Below, piece by piece: positions 1 to 64,000 of a DNA stretch of 64,000 bases. Made by a program: the position numbers and the translations under genes. Each line of letters starts with the position of its first letter. The first letter of the stretch is position 1. Source of the stretch: an uncultured Dokdonia sp. (GTDB lineage: Bacteria; Bacteroidota; Bacteroidia; Flavobacteriales; Flavobacteriaceae); NCBI RefSeq assembly GCF_947492535.1, contig NZ_CANLNH010000003.1:248001-312000 (forward strand), read 5' to 3'. The notes below the pieces were generated by a model, which saw nothing but the letters and a program-made list of their open reading frames with translations, was not told the origin of the DNA and did not search any database.

Positions 1-866
1 TTCCATAACCTTAGAAGAAACATATCTACATCTTGTTTAAAATTATTTTTATGAAATTGGAATCTTATTACAATCTATAGTATTCTACAATAAATCTTAT
101 ATCTATTGATTTTAATTAAAATTATTTATCAGTAAATGCTTTCGCGAAAGCATTTTAAGTATGAATTCTATATGATAGAAACTCGTTTGTATTTTCATTT
201 CTTTAGTAAATAAAGTATCAGTGTATATAAAATAACTTACAGATTCAGTGTTTTCAGTAATTTAACAATATGTTTTAAAAAAGGATAAATTGACTATTGA
301 AGATCTTAAAAACTAGTTAAACGTTGATGTTATTGTAAGTAATTACTGTATTTTCTTTGTTTGCAATACTTTAACATAGGAAGATTTGGTGGTAAAACTT
401 TGTGAAACCTTACCTTTTAAGCAGTTAGTTCATCATATGTTATTTGGTGAATTGATATTTTTTTGTAATTTGGTTGAAGAATCAATGAATTGCTATGAAC
501 ATGATTTGCTTTCTATTTTAAAATATTGCGAGATCACCCCACGATCATTTGTATTCTTTTTTAGGAATCATAAGCAATAGTATTAAAACAATTTTTTAAG
601 GGCGTTCACATGCTATGATATAGCTATTATATCATATATGTAAAATGCACATGGAAACATACTGCTATAGATATTCTATGGCTGTGTATCTATAACGCAT
701 ACTCTTGCTCTTGTTTTTAATTTTTATCAGATAGTTAGCAAATTTTCAAAGTGTATTTATTGGATTTGATCTAGATATAATTGTGGGGAATTCTTATGAA
801 TCTGCATGCTCTATTTAGAAGAATTATTAAATGATCAAAACATAATTATATAAAATATACGCTTTT
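1..866. other. Gene-poor A+T-rich leader region
   Basis: I see no convincing gene here. The stretch is very A+T-rich and holds a 22 bp perfect palindrome at 134-155. A 64-codon open frame at 386-580 begins with TTG, shows no domain or start signal, and is not called. The region presumably contains the promoter for the large gene starting at 867, whose ATG lies behind an A/T-rich leader without a Shine-Dalgarno sequence, as is usual in Bacteroidota. Confidence 0.6.
134..155. repeat. Interspersed palindrome with core GCTTTCGCGAAAGC
   Basis: A perfect 22 bp palindrome centred at 144/145. The same 14 bp core recurs at 56776-56789, 61584-61597 and within 63801-63822. Partial copies lie near 12484-12497 and 25277-25289. 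I saw none inside the element at 26-55 kb, so it appears to mark the host chromosome. Confidence 0.85.
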
Positions 867-2996
867 ATGGCAGACTTTTTCTTTTTTACGGAACAAGATG
901 CTCAATCAACTTCTCAGTTGACAGAGCAAGCTTTTGGACCTTTGGTTAATGAACCTTTGTCGTTTGAGAGTTATAGGGTAAATAATCTATTTACAGTTAA
1001 ACCTAATGCTTCTGCAATAGCAGTAACAGATAGTATTCCATTTGTTCAACAATGCTCTGGAGTTGGTAACGAAAATTTAGTAAATATAGTTTTACTACCT
1101 ATTAGCAATCCAAACTTTAATTTTCCAACTATTAAATTCTATGTTTATAGAGGTATAGATAAAAACTCTCTATTTACTAATGATGGAGTTATTAAGCAGC
1201 CAGATAATAGTTGGAAGGCGAATAATATACTTAAAATCTTACATGATTTACAAGATCAAATTAACATTGATAATGAAGTTACAGGTATTGAACCAACTTA
1301 TGAGAGTTTAGGGTATCATTATAGTATTATTGGGTCAGAGAATTTTCAAGCTGATGAGGCATATTTAGAGACAACGATATTTAAAGAAGATGCTATTCAA
1401 TTGCCTATTGTGAAAGCTGGGTGTCATATTGGAAAATTTACTGGAGGAACTATACCTGCAGGATTTCAAATGATACATGATCGTATGGGATATGAGCCTA
1501 CATTAGGCAATATTAGAACAAGCGATTCTATCATAGAAGTTACTCCACTGGTAGTTACTCCACCTTCTTTACCAAATATATCTGATGAGTTTGGATATAC
1601 ACACGAGAAAGAAGCAATTTTGACTTATATAGACCCAACTGGATTTTATGGTTGTGCACAAGCAAATGGAATAAAAGTTTCTACATATACAACGATTAGT
1701 GATGCAGATGGTGGTAAAGTCATTGCTTCAGAGATTGTTAATCTGTTTTATAATAAAGAGATTGTATATATAGATATAAGGAATGATCAAAATTACTCGT
1801 ATGATTATTATAAAAATTTTGGAGCTCAATTACGATTAAGTTATGAGCAAAATGGATCTGATGAATTGGTAGTAGAGACTATAAATTATAATGATGATTG
1901 GCCATTATTACGAATATCTCAAAAAGAACTACCTCAAAAAGATTCACTATCAAAAATTATCTTGGAGTTCCCTTTTAAAGGGGTAAGCAGTCATTCAAAT
2001 AGATTTTACCTTAATTCATTTACTCATGATTTTCTTTCAGAAACAAAACCTAAAACTTCATTTTTAAGATTAAATGATTTTGATGAGAATAATCAATTCA
2101 AAATTGAATATTCAGAAGAAATTACACTTTCTAATTGGGTACAAGAAAATGGAAGTTTAGGAGCAAATTATTTTATTTTCAAATATAGTAACATTCAAAA
2201 TTCGGGTAATAATCAAGTTTTGAGAACTAAAAATTTAGATAGTTTATTCTCTCTAGATATGAAGTTATTATTAGGGGATGAAGATGTAAATGATGGTGAT
2301 TTTAAAACCTACATCTATTCTTCAATGAATGCACCTCTTATTGATAAGTATAACGATCATGATGATAGTCAAGATGTTTATTTACCTAAGATAGGCATAG
2401 CTAAAGATAAACATCATATTACTTTTTTTGCTTTTAAAGATCGATCAAATTATGCCGCAAGAGTAGACAGTTTAGATTACCCTTTTGATCTAGTTAATAC
2501 TGGAAAATATAATAATACTGTTCGTTTAGATGAATACGAGTATGACCCTAATGATAAGAGTCTTGGTTTTTTAGCAGCACTTCCTTATAGAACGCCTTCA
2601 AAAGATTTAAAATTAAAAATGGTGAATCACTTATTTATAAAAGGAAATTTGTCAGAGGAAAGAGATTATTTGTATTACCTCAATTCCAATTCAACTTCTA
2701 AAGGGAATATATCCTTAGACCCTCGAACATTAGACTGCTTAACAATTACAATTGCAGAATATGAAGCATTACTACAAGCAAATAAAGTTAGAACAGGGAA
2801 AGAGTATAGAGGTTATCTCCACCTTACTGGAAATGAACATTATAGTGGAGCGCTTTTTCATATTGAAGAATTTAAACTAGGTCTAAGAGGCATTTTTATA
2901 AGTGAAGCTGATGGATCAATAGGTATTGATAATGTAACAATAAATAATGAAGGAACAGATGATTTCTTTATCAATGGATTAATAAATAAAGCATAA
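867..2996 (+). CDS. Large hypothetical protein opening the tail-fibre-like cluster
   Basis: A 709-residue protein that I do not recognise. It has no signal peptide (the N-terminus is MADFFFFTEQD), no predicted membrane segment and no C-terminal sorting domain. It is acidic and rich in Asn, Asp and Tyr, with alternating hydrophobic stretches that suggest beta-rich structure. The stop lies only four bases before the next start, so the two are translated from one message. Its neighbours are a LysM/peptidoglycan-binding protein, two giant modular proteins and an S74-type fibre. It may therefore be a structural, adaptor or cargo subunit of a phage-tail-like particle, but this rests on context alone. 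The base composition is A+T-rich throughout, like the next gene. Confidence 0.75.
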   Translation: MADFFFFTEQDAQSTSQLTEQAFGPLVNEPLSFESYRVNNLFTVKPNASAIAVTDSIPFVQQCSGVGNENLVNIVLLPISNPNFNFPTIKFYVYRGIDKNSLFTNDGVIKQPDNSWKANNILKILHDLQDQINIDNEVTGIEPTYESLGYHYSIIGSENFQADEAYLETTIFKEDAIQLPIVKAGCHIGKFTGGTIPAGFQMIHDRMGYEPTLGNIRTSDSIIEVTPLVVTPPSLPNISDEFGYTHEKEAILTYIDPTGFYGCAQANGIKVSTYTTISDADGGKVIASEIVNLFYNKEIVYIDIRNDQNYSYDYYKNFGAQLRLSYEQNGSDELVVETINYNDDWPLLRISQKELPQKDSLSKIILEFPFKGVSSHSNRFYLNSFTHDFLSETKPKTSFLRLNDFDENNQFKIEYSEEITLSNWVQENGSLGANYFIFKYSNIQNSGNNQVLRTKNLDSLFSLDMKLLLGDEDVNDGDFKTYIYSSMNAPLIDKYNDHDDSQDVYLPKIGIAKDKHHITFFAFKDRSNYAARVDSLDYPFDLVNTGKYNNTVRLDEYEYDPNDKSLGFLAALPYRTPSKDLKLKMVNHLFIKGNLSEERDYLYYLNSNSTSKGNISLDPRTLDCLTITIAEYEALLQANKVRTGKEYRGYLHLTGNEHYSGALFHIEEFKLGLRGIFISEADGSIGIDNVTINNEGTDDFFINGLINKA

Positions 2997-3000
2997 TACA

Positions 3001-6000
3001 ATGGCAATCTATATATCAAAAAATGCAGTGAACAATATTCCAGATGAGGCTAGAAGTAAATATAGCCCTGTTAATGGAGGAGCACTTGTATCTAAACATT
3101 TTAAAAACTCTTCTTTATATACTAGTTTGACTTACCAAGGTCAAGGAGCAGATTTTGTAGAAGAAGGATCTAAAGGATCACATATTAATTTATTACAAGT
3201 AGCTATTAATGCAGTTTCCCAAAAGAGAAGAGTTAATCAAAATATTTTAGTCGATGGCATTTTCGGACCAAAAACGAAAAAGGCTGTAATGAATATACAA
3301 GAATCCCTAGGTATTGAAAATACAGGTATAATAAATAGTGAAACATTATTGGCTATAGATAAAGAAATGGCAAGTAATATACTTTATGATGCAGAATCTG
3401 GAGAAGTACTAAATAAAAATAATGCAAAGTTAGAAATTGTGACTAATACTACGGGGTCAATAATTCAGACGTATTTAAAAGCAGATGATCAATCTAAATT
3501 AGGACCAAAAATAGAAGAAGGAGAAGTATTTTATTATTTACAATCGACTCATGAAGATTATGGTATTGTTACAATAGATAACAATTTAGTTATTAATCGT
3601 GAAATTAATCTAGAAGATTCAACACTTAGTGAGCAAAATAAATTCTTTGTAAAAAAAGAAGACGTTACTTTTTCAACAACAGTAGAACAACCTGAACCTG
3701 GAGCAGAATTAATTACTGTGCAACCTGGAGAAAGTTTAATCTCTATTATTTATAATAAATATTATGGAGAGGAATATCATATTCTTAAAAACCCCAATGT
3801 AGAAGATCCCAATGATCCAAGAAATGATTTGTCTAATCCTGATAACGTAATTCATACATTTCCTCAGAGGAATATACAAACAGATGCAAGGTTAAAGTTT
3901 ATCGTAAATCTATTACTATATATGAATAGTGATGAAGATCAGAATATTCATAATATCGAACTTTCAGCTCCTTATAAACGATATACTGATGAAGATATTG
4001 ATGAGTTAAACATATATGATAATGAAGGTTATAATCTTAATTACCAACTATACCTAGAAAAACTACAAGCTAAAGATCCAGAGTATCAATGGGAATTTAA
4101 AAATGAAACTTATGAGGTAGAAGGTAGATCGTATAGTTTTGATGCTCCTATAGAAAATATAGAAGGAAAACAGCTTTGGCTACCTTCAAGAACGTATGTA
4201 GAAGGTCTTTATTATGCACTTAATATTCAACCTAAGGTAGGAAGAATGTATAAAAAAGTAACTATTCCTAATTCAATAACGCCTGAAAAACCAGAAGGAG
4301 ACTCTTTTCTTGATTGGGTAGAAGAAAATGTATTTGAAGAGTTTATAAATATTGTAAGAGAAACTTTAGATACTGTCGAAGATTTAGCTGAAGAAGTTGT
4401 TGAAACAGTAATAACTACTTATAGAGAAGCTAGAGAGTATTTTAGTAAGATGTATGATTGGTTTATAGCATCAATGAATGATTTTTGGGAAAGAGGTTTT
4501 GGTGCTCAGCTCGATACAGGATTAGTAATAACAGCGCCAGTTTTTGGAGTACCTGGTACACTAAGAAAGTATGAAACTTCTCATCTCTGGAGAAATGTGA
4601 CTCCTGAAGATAAGTTTGTTATGACTTTATTTGAAAAATCAACTATTGAAGTAGGAATAGATGTAGGAATAGGTCCAGAACTTGTTATAGGAGCAAAAAA
4701 GAAAAAAGGAGTTTCTAAAGTAGGAAGTGGCAAAACTAAAGGTAGTAAACGAAAAACTAAATATGGTATAACTGCTATAGGAGCTGCAGAAGGAGTATTG
4801 GCTTTTGAAACAAGAAGTAAATATGAGTTTGATATTTCTAAAGGAAATACACCATTAATAGCAATGGGAATAGCTATGTTAAATAATAGTTCTATTGTAG
4901 ATAATCTTACTCAAAATCCTTTAGGAAAAGTAATAGAGAAAGGCATCTTTATTCTTATTGATTATTTTTTATCTGCTAATATAGATCCAGAGGAATATCT
5001 AGTTCAATGGGATGCAGGAGTGTATCTTCAAGGTAAAGTTTATGGAGAGGCTTTTGTAGAATTGGGAGATGATAAGAACGAAAAGTTCTCTAATAATAAA
5101 GGAGAAAAAAATAATAACTTAAAACCTGGGGGGATACTAGCTTTACTAGATAAATTAGATTTCAGTGCCGATGCAGAAGGATTTAGAAAGTATGGAGGGA
5201 AATTTACTTATAAAGCAGAATTTGAGAATTTGCCTGATGTTTATGAAGAAGGTTTTAGGATGCCAAGTAAAGTTTCTCTTGAAGGTGAATTATATGCAGA
5301 ATCTGGACAATCATTAGAAATAAGTTTTGGAAGTTTTATAGCACAATTCATTACAGGATTAGCTGAAGAAGTTATACCGCTTACTCCTACGTTTAATTTA
5401 CATCTAGGCATGGCTTTATTACTAAATCTTGAGTACACACGAAAAACAACTCCTGATCAGCATAATTTTTTAAACCATTTTCCAGTTGCAAATGCATTGT
5501 ATGGTGTTTTTGACCCTGAAAATAATATAACTAAAACCGTTGGACTTAAATTATACTCAGGTAGTTTAGATGATCCATTAAGTATAGGAACAGAATCTAT
5601 ATTTTGGTTTGATTTTACAAAATTAAAAGAATATATAATTACTGTTCTTTTTGATGATGTTGATAATGATGCTAGTTATTGGGATGTTTTCGAAAATTTT
5701 ATAGACTTGTTCCATAACATAAGCTTAAGAAAAAAAATAGTTATTGGAGATGGAATAACTAATAAAAACAGCAAAAAAGCTCGAAATATAGTTACGAAAT
5801 CAGGAACTAAACTTCAAAAAAAATATAAAAACTTTTTTGATATAGACGGCGATGATTTTTTTAAAGATCTTTTTAAGAATTTCCTTTCATTTTCTACTGC
5901 TATAGATATTGGGGCTAATCTTGAATTAAAAGAAATTATTCAAACTGCACAATTTGTATATAGATATCTTCAATTTGTAGCATCTAAATCTCAATTTGTT

Positions 6001-6657
6001 GGAGAGGATATAATTAAGTATGAAAGAGTAGAAAAGGAGATGTCAAAAATTGTTAAAGAAGCAACTCAAGATATTATTGCATTGACTATAGAAGATTCTG
6101 TTAATTCATCTATACTAACAGATATTTATACTCGTGCATTAATTAATCTTGAAGATTTATACAATAAAGAAGAGTTGAGTTTTCTAAATCAAAACCTAAG
6201 ATCTTATATAAATATAATTGGTGATTTTATTAAAATACTAGACCAAGAGGGAATACTCTCAGGTACAGTTGCTAGTTCTAGTGAGGTTATTAAAACAATC
6301 TCTCCTCACTTAAAAGAAATTTACTTGATTATGGAAAGTGCAATCTTATTTTTACTTAAAAAATCAAATTTAAACTTTTATCTAGAAGGGAATCTTACAG
6401 GCTCATTCAGTGGAAGAGGAAGCCTAGGAGCAATAACAAAGGCGAAACTTGGATTTAGTCTTGAAGCTGGTATTTATAATCGAACAGATTTAATTAAAGA
6501 TGGAAAACCAGTTATAGAATTGACTGATTCCTATTTTGATTTTATTAACGATATATTATCAATTTTTGGAAATCCATCAATAGAAGAGTTAGCAAATAGT
6601 TATAAAATTGGAGTATTACTGACTTCAAATTCAGCTAACAAAAACACAAATAATTAG
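3001..6657 (+). CDS. Giant peptidoglycan-binding and LysM-containing protein
   Basis: A 1218-residue protein without a signal peptide. Residues about 60-120 fit a PG_binding_1 domain (the DGIFGPKTKKAV block is typical). Residues about 236-290 resemble a LysM repeat (TVQPGESLISIIYNKYYG). Residues 420-500 are acidic and helical. The central third is rich in Gly, Val and Ile, suggesting a beta-rich or partly hydrophobic body, and a Lys/Gly-rich linker lies near 560-590. LysM and peptidoglycan-binding domains together are common in tail-associated or cell-wall-anchoring proteins. I infer a role in binding cell wall or assembling a tail-like particle. It follows the previous gene after four bases. 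Function is otherwise unknown. Confidence 0.75.
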   Translation: MAIYISKNAVNNIPDEARSKYSPVNGGALVSKHFKNSSLYTSLTYQGQGADFVEEGSKGSHINLLQVAINAVSQKRRVNQNILVDGIFGPKTKKAVMNIQESLGIENTGIINSETLLAIDKEMASNILYDAESGEVLNKNNAKLEIVTNTTGSIIQTYLKADDQSKLGPKIEEGEVFYYLQSTHEDYGIVTIDNNLVINREINLEDSTLSEQNKFFVKKEDVTFSTTVEQPEPGAELITVQPGESLISIIYNKYYGEEYHILKNPNVEDPNDPRNDLSNPDNVIHTFPQRNIQTDARLKFIVNLLLYMNSDEDQNIHNIELSAPYKRYTDEDIDELNIYDNEGYNLNYQLYLEKLQAKDPEYQWEFKNETYEVEGRSYSFDAPIENIEGKQLWLPSRTYVEGLYYALNIQPKVGRMYKKVTIPNSITPEKPEGDSFLDWVEENVFEEFINIVRETLDTVEDLAEEVVETVITTYREAREYFSKMYDWFIASMNDFWERGFGAQLDTGLVITAPVFGVPGTLRKYETSHLWRNVTPEDKFVMTLFEKSTIEVGIDVGIGPELVIGAKKKKGVSKVGSGKTKGSKRKTKYGITAIGAAEGVLAFETRSKYEFDISKGNTPLIAMGIAMLNNSSIVDNLTQNPLGKVIEKGIFILIDYFLSANIDPEEYLVQWDAGVYLQGKVYGEAFVELGDDKNEKFSNNKGEKNNNLKPGGILALLDKLDFSADAEGFRKYGGKFTYKAEFENLPDVYEEGFRMPSKVSLEGELYAESGQSLEISFGSFIAQFITGLAEEVIPLTPTFNLHLGMALLLNLEYTRKTTPDQHNFLNHFPVANALYGVFDPENNITKTVGLKLYSGSLDDPLSIGTESIFWFDFTKLKEYIITVLFDDVDNDASYWDVFENFIDLFHNISLRKKIVIGDGITNKNSKKARNIVTKSGTKLQKKYKNFFDIDGDDFFKDLFKNFLSFSTAIDIGANLELKEIIQTAQFVYRYLQFVASKSQFVGEDIIKYERVEKEMSKIVKEATQDIIALTIEDSVNSSILTDIYTRALINLEDLYNKEELSFLNQNLRSYINIIGDFIKILDQEGILSGTVASSSEVIKTISPHLKEIYLIMESAILFLLKKSNLNFYLEGNLTGSFSGRGSLGAITKAKLGFSLEAGIYNRTDLIKDGKPVIELTDSYFDFINDILSIFGNPSIEELANSYKIGVLLTSNSANKNTNN

Positions 6658-6695
6658 TAAGAACCATTAAAAGGAAGAAATATTCTATCCTTAAA

Positions 6696-6717
6696 AAGGA
6701 GTCTATTTAGACCCCTT
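6696..6717. terminator. Weak hairpin between giant genes
   Basis: The arms AAGGAGTCT and AGACCCCTT form a nine-base stem with one mismatch and a short loop, inside the only sizeable gap (97 bp) of the left gene cluster. No clear U-run follows, so it may attenuate or protect the message rather than end it. Confidence 0.35.
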
Positions 6718-6754
6718 ATAATCAATGTGTTGTTATGAATAAAAAAAATATCAA

Positions 6755-9700
6755 ATGTTAGAGAATCAAATATATCCTGTTATATCAGACTTATTGCCAT
6801 TAGAAAAAATTCCTTCCGATTTAGAAGGAATTAAAGAGGCATTAGAAAATGTATTACGTAAAGTTTACTTTAAAGATTTGATAGTAAGTAAAAGCTATCA
6901 TGGAGAATCTGGATACTATAGTTTAACCTTAATATCTATAAAACAATTAGGTTTAGATGTTCCCTTTGCTAGTGGATTTAGTTTAGTTATAAACCCTACA
7001 GATGAAGGAATATCAGAAATACCTATTTCTTTTCAATATCGTTGGGAAGTGCTAAAGTATTTTAATCAATTTTCATTTGAAAGTTTTACCAATTCTATAG
7101 ATTCAATTTTTGAAATCTTGATTGAATTAGCAGGAATTTCAAAAGAAGATTTACTAGGAGAGGTATTATCAGTCTTTTATGAGCAAACTAATGCACTAGA
7201 ACTATTTGTTAATCAAATTAATGATGATTTTTTTACAACAATTCCGGTAAACAATAATGTGTCTGAAATAGATCAACTACCAAAAATCATTAATAATATA
7301 GAAAGACTAGATATCAATTTATATAAATACATTTTTGACACTTTTTTGTCAGCAGACTCTTTCGCTGATAGTTTTGAGAGATTAAAAAGATTATTGGAGA
7401 AATGGTATGGAAATTTAAAATCTACCGACATTTCTGAAATATTAAAATTAAAGTTTAATGTTTCTATTCCACAAGTAAATTTAGGTCTATTATTTCCTAG
7501 GACTTGGTTAATACCCGTAGATGAAGAGTTAAATCAGCTTGAAGAACCAGCAAGATCTGGATTGACTTTTAATGTTGGAGCTTTAGAATATTCTACTAAT
7601 AATGGTTTTGAATTTATCAATGAAAGTAACTTTTCTTTCACGCGCTCAGAAATAGGCAACACAGGCCTGATCGCCGAGTTCGAAGGACTAAAATTAGATT
7701 TAAGTAACACGTCTAATATTCCAGAAGCTATTGCAGATGGACGTTCAGAAGATTTTAAAGGAGTATATATTGATTATGCAGCGATTACACTTCCTAAAAA
7801 ATGGTTTCAAGAAAATGATACAGCAGATACCGCACGTATTAGTGGGTATAACTTGCTAGTAGGTACAGGCGGGTTATCAGGTAAAATCGCATTAGAAGTA
7901 TTGCTGGCAGCTGGTACTATTACAGAGTATTATCAAAGTAAATTTACTGTTCAATACCCAGTTTCAGCTACGAGAACCAATCCAGATACCAATGTTTTAG
8001 AAGTAGCAACATTAACTAATCATGCTGAATTGGTTGCTCATTATAATTTGGATCAGCAAATTCGATTTGTGTACCCTTTTAGTGTAATAGATACAGCTAG
8101 TGGAGAAACACTCACATTTAAAGATCCTATAACATATAATTCATATTTAGCGAAAGCGAACATAACATCAGCAACACCAAGAGTTGGTTTTTCTATAGGA
8201 GGTTTTGAATTAGGGCTTACATCTTTTGATATCACGTTTAGTCAAGGAAGTATTGTGGAATCTAATATCAAAGGATTAATGAAAATCCCCGGATTAAAAG
8301 ATACTAATAATGATCCTGCAGAAATACTAGTGACAGGACATTTAGATGATAACGGTGATTTCAGTTTGACATTAGCAGAAGAAGATGGAGTAGTATTAAG
8401 CATTCCTCATGTTGCAGATTTGACAATCTATTCACTAGCGTACATTAGAGAGAACGATCGTGGATATGTAGAGGTAGCTTCTGATCTTACATTTACAAAT
8501 GGAGTAGTAACTAAAGTATTATGCGATCAAAATCAAAAAATTCCATTACCGACGATGCGATTCTATGCCAACCCAGCAGGATTTGAAATTGTAGGAGGAA
8601 GTATTGCAGTTCCTGAGAGCTTTAGTTTATGTCTAGGACCTGTAGATATTAGTGTGGCTAATATCAATCAAGGATCACATCAACGCATGTTTGGAGACAA
8701 GATGCGTAAGTATAAATATTGGGGCTTTGATGGAGCCATTAGCATTAATCCATTAGGAATTGACGTTCGAGGCGATGGGCTTAAGTTTTATCATACCATT
8801 GATAATGAATACATCGATGAACATGGAAATCCTGTATCCAATCCGCCTGATTCCTATATGCATATTAGAGCATTGGGCGTAGATCTTATTATTCCTGGAA
8901 ATGCAAGTCCTAAAGAAGCAGCAGTCATTATAAAAGGATACCTATCCTTACCTGAGCCTGGAGAATCTCCAGAGTATGAAGGAAGCGTCACTGCTAAGAT
9001 TGGAAAATTAGGAATTACAGCTTCCGCTTCTATGCGATTAGCACCAAAGCATCCTGCTTTTATTATTGATGCCGATGTAGACTTAAAAACAGGAATTCCT
9101 ATTGGTGCGACAGGATTAGAAATCACAGCCTTTCGAGGATTATTTGGATATCGTTATGTAGCCGAGAAGGAAGCTGTAGGACTCACTTCAGGAAATACAG
9201 ATGATACATGGTATGATTACTACGTATATCCTAAACGAGGAATTAATATCAAGAAGTTTAATACACCCGATAAGACAGGAAAATATAAGAATCCAATATC
9301 TATTGGAGCAGGAGCAACGATTAATACGAAAGGAGTGAATGTCGTTTCAACAAGAGTGATGTTACTACTTTCTATTCCGAGTTTATTTGTTATAGATGGG
9401 CGGGCCAGTATCATCTCAAAAAAGTGGGGACTTGATGATAGTGGCGAGCCGCCTTTCTTTGCCTTCTTAGCTATTGGAGATCAATCCATAGAATTAGGCG
9501 TAGGAGCAGACTTTAAAATACCACAAAAAACAGGGAAACTTATCAGCGTACAAGCTAGCGTAGAAGCAGCCTTTTTCTTTAGAGATCCTTCTGCTTGGTA
9601 TGTGTATGTAGGTCGTAAAGATCAGCCTAATGAAGGGAAAGTATTAAATATACTCACTGCACAAACCTATTTAGAATTATCAGCTAGAGGGATACAATTA

Positions 9701-12700
9701 GGAGCACGTGCAGAATTCTTGTTCAATAAAAAGTTTGGACCTGCAAAAATAAAGGCGTGGTTATTTGTTGAGGTAGGAGGAAAGCTAAGTTTTGAGCGCC
9801 CACAAATTGGAGGCTATTTTGAAGCAGGCGGAGGATTAGAAATCAAAGTCTGGATCATTTCAGCCAGTGTAAGTTTTAATGCAATTCTAGCAGTAGAAGC
9901 ACCTAGACCATTCCTAATTAGAGCAGAAGTACGTGTATGTGCACGAGTGAAAATAGGTTTTATCAAAGTAACAAAACATGTCAAAGTAGAAATCAAATGG
10001 GAGTTTAATAAACAAATAGACAAAACACCTGTACTACCCTATCCTTCAAAAGATGAAACCTTAGCATTAGAGCAAATTCAAGGAATCCACATGCTAACGG
10101 GAGAAACCTTTGGTTTGATCAACTTAACAAATCAAGCGAATACAAGAGGGGATAGTACCTTGTTTAATAATGCGATCATACCATTAGATACCTATATCGA
10201 CATTAAGTTTTTAAAAGGATTATCTGTGACACGTTCAAGAGATCCGCAGAATAAACTAAACAGTCATTTAAGTAGCTGGGGCATCACTGAAGAAGTAAAC
10301 AATCTTATAGGAGGTGTGAGCAATCCACCTGTAGATAACGTAGAATTAATCCCGCCAGATAAAACGGTAAAAGGCGGACATACGGTACGACAAGTAGCGC
10401 ATAAATACCACATCAACGGACTGAATCTAGAAGCTTGGAATGGCACTTCTTGGGTAGGGTATAATCCTTATGAAGCAGTCACAGCAAAAAGTAGCGAAAA
10501 TCTTGATGTAAGTGATTTTAAAATAGGGCATTGGCAAAAAACAAGAAAAGCGTATGATCAAATTAGATTATTAGCGAGCAATCCATTCACTTATACAGAA
10601 CAAGGAGAAGATGGTTGGTATGTTCCAGAAGAACTAGGAATTACAGCTTCAACACTATTTTGCGAAGCTCAATTTAAACCTTTACAGACGGTCAATTGGA
10701 GAAATAGACGAAGAGGAGAAAAATACCCAGTTCCTTTTAGCAATCCTGATAGCTTCTTTAATATTGGTCAGTTGTATTTCCAGATTTTAGGAACAGGTAT
10801 TTTAGGAGATGAAGATTTTATACAACCAGAGTTTGGAAAAGTGGCTTCTGGATATAGCAATTTTGATTTTCCACAATCACTAAAAATTCGAAATACGAAT
10901 GGTATTGCTTTAAAATTTCCAAATGCAGTACAAGAAGTACGACTTAAACTATCAAGTACAGCTAGAGGGGTTCGTATCAAATTATATAAAGCTGTTTTTG
11001 AAGAAACAGCGGGAACACCCGTAGTATCCTATGAATTAATTCCAGATGGAGATATTTATAAACTGTCTTCAGAATTATATCAAGAAGTTATATTCAGTAG
11101 TGATGAATATACGATAGATCGCGTAGAGATTGATCCTGAAACAGAAAATGAAGAAGAAATCGATCGTATTCGAGAAGAAATTGCAGTATTGCTAGAAAAT
11201 GCCTTAGGAAGTTTTTCTTTAAATCCTAGAGCATCATTAGATAGAGAAGATCAAGAACGTTATGACTTATTGATTTCAGAATTAGAAGAAGCCAAAAATA
11301 TAGGTTGCGATATGAGCATCCCACCTCCAAGAGGCATTGGCGCTATGCAAATCAAAGATGATGATATTAATGGGACATTTATTGTAGGAGAAAATGCGTT
11401 TGGAAATGACGGTATTGCATTACCACCAATGACAGATACTTCAGAAAAGTGTTTCACTCTTTTACACGAAGTACAATGGTTGACAGTTCACGATTGGGCA
11501 TATAATCAAGAAATTCCTGGGCAAGAAGCAATTACTAGTGATTTTATGAATAGTGTCGATGCCGTAGAGCAAGTAGCTACGCCTATCTGGAGACCAGATA
11601 CTAGTTATCGCGTCACATTTACAGTTTCAGATTTAGTAAATAATGAAGAAATACACTCCTTCCCATATAGATTTGGATTTAAAACAGCAGGACCTATAGG
11701 ACATTATCATAATGCTCCTAATGTAACTTATGGAGGAACTAGAAATACAGCTGGACAATTAGTAGATCCTAATGCATATCCATTAACAAGTCTTGCGAGT
11801 TATATAGATTACCAACGTTCGTATCCTAATGCGAATGGAAGCTTACTGAATGCAAAACCATTGTTTTATGGAACCGAAGATGGGAATAATGAAATTAAAC
11901 TATTTTTCAATAAACCCTATCTCAATCATATGATGGAAGACTGGGGCGCTTTTGGAGCATTCTCAGAACTCTCGGGAAGAATGCAGGTACTCATTAAAGA
12001 CCCTGTTGAAAATGTGATTTTAAATAATCCACCAATACCTGGAGAAGAAACCACAGAAATTCCAAGCGGACAAGAATCTTGGGATCCTGATGCCCATCCG
12101 CAATTAGCATCTTATGTGCAAACGCTACAGAATATGGTAGACGGTACTAATGGAGACGCGAGTTTAGGTAGTTGTCGTATAGAATTGGGAGATGTGATTA
12201 TACCTAAAAGTTACAATACAACAGTAATTATTAATAATCTAAAACCGCAAAAACTATATACTGCAATTGTCAACAGTCATTATGAAAACTCAGTAGTACA
12301 AGTGCACGATTTTAATTTTCAGACATCTCGTTATCAAAATTTTAAAGAACAAGTAGAAAGCTATTTACTCAAAGATATAGATGGAAATATTACTAGAGAA
12401 GCGATATATGACCTATCTATTTCGGCAAGTGTATCACAAATTACTGAAGCTTATAATGTAGTAAGTAGTGGTATGAATAATAACGCTTTCGCGAAAGAAA
12501 TAGACCCTTTTGACAGAGTTGTAGAGGGATTATTAGGTATCAAACCGATGGACCCTGCAGCCACCACAGAATTCAACCGATTACGAAATGCGGAAGGAAC
12601 CATCATAGGAATCTTAATTCGCAATCCAGAACCCTTTAATAATCCAAATATACCACGAGAGGTCATTATGGGAACTACAGATACAGATTTAAAAACCATT

Positions 12701-12925
12701 TCTGTATTAAATAACAGCGGAGATGATAATGACAAATTCAAGGTACTGCATTCCAAAGACTATGCACAATGCCTGATTATGAAGCAAGAAATAAGAGAAG
12801 AGATACCATTAGTACAAATTTCAAATTATCAGAGAACTATACTATTCAGGTATTTAAAATGGGACGGTAACACCTATATCAATCAAACAGAAGTTACAAT
12901 AGAAAATTTAAGAATTAATAATTAG
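6755..12925 (+). CDS. Giant modular protein with LysM-like segment
   Basis: A 2056-residue protein without a signal peptide. Residues 1-290 are A+T-rich in codon use. From about base 7640 onward the codons become visibly more G+C-rich, suggesting a mosaic of two sources. Residues about 700-1100 are rich in Gly, Ala and Val strands, possibly a beta-solenoid or pore-like core. Residues about 1207-1240 resemble LysM (GGHTVRQVAHKYHINGLNLE). The C-terminal third contains beta-sandwich-like and acidic coiled segments (around 1440-1500). A partial copy of the chromosomal palindrome lies in frame at 12484, encoding AFAKE. It probably belongs to the same operon as the flanking giant genes. The role is unknown; an adhesin, toxin-like cargo or tail component are the leading options. 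Confidence 0.75.
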   Translation: MLENQIYPVISDLLPLEKIPSDLEGIKEALENVLRKVYFKDLIVSKSYHGESGYYSLTLISIKQLGLDVPFASGFSLVINPTDEGISEIPISFQYRWEVLKYFNQFSFESFTNSIDSIFEILIELAGISKEDLLGEVLSVFYEQTNALELFVNQINDDFFTTIPVNNNVSEIDQLPKIINNIERLDINLYKYIFDTFLSADSFADSFERLKRLLEKWYGNLKSTDISEILKLKFNVSIPQVNLGLLFPRTWLIPVDEELNQLEEPARSGLTFNVGALEYSTNNGFEFINESNFSFTRSEIGNTGLIAEFEGLKLDLSNTSNIPEAIADGRSEDFKGVYIDYAAITLPKKWFQENDTADTARISGYNLLVGTGGLSGKIALEVLLAAGTITEYYQSKFTVQYPVSATRTNPDTNVLEVATLTNHAELVAHYNLDQQIRFVYPFSVIDTASGETLTFKDPITYNSYLAKANITSATPRVGFSIGGFELGLTSFDITFSQGSIVESNIKGLMKIPGLKDTNNDPAEILVTGHLDDNGDFSLTLAEEDGVVLSIPHVADLTIYSLAYIRENDRGYVEVASDLTFTNGVVTKVLCDQNQKIPLPTMRFYANPAGFEIVGGSIAVPESFSLCLGPVDISVANINQGSHQRMFGDKMRKYKYWGFDGAISINPLGIDVRGDGLKFYHTIDNEYIDEHGNPVSNPPDSYMHIRALGVDLIIPGNASPKEAAVIIKGYLSLPEPGESPEYEGSVTAKIGKLGITASASMRLAPKHPAFIIDADVDLKTGIPIGATGLEITAFRGLFGYRYVAEKEAVGLTSGNTDDTWYDYYVYPKRGINIKKFNTPDKTGKYKNPISIGAGATINTKGVNVVSTRVMLLLSIPSLFVIDGRASIISKKWGLDDSGEPPFFAFLAIGDQSIELGVGADFKIPQKTGKLISVQASVEAAFFFRDPSAWYVYVGRKDQPNEGKVLNILTAQTYLELSARGIQLGARAEFLFNKKFGPAKIKAWLFVEVGGKLSFERPQIGGYFEAGGGLEIKVWIISASVSFNAILAVEAPRPFLIRAEVRVCARVKIGFIKVTKHVKVEIKWEFNKQIDKTPVLPYPSKDETLALEQIQGIHMLTGETFGLINLTNQANTRGDSTLFNNAIIPLDTYIDIKFLKGLSVTRSRDPQNKLNSHLSSWGITEEVNNLIGGVSNPPVDNVELIPPDKTVKGGHTVRQVAHKYHINGLNLEAWNGTSWVGYNPYEAVTAKSSENLDVSDFKIGHWQKTRKAYDQIRLLASNPFTYTEQGEDGWYVPEELGITASTLFCEAQFKPLQTVNWRNRRRGEKYPVPFSNPDSFFNIGQLYFQILGTGILGDEDFIQPEFGKVASGYSNFDFPQSLKIRNTNGIALKFPNAVQEVRLKLSSTARGVRIKLYKAVFEETAGTPVVSYELIPDGDIYKLSSELYQEVIFSSDEYTIDRVEIDPETENEEEIDRIREEIAVLLENALGSFSLNPRASLDREDQERYDLLISELEEAKNIGCDMSIPPPRGIGAMQIKDDDINGTFIVGENAFGNDGIALPPMTDTSEKCFTLLHEVQWLTVHDWAYNQEIPGQEAITSDFMNSVDAVEQVATPIWRPDTSYRVTFTVSDLVNNEEIHSFPYRFGFKTAGPIGHYHNAPNVTYGGTRNTAGQLVDPNAYPLTSLASYIDYQRSYPNANGSLLNAKPLFYGTEDGNNEIKLFFNKPYLNHMMEDWGAFGAFSELSGRMQVLIKDPVENVILNNPPIPGEETTEIPSGQESWDPDAHPQLASYVQTLQNMVDGTNGDASLGSCRIELGDVIIPKSYNTTVIINNLKPQKLYTAIVNSHYENSVVQVHDFNFQTSRYQNFKEQVESYLLKDIDGNITREAIYDLSISASVSQITEAYNVVSSGMNNNAFAKEIDPFDRVVEGLLGIKPMDPAATTEFNRLRNAEGTIIGILIRNPEPFNNPNIPREVIMGTTDTDLKTISVLNNSGDDNDKFKVLHSKDYAQCLIMKQEIREEIPLVQISNYQRTILFRYLKWDGNTYINQTEVTIENLRINN

Positions 12926-12934
12926 TAGGGAGTT

Positions 12935-15900
12935 ATGGAAAATCAGTTTTTTGTTAAACAAATAACGATTAATGGGGATTCACATCCTGTAAGATTAATA
13001 GGGAAAGATGCCACTGGATTATATTGGAGAGTCTACAATGAGTTATTTCTACAAAATATTACATATCCTAATGTTTTTAAAACAGATTTTGATTTAAATC
13101 TTATTTGGCAAAAACGTCTTTCTGGGATTGGTTATTTTGTTGATATGTGTTCTGGAGAAAATGGAGATGTTATTTTAATAGGAACATATAAAAACTCTTC
13201 ATCTGAAACATCAGAAAAGCTATGTGTATTAAGTATTAACAACACAGGAAATATAAATTGGTTTAAAAAATATGATCAAGGAAATAGTATAAGACATCAA
13301 GTAGATGATTTAAATATAATACGAATTAACACTAATAGATTTATTATTAATTCAATAATAGATCTTATTCTTATAGATGGATCAGGGGTAGTTGTAAATA
13401 AAAAAAGAATAAGAAAAAGCTCTCGAGGTTTTGATATTGATGTAATTACTTCAGATCAAAATCATATATATATAATTAGTAAAGATCGAACACTTTTTAG
13501 CTCAAGTGTTAAAAATAAATCTGTTTGTTTCATAGCAAAATTTGATTTGAATTTAAATTTGATTGCTACAAATTCTATTAAAAATACGAGTAGTGATTCT
13601 TCTAGGATTCATTCAGGAATATCTTCAGTAATATCAGGAAACAACTTAATCCTTCTATTTAGTTATGGACCTTTAGCCTCATCAGCAGTAGAGCATATCA
13701 TAACTGTTAGTTTAGGTGATTTAAGTATAAATAAAGGATTGATATTAACAGATTTTGTAGGGGTAAACCAAAGTATATTACTTGAGATTTCTCCTAAGGA
13801 ATCAAATCATTTTCTATTGATAAAGAGATCAGCAGGTATGCTATATCAATCCAATGAAATTTATAAATTAAGTAATGGTTTAAAAGTCTTATGGGGTAAG
13901 AATACAGAGAATTATTCAATAATGACCGAAGGTATTCATATTATAGAAAACCAATTCTCATTCTTCAGTTCACATAACAGTAATAATTATTTTATTAATA
14001 AATCAAATCTTAATTTAGAATCAAATAGTTGTTTAGAAAGTAACCCATTATCTCTTTCAACTATTACTATAAATGATATATATCAATCTAATATTGAGAA
14101 TCCATTAAATATAGAAAACACTGAAGTTCAGGTAACTAATGTCGATTATACTACTATAGGGATAAATTGGAACTCTACTAAAATTTGTCCTAGTCCTGTC
14201 GATATAATTAGGTCAACGATTAGTGCAAGTCCAACAAAAATATTGGCTAATGGTAAATCTAAATCTACGATTACAGTACAATTAAAAGACGGTAGTGATT
14301 CCAATATCGTAGGCGATCATACAGTAAAAATTTCAACAGATGGTAAAGGTAACGTAGGTAATACTACCAATAATGGAGATGGGACGTATACTACTGAATT
14401 AACATCAAGTTCATCAGAAGAGACAGCAACCTTATCTTTTACAATAGATTCTCAGGCAGCAACAAAGAAGGCTACAGTTGAGTTTTACAAGGTAGCGAGT
14501 AGAAGTACTTCTACGATTAGTGCAAGTCCAACTAGGATACTAGCTAATGGAACTTCAAAGTCTATAATTACCGTACAGTTAAAAGATGGTATTGGAGCTA
14601 ATATTATAGGCGATCATACAGTAAAAATTTCAACAGATGGTAAAGGTAACTTAGGGAATACTACCAATAATGGAGATGGGACGTATACTGCTGAATTAAC
14701 ATCAAGTTCATCAGAAGAGACAGCAACCTTATCTTTTACAATAGATTCTCAGGCAGCAACAAAGAAGGCTACAGTTGAGTTTTACAAGGTAGCGAGTAGA
14801 AGTACTTCTACGATTAGTGCAAGTCCAACTAGGATACTAGCTAATGGAACTTCAAAGTCTATAATTACCGTACAATTAAAAGATGATAATGGTATAAATA
14901 TTATCGGGAGTCAAATAATTGAAATATTTTCAACAAATGGTATTGGTAATATAAGTAACGCTTTGAATAATGAAAATGGTACGTATACAGCTGAACTCAC
15001 ATCAAGTACTCAGGAAGAAACTGCCGCAGTTTCTTTTACAATAGACGGAGTAGCAGCAGATGATACTGAGACTATTTTCTTTTATAAAGAGGCTAGTAAT
15101 AATGAATCCACTATCATTGCTTCTGACCCTCTAATTCCTGCCAATGGCGAATCTATGTCAACAATTACGGTTCAATTAAAGGATAGTCGTGGAGCAAATA
15201 TTATAGGAGGTCATACAGTAGAAATTATAACAAATGATATTGGTATTTTAAGTCATACAATCAATCATGGTGATGGTACATATACAGCTGAGTTAACATC
15301 ATCTAATTTAACACAAACGGCACTATTGACTTTTACTATTAATGGACAAATTGCTCAAGATAGTACACAAGTAAGATTCTACAAAGAACCAGATGTAACT
15401 GCGTCTACAATTACTGCAGATCCACCAAGCATTTTGGCTAACGGTATCGCAATGACTACAGTGACGGTTCAATTACGAGATGAAGATGGAACAGCTCTGT
15501 TTCAATCAGGTCACGATGTTAATATTGATACTTCTATAGGAAGTGTATCAGAAACGATTAACAATAATGATGGGTCGTATATGACAATGTTAACTTCTAT
15601 AACAGAACCTACTACAGCGACTCTTACTTTTACGTTGAACAATGTACTTTCTACGACAACAACAGAAGTTAGGTTTGTAGACGTAATACCTATTTCAGAT
15701 ACAGCACAAGTACAATCTCCCCATATCTATCTACAAGCAGCAGGCTCCGTAGATGGAGATGGAGATCAAAGTATACCCGGAATACACTTGCGTTGGGCAT
15801 TTAAAAACAAATTAGGGGATGAACATTTGCCTAAAGGAAATCTAGCAACAGGAACCGCTAATTTTAATAAACCAGGCGATTATGTAAAAGTGTATCGAGC

Positions 15901-18900
15901 TCCCTATGTTAAGGAACAACAAGTCATTTCTTTAGCAGACGAACCACAAACGATAGATCACTCTAACGCCTATTGGTTATATACAATGAATGGGAATAAA
16001 TATTATGTCGTTTTTAGAGATAAAGACAGATATTTAGGACTCTTAGATACCATAGATCCTAAAGAAGGAAATCGATTCGGTTTTTTAGAAGCTTATGGAG
16101 ATGGCTTGATAGAAGTAGAAACCAGAGATCAGCTGGCTTTTGGAGTCACATTGACCACAAATCAACAAACAAATACAAGTAATCTACAAACAGAAATTTT
16201 GTCGGTAGAAGCAAATCGTTTAAGTCTGGCAAAAAATGTTATTGGAAGAAAAACATTTACAAGTACAGCTTTACATGATACACACCAATGTGGTGATAAC
16301 ATTCGTTCGGTGCGTTTCAAAGCGTCTAATTGCTATGTGACTACCATTGAATTAGAGTTATATCAAACCTTCTTACATACAACAAATGAAGCTCAAAATT
16401 GGGTGTCTTTAGGAGATTTTTCTTTGACAACTTCAGACGAAGAAGCTTTTCAACGATTAGAAAATATACCAGATACTGTCCATGGGAAATGGCCTCGATA
16501 TAACAATGATTGTTTAACCAATCTAGATAATTATCGAGACAAGTGGAATGGACCTAGAGAAGAAGGTGATAGAAATCTAAAACAAATCATCGTTAAGTAT
16601 ATAGAATTAAGTAATAACGAAGGAAATCCACGAGCATTAGAAACGATTGATTTTACAGATCCTAATAACTCTGATGGCGTAAGAGATTTACAAGAAGTGT
16701 CTAATCTCAATATGTTATTCTTAGCAGGGACAGATTACCATATGGCAAGAATGATGGGACTAGGACATTTAGATGTAGCTATAGAAAACGATGATCAAAA
16801 GTTTGTCTATATGGTAGAGTACCATACAGCAGCAGATTTAGGAGGATCTCCCATTTTAGGAGGAGGGGTGTTGAATCCTGATGGCTTACAACATCTATAT
16901 ATGACCGTACCTACGAGTAAACAAGATTCACGTTTACCGTATCCAGTAGATTTATTAAAAATAGAACCAGGAATTAAAAGAACAGGACTAGATCAAAATA
17001 GTACGCTTACAGATCCTAATGGATATACAGATGTAGGAAGGCAACGATATGTATCAATTTATGCTAAAGAACAAGTAGAACATGAAAATGAAGATTTCTA
17101 TGAAACTTCAGATGAGTTTAATTATTCAGAAGCGACACATCCAGTATATGCAGGAATCTCTTATAAAGAAAAAGGAACAGGAAATGATTGGGTAAAACCT
17201 GAGATTTCAAGTAGTGCTGATTATTTGACTGCAGGACCAAATCCTACTAGTGAAACAGTACCACTACCTATTCCTTTAATGGGAGAACCTTTATTTATAC
17301 ATAGAATTTTAGAGGAAGGAACTCATGAATATCTAGGCTATGGGATCAATTGGTTTGGAAGATCTAATGTGAGTATAGAAAATCCATTAGAAATTAGAAC
17401 GGAGTTTCCTGCTATTAATTTATTAAAACCGCCAGCAGCTTTACATGCATTACACGTAGTAGAAGAAGATCCTTTAATTCTAACATCGACTAGTGAACAA
17501 ATACGTGTTGATGATAATACAGCAGACGATCCAACAATAGCAAGACTTATGTTTAGCTATAATCATGAGCAAGAACTTATTAATTATCCAATAAGTAGCG
17601 ATGATCGAGTTCTATTTACTGATGACGAATTACTAGAACCTGATGCGTTTAGACCAGATCAAAATGAAATTTTTGCTAATGAAATTGAAATATTCTTTAG
17701 AAATAGTATTCCTCAAAATATTCGAGGTAAGATTATAATGGCAGAAGATGATCCTCTTGATCAAGCTGTGTCAGTACTCACTACTAATGATTATTTGCTT
17801 TACAGCGAAAAGGTGAAAAACGAAGATACTGGTGAATATGAGTTTGTGAAAATTAAACCTGAATTACCAGAAAATACACCACCAGCAAATTTTACAGGAG
17901 GTATTTTAATATTGGGACAACAACAATTTGTCATTCATAGTATAAGTGTCGCTAGCAATGGATATTCATTAATTAAAGTGTATAAAAAAGCTGTAGGTGA
18001 TGCACTACAAGGAAATACAACAGAAGGACCTTTAGAAGGACCTGATATTTCTGGAGATGAGATATTTATGGCTATTGAGAATATGTTGACGATTGATAGT
18101 TGGGGTACAGGAAATCCAAGCAGTTTTAAAGTACAAATACCTGAAGAGGTGAAAACAATATATAGGGCACTTGTAGAGACAAGTGGTGGTTCAGATGTTA
18201 ATGAATTACTTCTGGAAAAATTCAGAGGAATTTATGATGATACTGTGACAATTACGCCTGTATTAGAAACTAGTGAGGTAGATGAAAATAATGAAGAAAC
18301 AGCATCTATTCATAGAGGGACTTATAAAATTCAATTAAGTAAGACGTTAACACAGCATCCTCAGTTTAACGCTACAGGAAATTCAGTTGAATGGCAGGGA
18401 GGAGCTGTACGAATTCCGTCTCAAGCAAATCCTAATGGTGCTAAACGCACATTGAAAGTAGTTAAAATTGAGAATATAGGGACTACAGATGGATTGATTC
18501 TCTATGCTATTGATGATACGTTTGATCAAGAAGTCCTAGATCCAGATACAGGAGATATAATAGGATATCAATCAGAAAATCCTATACAAACAACAGGAAA
18601 CATTGCAATCAATTTCTATCCAGGATATAAAGTATATCTGTATGCAGATACCGATTTTGGATTAACAAGTGATGCTTTGCAACCTTCAGGAGAAGAAACA
18701 CTTAGATATTCAATTTTTAGTGTGAGAGCCAAAGGTGATGAATATAGTCACAGCGAAAGTAACCCTCCCGAATTTGTAACAACACATTATTCTAATATAG
18801 GAACACCTGCCAATATGTTTAGTCAAGCAGTTATTCCTCCTTTACGACCACAGTTGCCTATAGGTGCTAATTATGCGACAAGACCAGATAGTTTTGGAAA

Positions 18901-21415
18901 AGCAACATATACACTTACAACAACATTTAATCATAAACCATTTGCAGTACAATATAGTAGAGCAGATGAACAAGGAATTTTAAATGCTCTATATGAATCA
19001 AGTACGATTAATGAAATTAAAACGCAACTTAATTCATTGACAAAAGATGTATATGCAACGTCTCGATGGAGAAATTTAATTGAATTTGATTATGACGCAC
19101 ATGGAGGTGAGTTTGAAAAATTTCCTGATACGGAAGAAGGATATAGATTTCCAAACCCAGATAAAACCGCTTTATTTCAATTAATCAATAGAGATATTGA
19201 TAAGTATAATAAAGAAGAAACCCCTACACCTAGAATAGATAATGTAACTGCTGGAACTATCAGTCCGGGAACAGTTATTATTCCAGGGGAAGGAGCAGGT
19301 GATGATACTACGTTAGCAGATTATATAGAAAAAACAGTACTAAACGTATTTATCCCATTAACAGAGATTCCATTAATCTATGATCAAATCCGTACAGATA
19401 TTGAGTATCAGCCTATCAATAAAAAGCAGATCATTAGGGATCGAAATGGGAAATTATTAAAACCTACAGATGATGTATATGATATCGCGCCAATGGCAAA
19501 GAGAAGCGCTACAAAGAATGAATTACAGTTTACTGATTTTACATTGGATGGGACATCAAATAACATATACTTTTATGCAGTACGTGAACTTTCGAGCGCA
19601 ATGCAAATGGGAGATTATAGCCCAGTAACAGGACCTATTAACTTAGTAAATACAAACCCTCCTGTTGCACCAGAAATAAGAAGAGCACTTCCAAGGTTGG
19701 CTGATAAAACGTATGGACTTAAGAGGATACCATTAGATTTTGTTTCTGTAGAGAACCTTACAATTACAGATGATACTATTGTACATGGGGGAGGTGTTTT
19801 TGGTGGAGCATCAAGTAAGCAAATTCTAGAAGGAAATGCGATGATTTCTTACCAAGTCATTGCAGAAAGTGCTATTATCATTGGACTGTCTGAAATGCAT
19901 ATCAATAAAGAGACAGAAACCGTCGATTATGGATTTATCAGTACTCATAAAGGAGACTTAATAGTACGTGATAAAGGAGTATTAACGACAGTAGGAACGT
20001 ATGATAGCAATACAGTATTACAAATTCAACGAATAGGAAAAATACTGTATTTCTTAAGAGATGGAGTAGAAGTATATCAAATAGAGATAGAAACACCTAT
20101 AGACCTTTTAGTAACTGTTTCTGTGAGAAATAAAATTGCTACAGTCACAAATCTAACATTGTATACTTCTGGAAGATATTATGATAAAGAGGTTTTACAA
20201 TCTAGCACGTCAGGAGCATTGCCTCTTACAATAACAAGTTTAGACAATAGTACATTTTCGCCGGAAGGCATATTAGCAAAAGAATCTTTAACAAATGCTT
20301 GGGATAGTAGTGCTATAAGTTTAGAATATATTCCTTTTTACGGTTCGCTTTCTTTTAAAGTACAACCCAATAAAGTAGTTGCAGTAGGACTCGCTGCTTT
20401 TAATGAAAATAGACATATTGATGCTATTGAGTACGGTATTAGAACAAGTGAAAATGGACTTCTATATGTGATTAGTAAAGGTGAAGATATTGTTGAGGGT
20501 ATCCCTTATAATGAGGATAGTAAACTTTTGATAGAAAGGCGTAATCAACAATTATTATTTAAAAATAATGAAAGAACGTTTTATACACTAAAATTAGATG
20601 AGAATGTATTGTTATGGGCAGATTTTTCTATCTACAGTGCAGATGGAACAATTTCAGATATAGAAATTAATGAAACTAGTAATGTAGAAAAAAACTATCT
20701 GGATAACAGTGTTACAATACCTGCGATCACTCTTGAATTTAATAGTTATCCTGCAAATCAGAAAATAACAGCTTTAAGTTTATACAGAACACTAGATCCT
20801 GCAAAATCATCTTCGGTGAGAAGCATGGAGTTAGTAAAAACTATAGATGTACGATTAACAGGACAAGTAGGAGAATCTACACTTACAATTATAGATGAGT
20901 TTGAAGACTTGTTACAAATTCCTTATGGAGATGCTATCTATTATAGAGCAACCGTGAGTAGAGAAGTTTCATATACCATAGGAGAAGGAGAGCAAGAAAA
21001 AGTGATGACAGAATTAGCGCCTTCTAATGCTTCGAGATTGATCATAAGTACGATTACAGAATCGACAAATCCAATAACTCCTGACATCTTTTATACGATA
21101 GATACTTCGGCAGGAGACGCTAGTGGAGAGAACATAAGCATAGAATGGAAACAAACTGTGTATAACCCTATATACTATGTGTATAAAATGAATACACAAG
21201 GGAACTGGATAAAAATTCATGAATTTGAAAGTAATGAAGAAAAGGTAAGCTTGCGATTAACAGAAACGTCACTCACTCCAGATGAACTTTCAACTATAGA
21301 CGGGGAGTCAGATACAGTCTTTCATCACTTTAGAGTAGATGTAGAGAACTCGGCAGGCTTATCTAATGTGACAAAGAACTTAATAACGATTCCAAGCGAT
21401 AAGCTTATAGATTAA
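12935..21415 (+). CDS. Giant adhesin-like protein with five invasin-type Ig repeats
   Basis: A 2826-residue protein without a signal peptide. Residues 1-420 have spaced strands resembling a beta-propeller (GDVILIGTYKN, then NTGNINWFKKYD). Residues about 427-920 are five Big_1/invasin-type Ig domains, each beginning STI-A-P and containing TVQLKD and NGDGTYTAEL. Residues about 925-2250 form a conserved-looking body with fibronectin-like strands. Residues about 2268-2420 and 2432-2590 are two diverged copies of one domain that may be a concanavalin/laminin-G-like fold. Base composition shifts to higher G+C near 15,700, right after the Ig repeats. Ig repeats usually act as stalks that present a binding tip. 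The gene starts nine bases after the previous stop. I infer a surface-recognition or fibre role for a particle. Confidence 0.8.
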   Translation: MENQFFVKQITINGDSHPVRLIGKDATGLYWRVYNELFLQNITYPNVFKTDFDLNLIWQKRLSGIGYFVDMCSGENGDVILIGTYKNSSSETSEKLCVLSINNTGNINWFKKYDQGNSIRHQVDDLNIIRINTNRFIINSIIDLILIDGSGVVVNKKRIRKSSRGFDIDVITSDQNHIYIISKDRTLFSSSVKNKSVCFIAKFDLNLNLIATNSIKNTSSDSSRIHSGISSVISGNNLILLFSYGPLASSAVEHIITVSLGDLSINKGLILTDFVGVNQSILLEISPKESNHFLLIKRSAGMLYQSNEIYKLSNGLKVLWGKNTENYSIMTEGIHIIENQFSFFSSHNSNNYFINKSNLNLESNSCLESNPLSLSTITINDIYQSNIENPLNIENTEVQVTNVDYTTIGINWNSTKICPSPVDIIRSTISASPTKILANGKSKSTITVQLKDGSDSNIVGDHTVKISTDGKGNVGNTTNNGDGTYTTELTSSSSEETATLSFTIDSQAATKKATVEFYKVASRSTSTISASPTRILANGTSKSIITVQLKDGIGANIIGDHTVKISTDGKGNLGNTTNNGDGTYTAELTSSSSEETATLSFTIDSQAATKKATVEFYKVASRSTSTISASPTRILANGTSKSIITVQLKDDNGINIIGSQIIEIFSTNGIGNISNALNNENGTYTAELTSSTQEETAAVSFTIDGVAADDTETIFFYKEASNNESTIIASDPLIPANGESMSTITVQLKDSRGANIIGGHTVEIITNDIGILSHTINHGDGTYTAELTSSNLTQTALLTFTINGQIAQDSTQVRFYKEPDVTASTITADPPSILANGIAMTTVTVQLRDEDGTALFQSGHDVNIDTSIGSVSETINNNDGSYMTMLTSITEPTTATLTFTLNNVLSTTTTEVRFVDVIPISDTAQVQSPHIYLQAAGSVDGDGDQSIPGIHLRWAFKNKLGDEHLPKGNLATGTANFNKPGDYVKVYRAPYVKEQQVISLADEPQTIDHSNAYWLYTMNGNKYYVVFRDKDRYLGLLDTIDPKEGNRFGFLEAYGDGLIEVETRDQLAFGVTLTTNQQTNTSNLQTEILSVEANRLSLAKNVIGRKTFTSTALHDTHQCGDNIRSVRFKASNCYVTTIELELYQTFLHTTNEAQNWVSLGDFSLTTSDEEAFQRLENIPDTVHGKWPRYNNDCLTNLDNYRDKWNGPREEGDRNLKQIIVKYIELSNNEGNPRALETIDFTDPNNSDGVRDLQEVSNLNMLFLAGTDYHMARMMGLGHLDVAIENDDQKFVYMVEYHTAADLGGSPILGGGVLNPDGLQHLYMTVPTSKQDSRLPYPVDLLKIEPGIKRTGLDQNSTLTDPNGYTDVGRQRYVSIYAKEQVEHENEDFYETSDEFNYSEATHPVYAGISYKEKGTGNDWVKPEISSSADYLTAGPNPTSETVPLPIPLMGEPLFIHRILEEGTHEYLGYGINWFGRSNVSIENPLEIRTEFPAINLLKPPAALHALHVVEEDPLILTSTSEQIRVDDNTADDPTIARLMFSYNHEQELINYPISSDDRVLFTDDELLEPDAFRPDQNEIFANEIEIFFRNSIPQNIRGKIIMAEDDPLDQAVSVLTTNDYLLYSEKVKNEDTGEYEFVKIKPELPENTPPANFTGGILILGQQQFVIHSISVASNGYSLIKVYKKAVGDALQGNTTEGPLEGPDISGDEIFMAIENMLTIDSWGTGNPSSFKVQIPEEVKTIYRALVETSGGSDVNELLLEKFRGIYDDTVTITPVLETSEVDENNEETASIHRGTYKIQLSKTLTQHPQFNATGNSVEWQGGAVRIPSQANPNGAKRTLKVVKIENIGTTDGLILYAIDDTFDQEVLDPDTGDIIGYQSENPIQTTGNIAINFYPGYKVYLYADTDFGLTSDALQPSGEETLRYSIFSVRAKGDEYSHSESNPPEFVTTHYSNIGTPANMFSQAVIPPLRPQLPIGANYATRPDSFGKATYTLTTTFNHKPFAVQYSRADEQGILNALYESSTINEIKTQLNSLTKDVYATSRWRNLIEFDYDAHGGEFEKFPDTEEGYRFPNPDKTALFQLINRDIDKYNKEETPTPRIDNVTAGTISPGTVIIPGEGAGDDTTLADYIEKTVLNVFIPLTEIPLIYDQIRTDIEYQPINKKQIIRDRNGKLLKPTDDVYDIAPMAKRSATKNELQFTDFTLDGTSNNIYFYAVRELSSAMQMGDYSPVTGPINLVNTNPPVAPEIRRALPRLADKTYGLKRIPLDFVSVENLTITDDTIVHGGGVFGGASSKQILEGNAMISYQVIAESAIIIGLSEMHINKETETVDYGFISTHKGDLIVRDKGVLTTVGTYDSNTVLQIQRIGKILYFLRDGVEVYQIEIETPIDLLVTVSVRNKIATVTNLTLYTSGRYYDKEVLQSSTSGALPLTITSLDNSTFSPEGILAKESLTNAWDSSAISLEYIPFYGSLSFKVQPNKVVAVGLAAFNENRHIDAIEYGIRTSENGLLYVISKGEDIVEGIPYNEDSKLLIERRNQQLLFKNNERTFYTLKLDENVLLWADFSIYSADGTISDIEINETSNVEKNYLDNSVTIPAITLEFNSYPANQKITALSLYRTLDPAKSSSVRSMELVKTIDVRLTGQVGESTLTIIDEFEDLLQIPYGDAIYYRATVSREVSYTIGEGEQEKVMTELAPSNASRLIISTITESTNPITPDIFYTIDTSAGDASGENISIEWKQTVYNPIYYVYKMNTQGNWIKIHEFESNEEKVSLRLTETSLTPDELSTIDGESDTVFHHFRVDVENSAGLSNVTKNLITIPSDKLID
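14215..15690 (+). repeat. Tandem Ig-domain repeats, 297 bp period
   Basis: Five tandem units encode Big_1-like domains. Units 2 and 3 begin at about 14511 and 14808, giving a 297 bp (99-codon) period. The stretch from about 14330 to 14580 is nearly identical to the stretch 297 bp downstream, so the duplication is recent. Units 4 and 5 are diverged. Such arrays expand and contract by recombination. Confidence 0.9.
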
Positions 21416-21438
21416 CAATAAAAAATAAAGAATAAGAA

Positions 21439-24399
21439 ATGGAAGATTCAGGACAAGAAATAACAGGAACAGAAGGAGAAGAATTAGATGGTACAACAGG
21501 ACAAGAAGTAGGAGGGGTAGATGGACAACTAGAAGAAATAGCAGAAGTAAACCCAGTTGTGCCTGTACCTATAGAACCAGTGCCTATAGATATAGAAGAA
21601 ATAGGTCCTGGAGGTACTGGAGGACCTCCAGGAGATATTATTTTGTCTCCAATTGATGGATTTATAAAATCTAAAGAAACACTCAAAACGTTTTTTCAAA
21701 AAGGAGATATTCCAGAAGAAGATCAATTTGCAGACTTGATAGATGCATTCAGACATATGAATGATGGACACACCATTACAGATGTATCTACAGCTCCTAA
21801 TGGGATTATAAGCATTACCTTATCTAATGGTACCGTTGTAGCAATTACACCGCCCGTAAATGATGAGTATGTGCCTAAAACAGGAGGAGGATTTACAGGA
21901 CATGTAGGTGTAGGAACAGAAACACCAGGCGCTATACTAGAGGTTAAAGGAACATTCTCGCCTACACGACCACATTTAGCTATAAATACTGTTAATGATC
22001 ATGTATCGTTAAGTTTACAACATCTAGGAGTAGATAAAGGGTCTATATGGTACAATGCGGACATTGATAAAATGGCATTTGGAAAAGGGATTAGTGCACG
22101 ACATACACTTTTTATAGATGGGAATGATAATTTTGGGATAGGAACCAATGATCCGCAAAAAAAGCTTCATATAGACGGAGGAGTTGTCAGAATTCAATCT
22201 CCTTCTGGACATGCTGATATAGGATCTATAAATAATACAGCTTTTCATTTTCAAACTGGTCTTCCTAAATTTTGGTTTGATAAAGAAGTATTAGCTCATG
22301 GAAATTTAGGTCTCTCTACCAAGGATACCTATATGCGTTTTAGTGACGGAGCTATATTTGAAAATAACCAAAGAGTCGCTACACAAAGTTGGGCAAATAG
22401 TCAAGGGTTTTTAAAAGAAAGTACAGCAACTAATTATGTTCGTAAAGATAGAAATGAAAATAATGCTTTCTTTGATGATTACTTGATCTTTAATTACAAT
22501 ACTACATCTGATGTAGACGCTATTAGTTTTAACCCAAATACAAATGGATTTTATTTTAATGCAGCTAGAGGTAAGAATAAAACACATGCAAATGCAGATA
22601 TCTATGTAAATAAAGTAATTGCATTTAATGATATTGCTACAGCAGAGAGTGTACATGTAGCGGGTAATGTATATGCAGGAGCAGGAAGTCAAGGTTCTTC
22701 TTATTTTGGAGATGGGAAAGAGATTATACGATTTAATGATGGTTGGTTACGATTAAACCCTTCTACAACAGCTGCTACTAGATTTGGTACGGGAATCTAC
22801 TGTGGAGCAAGTAAACTAAGAACAGATGGTCAGTTTGAAATAGGTTCTGAAGGTAATAAATTTAAAGTAACTTCTGGAGGTACTGTTACTGCAGCTGGAA
22901 ATATATATTCTAATGGAGAATCTTACTTTGGAGATGGAAAAAGGGTTATACGATTTGATGATGGTTGGTTAAGGATAAATCCTGATAGTGCTTTTACTGC
23001 TGGTATCTATTGCGGTACAGGTAAGCTAAGAACAGATGGCCAGCTTGAAGTAGGATCAAGCGGAAATAAATTTAAAGTAACTACATCAGGAACAGTTACG
23101 GCTGCAGGAGCGTTAACAGTTGGCGGTAATATGAGTATGACCTTAGGAGATGGTAAGGGAGTAAGATTTTGGGGTCATGATAACTATAAAATATATATGT
23201 CTTCTGCCACAAATGGTACTTGGGGAGGAAGAGTAAGTGGGGATACGACTTCAGATTATAACATGTACTTTAGAATGACAGGAGGTACAAACAGAGGTTT
23301 TGTATTTAAGAATGATCATAATGAAGTAGCAGGAATAGATGCTAGTGGTAATGCTCGGTTTAATGGAACTATTTATGAAGGTGGAACTGCATTAAGTAAT
23401 AAATATTTAGGAAAAACAGCAAAAGCTGCTGATAGTAATAAATTGGATGGAATTGACTCTTCTGGATTTGTAAGAGATGGAGTAGATGAACATAGATCTT
23501 GGAATAATGAATATTTGATTTTTACACATAATGGAGCAGATAATGTAGACGCTATTAGTTATGATGATGCAAATAATGCATTTCATTTTAATGCTGATAG
23601 ATCAAAAACCAAAACATCATCCAATGCAAAAGTATATGCAGGCGCTTTATATGAAGGGGGAACTGCCTTAACGAGTAAATATCTAGGTAAAACAGCAAAA
23701 GCAGTCGATTCTGAAAAAGTAGATGGCATTAATGGGGCTTCTCTCTTACGATCAGATGCAAATGATACATTTACAGGAACACTTGCAGTAGGCTCTACAT
23801 CAACAAGACAAGCAGGTATTTATGGCATTTATGACTCTACCAAAGTAGGTCATATTTGGTCTATAGGAACTAATTACAAAATATCTCAAACAGGAGTTAA
23901 TTTTGGGAATTTATATGGGTTTGCTTATAAACACACTAATAACCCAACTGGAGGTACTATGGCTGGAGGTCATCAAGCAATTTGGTGTAAAAACGGAGCT
24001 CCTAGAGTTGCTCTTGGTGATAATATATGGACAAGTGGGACTATATATGCTGCCGGAAGTATTACATCTGCGGGTAACGTAACGGCTTACTCTGATAAGC
24101 GTTTAAAAACAGCATTTAAACCGATACAGGAGAATATTCTTGATAAAATAGATCAACTTAAGCCTACATTTTATCAATGGAAAGATCAAGCTAAAGATCA
24201 AGCAAGACAACTAGGATTCATAGCGCAAGAAGTAAAAGACGTTTTTCCAGAGTGGGTTCATGAAAATGAAGAATACTATAGTATGTCTTATGATAAAATG
24301 GGGGCAGTATTAGCTGTACAGGGAATCCAAGAACTGCGCGCAGAGATCAAATCACTGAAAGAAGAATTAAAAACAATAAGAGATGGGTTTACCAAGTAG
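21439..24399 (+). CDS. Tail-fibre-like protein with S74 intramolecular chaperone
   Basis: A 986-residue fibre-like protein. Residues 1-60 are low-complexity, rich in Glu, Gly and Pro, with a short collagen-like stretch. The middle contains repeated fibre units: two copies of a block with YFGDGK and IRF-DGWLR at about 425-560, and two copies of YLGKTAKA-DS-K-DGI. Residues about 884-986 are a peptidase S74 (endosialidase-type chaperone) domain: it starts SDKRLKTAF, with the catalytic Ser-Asp-Lys dyad, contains LGFIAQEVKDVFPEWV, and ends in a coiled coil. In known families this domain trimerises the fibre and then cleaves itself off before the Ser. There is no signal peptide. This is the strongest evidence in the cluster for a phage-tail-like or extracellular injection particle. 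Confidence 0.88.
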   Translation: MEDSGQEITGTEGEELDGTTGQEVGGVDGQLEEIAEVNPVVPVPIEPVPIDIEEIGPGGTGGPPGDIILSPIDGFIKSKETLKTFFQKGDIPEEDQFADLIDAFRHMNDGHTITDVSTAPNGIISITLSNGTVVAITPPVNDEYVPKTGGGFTGHVGVGTETPGAILEVKGTFSPTRPHLAINTVNDHVSLSLQHLGVDKGSIWYNADIDKMAFGKGISARHTLFIDGNDNFGIGTNDPQKKLHIDGGVVRIQSPSGHADIGSINNTAFHFQTGLPKFWFDKEVLAHGNLGLSTKDTYMRFSDGAIFENNQRVATQSWANSQGFLKESTATNYVRKDRNENNAFFDDYLIFNYNTTSDVDAISFNPNTNGFYFNAARGKNKTHANADIYVNKVIAFNDIATAESVHVAGNVYAGAGSQGSSYFGDGKEIIRFNDGWLRLNPSTTAATRFGTGIYCGASKLRTDGQFEIGSEGNKFKVTSGGTVTAAGNIYSNGESYFGDGKRVIRFDDGWLRINPDSAFTAGIYCGTGKLRTDGQLEVGSSGNKFKVTTSGTVTAAGALTVGGNMSMTLGDGKGVRFWGHDNYKIYMSSATNGTWGGRVSGDTTSDYNMYFRMTGGTNRGFVFKNDHNEVAGIDASGNARFNGTIYEGGTALSNKYLGKTAKAADSNKLDGIDSSGFVRDGVDEHRSWNNEYLIFTHNGADNVDAISYDDANNAFHFNADRSKTKTSSNAKVYAGALYEGGTALTSKYLGKTAKAVDSEKVDGINGASLLRSDANDTFTGTLAVGSTSTRQAGIYGIYDSTKVGHIWSIGTNYKISQTGVNFGNLYGFAYKHTNNPTGGTMAGGHQAIWCKNGAPRVALGDNIWTSGTIYAAGSITSAGNVTAYSDKRLKTAFKPIQENILDKIDQLKPTFYQWKDQAKDQARQLGFIAQEVKDVFPEWVHENEEYYSMSYDKMGAVLAVQGIQELRAEIKSLKEELKTIRDGFTK

Positions 24400-24970
24400 T
24401 GGTTCAATAAGTATTGAACAAATTTTAACAGAGATGGGACGCTCTTCGACGAGCCCAGCAAATCTCAGAGATCTTGCCGCAGAATGGCTTTCGCATACTG
24501 GTAATCAAAAGTTTAATAGAACAACAAATATCAGTTTAAGTCTTTGGAGAGGAGAAACTTGGGATCCATTTATCGATCCACCAACGGATTATTTAACAAT
24601 TCAACCTAGTCTTTATGATGGATCTAATTTACCAGAAACAATTCCTATCAATGTAACTAGTAATACACATTGGACAGTGACAGAAATATCAGGAGCAAAT
24701 GCCACTACGTTAAGTAGATCAGATGGATCAGGCAATGGAAGATTTACTGTAAGTATCTCTGTCAATAATTCAGAAATTCGATCGGGTGAAATAGAAGTGA
24801 GAGCAGGAGCTATTCGACGCACTTTTAATTGGTCACAATCTGGCCCTTATATTGGAGGCCCTGGTGATGGAGGTCCTTTAGATAATAATGGTGGTGGAAA
24901 TGGTGATGGAAGTGGAGGAGACGGTGATCCTATAGATGATTTTCCTACAATAGACGAAGGGTTTCAGTAA
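24383..24970 (+). CDS. Small tail-associated protein with BACON-like domain
   Basis: A 195-residue protein overlapping the end of the fibre gene by 17 bases, so translation is probably coupled. The N-terminus (LPSSGSISIEQILTEMG) resembles proteins found next to tail fibres. Residues about 95-155 form a beta-sandwich resembling BACON (VTSNTHWTVTEISG, with a WSQSG end), a domain used in carbohydrate or mucin binding in Bacteroidota. Residues 155-195 are a Gly/Asp-rich flexible tail. No signal peptide is present. A fibre-tip or fibre-assembly role is inferred from position. Confidence 0.75.
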   Translation: MGLPSSGSISIEQILTEMGRSSTSPANLRDLAAEWLSHTGNQKFNRTTNISLSLWRGETWDPFIDPPTDYLTIQPSLYDGSNLPETIPINVTSNTHWTVTEISGANATTLSRSDGSGNGRFTVSISVNNSEIRSGEIEVRAGAIRRTFNWSQSGPYIGGPGDGGPLDNNGGGNGDGSGGDGDPIDDFPTIDEGFQ

Positions 24971-24997
24971 AAAATAATTAATAAAAATATATAACAC

Positions 24998-25189
24998 ATG
25001 AAAAATGAAAATTTAGAACTATTGGCTTCGGCGTTACGCACAGCAGGAGGAAATTTTGACATCCCAACATTAGATTTAATACTTACTATTAAAGAATTGG
25101 TAGATGACAAAGGAATAGACATCTCTCTAGGGGATATTGGGACTATTAGGAATGAAGTAGCCTCTAGATATCGATCTACAGAACAATAA
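24998..25189 (+). CDS. Small conserved-looking hypothetical protein
   Basis: A 63-residue, probably helical protein (LLASALRTAGGNFDIPTLDL). It is the last gene of the giant-protein cluster, 27 bases after the preceding stop and just before a strong terminator. I recognise no family. Its place at the end of the operon suggests a small accessory or chaperone subunit, but nothing in the sequence proves it. Confidence 0.65.
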   Translation: MKNENLELLASALRTAGGNFDIPTLDLILTIKELVDDKGIDISLGDIGTIRNEVASRYRSTEQ

Positions 25190-25224
25190 TAATGATAGTT
25201 GAGTGTGGTGTTTAGACTATCTAG

Positions 25225-25257
25225 AAAAGAGTTTCTAAAAAAAAGAAGCTCTTTTTT
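25225..25257 (+). terminator. Strong intrinsic terminator ending the giant-gene cluster
   Basis: A 12 bp stem (AAAAGAGTTTCT with AGAAGCTCTTTT, one G-U pair) with a seven-A loop, followed by a T-run. It lies 36 bases after the stop of the 63-residue gene. Confidence 0.85.
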
Positions 25258-25270
25258 ATGTGTAATAAGT

Positions 25271-25408
25271 TATATACGCTTTCGCGAAATCGAGCTCGCG
25301 AGATTCACGACCAAAGGGGGAGTAAAGCGGTAAATCGAGCTCGCGAGACTTACCTGTCGGCAGGCAGGTTCACGATCAAGGGGAGAGTAAAGCGGTAAAG
25401 CGTATATA
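25271..25408. repeat. Palindrome interrupted by a nested double repeat
   Basis: The outer arms TATATACGCTTT and AAAGCGTATATA are the two halves of the palindrome seen intact at 63801-63822. Between them lie two copies of a unit starting AAATCGAGCTCGCGAGA and ending GTAAAGCGGT: 25287-25331 (45 bp) and 25332-25396 (65 bp). The second copy carries an extra insert containing CCTGTCGGCAGGCAGG, itself a palindrome-like flavobacterial repeat. The result is a repeat within a repeat within a repeat. Confidence 0.8.
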
Positions 25409-25659
25409 AATACACCTAATTAAGAATTGCTCATACGTTATTGTTACTGAGAATAATATACGGATTAATGTTAGGAGTAATCGATGGTTAGTGAATATTC
25501 GAAACCTAACAAAACGTTATGAAAAGCTTTTTACTGAAAATACATTAGATAATTGTAATGAGTGAAAGAAATGGATGTTTTTTACACAAGGACTTACTAT
25601 TTCAGTACGATTCATAGATGAATCTATCTATTTAGTAAACTAAAAAATATCATAAAAGT

Positions 25660-25678
25660 GTTTTAGGTATGTTTTAGG
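25660..25678 (+). repeat. Arm-type repeat, relic copy outside the element
   Basis: Sequence GTTTTAGGTATGTTTTAGG, a direct pair of GTTTTAGG. The same motif lies at 26233-26251 beside the first integrase gene and, with one change, at 55377-55395 near the element's right end. Its position next to an att-like tRNA half suggests it is an integrase arm-binding site left by an earlier related element. Confidence 0.7.
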
Positions 25679-25688
25679 AGAATAAAAA

Positions 25689-25717
25689 AAGCAGTTACAA
25701 AATGAATGTAACTGCTT
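25689..25717. terminator. Hairpin beside relic att site
   Basis: The arms AAGCAGTTAC and GTAACTGCTT are flanked by A and T runs and can terminate in either direction. A near copy sits at 55405-55433 next to the element's right att site, so about 100 bp here is homologous to the element's right end. Confidence 0.75.
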
Positions 25718-25730
25718 CATTATTAAGTAT

Positions 25731-25776
25731 CGAGAACGAGAATTGAACTCGTGTCCGCCTCTGGCGGATATGAATC
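25731..25776 (-). pseudogene. Degenerate tRNA 3'-half (relic att site) with palindrome insertion
   Basis: On the minus strand the T arm and acceptor 3' strand of the CAU tRNA half are preserved (25731-25753). The anticodon stem and variable loop are replaced by a palindrome, TCCGCC-TCT-GGCGGA (25754-25768). It is an imperfect third copy of the att sequence found at 26085-26129 and 55443-55487. No 5' half exists nearby, so it cannot be a working tRNA. Confidence 0.75.
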
Positions 25777-25782
25777 CTACCT

Positions 25783-26046
25783 TTATACTATGTTGAAAAA
25801 CTGATTAATAATTTCTTTTTTTTCCTTTCTACCTATTCCCGATTTGAACCATTTTTCTCTAGAAAGAGCTTCCTTTTTGGATTCAAAAAATTCTATATGA
25901 ATTACAATCCAAGGTCTGTAGGATATTGTCCAGCCTTTTGTTGCATATTTATTATGAGAATGGAATCGAGAGATTAAATTAGATGAAATACCTGTATAGG
26001 ATTTTTGATGCTTTTGAGAATATAGTATGTAAACGACGTACTCCAT
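25783..26046 (-). CDS. GIY-YIG domain endonuclease-like protein
   Basis: An 87-residue single-domain GIY-YIG protein. The motif reads YVVYILYS then YTGISSNL-RFHSHN, followed by an acidic region with ESKKEALSREKWFKSG, as in the UvrC-like small GIY-YIG family common in Bacteroidota. I chose the ATG at 26046, because a longer frame to 26064 would use TTG and run into a hairpin. On its own strand the gene follows a tRNA 3'-half and that half's terminator hairpin, and ends just before another tRNA 3'-half. It is thus framed by two direct copies of the same sequence. GIY-YIG proteins cut DNA in repair, restriction and homing. Here the context suggests a mobile or parasitic cassette tied to tRNA ends. 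Confidence 0.85.
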   Translation of the reverse strand: MEYVVYILYSQKHQKSYTGISSNLISRFHSHNKYATKGWTISYRPWIVIHIEFFESKKEALSREKWFKSGIGRKEKKEIINQFFNIV

Positions 26047-26052
26047 AAAACT

Positions 26053-26080
26053 TAAAAAGGTCAACTATTGTTGACCTTTT
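26053..26080. terminator. Hairpin after tRNA 3'-half
   Basis: The arms AAAAGGTCAAC and GTTGACCTTTT form an 11 bp perfect stem with a four-base loop. On the minus strand it directly follows the tRNA 3'-half, as a tRNA terminator would, and precedes the GIY-YIG start codon by seven bases. Confidence 0.8.
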
Positions 26081-26084
26081 ATTT

Positions 26085-26129
26085 GTAGCGAGAACGAGAA
26101 TTGAACTCGTGACCTCCGGGTTATGAATT
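26085..26129 (-). repeat. attL: 45 bp tRNA(CAU) 3'-half direct repeat
   Basis: On the minus strand it reads as anticodon loop TTCATAA, stem and variable loop CCCGGAGGTC, T arm ACGAG-TTCAATT-CTCGT, acceptor TCTCGCT and discriminator A. It is identical to 55443-55487 over 45 bases. No matching tRNA 5' half is present to the right, so it is an orphan half. Confidence 0.9.
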
Positions 26130-26232
26130 CTATGACGTTTATTTCAATGTATTTTCTATTATTTGATAATCAGTATTTTAAAAATAATTCATTTCAATAA
26201 ATGTTAATAAAAACCATTAAAAACCACCAAAT

Positions 26233-26251
26233 GTTTTAGGTATGTTTTAGG
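26233..26251 (+). repeat. Arm-type repeat at element left end
   Basis: GTTTTAGGTATGTTTTAGG, located 47 bases upstream of the first integrase gene and about 100 bases inside attL. Same orientation as the copy near attR. Likely a recombinase arm-binding site. Confidence 0.65.
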
Positions 26252-26297
26252 TAGAATTGATTGCTTTGCGTAAATTTAAGTCAACAAATCATACCTT

Positions 26298-27509
26298 ATG
26301 GCATCAGTAAAAATAATACTTTGGAAGCACGATAGAAAGAAAGATGGCACATTACCACTAGCAATTCGTATTACTAAAAACCGTAAAACGAGATATATTT
26401 TCACTGGTGAGTATATCGACGAAAAACATTGGGATGCAAAAGAACATACTGTAAAAAAATCTCATCCTACGTCCAAAAGACTTAATAATTTTCTTCTTAA
26501 GAAACTTTCGGAAGCACATAACATTGCTCTTGATGTTGAAACGAATGACAGCCAGAAAACAGTCAAAAACATCAAAACAATGATCGTGAATGATCGTAAT
26601 ACGAATTTCTTTGACGTTGCAGAAATATATCTTGAAGCTCTAAACAAAAGACAAAAATTTCATCAAGAGAATAACGATAGGGGGCGACTAAACATCTTTA
26701 AAAACTACCTAGGAAAGTCTGCATTAGATTTTAAAGATTTAGACGAGGATTTATTACAGAAATTCAAAAATCATCTTGCTTTTGAATTAAAGCGGTCTGA
26801 GCGCACTGTTGTTAATTATATGATCTTAATACGAACGATTTACAACTTAGCGATTTCAAAATCAATCACGGATAGAAATTCCTATCCATTTGGAAGAGGG
26901 AAGGTTCAAATTAAAATTCCCGAAAGCGAAAAGATAGGTCTCAATAGGGAAGAAGTATTACAACTTGAAAACATAGAGGATATAACACCTGCGCAACAAC
27001 ACGCTTTGAATGTTTGGTTGTTCAGCTTTTATTTTGCAGGTATTAGAGTAGGGGATGTTCTAAAATTAAAGTGGTCAGACTTTAAAGATGGGCGTTTATA
27101 TTATCGAATGGGTAAGAACAAGAAACTTGTTTCTTTAAAAGTACCAGATAAGGCACAAGCCATTTTAGATACTTATGCACAAGAAAAAATAAAAAGAACA
27201 GATTTAGTTTTTTCTGACCTTAAAGGCGTTGATTTTAATGATAAGAAATACCTAACAACACGTGTTAAAACCATTACACGTAATTTTAATAGGCGTTTAG
27301 AACTTATTGCGGAAAAGCTAGAGATTGATAAAAAGCTCTCAATGCACATCGCGCGTCATAGTTTTGGGAATATCTCAGGCGATAAAATCCCAATTCAAAT
27401 GCTACAAAAGCTTTATCGTCATTCGTCTATTACGACTACCGTGAATTATCAACAGAACTTCATGCATCAAGAAACCGATGAGGCATTGGATAAAGTGATT
27501 AATTTTTAG
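26298..27509 (+). CDS. int: Tyrosine recombinase, Bacteroidota mobile-element type
   Basis: A 403-residue integrase. Residues 1-75 are an arm-DNA-binding domain typical of Bacteroidota conjugative-transposon recombinases (TKNRKTRYIFTGEYI). Residues 103-195 are the core-binding SAM-like domain. Residues 215-403 form the catalytic domain with Arg250 (AGIRVGDVLKLKW), a Lys near 276, His350-x-x-Arg353 (HIARHSFGN), His375 and Tyr384 (VNYQ). Length and motif order are complete, so it should be active. It lies 168 bases inside attL and reads into the element, the standard place for the gene that drives integration and excision at the tRNA-derived site. It differs in type from the second integrase at 49.4 kb. 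Confidence 0.93.
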   Translation: MASVKIILWKHDRKKDGTLPLAIRITKNRKTRYIFTGEYIDEKHWDAKEHTVKKSHPTSKRLNNFLLKKLSEAHNIALDVETNDSQKTVKNIKTMIVNDRNTNFFDVAEIYLEALNKRQKFHQENNDRGRLNIFKNYLGKSALDFKDLDEDLLQKFKNHLAFELKRSERTVVNYMILIRTIYNLAISKSITDRNSYPFGRGKVQIKIPESEKIGLNREEVLQLENIEDITPAQQHALNVWLFSFYFAGIRVGDVLKLKWSDFKDGRLYYRMGKNKKLVSLKVPDKAQAILDTYAQEKIKRTDLVFSDLKGVDFNDKKYLTTRVKTITRNFNRRLELIAEKLEIDKKLSMHIARHSFGNISGDKIPIQMLQKLYRHSSITTTVNYQQNFMHQETDEALDKVINF

Positions 27510-27923
27510 AGTTTTAGAAAATTAAAATTAGTAAATACTTTTTTAAATGTTATTAATAGCACAAATCAACTAAATTTTTCAAGAACCTCGTTAAGATAAG
27601 TTGATAATATTAAAGAAAATGATAAGCTTATGGATAATGATATCTATGGTGAAAAAATAATTAAAGTCACTAAAGATTTGAAAGGTTATACGAAAAAATA
27701 ATATATATAAAATACGGTTTACCGTAAAATGCTTAAAATTAGCATTTTAAATTTTATTTGTATTTTGGACTCCATAAATAAAATTAGACAATAATTTTAA
27801 GTAAATAATTCTAAAAATATTAAAACAGATTATATACCGTATTTTGAATGATATATAAATATATAATTTGTATCTGATATTGTAATTGATAGGAAGTATT
27901 AAGGAATAACCAATAATATTTAA
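27510..27923. other. Non-coding A+T-rich spacer after integrase
   Basis: No clear gene. A hairpin with a nine-base stem (TAAAATGCT / AGCATTTTA, 27725-27749) could terminate integrase transcription. A 24-codon frame at 27630-27701 (ending KDLKGYTKK) is too short to call and could be a remnant. The stretch before 27924 should contain the promoter of the peptidase gene. Confidence 0.5.
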
Positions 27924-29534
27924 ATGAGTAATCGAAATTTAATTTTTGCTAAAGATGATAAATATGAAATTTATAAGTTTAATAAAACGAATTTGGTAAA
28001 AGCTCTTTATAATAATATTTACCCTAAAGAGAAAATTGAATCGAGTAAGTTGTTTAGGTATTTAGTAGAATATTTTACTTATCATTCTGCAGAAAAATCT
28101 CAAGCTAGAACAATTATAGTAGAAAAGGAATATATAAGTGAGTCTTATTTAAATGATATAAGGCTTTTTTACTGGAGTAATTTTAAAAGTTATCCTAAGT
28201 TTTGCAGAAGGTTGCATTTTTTTGGAGAAGAATTTTCAAAAAAAGAATTACAAGATTATATTTTACAAAACGATAAGAAGTTTTTTGAAGATAATTATTT
28301 AGGATATTTAGTAGTAAAGCCAACGGGGAATTCTTTATTAGGTCCTACTTTTTTAAAAACTTATGGTGATTCCATAAATAATGAAAGGCATTACAACTCT
28401 GTAGTTGATATGAAGATTAACTTATTTGGAATTGAAATACCTATTAGAGGGCTGGTCTTTCAGGAACAGGATGGTGCTGTAGGGGTATGTGCAACTCAAG
28501 CTATATGGTCAGCTATGAATAAATTAAGTTCTTTATTTCGCATAGATATGCTTTCTCCTAGTGAAATATCTTCTTATGGAGGTTTAGGTTCTAAAGGTCG
28601 TGTTTTTCCTAATTCTGGGCTTTCTAATGATCAAATTTTTAAAATTTTCAGAAAAGCTAAGCTTACAGTCGAGCTTATGGCATTGTCAGAAAATGGAAGA
28701 AAAAAAATAGACAAAAAATTATTCAAAAGAATTGTATATGCTTATAATCGTATAGGAATACCTATTTTATTAGGTTATTTTGGAATCAACGGGAAAGGAA
28801 GTTCTTTATCAAGAGAAGGTCAAAGGCATTTGGTTACTATTATTGGTTATAGAATAGATAAAACTAATAGAACTACTAGTGTTGGTATAAATACCTTAGC
28901 AGACAATTTATTTAGATTGTATGTTCATAATGATCAGATAGGACCTTATACAAAAATTGGTTTTGATGAAAAACCTACTAGAGGAGAATATGAAATTCAA
29001 AGTAATTGGATAGGTTCTAATAATGAAAATGTTGTCTATGATAGCTTATTAGTTCCACTTAAGAACTCTATTAGAATTAGGTATCAAAATATACTCCAGT
29101 CAACTACTAAGATAGATAGAATTGTAAAACAAATCTTAAAAGCGCCCGTTGTTATTGAATGGGATATTTATCTAGATAAAAGTACTAATTATAAAAGGGA
29201 TATTTTGTTGCAGGATATTGATGATAGACATAAAATGAGAATTTCTGTTGAATCATTTCCAAAATACATATGGGTAGCTAGATTGAACACAATACCGTCT
29301 GATACTTCGAAAGAATTAAAATTTGATATTTTATTTGATAGTTCAGAAAGCCCAACGAGTTTTTGTATTCATCGAGTTTTTTACTACGATTTAAAACTTG
29401 GAATAAGAATTGTTGATGCACTAGATAAGGATGGGTTAAAACCCCTTTCAAATCTGCTTCCGTCTGGAAATCTTTCGGAAACTCATATTATAAAATATAA
29501 AGAGGAGTTTGATAAATCTTTTAATTATATATGA
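27924..29534 (+). CDS. Papain-like (C39-like) cysteine peptidase of unknown role
   Basis: A 536-residue soluble protein. Residues 175-345 have the order and spacing of a papain-fold peptidase: an oxyanion Gln in FQEQDGAVGVCATQAIW with Cys189, His302 in GQRHLVTIIGYR, and Asp337 (or Asn336) in LYVHNDQIGPYTKI. The N-terminal 125 residues carry a striking block, FCRRLHFFGEE (93-103), of unknown fold. The C-terminal 190 residues look alpha/beta without recognisable motifs. There is no signal peptide or transporter domain, which argues against a bacteriocin-exporting C39 protein. It stands alone between the integrase and a small gene, in the defence part of the element. Proteolytic effector of a conflict system is my best guess. 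Confidence 0.65.
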   Translation: MSNRNLIFAKDDKYEIYKFNKTNLVKALYNNIYPKEKIESSKLFRYLVEYFTYHSAEKSQARTIIVEKEYISESYLNDIRLFYWSNFKSYPKFCRRLHFFGEEFSKKELQDYILQNDKKFFEDNYLGYLVVKPTGNSLLGPTFLKTYGDSINNERHYNSVVDMKINLFGIEIPIRGLVFQEQDGAVGVCATQAIWSAMNKLSSLFRIDMLSPSEISSYGGLGSKGRVFPNSGLSNDQIFKIFRKAKLTVELMALSENGRKKIDKKLFKRIVYAYNRIGIPILLGYFGINGKGSSLSREGQRHLVTIIGYRIDKTNRTTSVGINTLADNLFRLYVHNDQIGPYTKIGFDEKPTRGEYEIQSNWIGSNNENVVYDSLLVPLKNSIRIRYQNILQSTTKIDRIVKQILKAPVVIEWDIYLDKSTNYKRDILLQDIDDRHKMRISVESFPKYIWVARLNTIPSDTSKELKFDILFDSSESPTSFCIHRVFYYDLKLGIRIVDALDKDGLKPLSNLLPSGNLSETHIIKYKEEFDKSFNYI

Positions 29535-30068
29535 TTTAGACAAATGACTATTAATAAAATTTAAGTAGGGATGATATAAAAAAATCAAGTTTGGAGATTA
29601 GCATTAAAAAAATATCTAAAAGTTATTAACAAATTATTTTTTAAGTATAAGACAATTTGTTTTTTATAAAAGGTTTAATAATGATAGTTATTATAGTATT
29701 TATTTTGAATATTATATATGTTAGGATTACAGAACTATCTATTTAATATTGGTTATAATTTAAATAGATGATTTTCAATTTAATAAATGATATTAATAAT
29801 CTGATATTCAAATAAATATATTTTTTAATATTTTGACAAAAAGAAAGTTTTAAACAGGTTATTAACAAATTTATAATTTATTTTTGAATGAATTGTTATA
29901 TATTTGTCTCCCTTTTAAATTTGGTGTAAGTATAAAAACTTAATATATTAATAACTTTTTAACAAAAAAAAACAAAAGTTATCGACATATATTAAAATAA
30001 ATTTATAATGCTTAATTGAATTTTGAATTATTGTTAAGCGTTTTTTTTGAATTTGTAAGGATAATATT
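29535..30068. other. Long intergenic region with a possible promoter
   Basis: 534 bases with no gene, extremely A+T-rich. A good Bacteroidota -7 box (TAnnTTTG) is TATATTTG at 29899-29906. I could not find a convincing -33 partner. If used, it would give a leader of about 150 nt for the 83-residue gene at 30069, long enough for regulation. Confidence 0.4.
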
Positions 30069-30320
30069 ATGAGTAATTATAAATATAGTATAGAAATACC
30101 GAGTAATCTAAAAGACATTATTGATAGAGCAGAGTTAGATTCTGTAATTGACCAACTTTTAGATAAGGAAATAGAACTATCAGATGGAAGTGTGATTACT
30201 TATACTCTAGAAGATGTTCAAAAAATATTGTTTTCTGAATCTGAATTAATGACTTCTCTAGAAGTTATGAATGAGAGAGATCCCCATATTAGTTCTTTAG
30301 CATATAATCAAGGTGCTTGA
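30069..30320 (+). CDS. Small acidic hypothetical protein
   Basis: An 83-residue acidic, helical protein (SVIDQLLDKEIELSDGSVITYTLEDVQKIL) of no family known to me. It is separated from the peptidase gene by a 534-base promoter-bearing gap and converges on the HNH nuclease gene. The C-terminus SLAYNQGA is polar. Small acidic proteins in defence islands can be antitoxins, inhibitors or substrates of nearby enzymes. Whether it is a partner of the peptidase cannot be told from sequence. Confidence 0.6.
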   Translation: MSNYKYSIEIPSNLKDIIDRAELDSVIDQLLDKEIELSDGSVITYTLEDVQKILFSESELMTSLEVMNERDPHISSLAYNQGA

Positions 30321-30409
30321 TTATAGAATCCTACTTGCTTGAGTTTTTAAGAATCAAATAAGAAGATTAAATACTTTTTAATTATAAGGTGAGAATTTTT
30401 TTTTAATTC

Positions 30410-31342
30410 TTATATAATATTAAGTTCTTTTAAGATATCTTTTTTGAGTTTACTAAAAGGTCGTTTCCCAAAATCTTTTTCGAGGTATTCAGCACCAAAA
30501 ACAACTCTATATATATCTTTTCTATCTAGACCTAAAGTTTTATATGTGTTAAATAATTCTAGGAAATATCTTTCAGAGAACCTATAACGAATTTCAAATA
30601 AATCTTTAAGCTCTTCTGAATGTCCAGACATTATCTCATTTAGCTTAAAAACATCGATTGATTTTTTTATTTTTTTTCCAATGGAAGAATTTAAATTCTT
30701 AATTTCAATTTCCACTTCTAAACGAGAGCTATTTCCCAGAATAGAATCTGTATCGTAGGGAATAAACTTGTACGTATAATCATCCAAGCAATTATCCTCA
30801 TAAGGATGAATATAACTATTTAAAGTAAATTCTTTCCTGCCTTTTAAAGTGGAGTTGCAAATATTACAACTAGGCACTAAGTTATAAATTGATAACCCAA
30901 GTAATGGGTTTTTACCTTTATCGATAAAATGATCGAATTGTGGTCTGGTAATTTTATCTTTTTTTAGCTTACTTTTTTTTATTGTCACAGTAAACATTCT
31001 GTTGCAATACAAGCAAGTTCTAATCCCTAATTTTTCAGCTAAATCATAGCCGTCATAACCACCCTTACTTTCTTTTTTTGTTACAAAACTATTATAGTCA
31101 AATATTGCTTTGACCTTCCCTTTTAAACTATTCTTGTAGTATTTATGTCTCTTAAAGTTAGTGTTTATTCTTTTTAACTCATTAGGTTTGGAGCATATAA
31201 TATCTTCTAAATTATCAACTATAAATTTCTTTAAATAGCGATTCAAGGAAGAATCTTCAATTCGTTTGGTGAGTATTGGTTTTAGTTTATTCCAGTGAAA
31301 TGAGATAATATCTGGATGTGATTCTAAATCAAAAAAAGTCAT
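30410..31342 (-). CDS. HNH endonuclease, Septu PtuB-like
   Basis: A 310-residue protein with a zinc-supported HNH (beta-beta-alpha metal) core: Cys110-x2-Cys113 (RTCLYCNRMF), Asp137-His138 (QFDHF), Asn154 in YNLVPSC, then Cys159-x2-Cys162-Asn163. This arrangement matches HNH proteins paired with ABC-type ATPases in Septu (PtuB) and retron-associated systems. Its start overlaps the stop of the upstream ATPase gene by one base (TAATG), so the two are translationally coupled. In Septu the nuclease is activated on phage infection by the ATPase complex and degrades DNA. The protein is longer than typical PtuB, with an unassigned helical N-terminal 100 residues. Confidence 0.78.
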   Translation of the reverse strand: MTFFDLESHPDIISFHWNKLKPILTKRIEDSSLNRYLKKFIVDNLEDIICSKPNELKRINTNFKRHKYYKNSLKGKVKAIFDYNSFVTKKESKGGYDGYDLAEKLGIRTCLYCNRMFTVTIKKSKLKKDKITRPQFDHFIDKGKNPLLGLSIYNLVPSCNICNSTLKGRKEFTLNSYIHPYEDNCLDDYTYKFIPYDTDSILGNSSRLEVEIEIKNLNSSIGKKIKKSIDVFKLNEIMSGHSEELKDLFEIRYRFSERYFLELFNTYKTLGLDRKDIYRVVFGAEYLEKDFGKRPFSKLKKDILKELNII

Positions 31343-33276
31343 TATTTGTATCGCTTTAGTTGGTTTTGCAAATAGGCTATTTGTTGCTCTAATAAACCTC
31401 TCGAAATTTCAGTTTTCATTTTTTCATCATACATCTCAGATAACTTCTTTTGTATTATTGGCTCGTCTATATTTCTTATTAAAGTTTCATGATAATTACT
31501 TCTTTCTTTATCGTTTAGATCTCTAAGCCAATTAATGCAATGGTCAATTTTACCTTTTGCGAAGTCACCAATAAGGCCATTACCTACAAAAAAGGAATCT
31601 GCCAGTAAATCCGTTATATTGGCTCCAAATGATCTTTTAGGTTCATTCCTTGTGTCAATTATTGAACGTACTCCTCTTTCCTCATTTATATATATAATAT
31701 TGTAGTTGAGCACATCCGAAAGCGTTAATGGGTCGTGAGTAGTAAAAATCACTTGAATTTTAGCCCCTAAATCACTGAAAAAGGTGTTGAGGAAATCTGT
31801 TGTTGATTTCACAAATTGTTTTTTCCATCTTGGATGAAAACCTAAATCAGCTTCATCTAAAAAAATATAATAATAAGGTTTTACAGTTTTTATCTTAATT
31901 TCCTTTATGTTCTTTTCAAAATAATCATGAATTCTTGAATAGAAATTCAATAAGGCATTCTCACCAGAACTTAGATTACTTTCGGACGGTTCAAAGTTTA
32001 GTATCCCTTCTATTCTTATGGTTCTAGAAAACAGTCGCTCACCATTTTTATTTTTAATGGCTCCATAATATTTATCAAGCTCAATTAAGAATTTATTATT
32101 TAACTTAATAAGTTTAATAGTATCTTCTTTATCTAGATAAATTGCTTTGTCATTCCAATCAAAAAAACTAGTATCTCGATCATCTTTCGTTTCAGCATTG
32201 TCAATAAGTATAAATAGTTGTTCAAGCAGGTTTATCATTTCATTGTCTGGTAACATTCGCACACGACTATCGCTTTTAATGACTTTAAGAGAATGAGATT
32301 TTAGAAACTTTACTAAGGCATCGTAGGCGTTTAGATCTTTTAAAAAATCGCTAAATTCTAGCCAATCAGGAGATAGTAAACCTTCTTCCAAAAAATCATT
32401 ACTTTTTTCCATTTGCTTTATTAGTAAACAAACGATGTCCATGAGTATATAATTTTTTAAAAGCTTCTTTTGTAGTTGTATTACACTAAATCCTTTAGGT
32501 CGGTTTTTGTTTATATTATTTGCCTCTTTTTTTATTTTTTCATAAATTATTTGAAGCGCTTCTCTAAATTGATTTGGAGTATTCCAAAACTCAATTGAAT
32601 CATCCTCCTGATCAATTTTAATTATGTGTCTAGTAAAGGTAAATTTACTCTTGCCAAACTCTGGAAAATTAAAATATGCTTTCAATTCTTTTCCGTACTT
32701 AGAATGCTGAAATTCAAGTTGTCGTAAAGAGTTTTTCATTTTAAGTCTTCTCAATGGAACAACTTCTGAGTTTGCTTGCTCAATATTATTAGCATTATCT
32801 AAATCTTCTTCTATGATTGTGTCTAGACTTAAATCTATACCCTCTACACCTTGATTATAATCTAAGAAGGGGGAATAGTATATTGTTTCCGCATTTATTC
32901 GTGCTGGTGAACATTCAAAATCAATATTAAAACCTTTATTTTTTGTATGTGTATTAGATGTTATGTAGACATTACCTAGTTGATCTTCAAAAATTGCAGT
33001 ATATCCAAAACCACTTCTGTTAAACCTATTTCCATGGCTGAGATTTTCAATAATAGTTTTAATAATAGAAGATTTTCCTACACCATTCTTACCGACTATA
33101 GCTGTTACAGAATCAATTGAATCTGTAGAATAAAAATTTGATATATAATTTTCATTCTTCTCTCTACGAACTGTTTTTTTATTTTTAAAAGTGTAATGAT
33201 ATTCACCTCCAAAGTTTATAGTTTGTGGTTCTTCAAACAAAAAGTGATCATCGAGATATAGAGCTACAATTTTCAT
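31342..33276 (-). CDS. ABC/OLD-type AAA ATPase, Septu PtuA-like
   Basis: A 644-residue ATPase using the ATG at 33276; a longer frame to 33309 would need TTG and adds 11 unconserved residues. It has Walker A (IVGKNGVGKSSI) near residue 65, an ABC signature LSSGENALLNF, Walker B YYIFLDEADLGFHP and an H-loop FTTHDPLTLSDV. The long middle section supplies an insertion or dimerisation region, as in PtuA and related overcoming-lysogenization-type ATPases. No Toprim domain is visible, which disfavours Gabija and classical OLD nucleases. Together with the overlapping HNH gene it forms a two-gene Septu-like antiphage unit. Other ATPase/HNH pairs cannot be ruled out without structure-based search. Confidence 0.82.
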   Translation of the reverse strand: MKIVALYLDDHFLFEEPQTINFGGEYHYTFKNKKTVRREKNENYISNFYSTDSIDSVTAIVGKNGVGKSSIIKTIIENLSHGNRFNRSGFGYTAIFEDQLGNVYITSNTHTKNKGFNIDFECSPARINAETIYYSPFLDYNQGVEGIDLSLDTIIEEDLDNANNIEQANSEVVPLRRLKMKNSLRQLEFQHSKYGKELKAYFNFPEFGKSKFTFTRHIIKIDQEDDSIEFWNTPNQFREALQIIYEKIKKEANNINKNRPKGFSVIQLQKKLLKNYILMDIVCLLIKQMEKSNDFLEEGLLSPDWLEFSDFLKDLNAYDALVKFLKSHSLKVIKSDSRVRMLPDNEMINLLEQLFILIDNAETKDDRDTSFFDWNDKAIYLDKEDTIKLIKLNNKFLIELDKYYGAIKNKNGERLFSRTIRIEGILNFEPSESNLSSGENALLNFYSRIHDYFEKNIKEIKIKTVKPYYYIFLDEADLGFHPRWKKQFVKSTTDFLNTFFSDLGAKIQVIFTTHDPLTLSDVLNYNIIYINEERGVRSIIDTRNEPKRSFGANITDLLADSFFVGNGLIGDFAKGKIDHCINWLRDLNDKERSNYHETLIRNIDEPIIQKKLSEMYDEKMKTEISRGLLEQQIAYLQNQLKRYK

Positions 33277-33411
33277 TAATTTAAAATTATTTAAATAGGT
33301 AATATACAATATTTTAAAAGTAAAAAGTAAGATTTTAATTTGATATTCTCTCTTAAATAATTAAAATATATTGTGCGTATTATATTCTGATTTTTCTGTC
33401 ATCATCCTTGC

Positions 33412-33876
33412 ATGACAAGCAAATTCAAATCAAACATTAGTGAAATCTCTCTTACTTATAAGCGGAAAGTAAAGGCAAGTGATCGCCCAAAGATTAATAG
33501 TTCTTTGAGTGCTTATCAGTTGTTTCGTGAAAACTGGAATGATTTAACCATTAATTTATTTGAAGAATTTAAAATCTTACTGCTAGATCGCAACAATCAA
33601 TGTATGGGGATTGTGCCTTTATCGCAGGGTGGTGTATCAGGAACGCTCGTTGATCCAAAACTTGTTTTTGTCAGTGCCTTAAAAGCACGAGCTTGTGGGA
33701 TCATATTAGGGCATAATCATCCATCAGGGAATCTAAGGGCAAGCAAAAGTGATATAGCGCTTACTCAAAAACTAGAACTAGGTGGAAAATATCTTGATGT
33801 AAATGTTTTAGATCATATCATTTTAGCTGATGATGATTACTTTTCTTTTGCAGATAATGGTTTGACGCCATTTTGA
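33412..33876 (+). CDS. RadC-like JAB-domain protein of mobile elements
   Basis: A 154-residue protein consisting of the RadC JAMM/JAB domain without the N-terminal helix-hairpin-helix part of chromosomal RadC. The motif is complete: Glu51 or Glu52, His101-x-His103 (GHNHPSGNLRASKSD) and Asp114. Such short RadC proteins are very common in Bacteroidota and proteobacterial integrative elements, often beside mobilization genes. The biochemical role is unresolved. It is transcribed away from the Septu-like pair and is the first gene of the mobilization backbone. A TTGTGCGTA motif shared with other backbone promoters lies at 33371-33379. Confidence 0.88.
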   Translation: MTSKFKSNISEISLTYKRKVKASDRPKINSSLSAYQLFRENWNDLTINLFEEFKILLLDRNNQCMGIVPLSQGGVSGTLVDPKLVFVSALKARACGIILGHNHPSGNLRASKSDIALTQKLELGGKYLDVNVLDHIILADDDYFSFADNGLTPF

Positions 33877-34330
33877 AACAGTATGCAACTATTGATATAT
33901 AGTTAGGTTTATTTCGCAACATTACTAATAACTTTGGTTACGATAAAACTGTAAAAATATTTTGGCATCGTGAATTGATTGGCTACTTTAGATTCAAATA
34001 ACAAAAAAATCAATTTATAGAAAAATCATAGAATTAAATAATATTATAAAATAAGCATTAGCTAATTTTTTTCGCTGGATATCGAAAACTGGTAATTTAT
34101 CATACCCGCGCGAAAGGCAAAAGCTAAAGCCTACGGCATGCGTGGGCTTAGTTGTTGTCTTCGGGTAAAGGTATACCAGTACCTCGATATCGAGACGCAC
34201 TAAGTTCCACGCTACTTTTTTGCCGTAAAATGAGAGTACAACTTCATCATATCCGAGACCCTTAGAGGGCATTTCATTTTAAGCGACCCCAAATCGCAAC
34301 AGTTTAATTATTCACTTAAATCACAATGAA
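33877..34330. other. Intergenic stretch with a compositionally distinct block
   Basis: Bases about 34060-34300 are more G+C-rich than either side, and read as an 85-residue frame on the minus strand (34015-34272, with VRLDIEVLVYLYPKTTT). The block has the look of an interspersed flavobacterial repeat rather than a gene: no start signal, no neighbours and an abrupt composition change. I call no gene in it. Confidence 0.45.
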
Positions 34331-34849
34331 ATGAAAATATATAACAAATTTCAAACCCTAATTTTAATAGCCATTCTTGGCCTTTCATTCTTTCTTTTTA
34401 CAGCCTGCTCTTCTGATGATAATAACAGTAATGCTCCAATTAATTTTGAACCTGTAACAATAGACTTAACCCAAGTTGATATTGATGTAGATGATACCGC
34501 ATTCACTGTGCAAGGTTTTAACTTTGATGTTTTCAGGGCACAAGGGACTGAACAATCTGGTCTTGCACCAGGTATCTTGATAGCTTTTCCACAAAACGGA
34601 AATCCGAGTTCCATAGAGCTTGATTTGAGTAATGTTGAAGGACTGTCTCGAATTACAGCGCGTATAGCTAGAAATGCATCAACACCTATAACGTTTTTTA
34701 ATGGTAATACGGTTGTTGGTGAGATTATGGCTGTTAATGAGATAGACGATTTATTTGAAGATAATGTGTATGAAATCAATGGACAAACCGTGACAGCTGT
34801 GCGTATTTCATCATTCGAAAGTATTGTTCAATCTATAACACTAGAATGA
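34331..34849 (+). CDS. Predicted surface lipoprotein
   Basis: A 172-residue lipoprotein. The signal peptide ends in the lipobox LFTAC (Cys about 26) and is followed by SSDDNNSN, an acidic run after the lipid-modified Cys that in Bacteroidota favours export to the cell surface. The mature part is small and beta-rich (VDVDDTAFTVQGFNFDVF, ISSFESIVQSITLE) with no known domain. It is followed after one base by a small membrane protein, so the two are probably co-expressed. This looks like host-derived cargo within the mobilization region. Confidence 0.75.
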   Translation: MKIYNKFQTLILIAILGLSFFLFTACSSDDNNSNAPINFEPVTIDLTQVDIDVDDTAFTVQGFNFDVFRAQGTEQSGLAPGILIAFPQNGNPSSIELDLSNVEGLSRITARIARNASTPITFFNGNTVVGEIMAVNEIDDLFEDNVYEINGQTVTAVRISSFESIVQSITLE

Positions 34850-34850
34850 A

Positions 34851-35096
34851 ATGGAAATAGTTACACTTTCAATAATATTCATAGTCATAGGAGTTTTCTT
34901 ATTTTATTTAGGTTATAAAATCGTAGATAATAAACGCCAATATGAGTTTAAAAATAGAAACAGTAATGGTGTTGTTCAATTCAAAAATTATGGAGATAGT
35001 CAATATCATAATTTTATGAAAGGTCTTGGCGTACTCGTAGGTATGGGAGGGATTATTTTTATAGCTATCGGCGTTGGTCTTTTTGTAATTCGTTAG
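34851..35096 (+). CDS. Small two-helix membrane protein
   Basis: An 81-residue protein with two transmembrane helices (residues 3-24, VTLSIIFIVIGVFLFYLGYK, and about 57-80) and a polar loop between them (NKRQYEFKNRNSNGVVQFKNYG). It starts one base after the lipoprotein stop. No family recognised. Confidence 0.65.
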   Translation: MEIVTLSIIFIVIGVFLFYLGYKIVDNKRQYEFKNRNSNGVVQFKNYGDSQYHNFMKGLGVLVGMGGIIFIAIGVGLFVIR

Positions 35097-35187
35097 AATT
35101 ATTATTGGAATTTCTTAGAAAGTTATCTTTTCAGATTATAGGTTTAAAATAATAATTACGATATTTACAGTGTAAGTATCTTATTAT

Positions 35188-35457
35188 ATGGAAGTTATTT
35201 GTTTAGAAGAAGAAGCTTTTTATAACCTATTTGATAAGGTTGCGACCTATATTGATCAGAAATACCAACAAGATACTTGGGGTTGGATTGATGGAAAAGA
35301 GGCAATGAGATTGCTTAATATTTCTTCTAAAACAACATTACAAAAACTCCGTGATGAAGGAAAAATACGTTTTTCCCAACCACAACCCCGTGTGATCTTG
35401 TATGACCGAAATTCTATTAATGAGTATTTGAATGCTAACGCTCGTGAAACCTTTTAA
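35188..35457 (+). CDS. Helix-turn-helix (excisionase/MerR-like) DNA-binding protein
   Basis: An 89-residue protein whose C-terminal part is the helix-turn-helix_17 type common in Bacteroidota mobile elements: W-GKEAMRLLNISSKTTLQKLRDEGKI, then a wing and LYDRNSINEYL. Such proteins act as excisionase or transfer regulators. It lies three bases upstream of the next small gene, forming a pair just before a 220-base non-coding stretch. Confidence 0.82.
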   Translation: MEVICLEEEAFYNLFDKVATYIDQKYQQDTWGWIDGKEAMRLLNISSKTTLQKLRDEGKIRFSQPQPRVILYDRNSINEYLNANARETF

Positions 35458-35460
35458 ACT

Positions 35461-35736
35461 ATGGAAGAATACCTAACTGTCGATAAAGATTATCTAAGAG
35501 CGTTTAATCAAGGCTATACATTGGCAAAAGAAACAGGCTTGAAGTCTGAATTATTGGAAAATCTTAAAGAAGAAAAACTCGATGCCCTTAAGATCAATAA
35601 GAGCCGTCTTAATGTGATCAAGCTCGGTATGCAACAATATGAATTTGATAAGAAATTAGAACTTGCCAAACAAAAAGATAAATCCAAAACCCAAGAACAA
35701 AAACGTGATGATCGTTCAAAGGACAAGGGACGTTAA
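35461..35736 (+). CDS. Small charged helical protein of the mobilization region
   Basis: A 91-residue helical protein with a very basic, Lys/Asp/Arg-rich tail ending DRSKDKGR. It resembles in size and tail the protein encoded at 40606-40896 (ending KDRDRGR), suggesting both belong to a loosely related group of coiled mobilization accessory proteins. No catalytic motif. It is co-transcribed with the HTH protein. Confidence 0.65.
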   Translation: MEEYLTVDKDYLRAFNQGYTLAKETGLKSELLENLKEEKLDALKINKSRLNVIKLGMQQYEFDKKLELAKQKDKSKTQEQKRDDRSKDKGR

Positions 35737-35956
35737 AGCCTGTCTATTTCTGTAATCTTGTCTTCATCATAATTTTAAGTTCGTATTCTCACCACTTCTT
35801 TTTCGTTATTCGTATCGCTTTGTCTTTGATCTTACTTGAATGCAAGGTTTTTGTCTCCACTTGCCCGCTCCAAGATTCCGTGTGGTTTCGTCAAAAACCT
35901 TTCTGCTTTCAAGATTGAGATTAGCCATTCACTAAACAAGTCAACGAAAGGAAAAA

Positions 35957-36166
35957 ATGATGACAAACACAATTGAGAACATATCTGATAAAGACAAGAC
36001 ACCTACACATAAGGTCTTTGTCAATGCCTATATGAACGGATCACCGGTTAAAGTTAAAGTCGGTGTTGCTTGGAAACATACTAAAGGCAATGGGTTCAAT
36101 ATTTCTTTGGATAATATGGTTGTCTTTGAAAACCGTGACCTATTTGAAAATTCAGATCAATCTTAA
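35957..36166 (+). CDS. Small hypothetical protein with strong Shine-Dalgarno
   Basis: A 69-residue protein with a beta-rich middle (KVFVNAYMNGSPVKVKVGVAW). The start is preceded by GAAAGGA, a clear Shine-Dalgarno sequence unusual for Bacteroidota, at a suitable distance from the two adjacent ATGs (35957, 35960). No family recognised. A terminator follows directly. Confidence 0.6.
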   Translation: MMTNTIENISDKDKTPTHKVFVNAYMNGSPVKVKVGVAWKHTKGNGFNISLDNMVVFENRDLFENSDQS

Positions 36167-36171
36167 ACCTT

Positions 36172-36193
36172 AAAGGGGCTTTTTAGCCCCTTT
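36172..36193. terminator. Bidirectional terminator between converging genes
   Basis: A nine-base perfect stem, AAAGGGGCT with AGCCCCTTT, and a TTTT loop, between the end of the 69-residue gene and the end of the coupling-protein gene on the opposite strand. Confidence 0.85.
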
Positions 36194-36199
36194 ATCTTT

Positions 36200-38239
36200 T
36201 CATCTATTCATTTGAGAGATATAGTTTTCGTAAGCTTCAATCTCGTAAAATAATGGATTAGGTGCGGCTCTATCTTTTACATTGTCCATTTCATAATAGG
36301 GAACACGCTGGAGTAATAGAGCTTCGTGTTGTCCAATAAAAGTAAATGTATCTTGTTCCTGTTCAACTTCGGAACGTGTTTTCCTTAATCTCTCAAAATT
36401 GCTTTTGTATTCATGCGTATTATAGTTCTCAACAATCCTTGAAAATTTATCTAATTTTTCTGATACATATTTTGCAGTATCATCTTTGACATTGAAAAAT
36501 TGTGATACTGTGCAGTTTTCCACAATTTCTTGTTTACCATTTTTTCCGTAGTTAGTGGTAAGTTGATCAAGATTTTGACAAATAATCCAAAATTGAATGT
36601 TATAAGAACGTAAAAAAGAAATCCCTTTTCTAACAATGTTAAATGTTCCTAATTGCGGAAATTCATCTAATACAAATAAAACAGGCTTGTTTGGCTTGTT
36701 TTTAGTATTAGCACGGATAAAAGATGCTAAAACAAGACGTAACCAGAGTTTAGCTTCATTCATCTCACTTTGTGGAAAAGAGATATATAGATCGTTATTT
36801 CCCTCGCTGTGGAACAAAGTATTGAGTAAGTCTTTTGAAGTCTCTTTATCTGATTGTACAGTATTATAAAGTTGTTTGCCTTTAAATGCTTTTAAAGCCC
36901 GTGAAATTGTCGTTTTAACACCACGTAACTCATTATTGTCACCTGTGCTAATTAATCCTTTAAAAGTAATTGCTGACAATTCTAAAGCTCGTTTAATACT
37001 CTCATCAGGATGTGGGATACCTTCCATATCTGTAGCCGTAAATTCTAAAACCTTTACAGAAGCTGTTGCGCGAATAATTTCATCATAAAGTGTCGCAGGA
37101 GTTGGCGTTTCTGGATAGTTTTTAATCGTCAAATACATTAAAAAAGAAGCAATAAAATCACGTGCTAATTCATCAAAATGTTCTCCAGTATCTGACTGAC
37201 CATCTTTAACAGGTATAATGACATCAGAAAAAGAATTACAATCACTGTAAAAGTCATCTTCAAATGGGTCTAATAGACAAAAAGGATTATAGGCAATAGA
37301 CGACATTCCAAAAACCTGCCAAGGATTAAGTATATAGCTACTCCCTTTATTTTCTTTTTTTCTCCAATGGGAGCAGACAGCAGCATTCTCGCCTTTAAGG
37401 TCAAGAATGATTTTTGTGCCCTCAAAACGATCCATCAATAAATTAGGCATTATAAGACTGGTATTCTTACCTGCGCCAGATTGTGCAACAGTTAAGATAT
37501 GAGTATTATTCTCATAGAAATATGGTTTTTGCTTGTTGTCTTGTCCTAAGTAGAAACCATTAGATGTATTTAGACCATTAATTTCGGAGATATTCTTAAT
37601 ACTTTTTCTGATATCCCCACCTTTATCTCTGACTTTATTTAGCAATTTATTTGCTCTTGCAATAGTTTGATCGTGAAAATCAATTTGTTTAATAAAACCT
37701 CTTTCTATTTCAGAGAAATCATTAGGGGAATAAATCGCAGTACGACCTTTAAGCATTCTTCTTATTTTAATATTATTGAATTGCTGATTTGAAGCTCTAG
37801 GTACTGATTTCCATTCTTTTAATTTTTGTTCTGCTTTTTTCTTATTGCTATGAAGGTATTCTAAATCTTTTTCAATCCCTGTGATTAATTCATTTGCATC
37901 TATTTCATCTAACATTATATCAATACCAATTGATTCTGCTTTTGATAATGTTTTAGTTGCTGTCATTCCTACTGCGAAATGATTAGGTAACCACGTGTCT
38001 TTATCCTCAAAATTATTGGCGTATTTATAAAACTTTTTGATCTTATTTACATTATATAAAAGCACCATAAAGAATATAAAGCATAGAATTAGGATCATTC
38101 CACCGAAAAGACTGCCTATTTTTCCCTTCATAAAAAACATACGAATTCCAGCTAACGCACAAAAAGCTATAAGACCTATAGCTATTGGAAAATTATTGTC
38201 TTTAAATTTATTTTTATTCCTAAGATGGGCAGGTTTCAT
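36200..38239 (-). CDS. VirD4/TraG-type conjugative coupling ATPase
   Basis: A 679-residue inner-membrane ATPase. Two transmembrane helices lie at residues 17-36 and 41-64, followed by a cytoplasmic domain with Walker A (AQSGAGKNTS, about 252-261) and Walker B (VLFVLDEFPQLG, 520-531), plus an AFKGK-LY-TV region typical of the family. Coupling proteins bring the relaxase-DNA complex to a type IV secretion channel. No channel genes were found in the element, so this protein would have to dock with a helper element's machinery or is a remnant of a once complete system. It is transcribed opposite to the MobC/MobA genes. Confidence 0.9.
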   Translation of the reverse strand: MKPAHLRNKNKFKDNNFPIAIGLIAFCALAGIRMFFMKGKIGSLFGGMILILCFIFFMVLLYNVNKIKKFYKYANNFEDKDTWLPNHFAVGMTATKTLSKAESIGIDIMLDEIDANELITGIEKDLEYLHSNKKKAEQKLKEWKSVPRASNQQFNNIKIRRMLKGRTAIYSPNDFSEIERGFIKQIDFHDQTIARANKLLNKVRDKGGDIRKSIKNISEINGLNTSNGFYLGQDNKQKPYFYENNTHILTVAQSGAGKNTSLIMPNLLMDRFEGTKIILDLKGENAAVCSHWRKKENKGSSYILNPWQVFGMSSIAYNPFCLLDPFEDDFYSDCNSFSDVIIPVKDGQSDTGEHFDELARDFIASFLMYLTIKNYPETPTPATLYDEIIRATASVKVLEFTATDMEGIPHPDESIKRALELSAITFKGLISTGDNNELRGVKTTISRALKAFKGKQLYNTVQSDKETSKDLLNTLFHSEGNNDLYISFPQSEMNEAKLWLRLVLASFIRANTKNKPNKPVLFVLDEFPQLGTFNIVRKGISFLRSYNIQFWIICQNLDQLTTNYGKNGKQEIVENCTVSQFFNVKDDTAKYVSEKLDKFSRIVENYNTHEYKSNFERLRKTRSEVEQEQDTFTFIGQHEALLLQRVPYYEMDNVKDRAAPNPLFYEIEAYENYISQMNR

Positions 38240-38331
38240 TTTTAAATATTTTGATGATTTATACTGCCATCAAAATACAAAATAATAATGTAACTACTTG
38301 TAAATGAGTAATTTTTGTGTGTTAGGTAAAA

Positions 38332-38850
38332 TTATAATGACTGAATAAATTGTACTGCTTTTTTAATACCGTTTACAATCCATCTACCTAACGATATATC
38401 TTCGTAATTTTCAGCAAAACAAACGGTGTTATCATCCATATTTGGAAGCTCATATTCAAATGCATCTGTAGGCGAAGCAGAAAGAGGCGAGCAAGCACCA
38501 TAACCAATTTTGTTATCATTAAAATTTTGGTATCGTAGTTCTGTAGCGTAAGCAGGATCATCTTTTACAGAACGATATTCAGGATAATCTTTAACGACTA
38601 ATCTTTTGATAAGCATTATCATTATATCATCGTAATCCATTTTTCTAAATGCTTCAAAACTATTTGGCACTTTGCCAGCGTCTCTTAAAATTTCAAAACT
38701 ACGCCCTTGAAATTTTAGTTTTTCAACATATTCGTGACCTGTACCGTAATGGTTTAGATTAACCTTATCGTTTTGATCACGCAAAAAAGAATGGTTTAAA
38801 ATAGCATTATCAACTTTTTGTTGTTCGATATATTCTAAAATGTCAGGCAC
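38332..38850 (-). CDS. Hypothetical protein upstream of coupling protein
   Basis: A 172-residue soluble protein with no motif I recognise. The N-terminus is helical and charged (MPDILEYIEQQKVDNAILNH). The centre contains LKFQGRSFEILRDAGKVPN. The C-terminus has LGRWIVNGIKKAVQFIQSL. It is co-oriented with the coupling protein 92 bases downstream, so it may be part of the same transfer operon. Confidence 0.65.
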   Translation of the reverse strand: MPDILEYIEQQKVDNAILNHSFLRDQNDKVNLNHYGTGHEYVEKLKFQGRSFEILRDAGKVPNSFEAFRKMDYDDIMIMLIKRLVVKDYPEYRSVKDDPAYATELRYQNFNDNKIGYGACSPLSASPTDAFEYELPNMDDNTVCFAENYEDISLGRWIVNGIKKAVQFIQSL

Positions 38851-39183
38851 ATATTCTCTCCTAAAACTCGAAACTCATTATACATATTAAATTAGAATTG
38901 TCAACAGTTTATTAAAAAGCGAGCGAAGCGCTGCAAGCCCCCAATTCTACCAAAACTAATACTATAAAGTGCGCGGTTTTTGAAAATTTCACTTGTTTAC
39001 TGTTTGATTTAAAGTTGTTTACGTTCTTATTTGTGTAAAAAGTCTTGTATCTTTAAGGAAGTAAAAAAGATAGCAAATGAGCGTATGCAAGGTATGTGAC
39101 GGTATAACCGTCTTCCTTGTGAAGGAGGGGCAAGCCCCGTCCGTTCAATCCTCCCCATTAAAAACTTAAATCTTGTTTTTAAT
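38851..39183. other. Intergenic region with candidate transfer origin
   Basis: This gap lies upstream of the mobC-relaxase operon, the usual place for oriT. It contains a perfect inverted repeat GACGGT-ATA-ACCGTC near 39099-39113, immediately followed by a CTTCC/GAAGG hairpin and a G/C-rich stretch GAGGGGCAAGCCCC. A second G+C-rich block (GCGAGCGAAGCGCTGC) lies near 38919. A/T-rich DNA separates them. Structured repeats followed by a short unique stretch are typical of nic regions, but the exact nick site is not identifiable by eye. Confidence 0.5.
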
Positions 39184-39534
39184 ATGAAACAACCCAAGAA
39201 AAGCGAAAAGCGACAGCGGAATAAATTTATCATCTTCAGAGCAACCGAAGAAGAAAAACAATCCTTTCTTGATCTGGCAGAAAAGTCAGGATTAAGTCCT
39301 GCTGATTATTTTCGTAAATCAACGCTTGGAACAAAGCCGTTGAAGCCGACAAATGATACTAAGTTATTAGCAAAGATGTTGGCAGAATGGGGGCGCATAG
39401 GAAGCAACCTTAATCAGATTGCACGACATTACAATTCTGGAACGGCGACCGATCAGGAATTAGGACTTGATATTATAGATAAGGTTGAGAATATCCGCAC
39501 CGATCTACGTAAAGCATTGGGGTATGATCTGTAA
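39184..39534 (+). CDS. mobC: MobC-like relaxosome protein
   Basis: A 116-residue basic protein with the MobC pattern: an N-terminal ribbon-helix-helix-like stretch (KFIIFRATEEEKQSFLDLAEKSGLS-ADYFRK) and the diagnostic IGSNLNQIARHYN at about 79-91. MobC binds oriT and helps the relaxase open the DNA. Its stop overlaps the relaxase start by 11 bases, so the two are coupled. The candidate oriT lies directly upstream. Confidence 0.9.
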   Translation: MKQPKKSEKRQRNKFIIFRATEEEKQSFLDLAEKSGLSPADYFRKSTLGTKPLKPTNDTKLLAKMLAEWGRIGSNLNQIARHYNSGTATDQELGLDIIDKVENIRTDLRKALGYDL

Positions 39535-40594
39535 AGGTGGCACACGATCATATCCAACCTCTTTAGCACAGCATCTTTTAAAGACAGATAATGAGCGTGT
39601 TGTTGTTGTGGAGTTGAAACACACCGCCACACAGGATTTAAAGCAAGCTTTAAATGATATGCACGCGACCATTGCAATGACGCAGGGTAAAAAAAGTCTT
39701 TATCACGCGCAAATTAACCCCGCAAAAGATGAGCAAATGACTTCCCCTCAATGGCTCTATGCTGTTGATGAAATGGAGCGGCGCTTGGGCTTTGTTGATC
39801 AACCTCGCGCCGTAGTCTATCACGAAAAGAAAGGTCGCGCCCATATGCACGTTGTTTGGCAACGTACCGATATTGAAAAAGGCAAAGTCATTGAAACCAG
39901 TAATGACTATTACATTCATAAAAAACTTGGACGAGATTTAGAGCGTAAGTTCAAACACAAAGAACTCAAAGCTGAGTTTAGTGAGAATTGGGAAAAGATG
40001 AATGAGCGTGAGCAGACAGCTCGTGACGGTTATCTAAGCCCGAAACAATTAAAAGCTCGTATTAAACAACTTTATAAAAATCATTCAGATCCGAAAGAGT
40101 TTCAAAAGGCTTTAAAAAAAGCAAAGTTTGACTTAGCAAAAGGAAATCGTGGTTTGGTGATTGTTAGCTCTAAAAATCAAATACATTCTTTAGGGCGATA
40201 TACAGGGCAAAAGAAGAAGGATATTGAAAAGCATTTAAAACCGATACTAGAGTACTTGCCAGATGCTACTGAATTTGTAAAAAAACGAGAGAAGCAACAA
40301 TCTAAAATCAAAGCAATGAATCCTAAACCAAAAGCAAAAACGATAGTTGAAAATGCTTTTGATATTCTAAGTAGGGATGAGATCGGCAAGACAGCCGCCA
40401 AGTTTGATAAACTCAAACAGGAATTTAAGCAAAAACAATTTGAGAAACTTCGGAAAGAATTTACCGATAATCAAGATGCTTTTAATACTGTATCTCCGTC
40501 TGTCAGGGAAGGTTTTGAACAAGTCAAACGTGACCTCGAACGCCAAAATGAAGAGGAGCGCAAACGTAAAAAGGAAAGAGAATACAAACGATAA
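39524..40594 (+). CDS. mobA: MobA/VirD2-type relaxase
   Basis: A 356-residue relaxase. I use the ATG at 39524 (MICKGG), which matches the usual relaxase N-terminus; an earlier ATG at 39485 would overlap mobC by 50 bases. It has YHAQINPA at about 60-67, the three-His metal motif HEKKGRAHMHVVW (His100, His107, His109) at 100-112, and a Lys/Glu-rich C-terminal coiled region ending in a basic tail. It nicks oriT and stays bound to the transferred strand. It is followed after 11 bases by a small coiled-coil gene in the same operon. The element also carries a MobF-type relaxase, which is unusual. Confidence 0.88.
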   Translation: MICKGGTRSYPTSLAQHLLKTDNERVVVVELKHTATQDLKQALNDMHATIAMTQGKKSLYHAQINPAKDEQMTSPQWLYAVDEMERRLGFVDQPRAVVYHEKKGRAHMHVVWQRTDIEKGKVIETSNDYYIHKKLGRDLERKFKHKELKAEFSENWEKMNEREQTARDGYLSPKQLKARIKQLYKNHSDPKEFQKALKKAKFDLAKGNRGLVIVSSKNQIHSLGRYTGQKKKDIEKHLKPILEYLPDATEFVKKREKQQSKIKAMNPKPKAKTIVENAFDILSRDEIGKTAAKFDKLKQEFKQKQFEKLRKEFTDNQDAFNTVSPSVREGFEQVKRDLERQNEEERKRKKEREYKR

Positions 40595-40605
40595 AATCAA
40601 AGGAT

Positions 40606-40896
40606 ATGACTAATGAATTAACACAGGCAGAAATCAATGACCTCATAAAACTCACTCAGTTTGAAATTGAGCAAATGAAAGAAAACAGGGCTAAGGCTTT
40701 TAAATATCACGAGAAGCTACCGCCAAGCGAGTTTAAGAGAATAGAGCAAGAGACAAAATACTTTCACGACCGAGCTATTCAATTAAGAGAAAAATTAAAT
40801 GATTTCGTAAAAACTCGTGATGGAATGTCAAAAGAACGCGAAAAGGAAATATCCATAGAAAAGAAACAAGAAAAAGACCGGGATAGAGGACGATAA
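40606..40896 (+). CDS. Coiled-coil mobilization accessory protein
   Basis: A 96-residue, almost wholly helical, highly charged protein with a basic tail ending KDRDRGR. It sits at the end of the mobC-mobA operon and resembles the small protein at 35461. Probable DNA- or relaxase-binding accessory factor, by position only. Confidence 0.65.
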   Translation: MTNELTQAEINDLIKLTQFEIEQMKENRAKAFKYHEKLPPSEFKRIEQETKYFHDRAIQLREKLNDFVKTRDGMSKEREKEISIEKKQEKDRDRGR

Positions 40897-40900
40897 ATTA

Positions 40901-40929
40901 TTGACATAAGTACATTTCTGTGATAATTT
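40901..40929 (+). promoter_or_regulatory. Sigma-70-type promoter with perfect -35 box
   Basis: TTGACA (40901-40906), a 17-base spacer and TAATTT (40924-40929), with a purine-rich GAAAGGA Shine-Dalgarno just before the ATG at 40954. Bacteroidota normally use TTTG/TAnnTTTG promoters and weak Shine-Dalgarno sequences. A perfect proteobacterial-style -35 box here points to an origin outside the phylum. Confidence 0.75.
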
Positions 40930-40953
40930 CTTTTATAGAGAAAGGATGCTGTT

Positions 40954-41142
40954 ATGACAGAAACAAGAAAAGAAAAAATAGCAAGACTTGATAAACAGAT
41001 TGCACAGCTTGATGAAATCATTGAGGAATTGGCAAAAGAAATCGCTGAATGTGAAGCAATCGTCTTTCGTAACCAAACCCTTTTAGCACAAAACAAGCGT
41101 CACGGAATGAGTTTTGAACCTGTTTGTGAATTGGCGAATTAA
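40954..41142 (+). CDS. Short coiled-coil protein
   Basis: A 62-residue protein, almost entirely a coiled coil (heptads in KIARLDKQIAQLDEIIEELAKE), with a clear Shine-Dalgarno and the sigma-70-like promoter described separately. No domain known to me. It may be a regulator or structural accessory protein of the mobilization backbone. Confidence 0.65.
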   Translation: MTETRKEKIARLDKQIAQLDEIIEELAKEIAECEAIVFRNQTLLAQNKRHGMSFEPVCELAN

Positions 41143-41294
41143 GTACAGAAAATCGTTAAAAAAACTGCAAGGATAAGATTGGAAAGTGAACCTATTTAAA
41201 AAATCGGGGAGATGTCTGATATACTTACGTACTGCACGAACACTTCAAAAAGATACTGCTCGGAATTTGTTTTGCCCCTAAGAAAATTAAGATA

Positions 41295-42299
41295 TTAGGG
41301 TTTGTCAAATTCATAATAATCGAAATAACCTGATTTAAATTCTTCATCTATTCTGAAATTTACATTTTCACCAAGAATTTTTCGAGCTTCTTCATCAGAT
41401 AAATTAATCCTAGTAAAGATACCAACTCCTGCGTGACTATTTTTACTTCTAGTAAAACCTAAATGAACCCCTAAAATAATTACATTTTCTTTTTTGACTA
41501 CTGGAATATCTTTTTTCATAAATGAATATACAGTAGTTTCTTGAGTATCTTCGTTTGAAATTGTCATTAAAAATTGATCACCACTCCGAGTTAATGAACC
41601 TTTGAAAACTTCCCAGTTGTCATCAATACGTCCATTATCAGGAACAGTGGTTACTCTATATCCATAAGTATCATCAAAATGAACTTCAATTTTTCCACGA
41701 TAAATATGATCACTTGCTCCATTATAGCCCATTGAAGTCCAAGTGCCGCAGAGTTTTTCCAACTCGACATCTCTTTGGATTGTATTTGAAACCATAATTT
41801 TATCCTTTCTTCTTTCCCAACCTAAGCCTGGTTTATGTGTAATTTGATTAAATAATGATGTACTTAAATAAGAAGCTAATTCATCTGAATTTTTCCAAAA
41901 CTTAGCCATCTTATGATTGTTCATCACCTTGTTTCTAAACCTATCAATGTTAGTCCTATCTTTGTCAACTTTTGATGGAGATAATTGTGCACTATCATCC
42001 ATTAAAAATGAAAGAACTGGAATTCCTCCCCTTTGAATAACATAGTCGTATTCTTTTTCAGTGAAACTTACCCCATTTTGGTCAACAGAACCATATCTAA
42101 ATCCTAAAATGAGAATATAATAATCAGAAGAATCTATTGTTCTTTTAATTATTTGCCACTGTTCTTCATCCTCCGCATCGAACATTTCCATTCCTATAGG
42201 AATATGATTCATTCTTAGTATTGTTTCTTGAACTTTCGACCGCTCTTTAACTAAGTCCAAGTATGTAGAACTAATAAATGCCTGATATTTTATTGTCAT
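41295..42299 (-). CDS. DUF4062 (TIR-like) domain protein
   Basis: A 334-residue soluble protein. Residues 1-95 match DUF4062, a TIR-related nucleotide-binding fold: AFISSTYLDLVKERSKV, PIGMEMFDA, and SSDYYILILGFRYGS. DUF4062 domains are fused to many effector and signalling modules in bacterial conflict and immune systems. Residues about 170-334 form an unassigned beta-rich domain (LCGTWTSMGYNG onward) that I cannot name. It lies alone between two mobilization genes and opposes both, so it is probably independently expressed cargo. A role in phage or plasmid defence is inferred from domain and place. Confidence 0.8.
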   Translation of the reverse strand: MTIKYQAFISSTYLDLVKERSKVQETILRMNHIPIGMEMFDAEDEEQWQIIKRTIDSSDYYILILGFRYGSVDQNGVSFTEKEYDYVIQRGGIPVLSFLMDDSAQLSPSKVDKDRTNIDRFRNKVMNNHKMAKFWKNSDELASYLSTSLFNQITHKPGLGWERRKDKIMVSNTIQRDVELEKLCGTWTSMGYNGASDHIYRGKIEVHFDDTYGYRVTTVPDNGRIDDNWEVFKGSLTRSGDQFLMTISNEDTQETTVYSFMKKDIPVVKKENVIILGVHLGFTRSKNSHAGVGIFTRINLSDEEARKILGENVNFRIDEEFKSGYFDYYEFDKP

Positions 42300-42429
42300 A
42301 GTAAATGATTTTATACAGATAGTATCTATATGAATAAATTTCAGAAATTTACTTAAAAATGATCAACAATACTATTCAGAAATAGAATTAATTGAAATTT
42401 AAAACTCACATTATAAAAGACTTAAATTA

Positions 42430-42458
42430 TTGTTTAAGTGCGTACCTCTTCGTAAAAT
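42430..42458 (+). promoter_or_regulatory. Candidate promoter of the MobF relaxase gene
   Basis: TTGTTT (42430-42435), a 17-base spacer and TAAAAT (42453-42458). The spacer contains AAGTGCGTACCT, of which AGTGCGTACCT is repeated at 49301-49311 upstream of the second integrase, so it may also be an operator. Confidence 0.5.
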
Positions 42459-42501
42459 AAATATTTAAAACACTGCTTTTTGACAGATAAAGGAAAAAGC
42501 A

Positions 42502-45159
42502 GTGATACGGATATTTCAGAGTAAGACCGCAAGTCACGCTAAAAATTATTTTAGAGAGGCACTCTCGCAAGGTGATTATTATATTGAAGGTCAAGAAACC
42601 AAAGGCGTGTTTAATGGTAAAATAGCTAAACGTCTAGGGCTTGAAGGTAAACCTATTGATAAACAAAGCTTTGATAGTTTATGTGACAATTTACACCCCG
42701 TTACAGGAGAAACACTAACTCCAAGAACATTAAAAGATAGACGGATTGGCAATGATATTAGCTTTCATTGTCCTAAATCTGTTTCTATTCTTTTAGGTTT
42801 GACCCGTAATGACAATATCCGTCAAGCCATTGATCAAAGTGTTTTTGAAACAATGCAAGAAATGCAAGACAATATGTTTGTGCGCGTGCGTTCCAAAGGT
42901 CGTAATGAGGATAAACCCACAGGGGAGATGCTTTGGTGTGATTTCCCCCATAGGACGGCGAGAGCTGTGAAGGGACACGTACCAGACCCACATTATCATA
43001 TTCACTGCCTGACAATGAATTTGACATTTAGTGAGGAAGATAACCGTTTTAAAGCAGCACAGTTTTATTATATCCGAAAAGATATGCCATACTATCAAGC
43101 TCGGTTTCATAAGCGACTGGCTGATAAGTTGGACGCATTGGGGTTTAATACTAGAAAAACTGCTAAAGGTTTTGAGTTGTGTCTTGTTCCACAAAAGGCG
43201 ATTGAGAATTTTTCTAAGCGCACCAATTTAATTGGTCAGATAGCACAAGAAAATAATATCACTCATCCTAAAGCACTTGATAAACTGGGAGGAATAACAC
43301 GAGAGAAGAAAGACAAGAGTCTTAACCTTTCTCAGTTGGAGGATGTTTGGCGTTCACAATTGGAAAGTCAAAATCTTTTTGATGATGACTTGATAGAAAA
43401 AGCAACAACCGACAATAACTTAACGGCTAGTAAGGCAGTAAAACACGCTTTATCACATTGTTTTGCCAATAGCTCTGTAAAGCGTGAAACTCAAATTTTA
43501 GCGCAAGCTTACATACATGCTATCGATAACCCAAATGTAACATTAAGAGCCATCGATACCACTTTAAATGAAAAAGAAGACGTCTTTAAAGTAACAGCCG
43601 ATTACCAGACCTATTGCACGACTGAATCTATTAAGGAGGAAGAAAAACAAATGATTTCGCTTGCCCGTTCAAGTATTGGCAAAGTTCCTCCATTGGTACA
43701 GAATTTTGATAAATCAACATTTCAGTTCCTAAATGAAGAACAGCAAAAGGCTATTTCGTATGTAATGCGTTCTAAAAATAGGATTAACATTATAAAGGGT
43801 GGAGCAGGAACAGGGAAAACCACGCTTTTAAAAAGCATTGTTCCTGAAATTGAACAATCAGGCAAACAAGTTTTTCTATTTACCCCAACAGCAGAGGCAT
43901 CAAGAGGGGTGTTAAAAAGTGAAGGATTTGAAAAGGCTGATACACTTGCAAAGCTATTAACCGATAAAAAGTTACAACAGAAAACTAAAGATCAAGTTAT
44001 TTGGATAGATGAAGCAGGACTTATCGGTACGCAAGATATGGTGAAACTCTTAGAACTTGCAGTGACATTAGATACTCGTATTGTCCTTTCAGGTGATGCA
44101 AAACAGCATAATGCCGTCAAACGGGGGGATGCTCTTAGACTATTACAAGAAATTGGGCGTATTCCTTATGCTAGTGTGACAAGCATATACAGGCAAAAAA
44201 CAGAAGATTATAAAACTGCTATCCGTGAGATAAGCGAAGGCAACATTGTTTCAGGATTTGAGCATTTAGAGACTATGGGAAGCATTCAGGAAGTAGATGT
44301 ATCTGAAATGAACGATTTGCTTGTTAGCGACTATTTAAAGACTAGGGAACAGAAAAAAATAGCATTGGTTATTTCACCAACAAGAGAAAAGGTGAGGGAG
44401 TTAAATATCCAAATCCGAAAAGGTTTACAACAAAGGGGCGTTGTTTCTAAAAAAGAGCACAGTTTTACGATTTTTGATAATTGCCATTATAGCCTTGTTC
44501 AAAAACAAGACCCAAGAACCTACCGACAAGGGCAGATCATACAAACCCATTGGAATATGAAAGGTATTATAAAGGGGAGTGTGTTAAGCATTATAGAGGT
44601 AAGAAACAATGAAATCATTGTCGAAAACGGTGGGGGTGCAAACTTCAAATTACACCTATCTAATGCTAAAGATTTTGATATCTATATTCCTAGAGCTGTT
44701 GAATTAAGCAAAGGCGATGAAATAAGATTAAATAAGAACAGTACAGATTTAAAAGGAAAACGTTTAAATAATGGAACTACTCTTACAATCGGAGGATTTA
44801 CAACAAAAGGGCATATCAAAGCATTTACAGTTTCAGGCAAAAGAAGGTTTGAATACCTACTTGATAGACGACATGGTAATTATGACTTAGCATATTGCAC
44901 CACCTCTTACAGTTCGCAGGGCAAAACTGTAGATAAAGTCATCATTGCGCAACCTGCATCAACATTTCCCGCAAGTGACCAAAAGCAGTTCTATGTTTCG
45001 ACATCACGGGCGAGGGAAGATGTGACTATTTACACAGATGATAAGGAACTGCTTTTAGATGCTATTAAGGTATCAGGGAACAGATTGGGTGCCATAGAAA
45101 TGGCTATATCAAACATTGTGTCAATTAGAAAACAAAAACATTCTAAAAAGTTAGAATAA
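42502..45159 (+). CDS. MobF (TrwC/TraA-type) relaxase-helicase
   Basis: An 885-residue bifunctional protein starting at GTG, preceded by the Shine-Dalgarno TAAAGGA. The N-terminal TrwC relaxase domain (1-300) has two adjacent Tyr at 26-27 (GDYYIEGQE) and a three-His metal site, DPHYHIHCLTMN (His164, His166, His168). The C-terminal half is a RecD/TraI-like superfamily 1 helicase: Walker A IIKGGAGTGKTTLL (about 431-444), Walker B VIWIDEAGLIG, SGDAKQHNAVKRGD, and motif VI in TTSYSSQGKTVDKVII. It nicks and unwinds DNA for conjugative transfer. MobF relaxases of this type are best known from Proteobacteria. Its presence alongside MobA suggests a fusion of two mobilization systems. Confidence 0.92.
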   Translation: MIRIFQSKTASHAKNYFREALSQGDYYIEGQETKGVFNGKIAKRLGLEGKPIDKQSFDSLCDNLHPVTGETLTPRTLKDRRIGNDISFHCPKSVSILLGLTRNDNIRQAIDQSVFETMQEMQDNMFVRVRSKGRNEDKPTGEMLWCDFPHRTARAVKGHVPDPHYHIHCLTMNLTFSEEDNRFKAAQFYYIRKDMPYYQARFHKRLADKLDALGFNTRKTAKGFELCLVPQKAIENFSKRTNLIGQIAQENNITHPKALDKLGGITREKKDKSLNLSQLEDVWRSQLESQNLFDDDLIEKATTDNNLTASKAVKHALSHCFANSSVKRETQILAQAYIHAIDNPNVTLRAIDTTLNEKEDVFKVTADYQTYCTTESIKEEEKQMISLARSSIGKVPPLVQNFDKSTFQFLNEEQQKAISYVMRSKNRINIIKGGAGTGKTTLLKSIVPEIEQSGKQVFLFTPTAEASRGVLKSEGFEKADTLAKLLTDKKLQQKTKDQVIWIDEAGLIGTQDMVKLLELAVTLDTRIVLSGDAKQHNAVKRGDALRLLQEIGRIPYASVTSIYRQKTEDYKTAIREISEGNIVSGFEHLETMGSIQEVDVSEMNDLLVSDYLKTREQKKIALVISPTREKVRELNIQIRKGLQQRGVVSKKEHSFTIFDNCHYSLVQKQDPRTYRQGQIIQTHWNMKGIIKGSVLSIIEVRNNEIIVENGGGANFKLHLSNAKDFDIYIPRAVELSKGDEIRLNKNSTDLKGKRLNNGTTLTIGGFTTKGHIKAFTVSGKRRFEYLLDRRHGNYDLAYCTTSYSSQGKTVDKVIIAQPASTFPASDQKQFYVSTSRAREDVTIYTDDKELLLDAIKVSGNRLGAIEMAISNIVSIRKQKHSKKLE

Positions 45160-45567
45160 GTAAAGAAATACTTCTCCACTAATTACGTTAGCGCCGAGAC
45201 CTTCCAACCAACACATGAGTTCACTAAGCCTTTCAAAATGGGCTATCTCGTTTAAACCTATTTCTATATCTTTTTGAGAAGATACATTAACTCTATTGTT
45301 TAAATCTAGTTTAATAGCATTTACTAATTCTTCACCTGTACTAAATACATTATTTTTAAAATAAATACCTCCATTGTCCTCTACAATAATATTAATACTG
45401 TTATCAGAAGAACTCATATGGGCATCTTTGGCAGCTTTAGCTAGAGAACTATCATAAAAATTGAAAGAAAATTTTGTTGTACAATTATTCAATTCATACT
45501 TTTCACTTTGACCAAAAGCGGATATGCAAAAGCCAAATATGATAAATAAAAGCTTTATTTTTTTCAT
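45151..45567 (-). CDS. Secreted/periplasmic small protein, possibly ExbD-like
   Basis: A 138-residue protein with a signal peptide (MKKIKLLFIIFGFCISAFG, cleavage before Gln20). The mature part has an ED-NGGIYFKNNVFST then DIEIGLNEIAHFERLSELM-WLEGLGANVISG, whose C-terminal layout faintly recalls the ExbD/TolR periplasmic domain, but it lacks the membrane anchor after cleavage. It overlaps the 3' end of the MobF gene by nine bases on the opposite strand. Function unknown. Together with the next lipoprotein it looks like Bacteroidota-type envelope cargo. Confidence 0.65.
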   Translation of the reverse strand: MKKIKLLFIIFGFCISAFGQSEKYELNNCTTKFSFNFYDSSLAKAAKDAHMSSSDNSINIIVEDNGGIYFKNNVFSTGEELVNAIKLDLNNRVNVSSQKDIEIGLNEIAHFERLSELMCWLEGLGANVISGEVFLYLF

Positions 45568-45603
45568 AATGTTTTATTTTAATAGATTATAAAATCAAAT
45601 GAT

Positions 45604-46575
45604 TCATTCTTGTTTTGGTAATTCTATACTTCCAGAAACATTTATAGTAGGCTTATCTTCTTTTTTTTGTTCTTCCTTTTTTGTTTGAGGCCAATTACTT
45701 CTAGTATAATTCCCATTATTCAAATTAAATGTTATGGGTATACCTGCACTAGTTTTACTATTACTAGTCGCATCATCATATTTCTTAATAAAAGTATATA
45801 TATATCCTTTCTCTTCAATCTTTAACTTATAAGTTACTTTGTTTTTAGATAGCTTTTTCATTAGATCGTCAAAAGTATATTTGTTTTGTATAGACTTGGA
45901 AAAGGCACTAAAGGATTCAATAACGTTAATCTCTTGTGTAACTTCTGGGGCTAAAATTGAATTTTCAATTTCAGCTACTTTAATACTAGACAAAGGTGTT
46001 GCAAGACCAACTACTGTACCTACTAGCTCATCTAACTGACTATCTGTTGTTCCACTTGCTTCTGTAAGCGTTCCGTCAGAAGCTAGTTTTTGAGATATTG
46101 TTGATGTTCCAAACCAAGGAATTTTAGAGTTTAAATAGTATTGTTTGGAATAGTCCACAGTACTTACATATTTCCAGTTATTTTCGATAACGTTTGCTGT
46201 AGTTATAGTATTGGAAGTTAAATCTACAGTATTAAGCTTTTTGATTTCTGTTAGGACGCCATTAAGGTCTTTTTCGTCTTTTGTTGTATTTAATTTCTTA
46301 AGAGCAGTTTCTAATGGAGCTAAATTTTGACTTTTCTTTATACGAGCAGAAATTATTGTTGTCACACTTGATTTATTGCTCTTTTCTTCTTCTCTAGTTA
46401 ATGTCAAAACTTGCCAGTCATATAAATATTTCGTTTGTTGTTCAATGACTACTTTTTTTGAATAGAAAGGTATTCCCCCAACTTTTTTATCGCCTTCTAT
46501 TACAGTTAATGTTCTAGCGCAAGAGCTTAACAAAATTGTGATACAAAAAAATGAAATTAGATTTAAAAGTTTCAT
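45604..46575 (-). CDS. Lipoprotein of unknown function
   Basis: A 323-residue protein with a lipoprotein signal (ISFFCITILLSSC, Cys19). The mature part is Lys/Ser/Thr-rich, with helical stretches (LETALKKLNTTKDEKDLNGV) and a disordered Glu/Lys tail. No motif recognised. It lies 36 bases upstream of the small secreted protein on the same strand, so the two probably form one operon, which appears to be cargo. Confidence 0.7.
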   Translation of the reverse strand: MKLLNLISFFCITILLSSCARTLTVIEGDKKVGGIPFYSKKVVIEQQTKYLYDWQVLTLTREEEKSNKSSVTTIISARIKKSQNLAPLETALKKLNTTKDEKDLNGVLTEIKKLNTVDLTSNTITTANVIENNWKYVSTVDYSKQYYLNSKIPWFGTSTISQKLASDGTLTEASGTTDSQLDELVGTVVGLATPLSSIKVAEIENSILAPEVTQEINVIESFSAFSKSIQNKYTFDDLMKKLSKNKVTYKLKIEEKGYIYTFIKKYDDATSNSKTSAGIPITFNLNNGNYTRSNWPQTKKEEQKKEDKPTINVSGSIELPKQE

Positions 46576-47206
46576 GGTTGAAGTTTTAGAGTTTAAACAA
46601 AAATAAGTTTCATAAATGCTATAGCGTGTTCAAAAGATTTTCAAAATTGTATGTTGCAATTTTAATTTCTTTTTTTTCATTTCTTAAAAATTAGAATTGG
46701 ATAGATTTTGGTGACTATCATTATTAGTGATATGGTAGTTTTGGGAAGGGTATAACGAAAAGTTTAATAAAATTAATGGCATTTTTTGAAATTCCCTTAC
46801 GGGTTTCCGTAAAGACTTGTGAATTTTATAGATATTTATTCCACCTATGAAAATTCTTAACTTTTCATATCGATTGGTTTTATTTCCAAAAATAAATTTG
46901 TTATACTATGAAATAAATACCCTGTATCGGGTATTTATTGATTTTGGTAAATTATCACATAAATTCTCATTACATGTAGTTACATTTTACATCATACAAA
47001 TACAATGCTACGATGTGTGGCAAAACTGCTGACAATTTAACCCAGAGAAATATTGACTTTTGTATTTGATATTGTTTTCAAAGGTTTAGTGAGTACTTTT
47101 AAAGCTTCAGTAGAGCTTAACAGGAATTACTACTCGAAACAGTCAAAAATACAGGGAATAGACTTGAAGCTTTGAAAGTTTTTAAAAATAATTATGAATG
47201 TAAGGT
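46576..47206. other. Intergenic region ending in att-like repeat
   Basis: 630 bases with no convincing gene (a 61-codon frame at 46847-47032 is not supported). Its right part, 46981-47123, is the first copy of the att-like direct repeat described separately. The rest is A+T-rich. Confidence 0.6.
46981..47123. repeat. Att-like direct repeat, copy 1
   Basis: Imperfect copy of 49031-49171. Shared blocks are ATTTTAC, CATACA, AATGCTAC, GTGTG-CAAAACTGCTGACAA, TATTGTTTTCAAAGGTTT and the terminal core CTTAACAG (47116-47123). Beyond the core the two copies are unrelated. One shared arm, a short core and different outer sequences are what integrase attachment junctions look like. Confidence 0.8.
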
Positions 47207-47210
47207 TTAA

Positions 47211-48881
47211 TTATGGGCTTGGTGACCAAGCTTTTTTCTTAGTTGAACCAATGTATTTGTTGTTTTCCCAATATCCAGAAAGTATTCTCCCGTTACGATA
47301 GGTATAAACACCTTTGCCTGTTTTTTCACCATCAATAAAACCTCCAGTGTATTTATCTCCATCATTCCAAATGAAAGTCCCTTTGCCTGTTCTTTTATTA
47401 TCAATAAAATCCCCCGTATATTTGTTTCTACTTTTCCAAATATAAGTCCCTTTACCTGTCCTTTTACCATCAATAAAATCCCCCGTATATTTATCTCCAT
47501 CATTCCAAATGAAAGTCCCTTTGCCTGTTCTTTCACCATCAATAAAATCTCCCGTATATTTATCTCCATCATTCCAAATGAAGGTCCCTTTGCCTGTTCT
47601 TTTATTTTCAACAAAATCTCCCGTGTATTTATCTCCATCATTCCAAATGAGAGTCCCTTTACCTGATCTTTTGTCATCAACATAATCCCCAATATATTTA
47701 TATCCATTTTTCGAGATGTAAACGCCGTTGCCATTGTATAAACCCATTTTCCAGCCCCCTTGGTAAATGCTCCCAGTATTATAATAATAAGTACCATAGC
47801 CGTTTTGTGCACTATCCTCCCAGTCACCTTGGTATACCCCATCATAATTATAATAAGTGCCGTAGCCATTTGTCTTACCATTTACCCAGTCACCTTGGTA
47901 TACGCGATCATCATAATAGTGAGTGCCATAACCGTTTTGTGTACCATCCTCCCAATCACCTTGATGGATGTCGTCACCATCATTTGAGTAATAGGTACCA
48001 TAGCCATCTTCCTTATCGTTTTTCCAATTACCTTGATAGATATCGTTATTAGCATAGTAACGAGTGCCATAACCATTTGCTTTACCGCTTACCCAGTTTC
48101 CTTCATAAACGCCACCATCATTGAAATAACGAGTGCCATAACCATTTTCTTTATCGTTTTTAAAGTCACCAACATAGATATCACCATTAGCGTAATGATA
48201 GACGCTATGACCGCTTTTACCATTATTTTTCCAAGTGCCTCGGTAGACACCGCCGTCATTAAAGTAATAAAAGCCGTATCCATCTTTTTTACCATCTTCC
48301 CATTCCCCAGCATATGTGCCGTTAGAATATGTGATATATCCTTTTTTAGAAAAGTTTTCAGATTTGCGCTTGTTTAAGTTACGATAATACCACTTAAACT
48401 CTGCTGGCTTAATTGGTTTTTGACTGGAAATGCTATCAAATTCTGATGGTTTGTATCTTAAACTATATGGCTTGGTAGGTTTTTCAGGTTTAATAAATTC
48501 AGACATTTCTACTGATGGTTCGTATGCTTGCTCTGTCTGAGGTGCGGGGTCAGGATTAGGCACTCCGGTTGTAATGCTGTCTTTATTCTCGTTGCATTGT
48601 CTTATTAACCAAAGTCCAAAGATACAAGCTCCAATAATTTTCATTGTAGACCAAGTTGATTTAGAATTAGACTTGTTACTGTTCTTCTTTTTTGGTTTAG
48701 GACGTGGCTTAGATTTCTGTTGATTAGACTGTTTAGAACGAGATTTTTGAGATGATTGCTTTGGCTCAGGTTTAGGTTTAGGATCAGGCTTGTTCTGCCA
48801 GTTTCCGCCAGCGCCAGCGCACATACTACAACCGCCTATTTTTCCCTGACAATACTCACATTTTTCCCATACTGATGGCAT
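47211..48881 (-). CDS. MORN-repeat protein with zinc-ribbon and membrane anchor
   Basis: A 556-residue protein. Residues 1-30 contain a Cys-rich ribbon (CEYCQ, then CSMCAGAGG). Residues 30-75 are a Lys/Pro/Ser-rich linker. A single transmembrane helix is at about 82-97 (IIGACIFGLWLIRQCN). The rest is an array of about 15 MORN units of roughly 23 residues plus one degenerate unit (core Y-G-W or Y-G-F with G-G), with six highly similar C-terminal copies. MORN repeats often bind lipids or act as scaffolds. Adjacent units are so alike in DNA that copy number is probably unstable. The gene is flanked by direct att-like repeats, so it appears to be a mobile cassette. Confidence 0.88.
   Translation of the reverse strand: MPSVWEKCEYCQGKIGGCSMCAGAGGNWQNKPDPKPKPEPKQSSQKSRSKQSNQQKSKPRPKPKKKNSNKSNSKSTWSTMKIIGACIFGLWLIRQCNENKDSITTGVPNPDPAPQTEQAYEPSVEMSEFIKPEKPTKPYSLRYKPSEFDSISSQKPIKPAEFKWYYRNLNKRKSENFSKKGYITYSNGTYAGEWEDGKKDGYGFYYFNDGGVYRGTWKNNGKSGHSVYHYANGDIYVGDFKNDKENGYGTRYFNDGGVYEGNWVSGKANGYGTRYYANNDIYQGNWKNDKEDGYGTYYSNDGDDIHQGDWEDGTQNGYGTHYYDDRVYQGDWVNGKTNGYGTYYNYDGVYQGDWEDSAQNGYGTYYYNTGSIYQGGWKMGLYNGNGVYISKNGYKYIGDYVDDKRSGKGTLIWNDGDKYTGDFVENKRTGKGTFIWNDGDKYTGDFIDGERTGKGTFIWNDGDKYTGDFIDGKRTGKGTYIWKSRNKYTGDFIDNKRTGKGTFIWNDGDKYTGGFIDGEKTGKGVYTYRNGRILSGYWENNKYIGSTKKKAWSPSP
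47325..47710 (-). repeat. 69 bp tandem repeats within MORN gene
   Basis: Near-identical 69 bp units encode consecutive KYTGDF-D-RTGKGTFIWNDGD MORN repeats. Similarity extends to silent positions, so units were copied recently. These are coding repeats, not CRISPR: no spacers and no unit separation. Confidence 0.88.
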
Positions 48882-49030
48882 GTTAACTCAATTCATTAGA
48901 TTGTTAATGATTTATTTCAATGTAAGTTTAGACATAAAACAGTTAATTTGCAAATCTAATCATTTGATTATTAGTAATTACAGAAAGTGAATTGTTTTTT
49001 TAGGTATAATTTTTGATTGTATAAAATTGC

Positions 49031-49171
49031 ATTTTACTTCATACACATAAAATGCTACAATGTGTGACAAAACTGCTGACAAATCAACCAAGTGAAATCT
49101 TAAATTTTACATTTTATATTGTTTTCAAAGGTTTGGTAAATGTTTTTAAGGTTCTAGCAGTACCTTAACAG
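49031..49171. repeat. Att-like direct repeat, copy 2
   Basis: Second copy of the repeat at 46981-47123, ending in the core CTTAACAG (49164-49171). It contains TGTGTGACAAAACTGCTGACA (49061-49081), whose TGACAAAA parts recur at 49411-49435 in the integrase gene. At the core it joins a tRNA-Asn 5' half. Confidence 0.8.
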
Positions 49172-49202
49172 TCATTTGCTCTACCAACTGAGCTATCAGG
49201 GA
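49165..49202 (-). pseudogene. tRNA-Asn(GUU) 5' half
   Basis: On the minus strand it has acceptor TCCCTGA, TA, D arm GCTC-AGTTGGTA-GAGC, A, anticodon stem AATGA and loop CTGTTAA: a perfect 38-nt 5' half that stops at the anticodon loop, where tyrosine integrases commonly cross over. No 3' half follows; the sequence runs into the att-like repeat instead, so no functional tRNA is made. Confidence 0.85.
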
Positions 49203-49376
49203 ATGTCATTAAAAATGAACAGATAGGTGTATAATCATTTTTTCAAAGCTTGTCTACACTTTTTTGAAAATACTGATCTATAAAGCTTATAGAGTTTTTT
49301 AGTGCGTACCTATAGTTAGAAAAAGACAATATCAATGTGTTTGTGATTTCGCTTCAACGAAAGGACAGATTGCATA

Positions 49377-50819
49377 ATGTTGCATCAAAACTCATACAAT
49401 GTTGGTACAAGTGGTGACAAAAGTGGTGACAAAACGGGTAGGTCTATCAAATTTACCGATGTTACTATTCGTCATTTAAAGCCAACTTCTAAAAAAATGG
49501 AGTATTCCTGTGAGGGATTAGAGGGTTTTAAAATACGTGTATTACCAAGTGGTACAAAAACGTGGCTTTACACATACACATTTTCTAATAAACGCAGAAA
49601 AATGAGTTTAGGCCGATACCCTAAAGTCTCATTAAGTCAGGCAATGATTCTCTATCAACAAGCTTTGGAGAAGGTTGAAAACGGTGTTGATCCGCTTGGA
49701 GAGCGTCAAAAAGAAAAGCAAAAAGATTTTGACGCGATGACAGTTGCAAGATTGGTAGAGCTGTATTTAGAATTCTGTGAAAAATCAGGTAAGCAAAGCT
49801 ACCACAATGAAAGAAAGTGTTTTAAGAAAGACCTTTTACCGTATTTAGGGAAGGTCAATATCAAGGAGGTTGAGCCTAAACATCTCTCTAAGATATTTCA
49901 CCGCATAACGGTCGAAAGAAACGCGCCTAGTATGGCAAAACATCTTTATAGCTATACAAGGCGTTTATTTAATTTCGCCGCTGATATGGGACTGATGCGC
50001 CGTAGAGACAATCCTTGTTTGGATATTAAGCTTAGTGTTAAAAATAACAAACGTAGTCGGCACCTTAACCCTAAAGAGATTTATCTATTTTGGTATGGAT
50101 TAGATCACATCAAAATGTCGCCTGTTACACGCCTAGCTTTAAGATTTATGCTTGTAACGGTTGCGCGTGGGGGTGAAGTGCGCCAAATGAAATGGTCAGA
50201 TATAGATTTTCAAGAGTGTATATGGACACTTCCCAAAACAAAAAATGGTCATTTGCACCGTATCTATTTAGGTGAAGAGGCGTTTAAAATTCTTGACGAA
50301 GTATCTCAATATTCAGATGGAAAGGGTTATGTTTTTGGTTCTGCGGGTAGTTATGCACGAACAGGAAAAGTGATGAATGATCTAAAACCGCTAAGTGGAC
50401 GCACGCTTTGCCAACCAATCAAGCGACATTTTGAAGTCTTTGGGATTGAAAAACCTTTTATACCTCATGATTTAAGACGTACAGGGGCTACAATTATTGC
50501 AGGACTATTTGGGAGGCAAGATTTAGTAAAACTCTGTCTTAATCATGTTAGAGGCGATGTAACCGCTATTTATGATCAATATACCTATGGCGCAGAAAAG
50601 AAAAGGGCAATGGAAGCCCTCAATAAAGCAATACGACGTATTATCAGTAGTGCAAATATTGAGAGCGTTCCGACTTTTGATGATTTAAAAGAAGATGTAT
50701 TTGAAACACCAAGAAAACCTATTGTTAATCATTCGAAGGTTGATCAAAACAAACAGGGTTTGCAAGCCAGTTTTTCAAATCCTGTAACCTATAAGCTTTC
50801 CTTTGACCGCCTTTCGTGA
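49377..50819 (+). CDS. int: DUF4102/P4-type tyrosine integrase
   Basis: A 480-residue integrase of the proteobacterial island type. After an N-terminal extension (1-22), residues 23-110 form the DUF4102 arm-binding domain (FTDVTIRHLKPTSKKMEYSC, LGRYPKVSLSQA). A core-binding domain follows (about 120-205), then the catalytic domain: Arg264 (ARGGEVRQMKWSDID), Lys near 287, His364-x-x-Arg367 (PHDLRRTGATI), His390 and Tyr near 399-402 (YDQY). Its Shine-Dalgarno is GAAAGGA. It is preceded by the att-like repeat with its tRNA-Asn half, and its first codons contain the same TGACAAAA arm motif. It is complete and is the second recombinase in the element, of a different family from the one at 26.3 kb. 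Confidence 0.92.
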   Translation: MLHQNSYNVGTSGDKSGDKTGRSIKFTDVTIRHLKPTSKKMEYSCEGLEGFKIRVLPSGTKTWLYTYTFSNKRRKMSLGRYPKVSLSQAMILYQQALEKVENGVDPLGERQKEKQKDFDAMTVARLVELYLEFCEKSGKQSYHNERKCFKKDLLPYLGKVNIKEVEPKHLSKIFHRITVERNAPSMAKHLYSYTRRLFNFAADMGLMRRRDNPCLDIKLSVKNNKRSRHLNPKEIYLFWYGLDHIKMSPVTRLALRFMLVTVARGGEVRQMKWSDIDFQECIWTLPKTKNGHLHRIYLGEEAFKILDEVSQYSDGKGYVFGSAGSYARTGKVMNDLKPLSGRTLCQPIKRHFEVFGIEKPFIPHDLRRTGATIIAGLFGRQDLVKLCLNHVRGDVTAIYDQYTYGAEKKRAMEALNKAIRRIISSANIESVPTFDDLKEDVFETPRKPIVNHSKVDQNKQGLQASFSNPVTYKLSFDRLS

Positions 50820-51009
50820 TGGCGTAAAGTTTTGGGAATTGCCCAATTTTACGCATTCTGTATTGAGTGGTTTTATCAAGAGTTGTTGCCAGTTCTACGG
50901 TTTTAATGGATGCAAACGCATTCATTTGAAGTAGGAGTTGTGCAACAACTCTGTCTTCTTGTTCAGGGTCAATCAAGACAACAGCATTCTTTTCAATGGT
51001 TTTAAGCAT
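50725..51009 (-). CDS. AlpA-like HTH regulator
   Basis: A 94-residue protein using the ATG at 51009, which has the Shine-Dalgarno AAAAGGAAA; an upstream start at 51027 is less supported. Residues about 40-88 resemble the AlpA/Xis-like HTH (TTQYRMRKIGQFPKLYAIT, then YRLQDLKNWLANP). AlpA-type proteins control excision and integrase expression in P4-like islands, which fits its place beside a DUF4102 integrase. The 3' end overlaps the end of the integrase gene by 95 bases on the opposite strand. The next regulator, Xre-type, is divergent. Confidence 0.75.
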   Translation of the reverse strand: MLKTIEKNAVVLIDPEQEDRVVAQLLLQMNAFASIKTVELATTLDKTTQYRMRKIGQFPKLYAITKGGQRKAYRLQDLKNWLANPVCFDQPSND

Positions 51010-51070
51010 AGAGTTTCCTTTTATCAATTTAAGATAGGGGAAGGGATATAAATGAGTGTATTTGTATCAC

Positions 51071-51142
51071 TACGCACAAGGCAAAAAAACATTGAATATT
51101 CACGTGTTTTTTGTGTGCATAGTTAAGCAAGCTTTGTGCGTG
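51071..51142. promoter_or_regulatory. Divergent control region with TTGTGCG inverted repeats
   Basis: Between the AlpA-like and Xre genes, TACGCACAA (51071-51079) and TTGTGCGTG (51134-51142) form an inverted pair, with a related TTGTGTGCA between them. The same GTGCGTA/GTGCGTG core is upstream of the RadC-like gene (33371-33379), the MobF gene (42436-42445) and the second integrase (49300-49309). I infer operators of a backbone regulator, probably the adjacent Xre protein. Confidence 0.5.
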
Positions 51143-51197
51143 TTTGATTAGTCAGGCGGTTTGTAAAAGAACCTCATTCAACCATAAGGAGAAAATA

Positions 51198-51530
51198 ATG
51201 AATGCTGATAAATCAAACTTTAAAAAATGTACGCGTGATGATTTCTTGAAAATTGTCGTTCGTCCAATGATTGCTAGAAGGAAGGAGCTAAGATTAACCC
51301 AAGATGATGTCAATTATAAATTAGGAGTTGCTGATCGCTTGGTCAGTAAATGGGAGTGTGGTTTACGTACACCAAGCTCATTTAACCTTCATTGTTGGGC
51401 GGAAGTTTTAAAAGGGTCTATCATTTTTAAAACAGATCCTGACCCAATCACGCTAAACTCGATTGTTAAAAATAAAAATGCAAATGATAATTTTAAAAGG
51501 AATAAGGCTAGTAATGATAACATATACTAG
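51198..51530 (+). CDS. Xre-family HTH regulator
   Basis: A 110-residue protein using the ATG at 51198, which has a strong Shine-Dalgarno AAGGAGA; a longer frame to 51144 lacks one. Residues about 20-60 contain an Xre-type HTH (RKELRLTQDDVNYKLGVADR-VSKWECGLRTPS), typical of mobile-element and phage repressors. A disordered Asn/Lys tail follows. It is divergent from the AlpA-like gene across a region with inverted repeats, and probably regulates the backbone. Confidence 0.85.
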   Translation: MNADKSNFKKCTRDDFLKIVVRPMIARRKELRLTQDDVNYKLGVADRLVSKWECGLRTPSSFNLHCWAEVLKGSIIFKTDPDPITLNSIVKNKNANDNFKRNKASNDNIY

Positions 51531-51561
51531 TTGATTATATAATTTAAAAATTAATGTTTTT

Positions 51562-51605
51562 ACAATAACCCATATAATTTTGATTTTATGGGTTATTGTT
51601 TTTGT
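51562..51605. terminator. Strong terminator after Xre gene
   Basis: A 13 bp perfect stem, ACAATAACCCATA with TATGGGTTATTGT, and a 12-base loop, with T-runs after. It separates the mobilization backbone from the ABC-three-component genes. Confidence 0.8.
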
Positions 51606-51690
51606 AAAAAAATAATAATTATGAGAGTTATGACTTTTCAACATTAAACAATTCATTTGCTTATATTTACAATAACGGAATTAAAATTTA

Positions 51691-52857
51691 ATGATAAGAG
51701 AGAATCATGATGCTCCTGGTCAGATGCAGGGATATATTTACCAACTTGAAAGAGCGTTACTACAATTAAGTCAAACCAATTATGGGGGAATGGTAGGTGT
51801 AGAAACTGGAGACGATGTTGTTGTTAAATTTTCTGATCAATCAAATTCTAAACATATTTATGAGCAGGATAAGCATTCAATATCAAATAAATTACCTTTT
51901 TCTGACTTAAGTAAAGATTTATGGAATACTTTATTAATTTGGATTTCAGCAATTAAAAAGAATAAAATTTCCGTAGATAATTCATCTTTCTTAATGGTAA
52001 CTAATAAAAAACTTCCATTATCTAGGTTTGTCTGGAAGATAAATAGAGCTTTAACTCTTGAATCATCATTGGAATGTGTGGGTCAATTGAGAGTAATTGG
52101 AGCAAAACATAATGGTAAATTACTGCCTACAATAGAAAAAGTATTAGGATATAGTGATGAAGAACTAGCTATGCTTATATTAAAAATTCATGTTCTGGAT
52201 GGTAAAACTAATCACAATAGAAACGAATATAAAAAGCAAATTAAAAATAATTTAGGACTTGATGATAATCTCCCTTTTAATGAAATTTATAATGATTTGC
52301 TTGGATGGGTACTAGACTCTGTAATAGATCTTTGGGATAAAAATAAAGGTGCATGGCTGAAGGTCAGTAAATTACATGAAAGAAAAAATAGTCTAATAGC
52401 TAGGTATCATTCTAAACCATTTATAGAACGTGCAGTTAAAAATATTCCTATAAATGAAAATCAAAGATTAGCAGAAAAAAATAAAAATTTTGTTAGGCAA
52501 TTACAAATAATAAAATGTACTGAAGAAAATATTTTAGATGCTATCGATGATTACTTAAGGGCTTCTATAGAAAGAACTCGTTATGCAGAAGAAGCTCGTG
52601 TGTCTTCTCAAGATTTTGATGAATTTGAATATAATCTAATAGAAAGATGGAAAAATATTTTTGGTAGCGAAGTTGATGAATCTAAAAAGATTATATCAGG
52701 AAAAAAGATATACTTTAAAACTACTAATCATAAGGAGAAATTAATGGGTGTAGAAACAGATCAGTACTACACAACAAGAGGAACATACCAAAGATTGTCA
52801 AATAAATTACTGCTAGGGTGGCATCCAGAATGGAAAGAGTTAATAGAAGAAAAATAG
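51691..52857 (+). CDS. ABC-3C system nuclease component (DUF4297/Cap4-like + CTD)
   Basis: A 388-residue protein. The N-terminal 150 residues resemble the DUF4297/Cap4 family of PD-(D/E)xK nucleases: GQMQGYIYQLERALLQL, VGVETGDDVVVKF with Glu38 and Asp41-Asp42, then EQDKHS with Gln59-x-Lys61, followed by PFSDLSKDLWNTL-IWI. The C-terminal half is the conserved domain of ABC-three-component effectors, ending in GWHPEWKEL. It is followed by the middle component and DUF3732 ATPase, the fixed order of ABC-3C systems, which are predicted to sense invading DNA or proteins via the ATPase and then activate the effector. This gene supplies the likely DNA-cleaving effector. Confidence 0.8.
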   Translation: MIRENHDAPGQMQGYIYQLERALLQLSQTNYGGMVGVETGDDVVVKFSDQSNSKHIYEQDKHSISNKLPFSDLSKDLWNTLLIWISAIKKNKISVDNSSFLMVTNKKLPLSRFVWKINRALTLESSLECVGQLRVIGAKHNGKLLPTIEKVLGYSDEELAMLILKIHVLDGKTNHNRNEYKKQIKNNLGLDDNLPFNEIYNDLLGWVLDSVIDLWDKNKGAWLKVSKLHERKNSLIARYHSKPFIERAVKNIPINENQRLAEKNKNFVRQLQIIKCTEENILDAIDDYLRASIERTRYAEEARVSSQDFDEFEYNLIERWKNIFGSEVDESKKIISGKKIYFKTTNHKEKLMGVETDQYYTTRGTYQRLSNKLLLGWHPEWKELIEEK

Positions 52858-53336
52858 AACTTAGTGAATATGATATAGTTCAAAATTATATTATTGGATC
52901 ACATATACTTAGAGAGTTTGTGAAATTTTATCAACGGTATTCACAAGAAAACATTGGTCCTGAATTAATTCTTACGATGCCTATATTACCATTGGTATTG
53001 AATAAGTCTTCATCATTTGAAATAAGTAAAAGGCATTATATAGAAGGAGGTTTAATGAAAACCATTTATGATGATAAAACTCTGTATGTAGGATTGCAAA
53101 ATCGGATGGAAAAAATGTATGATCTATCTTTAAAATCTTTGTCTATGTGTTTTTCTTCAGGACTTTTGAATTATGATAAAAATACATCAAGATTAACTAT
53201 TATAGATGAAGCTAATCCTAATTTACAATATGCTGAAAACTACAAACAAATTCTTCGCGCTTCAAGAAGACTAGGGGCTTGGTTTGCAAAACTATCTATT
53301 GAAGAATTAACTACTATTTTTAAAATTAAGTTTTGA
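52830..53336 (+). CDS. ABC-3C middle component
   Basis: A 168-residue protein using the ATG at 52830, which overlaps the preceding stop by 28 bases; a longer GTG frame from 52818 is possible. It is mostly helical, with the middle-component pattern: a central LILTMPILPLVLNKS, then LYVGLQNRMEKMYDLSLKSL, and a C-terminal KILRASRRLGAWFAKL-like helix (actual sequence KQILRASRRLGAWFAKL). It is predicted to bridge the nuclease and the ATPase. The stop is one base from the ATPase start, so the three genes form a coupled operon. Confidence 0.82.
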   Translation: MERVNRRKIELSEYDIVQNYIIGSHILREFVKFYQRYSQENIGPELILTMPILPLVLNKSSSFEISKRHYIEGGLMKTIYDDKTLYVGLQNRMEKMYDLSLKSLSMCFSSGLLNYDKNTSRLTIIDEANPNLQYAENYKQILRASRRLGAWFAKLSIEELTTIFKIKF

Positions 53337-53337
53337 T

Positions 53338-55329
53338 ATGAATTTTAATATTAGCAAAATAATACTATGGTCTAAAGACGTAAGCTTTAAGCCTAGAGAA
53401 ATTGATTTTAAATTAGGTAAAATTAATGTTATCACTGGTGATAGTGAAAGAGGTAAGTCAGCTTTAATAGCTATCGTTGATTATGTTTTGTGTAGTAGTA
53501 AATGTCAGATTCCTGTTGGTATAAGAGATTATGTGGAATGGTTTGGAGTTCTTTTTAAGCTAGATGATAGTGAAATATTACTAGCTAGAAAAGAACCAGG
53601 TGTATTTCTAACTAATGGTGATATGTTTAGTCGTGAGAGAAAAAAAATAAATACAATACCTACAATAATAGAAAAAACGACAACTGTTGAATCTGTTAAA
53701 ATTAGATTAAATGAAATAGCTGGCTTATCTGATTTAGAAATTTTAGATGAAGAAGGAAATCAATTTGGTTTTGGTTCTAAGCCTAGTTTTAGAGACATGG
53801 TTTCATTTTTATTTCAACCACAATATATAATAGCAAACCAAAGAACTTTATTTTATAAAACTGACTCCTATGAGCATAGAGAGAAAATACGTAATATATT
53901 TCCTTATGTCTTAGGAGCTATTGACAATGAAACTTTGCGAAATCAGCAAAAATTGAAGGAATTAAGAAAAGAGTTAAAAAGTTTAGAGAAAGATTTTAAT
54001 AACATACAAAAAGGAATAGAAAAGTGGCTAGGTGAGATACGTGGTATATATATGCAAGCAAAAGAGTATGGTTTATTAACAAAAAGACCATATCCTAGCG
54101 ATAAATGGAAACCTATAGATTTTATTAGAATATTAAAACAAATACCTAAAGCTATTGATAAAGTAGGCGTTCCATTAATTGCAGTTGGTAGTACAGATAA
54201 AATTACTGATAGAATATCAGTTTTGAAACAAAAAGAAATTTCCTTTGCAAAGGAAATAGAGAAACTAAGATCAAAACAATCTTTAATTAAGGGCATTTCA
54301 AAAACTAATAATGAGTACACAAATTCAATTTTGATTCAAAATGAAAGATTAAAAAGTGTAGGTTGGTTTAAAAAAAGAATAAAACAAGAAACAGATTGTC
54401 CTTTATGTGGTACTAAGCATAAAAATGCAAATGAATATATAGACTTAATATTAAATGCTAGTAAAACAATAGAAACAAAAGCAGCACAAGCTAACGATAC
54501 TAGAATAATTTTTGATAATGAAATATTCAAAATTAATAGTGATCTAAAAACAACAGAAAAGACTTTAAATGAAATTAGACAAGAACTAAATAGATTACTC
54601 AAACAGGATAGTAAATACAAAAACAGTAGACAAACAATAAATAATATATATCGATTTGTTGGAGAATTAGAAGCTAAAATCTCTGCGTACGATGTTATAA
54701 GTGTAGATGGAGAATTAATTAAGTTAATAAATAAATTGTCTAATGAAATAAAAGTATTAGAAGATAAAGTTGATAATAGTTTAATTAAACAAAAGGAGAA
54801 AAATGCTTTAAATAGAATTCGATCCTCTATTAGTTATTATTCAGATATTTTTAAAGCAGAAAGATATAATGACCCTGTGGGATTGAATATAATGGATTTA
54901 ACTTTAGACTTTGGTAGTGATACAGGGCGAGTAGATAAACTTTGGGAAATAGGTAGCGGATCTAATTATATGGCTTATCACATATCTACTATGTTAGCTC
55001 TTCATGAATTATTCTTGAGACATGATAATCATCCAGTCCCTAATTTCATTTTTTTTGATCAGCCTAGTCAAGCTTATTTTCCTGAAATGAAAATAAAATC
55101 TGAAGATCAAATTTCTGATGCTAAGCAAGAAGATATTTTAAGAGTAAAGAGAATCTTTCAAGTATTATCTAATTGCTTAACAGAAAGAACAGATGGAAAA
55201 TTACAAATTATAGTTTTAGAACATGCAGGACCTAGTATATGGGATGAATTTTCAGAAGTACATAAAGTTGCTCGTTGGAGAGATGATGAAGAAGAAAAAG
55301 CATTGATACCTGAAGAATGGATGAATTAA
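53338..55329 (+). CDS. ABC-3C DUF3732 SMC/Rad50-like ATPase
   Basis: A 663-residue ATPase of the DUF3732 family. Walker A is GDSERGKSAL (about 34-43). Long helical arms with a zinc-hook-like CPLCG (about 354-358) follow, then the signature region EIGSGSNYMAYH (about 537) and Walker B FIFFDQPSQAYFP (about 569-581). The two halves come together as an SMC-like head with a coiled coil between, as in Rad50. DUF3732 ATPases head the ABC-three-component conflict systems described by Krishnan, Burroughs, Iyer and Aravind. This is the sensor/motor of the set. Its stop lies about 110 bases from attR, so the operon is at the extreme right end of the element. Confidence 0.85.
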   Translation: MNFNISKIILWSKDVSFKPREIDFKLGKINVITGDSERGKSALIAIVDYVLCSSKCQIPVGIRDYVEWFGVLFKLDDSEILLARKEPGVFLTNGDMFSRERKKINTIPTIIEKTTTVESVKIRLNEIAGLSDLEILDEEGNQFGFGSKPSFRDMVSFLFQPQYIIANQRTLFYKTDSYEHREKIRNIFPYVLGAIDNETLRNQQKLKELRKELKSLEKDFNNIQKGIEKWLGEIRGIYMQAKEYGLLTKRPYPSDKWKPIDFIRILKQIPKAIDKVGVPLIAVGSTDKITDRISVLKQKEISFAKEIEKLRSKQSLIKGISKTNNEYTNSILIQNERLKSVGWFKKRIKQETDCPLCGTKHKNANEYIDLILNASKTIETKAAQANDTRIIFDNEIFKINSDLKTTEKTLNEIRQELNRLLKQDSKYKNSRQTINNIYRFVGELEAKISAYDVISVDGELIKLINKLSNEIKVLEDKVDNSLIKQKEKNALNRIRSSISYYSDIFKAERYNDPVGLNIMDLTLDFGSDTGRVDKLWEIGSGSNYMAYHISTMLALHELFLRHDNHPVPNFIFFDQPSQAYFPEMKIKSEDQISDAKQEDILRVKRIFQVLSNCLTERTDGKLQIIVLEHAGPSIWDEFSEVHKVARWRDDEEEKALIPEEWMN

Positions 55330-55376
55330 TGGTAGTAACTTATCAACAATTCTAAAAGCTGGAAATGATCTAATTT

Positions 55377-55395
55377 GTTTTAGATATGTTTTAGG
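55377..55395 (+). repeat. Arm-type repeat at element right end
   Basis: GTTTTAGATATGTTTTAGG, one base different from the copies at 26233 and 25660, same orientation. Likely integrase arm site. Confidence 0.65.
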
Positions 55396-55404
55396 AAAAT
55401 AAAA

Positions 55405-55433
55405 AAGCAGCTACAAAATATATGTAACTGCTT
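55405..55433. terminator. Hairpin at element right end
   Basis: The arms AAGCAGCTAC and GTAACTGCTT (one mismatch) with A/T-rich flanks. A near copy of 25689-25717. It may terminate the ABC-3C operon. Confidence 0.75.
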
Positions 55434-55442
55434 GATTTTTAA

Positions 55443-55487
55443 GTAGCGAGAACGAGAATTGAACTCGTGACCTCCGGGTTATGAATT
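55443..55487 (-). repeat. attR: 45 bp tRNA(CAU) 3'-half direct repeat
   Basis: Identical over 45 bases to 26085-26129. To its right, where an interrupted tRNA gene would keep its 5' half, there is only A/T-rich spacer, so the element is not in an intact tRNA gene here. Confidence 0.9.
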
Positions 55488-55623
55488 ATAAATAATTTAC
55501 ACTTAGGAATAAGTGTCTTATATCCAGCATTTTATTATTCCTGTATTAATGCATATTATAATTCAATATATGAAACTGAAGTATAGCTTTCTGAATATCG
55601 ATTAACATACTTTTAAGATTCTA

Positions 55624-55652
55624 TAATTTTGTTTTCTATAACGGAAACAAAA
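55624..55652 (+). promoter_or_regulatory. Promoter -7 box overlapped by inverted-repeat operator
   Basis: TAATTTTG (55624-55631) fits the Bacteroidota -7 consensus TAnnTTTG. It overlaps TTTTGTTTTC-TATAAC-GGAAACAAAA (55627-55652), whose arms match at nine of ten positions. Placed 32 bases before the regulator start, this is a likely self-binding operator controlling the efflux operon. Confidence 0.7.
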
Positions 55653-55683
55653 TAGTACTTTTACTACTCATTATTTTATTTGT

Positions 55684-56127
55684 GTGAATAAGCAGGGGAT
55701 TATAGATGTGTTTGAACGCACTTACAAAAATGACGGTTTTCCTCCTTTAGCAGGGAAAGTTGTCGGATTTTTTTATGTAACAGATACGAAGTATATAGGT
55801 TTTCAAGACATTGTGAAAGGTGTAGGAGCTAGTAAAGGAGCTGTTAGTAAAGTACTTAAAATCTTAATAGGACTCTATAGAATTAATAGTATAGACCATC
55901 CAAATGATAATCGTAAAAGACTGTATTATTTAGATACAGAAAATCTAATAAAGTTCTTAGAGATTGTCATTAATAATTATAGAGAACAAAGTGATCTTTT
56001 ACATGCCGTATTAAAAATACGAACTGAAGAAAATCAAGAAATGAATGATTTTATAGAAAGATCTATTGCCTTTAATGATGAAATGCTCAACTTTTTAGAT
56101 GAAAAATCAAAAAAATATTTTACTTAA
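55684..56127 (+). CDS. GbsR/MarR-family transcriptional regulator
   Basis: A 147-residue regulator starting at GTG. It contains a winged HTH (IGFQDIVKGVGASKGAVSKVLKIL, then RINSIDHPNDNRKRLYYL) and a C-terminal helical dimer region, the layout of the GbsR family. It is the first gene of the RND efflux operon. In this family the regulator usually represses the pump genes and is relieved by a ligand. An inverted repeat overlapping the promoter supports autoregulation. Confidence 0.82.
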   Translation: MNKQGIIDVFERTYKNDGFPPLAGKVVGFFYVTDTKYIGFQDIVKGVGASKGAVSKVLKILIGLYRINSIDHPNDNRKRLYYLDTENLIKFLEIVINNYREQSDLLHAVLKIRTEENQEMNDFIERSIAFNDEMLNFLDEKSKKYFT

Positions 56128-56137
56128 AACTATACAA

Positions 56138-56566
56138 ATGAATGTACCTAAACTTTTAATGATCTTATCTCTAATTATTTTTGGATCTGTCAATGCTCAA
56201 AATACAAGTAAACTCACAAAAAAACAACAAGAGCGTGCAAAAGTGGCTCAAGATATTTTTTCTCATGAAGAGCAAGATCGTATGTTTTTCTTTTATGAAA
56301 AACAAATGGATGAGATGGGACTAAAAGATACTGCCCGTGATGAGTATTATAATATGCTTTATTATCACCTTTATAAAATGAAACGTTTGGATGATAAAGA
56401 TTCAGAACTTACGGAACAAGCAATGAAAGCACAATTTGAAAGACAATTAGCTTTATTGAATGCAGATGCTAGTGAAATGCTCGCTAATGATCAATATGAA
56501 ATTCATCTTAAAACATGGCAGCAACTTACAGGAACTATCTACGCAAAAAGAGGCTGGAATAAATAA
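56138..56566 (+). CDS. Small secreted protein of the efflux operon
   Basis: A 142-residue protein using the ATG at 56138, whose signal peptide (MNVPKLLMILSLIIFGSVNA, cleaved before Gln21) is complete; the longer frame from 56099 would overlap the previous gene. The mature part is an all-helical, charged protein (KKQQERAKVAQDIFSHEEQDRMFFFYEKQMDEMG). Small helical periplasmic proteins often lie between regulator and pump genes in flavobacteria, but the family is unnamed to me. Confidence 0.7.
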   Translation: MNVPKLLMILSLIIFGSVNAQNTSKLTKKQQERAKVAQDIFSHEEQDRMFFFYEKQMDEMGLKDTARDEYYNMLYYHLYKMKRLDDKDSELTEQAMKAQFERQLALLNADASEMLANDQYEIHLKTWQQLTGTIYAKRGWNK

Positions 56567-56574
56567 AAATCTTT

Positions 56575-58899
56575 ATGAAGTTTACACCGTTTTTTTTAAT
56601 ACTTTTTATATCTGCTACCATTTTTGGTCAGTCTAGAGAAGTGACTATAGGTATTCTGGCAGATAAAATAGTTCCGGAGCATCTTCCTTTATTGGAACAA
56701 TTAAAATCAGAAATACGAGCTGTTGCTGGACAGAATGTTCAAATTAGTTTTAAAGATGTAGAAGAAAATGGTTTTGCTTTCGCGAAAGCGGCCTCAACAT
56801 ACAACGCATTAGTAACCGATGATACTGATATTATTCTCGCTTTTGGAGCCATTAATGCAGTGATGTTATCACAAAGGAGTAGTTATCCAAAACCTACGAT
56901 TGTTTTTGGAGATATTAATAAAGATTTAGTTCCGCTGGCTTTAGAACGAACGACTTCTCAAATTAATAATATTAGTTATGTCATTACGTCAAAGTCATAT
57001 ATAGATGATTTAAAAGCTTTTCAGGAATTATACGATTTTAAAAATATAGGAATTCTGGTTGATCAACATCAAATAGATGTTTTAAAGGTACAAGAAGTAT
57101 TTACTACCTATTTTCAAGATAAAGAGGCTAGCTATACGCTTATTCCCATTTCTAGTACTGTAAATCTTAATGGTATCGATGCTGTGTATTTAGCTGATGG
57201 AGGGTATCTAAACGGAACGAATAGAAAAGAATTAATCACTTCGATTAATCAAGCAGGATTACCTTCTTTTAGTAGTCATAGTTATACGGATATTGAAAAT
57301 GGAATATTAGCGACACAAGCTACTAATTCAGGAATTGATCAGTTTTTTAGAAGAATGGCACTGAATATCGAAGATATTCTAAATGGTACAAACCCTTCAG
57401 AGCTTCCTCAACTATTGACATTGGCTAACGAAATGACGATTAACTATGATACCGCAAAAGAGATACAATTCCCATTGCGTTATAGTTTCTTGGCAACTAC
57501 TAATTTTATAGGAGGAGGCGTTGTGAGTACTACAGAAGGTGCGTATTCCCTTAAGGATATCATGACACAAACGATCACAGAAAACTTAGGATTACGGTCT
57601 AGTAAGAAAGCCATTGATTTAGCACAACAAGATGTTAAAACGGCTAAAAGTAACTTTTTGCCTAATGTATCGGCAAATGCTACAGGATTATATGTAGATC
57701 CAAAAGTAGCTGAAATTTCTGGAGGAGCACAACCAGAAATCTCTACATCGACTTCCGTTGGTGTAGATCAATTGATCTATTCAGAATCTGCAGCAGCTGG
57801 GATTGATATCCAAAAAAATCTTCAAAAAGCAGAACAGGAAAATTATAATGCAGCAGAGTTAGATGCCTTGTTAAATGCTGCTGTAGCTTATTTTAATGCG
57901 CTCATTTTAAAAACAAATACAGGTATTCAGAATGAAAATTTAAAGCTCACAAAACTAAATTTAAAAATTGCAGAGCAAAATTACGAAGCAGGAGAAACTG
58001 GAAAGTCCGATGTACTTCGTTTGAGAAGTCAATTAGCACAAAATACTCAAGCTCTAATAGAAGCTGGAAATTCCTTGCAACAAGGATTTAATATGATCAA
58101 TCAGTTGCTTAATGATAAAATCTCAAATGAAATAGATATCCAAAATGCAGCCATAGAGGAGGGGCTCTTTGAAGATTATAAATATGATGATCTAAGAGAT
58201 ATTCTTGATAATCCTAAATTGCGTCCAGCATTTATTGATTTTCTTGTAGAAGAGGCAAAGAAGAATGCACCAGAGCTTAAAAGTATTGGATACAATGCGA
58301 ATGTATTAGATCGTAACTATGACTTAAATGATTGGGGGCGATATATTCCTACAGTTGCTTTAAGTGGACAATACAGTTTAGCACTATCACAATCTGGAGC
58401 GGGATCTACCATACCAGCAGGTGTTCCTACAGCACCAGACGGTACTTATAATGTAGGTCTTAACTTGTCATTACCTATTTTTCAGCAAAACCAACGTAAC
58501 ATTAATAGGCAAACCATACAGATTCAACAGGAACAATTACAACTTCAAAAAGAGAATGTTGATTTAAACATAGAACAATCTGTGAATGATATTGTCTTAG
58601 ACATGATTTCTCAAATTGCTAATATTGAAATTTCCCAAGTTTCGGAAGAGAATGCAAAGGAGAGTCTTGAACTTACTCAAAATGAATATGCAGAAGGCGC
58701 TGTTCCTATTATCCAGCTTATTGACGCTCAGAACAATTACTTGCAAGCGCAACTTTCTAGAGCAACTGCTAATTATAACTACTTACTTATATCAATGCAA
58801 TTAGAACGTGCCATTGGATATTTTTTTTTAATGAATACAGAAGCCTCTAATCAAGATTTTATTCAAAGAGCACAACAATATATTTTAAACAGAAACTAA
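56575..58899 (+). CDS. Substrate-binding domain fused to TolC-type outer-membrane channel
   Basis: A 774-residue protein with a signal peptide (cleavage after about residue 18). Residues 22-300 resemble an ABC-type substrate-binding fold (VTIGILADKIVPEHLPLLEQL, IILAFGAINAVMLSQ). Residues about 325-760 are a TolC-like outer membrane factor (long helices, QTITENLGLRSSKKAIDLAQQD, and EGAVPIIQLIDAQNNYLQAQ). Such a fusion would couple a ligand-binding lobe to the export channel. The host palindrome at 56776 is translated in frame as AFAKA. It is followed after eight bases by the membrane-fusion subunit. Confidence 0.85.
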   Translation: MKFTPFFLILFISATIFGQSREVTIGILADKIVPEHLPLLEQLKSEIRAVAGQNVQISFKDVEENGFAFAKAASTYNALVTDDTDIILAFGAINAVMLSQRSSYPKPTIVFGDINKDLVPLALERTTSQINNISYVITSKSYIDDLKAFQELYDFKNIGILVDQHQIDVLKVQEVFTTYFQDKEASYTLIPISSTVNLNGIDAVYLADGGYLNGTNRKELITSINQAGLPSFSSHSYTDIENGILATQATNSGIDQFFRRMALNIEDILNGTNPSELPQLLTLANEMTINYDTAKEIQFPLRYSFLATTNFIGGGVVSTTEGAYSLKDIMTQTITENLGLRSSKKAIDLAQQDVKTAKSNFLPNVSANATGLYVDPKVAEISGGAQPEISTSTSVGVDQLIYSESAAAGIDIQKNLQKAEQENYNAAELDALLNAAVAYFNALILKTNTGIQNENLKLTKLNLKIAEQNYEAGETGKSDVLRLRSQLAQNTQALIEAGNSLQQGFNMINQLLNDKISNEIDIQNAAIEEGLFEDYKYDDLRDILDNPKLRPAFIDFLVEEAKKNAPELKSIGYNANVLDRNYDLNDWGRYIPTVALSGQYSLALSQSGAGSTIPAGVPTAPDGTYNVGLNLSLPIFQQNQRNINRQTIQIQQEQLQLQKENVDLNIEQSVNDIVLDMISQIANIEISQVSEENAKESLELTQNEYAEGAVPIIQLIDAQNNYLQAQLSRATANYNYLLISMQLERAIGYFFLMNTEASNQDFIQRAQQYILNRN

Positions 58900-58907
58900 T
58901 TTTTACG

Positions 58908-59999
58908 ATGAGATATTTAAAATCACTTATGATACTTAGTTCAGTTCTTTTCTTACTAACTGCATGTAAAGAAAAAGAAGCTGAAAAAGTAGAAGTATTA
59001 CGCCCAGTAAAATTTGAAGTTGTTGGTACATCAAATGCTCAAAATATAAGAACTTATAGTGGTAATGCAAAAGCAATGGATGCAATCGCATTAAGTTTTC
59101 GAAGTAGCGGTATCATTAAAGAAGTAAATCATTGGAAAGGTGAAGCAGTCAAAAAAGGAGCTGTTATTGCACGACTAGATAATATAGAAGCTAATTTGGC
59201 ATATGAACAATCTGTTTCAGCACTTAATTCTGCACGTTCTGGAATGACTACTGCCAAATCAAGTTTAGATCGTATCAAATCATTATACGAGAAAGGAAGT
59301 AAGTCATTAAGTGAATATGAAAGCGCTAAAAACTCATACCAATCTGCACTAGATCAATTTGAGTCAGCAAAACGTAACAAGAGTATTCAAGCGACACAAT
59401 TAAGTTATGGTGTGATTAAAGCACCAAAGGATGGAGTGATTGCTTGGACAGATGGAGCGGTTAATGAACAAGTATCTGCTGGACACACCTTTGCTGAATT
59501 AAATGCTGGTGAAGGCCTAAAAGTAGAAGTGGGTTTGCCAGAAACGATGGTAAACAAAGTAAAAGTCGATATGCCTACATCCTTACAATTTACAGCAATA
59601 GAAGGGACAACGTTTGAAGGAAGAGTTTTTGAAGTATCGCCAAGTATTGATGCAAATTCTTCCACCTACATCACAGCTATAGAAATAATAAATCCTGTAC
59701 CAGAGATTAAACCTGGAATGGCAACAAATGTAACTTTTGATTTTAGAGTAGAAGAAACAGATCAAGGAAAAAGCATTATTGTTCCCGTAAAAGCAGTAGG
59801 AGAAGATACTAATGGGAATTTTGTTTTTGTTATAGAATCAGAAGATGGCAAAGTAGGTACTGTAAAAAAACAAGCAATTACTATAGGCGAATTAAAGGCA
59901 GGAGGATTTGAAGTCTTAAGCGGACTCAAAGAAGGACAACGTTATGCTACGGCAGGATTACAATCATTATTAGACAATCAAAAAGTAAGTCTTCAATAA
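58908..59999 (+). CDS. RND efflux periplasmic adaptor (membrane-fusion) lipoprotein
   Basis: A 363-residue HlyD-family adaptor. A lipoprotein signal (LFLLTAC, Cys20) anchors it. It is followed by the biotinyl/lipoyl-like region (SGIIKEVNHWKGEAVKKGAVIARLD), a helical hairpin (about 95-155), a second lipoyl half (GVIKAPKDGVIAWTDGAVNEQVSAG) and beta-barrel domains. It links the inner-membrane permease to the outer-membrane channel. It sits between the TolC fusion and the RND permease in one operon. Confidence 0.9.
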   Translation: MRYLKSLMILSSVLFLLTACKEKEAEKVEVLRPVKFEVVGTSNAQNIRTYSGNAKAMDAIALSFRSSGIIKEVNHWKGEAVKKGAVIARLDNIEANLAYEQSVSALNSARSGMTTAKSSLDRIKSLYEKGSKSLSEYESAKNSYQSALDQFESAKRNKSIQATQLSYGVIKAPKDGVIAWTDGAVNEQVSAGHTFAELNAGEGLKVEVGLPETMVNKVKVDMPTSLQFTAIEGTTFEGRVFEVSPSIDANSSTYITAIEIINPVPEIKPGMATNVTFDFRVEETDQGKSIIVPVKAVGEDTNGNFVFVIESEDGKVGTVKKQAITIGELKAGGFEVLSGLKEGQRYATAGLQSLLDNQKVSLQ

Positions 60000-60018
60000 T
60001 TAAATACGATAATGCTTT

Positions 60019-63000
60019 ATGAATTTAGCTCAATTTTCTAATGACAGAAATCGTGTAGTACTTAGTATTCTAGGTGTTGTTCTTTTGATGGGAATGGTTA
60101 TGTATAGTGGTTTGTCTCGCGATAGTATGCCTCCCTATACGATTCGAGTTGCTTCTATTGTAAGTTCTTTTCCTGGCGCAAGTCCAGAACGTGTAGAAGA
60201 ACTCGTAACAGATAAAATCGAAAAGGTTGTACAAGAACTTCCAGAACTTAAATTAGTAAAAAGCACCTCTCGTACAGGGCTTTCTGTAGTACAAGCAGAA
60301 TTGCGTATGGAAACGGCTCCAGAAGATTTACAAGCAGTTTGGGATCGGTTACGTCGCAAATTATCATCTATTCAAGGGTTGCCAGCAAATGTGCAACCAC
60401 AATTAAAAGATGACGGACTTGGAGAAGTATTTGGAATTGCTGTAGGACTTGTAAGTGAAGGCTTTTCATATGCCGAAATGAAAGAACATGCCGATGATTT
60501 ACGTAATGACCTGATCAAACTTCCAGATGCTGCTAAAGTAGAATTGAATGGAGAGCAAAGCGAGATTGTATATATAGACTTTGATAATACACGCCTTAAA
60601 AATTATGGACTCACGGCAAATAGTTTAAAACAAATTATTGGAAATACGAATATCCTGAGTTCAGGAGGGGAAATTTCTGTGGAAGATGCGCGTATTATAT
60701 TAGAACCAACAGGTAACTTTAATAGTCTTGAAGATATTGAAAACACATTGATCCCAGTAGGAGAAGGAGGACAGGTATTACAACTTAAGGATATTACAGA
60801 TGTGCGTCGTGGGTATCAAGATCCTCCGAGTCAAATTGTACGCATAGATGGGAAAGATGCCATCTCGTTACATATTTCTCTTAAAGAAGGCGCAAATGTG
60901 ATTAATCTAGGACAAGATGTAGATAAAGTACTTGAGATTTACCAAAATAAATTACCTATCGGTTTGGAAGTGTATCGAGTTTCATCTCTAGATACCTATA
61001 TCGATGTGAAGATATCAGACTTTGTCTCTAATCTAGTTCAAGCCATTATTATAGTATTAGTAGTGATGCTTATTTTCCTTGGTTTCCGAACAGGAATGGT
61101 CATTGCAAGTTTAATTCCTATAGTAACGATCACAACTTTAATGATTATGGGACTCATAGGAATGGGACTCAATCAGATCACGCTTGCAGCACTTATTATG
61201 GCACTTGGAATGATGGTAGATAATGGCATTGTAGTCGCCGAATCTATTATGGTGAAAATGGAAGAAGGAATGACGGTACGTAAAGCAGCCATCGATTCAG
61301 CTTCAGAACTTACCGTACCTCTTTTAATATCTACATTAACAACCTCTGCTGCGTTTTTAGCATTCTTTATGGCAGAATCTGTCATGGGGGATATCATGGG
61401 GCCATTATTTGTAGTGATCACCATAGCGCTCGTTTCTTCTTGGGTAATTTCTCTGAGTGTAATTACGCTATTTTGTGTGTACTTCTTAAAAGTCAAAAAG
61501 AAAGAAAAAGATCAAAAACCAGGCGTTCTGGACCGTATCATTAATGCGATGAAGTCTAAGTATAAGGATTTAATGCTGTTTGCGCTTTCGCGAAAGCGTA
61601 CCGTACTTTTTACCATTGTGGGCTTATTTTTCTTATCTCTGTATGGGTTTACCAAACTCTCTTTTCTGTTCTTTCCAGATAGTGACAGAAACTTAATTAC
61701 AATAGACGTTAACTTAGCGGAAGGTACCAATTTAGCAACCACGGAAGCCACCATTATTGATATTGAAAATTATATCGTTAAAGAACTTGCCGTAAATGAA
61801 ACCCGAACGGATGGCGTGCTTAATTGGTCTGCTTTTATAGGCGAAGGACCTTCTTCCTATGACTTAGGATATAGTGCAGATGAAGCTAATTCAAACTATG
61901 GACATATTTTAGTAAATACATCAGACCAATTACTTAATGGTGAAATTATAGAAAAACTGGACGCCTTTGCTTTTTCTACGTTTCCAGATGCAGATATTAA
62001 AGTAAGTAAACTAGGAGGCGCTGGTGGTGGTGCGCCTATAGAAATTAAAGTATCTGGAGATGATCCTGATAAGCTTGCTGAAATTTCATCAGAAATTAAA
62101 GCCAAGCTATTTGCAATGGATGGTACTAAAAACATCAAAGATGATTGGGGGCCTAAAGGGAAAAAATTCCTCATTGAAATAGATCAAAATAGAGCACAAA
62201 GTGCTGGGGTTACCAATCAAGATGTCGCAGTGTCTTTACAAACAGTGCTAGACGGCTTTAGAGCTGGAGAATATCGAGAAGGTGACAAAAATATTCCTAT
62301 CGTCATGAAAGGAGGAAATAGTAATGCGTTAACGCTCTCCTCATTAGAAAGTTTAAATATTTATGCGCAAGGTTCAGGTAAAAGTGTTCCTTTTTTACAA
62401 GTCGCAAAAGTAGTTCCTCAATGGCAATACTCTAAAATTAAACGTCTCAATCTAGATAGAACCATTGTAGTTTCTAGCCAACTAACGGCTGATGGCAATG
62501 CCTCTGAAATTATGGCAATTGTAAACCCGTGGCTTGCTGAAAATTCTCAAAATTGGGGTGATGGCTATGCTTATAATGTAGGTGGTGAAGCAGAACAAAC
62601 AGCAGAAAATATGGGAGCTGTTGGAAAATATTTACCATTATCTGCTTTTATTATTGTGATGCTTTTAATCATCCAGTTCAATTCCTTTAGAAAAATGGTT
62701 ATGATTGTATGTACGATTCCTCTGGGGATTATTGGAATGGTACTAGGATTACTTGTTTTTAATGTGCCTTTTGGATTTATGGCATTTCTAGGAGTTATTT
62801 CGCTGGCAGGGATTGTAATTAATAATGCTATTGTATTAGTAGATCGTATCGAAATAGAACAAAGCGAAATGAAACGTAAAGATCAAGATGCTGTAATCGC
62901 TGCTTGTTTACAGCGTTTTAGGCCTATTATTTTAGCCACATTTACAACTGTTCTCGGATTAATACCGCTGTATCTTGGAGGAGGAGAGATGTGGGAACCC

Positions 63001-63132
63001 ATGGCAGTAACGATCATGATAGGATTGTTGTTTGGAACAGTGATCACCTTACTTTTCATCCCAGCATTTTATGCAGTGATGTATAAAGTAAATTACGATG
63101 CGTATGAATTTGATGAGACGTTATTAGAATAA
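60019..63132 (+). CDS. RND-family efflux permease (AcrB-like)
   Basis: A 1037-residue inner-membrane transporter of full family length with 12 predicted helices and two periplasmic porter loops. The TM4 relay reads ALGMMVDNGIVVAES (Asp401-Asn402) where AcrB has two Asp, so the proton relay differs from classical multidrug pumps. The TM11 region MAFLGVISLAGIVINNAIVLVDRI is typical. It is transcribed with its adaptor and TolC partner, forming a tripartite system. Substrates are not predictable. The host palindrome at 61584 is translated here as ALSRKR, in a different frame from the earlier one. Confidence 0.92.
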   Translation: MNLAQFSNDRNRVVLSILGVVLLMGMVMYSGLSRDSMPPYTIRVASIVSSFPGASPERVEELVTDKIEKVVQELPELKLVKSTSRTGLSVVQAELRMETAPEDLQAVWDRLRRKLSSIQGLPANVQPQLKDDGLGEVFGIAVGLVSEGFSYAEMKEHADDLRNDLIKLPDAAKVELNGEQSEIVYIDFDNTRLKNYGLTANSLKQIIGNTNILSSGGEISVEDARIILEPTGNFNSLEDIENTLIPVGEGGQVLQLKDITDVRRGYQDPPSQIVRIDGKDAISLHISLKEGANVINLGQDVDKVLEIYQNKLPIGLEVYRVSSLDTYIDVKISDFVSNLVQAIIIVLVVMLIFLGFRTGMVIASLIPIVTITTLMIMGLIGMGLNQITLAALIMALGMMVDNGIVVAESIMVKMEEGMTVRKAAIDSASELTVPLLISTLTTSAAFLAFFMAESVMGDIMGPLFVVITIALVSSWVISLSVITLFCVYFLKVKKKEKDQKPGVLDRIINAMKSKYKDLMLFALSRKRTVLFTIVGLFFLSLYGFTKLSFLFFPDSDRNLITIDVNLAEGTNLATTEATIIDIENYIVKELAVNETRTDGVLNWSAFIGEGPSSYDLGYSADEANSNYGHILVNTSDQLLNGEIIEKLDAFAFSTFPDADIKVSKLGGAGGGAPIEIKVSGDDPDKLAEISSEIKAKLFAMDGTKNIKDDWGPKGKKFLIEIDQNRAQSAGVTNQDVAVSLQTVLDGFRAGEYREGDKNIPIVMKGGNSNALTLSSLESLNIYAQGSGKSVPFLQVAKVVPQWQYSKIKRLNLDRTIVVSSQLTADGNASEIMAIVNPWLAENSQNWGDGYAYNVGGEAEQTAENMGAVGKYLPLSAFIIVMLLIIQFNSFRKMVMIVCTIPLGIIGMVLGLLVFNVPFGFMAFLGVISLAGIVINNAIVLVDRIEIEQSEMKRKDQDAVIAACLQRFRPIILATFTTVLGLIPLYLGGGEMWEPMAVTIMIGLLFGTVITLLFIPAFYAVMYKVNYDAYEFDETLLE

Positions 63133-63134
63133 GA

Positions 63135-63797
63135 ATGTTATCAAAACTATATCCATATCGTTTTGAGTTATTCTTCTTTAGTCAGATAGTGATACTCTTT
63201 GGTTCTTTATTAGTGCCTGCATCACTTTTTGAAGTTGTTTTAGCACCTATTTTATTTCAGGTAAATGTGATCTCAGGAATACTATTAGTATCAAAAAAGA
63301 AAAAACTAATGTGGTTTCTTATTGTACTTTTAATCATTGTTGGTGTTCTTTATGGAATTAATCAAGCAAATGAGAATGGTCTCGCTATCATTGATTTTAT
63401 TCAAATGGGAGGATATTTCTTATTTTATTTGATCATAACATGCGAACTTATTTTTCAAGTTTGGAAAACAAAAAAAGTAAATATAAAAGTCATCTTCGGA
63501 TTGATAAGTGGTTACATTTCATTGGGACTCATTGGGTTCTTTATTTGTATGAGTATAGAGTTATCACATGCAAATTCATTTACAAATTTGGTTGTTGAAA
63601 ATGGGATGAGCTTAACAGAGCGATTGATGTATTTTAGTTATGTAACACTATCTACATTAGGGTATGGAGATATTGTTCCTAAAACCATATTAGCACAAAA
63701 AGCAGCGATCTTAATTAGTCTTTTAGGGCAATTTTATCTAGTCATTCTTACAGCAGTAATTGTAGGAAAATATATTAATCAAAAAAATGAAAACTAA
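63135..63797 (+). CDS. Potassium-channel-like membrane protein
   Basis: A 220-residue membrane protein with about six helices. The pore loop contains the K+ selectivity filter TLGYGD (STLGYGDIVPKTI, about residue 172). It starts two bases after the permease stop, so it is part of the efflux operon. It resembles small bacterial voltage-gated-like or two-pore channels. Its presence suggests control of membrane potential or K+ alongside proton-driven efflux. Confidence 0.85.
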   Translation: MLSKLYPYRFELFFFSQIVILFGSLLVPASLFEVVLAPILFQVNVISGILLVSKKKKLMWFLIVLLIIVGVLYGINQANENGLAIIDFIQMGGYFLFYLIITCELIFQVWKTKKVNIKVIFGLISGYISLGLIGFFICMSIELSHANSFTNLVVENGMSLTERLMYFSYVTLSTLGYGDIVPKTILAQKAAILISLLGQFYLVILTAVIVGKYINQKNEN

Positions 63798-63800
63798 TAC

Positions 63801-63822
63801 ATACGCTTTCGCGAAAGCGTAT
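63801..63822. repeat. Intact copy of the host palindrome
   Basis: A perfect 22 bp palindrome with arms ATACGCTTTCG and CGAAAGCGTAT, between the channel gene and the next gene. It can form a hairpin and may act as a terminator, although no U-run follows. Confidence 0.85.
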
Positions 63823-63838
63823 ATAAACATATCTAATT

Positions 63839-64000
63839 ATGAGTACTAATTCAAACAGTCAGTATTATACGGCATATGCAGCCATCGTAAAAATTACATT
63901 GAGAGATGGTATGGTTTCTGAAGAAGAAAATGAATTTTTAAAGCACCTTTCAGCTAAACTACATATTCGTTTAGATGAGTATCAAGATATCATGGAAAAT
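63839..64000 (+). CDS. TerB-like protein (partial, cut by window end)
   Basis: The first 54 codons of a gene running off the right edge. The reading frame starts MSTNSNSQYYTAYAAIVKIT, followed by LRDGMVSEEENEFLKHLSAKLHIRLDEYQ, which matches the start of the TerB-like fold (helix, acidic DG-SEEE loop, helix). TerB-type proteins bind divalent metal and are tied to stress or tellurite responses. The rest is not visible. Confidence 0.7.
   Translation, partial: MSTNSNSQYYTAYAAIVKITLRDGMVSEEENEFLKHLSAKLHIRLDEYQDIMEN

Follow-up and report, generated by a model that had tools for sequence, protein, structure and literature searches.

The attachment site attP2 and the tyrosine integrase gene int2 that adjoins it are best explained as a second integration system of a genomic island, carrying a foreign tRNA half, and a second copy of the arm and core of attP2 in the same island as an older int2-type junction. 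We hold this explanation with moderate confidence. The window, that is, the whole stretch of 64,000 nucleotides analysed, comes from a Dokdonia genome of 4.86 Mb in 73 contigs.

The island covers about 29.4 kb (26085-55486) and encloses the segment with the MORN gene, attP2 and int2. Its ends are tRNA-Met 3' halves on the minus strand (26085..26128 on the left, 55443..55486 on the right), identical over 44 bp. The first integrase gene of the island, int1 (26298..27509, plus strand, Arm-DNA-bind_5), lies at the left end. No whole tRNA gene was found in the window by Rfam at the gathering threshold or by ARAGORN. The backbone contains a TrwC-type relaxase gene (42502..45159, plus strand) that is common to all three relatives described below; a second relaxase set of the MobA/NikA type, a coupling protein and RadC are also encoded. 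Lamassu-type defence genes with matches to LmuA, LmuC and LmuB (51691..55329, plus strand) occupy, as cargo, the stretch from the int2 module to the right end; a further defence locus is a PDC-M62 candidate pair. Integrase, att ends and relaxase all lie inside the island ends, as in IME- or ICE-like elements, and the element is best explained as a mobilizable defence island. It resides in the chromosome between the tRNA-Met 3' halves, beside int1. Since it is held there, attP2 stays whole and is apparently unused in the present host.

Two copies of a P'-type arm followed by the core CTTAACAG were observed in the island. Copy 2 (49006..49171, plus strand, arm-type motif TGCTGACAAA at 49074) is the one that belongs to attP2. 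It runs into the 5' half of a tRNA-Asn(GTT) gene, 38 nt long (49165..49202, minus strand), which extends to the 3' edge of the anticodon loop, its final base being the last base of that loop. The half agrees at 38 of 38 positions with the 5' half of whole tRNA-Asn(GTT) genes elsewhere, as the sequence-only reading, which had described a perfect half cut at the anticodon loop, implied. The heptamer TTAACAG, corresponding to the anticodon loop at copy 2, is presumed to be the 7-base overlap. The core of attP2 would then be the anticodon loop and the site of crossover. The int2 gene (49377..50819, plus strand) encodes a tyrosine integrase with Arm-DNA-bind_3 and Phage_integrase domains, and two direct repeats TGGTGACAAA, 12 bp apart (49412..49433, plus strand), are candidate P-arm sites within its first codons. 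Residues R264, K289, H364, R367, H390 and Y399 of int2, to which we assign the usual catalytic roles, are kept in four of four proteins. An integrase with conserved catalytic residues thus adjoins the site, the tRNA fragment terminates at the crossover, and arm-type sites, as far as sequence can identify them, flank the core on both sides, all as in an attP. This supports the earlier proposal of a tyrosine-integrase att anatomy with an anticodon-loop crossover and a link to the second integrase.

A promoter is expected upstream of the half, because an element that brings the 5' half of a gene must supply its upstream part as well. A candidate was found at 49228..49256 on the minus strand, with TAGACA (49256-49251) and TATACA (49233-49228) separated by 17 bp, and the relatives have TGGACA-17-TATACA at the same place in the alignment. 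The candidate was picked by eye; it is absent from the list of a consensus promoter scan, which requires T as the last base of the second hexamer and gave site counts near the shuffle means. It is probable that the half has a promoter of its own. The half and the promoter together would rebuild the target gene after integration.

Two small ORFs follow. One of 100 aa (50725..51027, minus strand) is convergent with int2, overlaps its 3' end and is 66-67% identical in the relatives; it has no Pfam match and is a candidate excisionase gene. The other (51144..51530, plus strand), 50-55% identical in the relatives and also lacking a Pfam match, possibly encodes a regulator.

Once an element of this kind has integrated, its P' arm is at one end and its integrase side at the other. 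Here they flank the same core in four islands, and therefore copy 2, the half and int2 apparently constitute a complete, unrecombined attP. Copy 2 was also considered as an attL or attR; this was rejected, as both arms and the half are in place, here as well as in three relatives. The sequence-only reading took copy 2 for a cassette boundary; the four islands, in which it is retained together with int2 and the half, speak for a complete attP.

The relatives were identified by a scan of genome contigs for int2, seeded on exact 8-residue patterns, which may have missed some loci. It yielded four confirmed loci: Winogradskyella (L012), a Bacteroidia MAG (L013) and Aquaticitalea (L014) at 62-63% identity, and a distant one at 31%. 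Close relatives of the gene are few. It was found in two of 397 genomes of the host family, own genome included (E <= 1e-60), in the own genome only among 395 genomes of the order (E <= 1e-100) and 395 of the class (E <= 1e-30), and in one of 68 genomes of the genus of the Winogradskyella genome, namely that genome itself. The host shares its family with a genome (G130) whose int1 has the same contig position as that of Aquaticitalea lipolytica (G399), a species of the Flavobacteriaceae.

All four islands, three of which are close relatives so that they represent about two independent cases, are built on the same plan. From the left, it comprises the tRNA-Met fragment, int1, variable cargo, RadC, more cargo, the mobilization genes and TrwC. 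Then follow variable cargo, the module P' arm-core-tRNA 5' half-leader-int2, two small ORFs of which the first is convergent, cargo, and the tRNA-Met end. The order and spacing within the module are the same in all four. The mobilization genes between RadC and TrwC are common to the three relatives and mostly different in the window. Since every island has tRNA-Met ends with int1 at the left one, int2 and attP2 constitute a second integration system. The identity between the window and the relatives is 63-64% for int1, 53-54% for TrwC and 62-63% for int2; as its divergence is similar to that of int1 and TrwC, int2 belongs to the backbone. In a fifth genome (G206), which belongs to the genus of the window, int1 has diverged (54%), and the 40 kb inspected there contain none of the other backbone genes.

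These data bear on the possibility that an int2 element from another host was captured whole in a tRNA-Met island, copy 1 being the end of a second, decayed int2 element. Composite islands are known, for example CGI48 carrying GI21 in the account cited (PMC8978831), and the 78% identity of copy 1 to copy 2 could be that of the end of a sibling element. However, the int2 module, int1 and the relaxase occur together in four of four islands with similar divergence, which makes a recent capture unlikely, and the own genome contains one int2 (E <= 1e-60) and one tRNA half (at most three mismatches). We regard this scenario as unlikely.

The arm-type motifs, which were picked by eye, have similar positions in all islands. 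Relative to the half they lie at -107, +231 and +243 in the relatives (only -107 and +243 in Winogradskyella), and the shorter motif of the window is at -104, +234 and +246. The motif is TTTGCTTC(C/T)AAA in the Aquaticitalea and MAG islands, TTGCTAACCAAA in the Winogradskyella island and TG(C/G)TGACAAA in the window. Within each element the P and P' motifs are at most one base apart, and between elements they are different. At no more than two mismatches, the own island contains 43 matches to the 10-base window motif; for the 12-base motifs the numbers are 21, 13 and 10. The int2 protein of Winogradskyella is 64% identical to those of the MAG and Aquaticitalea in the arm domain and 94-95% identical in the remainder, and the motif differs too, whereas the leader and the half of Aquaticitalea are 93% and 100% identical, respectively, to those of Winogradskyella. 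Since the arm domain and the motif of Winogradskyella differ jointly and the leader and the half do not, the arms, the arm domain and the sites seem to act as one unit. The 155 bp repeat shared by copies 1 and 2 is accordingly predicted to be the P' arm of attP2 with putative arm-binding sites of the integrase.

The half itself is that of tRNA-Asn in the window and of tRNA-Phe in the three relatives. Between the window and the relatives it is 89.5% identical, whereas the leader reaches 60-62% and the P' arm 56-58%; the shuffle baseline for these values has means of 48-49% and maxima of 55-56%. Of the four differences in 38 positions, two are in the anticodon, one is at the first base and one lies in a stem; they fit tRNA-Asn (GTT) versus tRNA-Phe (GAA), and the difference at the first base follows what we take to be the typical first bases of these two tRNAs.

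The host was rejected as the source of the half: its own tRNA-Asn differs, and its genome has no other match at up to three mismatches over 31 nt. The half agrees with the tRNA-Asn of the host at 19 of 38 positions in an ungapped comparison, which understates the likeness since the host D loop is one base longer. Combined with the host tRNA-Asn, it forms 4/7 acceptor and 3/5 anticodon-stem pairs. In the host family, the half was found at up to two mismatches over 32 nt in 2 of 397 genomes, in both cases in int2 islands. At up to one mismatch over 37 nt, the phylum of Novosphingobium, which we take to be Pseudomonadota, yielded it in 3 of 299 genomes; all three matches, one of them exact, are in whole tRNA-Asn genes. 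With the exact-match tRNA, the half forms 7/7 acceptor and 5/5 anticodon-stem pairs. Since the half misfits the tRNA-Asn of the host but is identical to the corresponding half in a genome of another phylum, the hosts that the second system serves most likely do not belong to this family.

In a more far-reaching version, a family of flavobacterial defence islands has two complete integration systems for different phyla. In it, int1 would insert the island at tRNA-Met in Bacteroidota, and int2 with a promoter-driven proteobacterial tRNA-Asn or tRNA-Phe half would let it land in a distant host sparing the tRNA gene; the target would have switched between Phe and Asn, and the arm domain and the arm sites would have been exchanged as a set. 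We offer this version tentatively and, on balance, doubt it. The whole-genome searches for the half covered, of the Bacteroidota families, the host family and, of the other phyla, that of Novosphingobium. In plasmid records, the best matches to the half are from Halomonas and Pseudomonas (94.9% over 39 nt); a Parabacteroides plasmid (94.1% over 34 nt) and Paenibacillus (92.5% over 40 nt) come close. The cross-phylum reading is weakened because these near matches include non-proteobacterial ones.

Two viral contigs, too, have tRNA-Asn genes with the exact half, so that the source may be a phage. Many of the best matches to the half in annotated phages are labelled tRNA-Asn or tRNA-Phe, and those of nearly full length are mostly from Pseudomonas phages. 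Flavobacterium phages were rejected as a source; they have 64 records at E <= 1 and are absent from the counts named at E <= 1e-4. The tRNA-Phe half of the relatives has no exact match in the viral contigs and none at up to one mismatch among the 299 genomes of the phylum of Novosphingobium; its best phage match is 94.6% identical. The viral contigs and the labels of the top phage matches would also suit a scheme in which int2 puts the island into phage-borne tRNA-Asn or tRNA-Phe genes. However, the same half is present in a bacterial genome, the island has mobilization genes of the conjugation type, and no packaging gene was named among the proteins searched against Pfam, which represent part of the genes; we consider this scheme very improbable.

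Int2-mediated integration in a cognate tRNA gene was not seen in limited genome samples. In the family of the exact-match genome, 22 of 40 genomes have an integrase match, in all cases only 23-31% identical to int2. Plasmid records contain no int2 match at 1e-60; at 1e-20 there are 133, all below 60% identity, and none of the 20 matches listed exceeds 30%. No int2 match was found in phages at 1e-40, and no close relative in the viral contigs.

Each ingredient of the system is known from the accounts cited here: tRNA islands with a 5' fragment, multi-integrase elements, composite islands and tRNA-replacing elements. In the Islander collection, 159 of 3,919 islands have a 5' tRNA fragment (PMC4383910). 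They share with the island the tyrosine integrase, the anticodon-loop crossover and an attP with part of the tRNA gene, which is thereby restored on integration, but the fragment here is not found among host-family tRNAs, and the attP is whole, inside an island seated at another tRNA gene by another integrase. The pTN3-like integrases are archaeal, and the account compared mentions no second integrase (PMC8371274). The tripartite ICEs of Mesorhizobium also have several integrases, excisionases and attachment sites in one element, and their rdfG and intG converge in the same way as the small ORF and int2 of the island; these ICEs use all sites in one host for splitting and assembly, whereas here one seems unused (PMC5882170). 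CGI48 with GI21 is likewise a tRNA island with two integration units; GI21 is an inserted island that excises, whereas here an intact attP has no second end (PMC8978831). In tRNA-dependent lysogeny the integrase also acts in a tRNA gene with a core of about 10 bp and putative arm-type sites, and there, too, tRNA function is provided by the element, under a promoter of its own, but these phages supply a whole tRNA and attP2 a 5' half (PMC10865867). In the literature searched, we found no case in which islands seated elsewhere by another integrase have all retained an apparently unused attP with a foreign tRNA half, which does not prove that none has been published.

If int2 works in another phylum, the island would exemplify an element that has a separate landing system for each of two kinds of host, and would offer a direct route to study how defence genes cross phyla. 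The islands are also a natural set in which the integrase arm domain and its DNA sites changed jointly and the tRNA target was switched, which should help to read integrase specificity from sequence.

Copy 1 (46959..47123, plus strand) has the arm-type motif TGCTGACAAT at 47027, which differs at one position from the motif that belongs to the int2 of the window. The repeats proper (46959-47113 and 49006-49160) are 155 bp each, compared with 143 and 141 bp as first described, and are identical at 121 of 155 positions (78%) in a gap-free alignment that runs on through the core. They end, as had been proposed, at the same core (47116-47123 and 49164-49171), with a spacing of 2,048 bp and one gene enclosed, and have a shared arm, a short core and different outer sides. 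The 8-mer core by itself is not rare (4 occurrences in the window versus 2.41 expected). The 155 bp repeat is rare: its second copy has E = 3.7e-32, and the own genome contains two copies only at E <= 0.001.

The enclosed gene (47211..48881, minus strand) encodes a MORN-repeat protein of 556 aa with 10 MORN stretches, and is the only long ORF with a family match between the repeats. It has no PADLOC match; its relatives on plasmids, in 9 records, are all below 60% identity.

The region Y to the right of core 1 (47124..47210) contains no clear tRNA half, in agreement with the sequence-only reading that copy 1 continues into other DNA. A decayed tRNA half was considered here and rejected, as it rests on an 8/8 match CAGGGAAT at a similar distance, which is too little. 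Y may instead be a non-tRNA partner half of int2-type recombination. The identity of copies 1 and 2 ends at the edge of TTAACAG, a coincidence spotted post hoc. Under the preferred explanation, copy 1 would be a further P' arm with its core, alike in specificity and connected to different DNA, and an older int2-type recombination with a non-tRNA site would most likely have left the MORN gene between two arms, which is the weakest step. Such a junction is what recombination of attP2 with a non-tRNA partner would leave, and for this reason we consider that the MORN gene may have been trapped by int2.

One rival is a plain duplication of the attP2 arm by copying or by homologous exchange between islands, with the MORN gene enclosed by chance and int2 playing no role. 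Cargo left of attP2 turns over freely, and no observation ties the activity of int2 to copy 1; against this, the repeat ends, in the post hoc comparison, at the edge of the overlap, the point at which joining by an integrase would be expected. We rate a plain duplication as rather unlikely.

The sequence-only reading hinted at a cassette-gathering system; in such a system int2 would insert small arm-core circles at the resident attP2, the MORN gene being one such cassette. Two arm-core copies of the same specificity around one gene, and identity that halts at the edge of the presumed 7-base overlap, are consistent with this. So is the cargo left of attP2, which is different in each island: MORN; a KAP NTPase; a DNA/RNA nuclease and others; and a KAP NTPase with a sub-threshold QueC-type match. 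However, no second P' arm was found in any of the three relatives, where the only further matches within an island are at the beginning of int2, on its P side. Just the two copies were found in the own genome. At the left end of the unit, in the approximately 85 bp that separate core 1 from the MORN stop codon, no direct-repeat P-arm pair of the int2 kind was found, and other cargo segments are equally variable with no arm found. The suggestion therefore fared poorly, and we find capture of cassettes quite unlikely. Arrays of several cassettes, as in integrons, were seen neither in the own genome nor in the three relatives, and an integron-type integrase is disfavoured because int2 matches Arm-DNA-bind_3 and has arm-type sites.

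Two similarities link the region around copy 1 and the P' arm with the Winogradskyella island. A decayed tRNA half was looked for at the left edge of the cargo of that island and rejected, as it scored below the best background scores of the scan. Y matches the start of the same cargo over 55 bp at 76% (E = 4.8e-4), with a score of 56 compared with a maximum of 43 among 200 shuffles. On the other strand, close to the right flank of the same island, the P' arm of the window has a match of 65 bp at 69% (E = 8e-5).

Among the islands of the three relatives that share the plan of the window island (L012, Winogradskyella; L013, a Bacteroidia MAG; L014, Aquaticitalea), the arm-binding domain of the second tyrosine integrase, int2 (alignment columns 26-115), was compared together with the P' arms. 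In these close islands the arm-type sites and the arm-binding domain vary jointly; the leader, the tRNA half and the catalytic part of int2 are almost unchanged. To the right of core 1, the core left of the MORN gene, window positions 47155-47207 match L012 6190-6242 (76% over 55 bp), the start of the Winogradskyella cargo situated left of attP2.

All three relatives have a complete tRNA-Met at the right end of the island. The window island differs: fragments of the tRNA-Met 3' part were observed at 25731-25753, 26085-26128 and 55443-55486, yet the 64 kb of the window contain no intact tRNA. Thus it seems that this island inserted into a tRNA-Met copy that had been broken beforehand.

The first cargo segment of the island contains a candidate defence pair, PDC-M62A/B (30410-33309). 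The island also holds two relaxases from different families, one of the NikA/MobA type (39184-40594) and one of the TrwC type (42502-45159). The NikA/MobA-type relaxase set has no match in the islands of the three relatives.

Left of the island, six neighbouring genes (867-24970) lie on the same strand and encode products of 195 to 2,826 aa, the longest of which contains repeated segments that, by eye, are putatively Ig-like.
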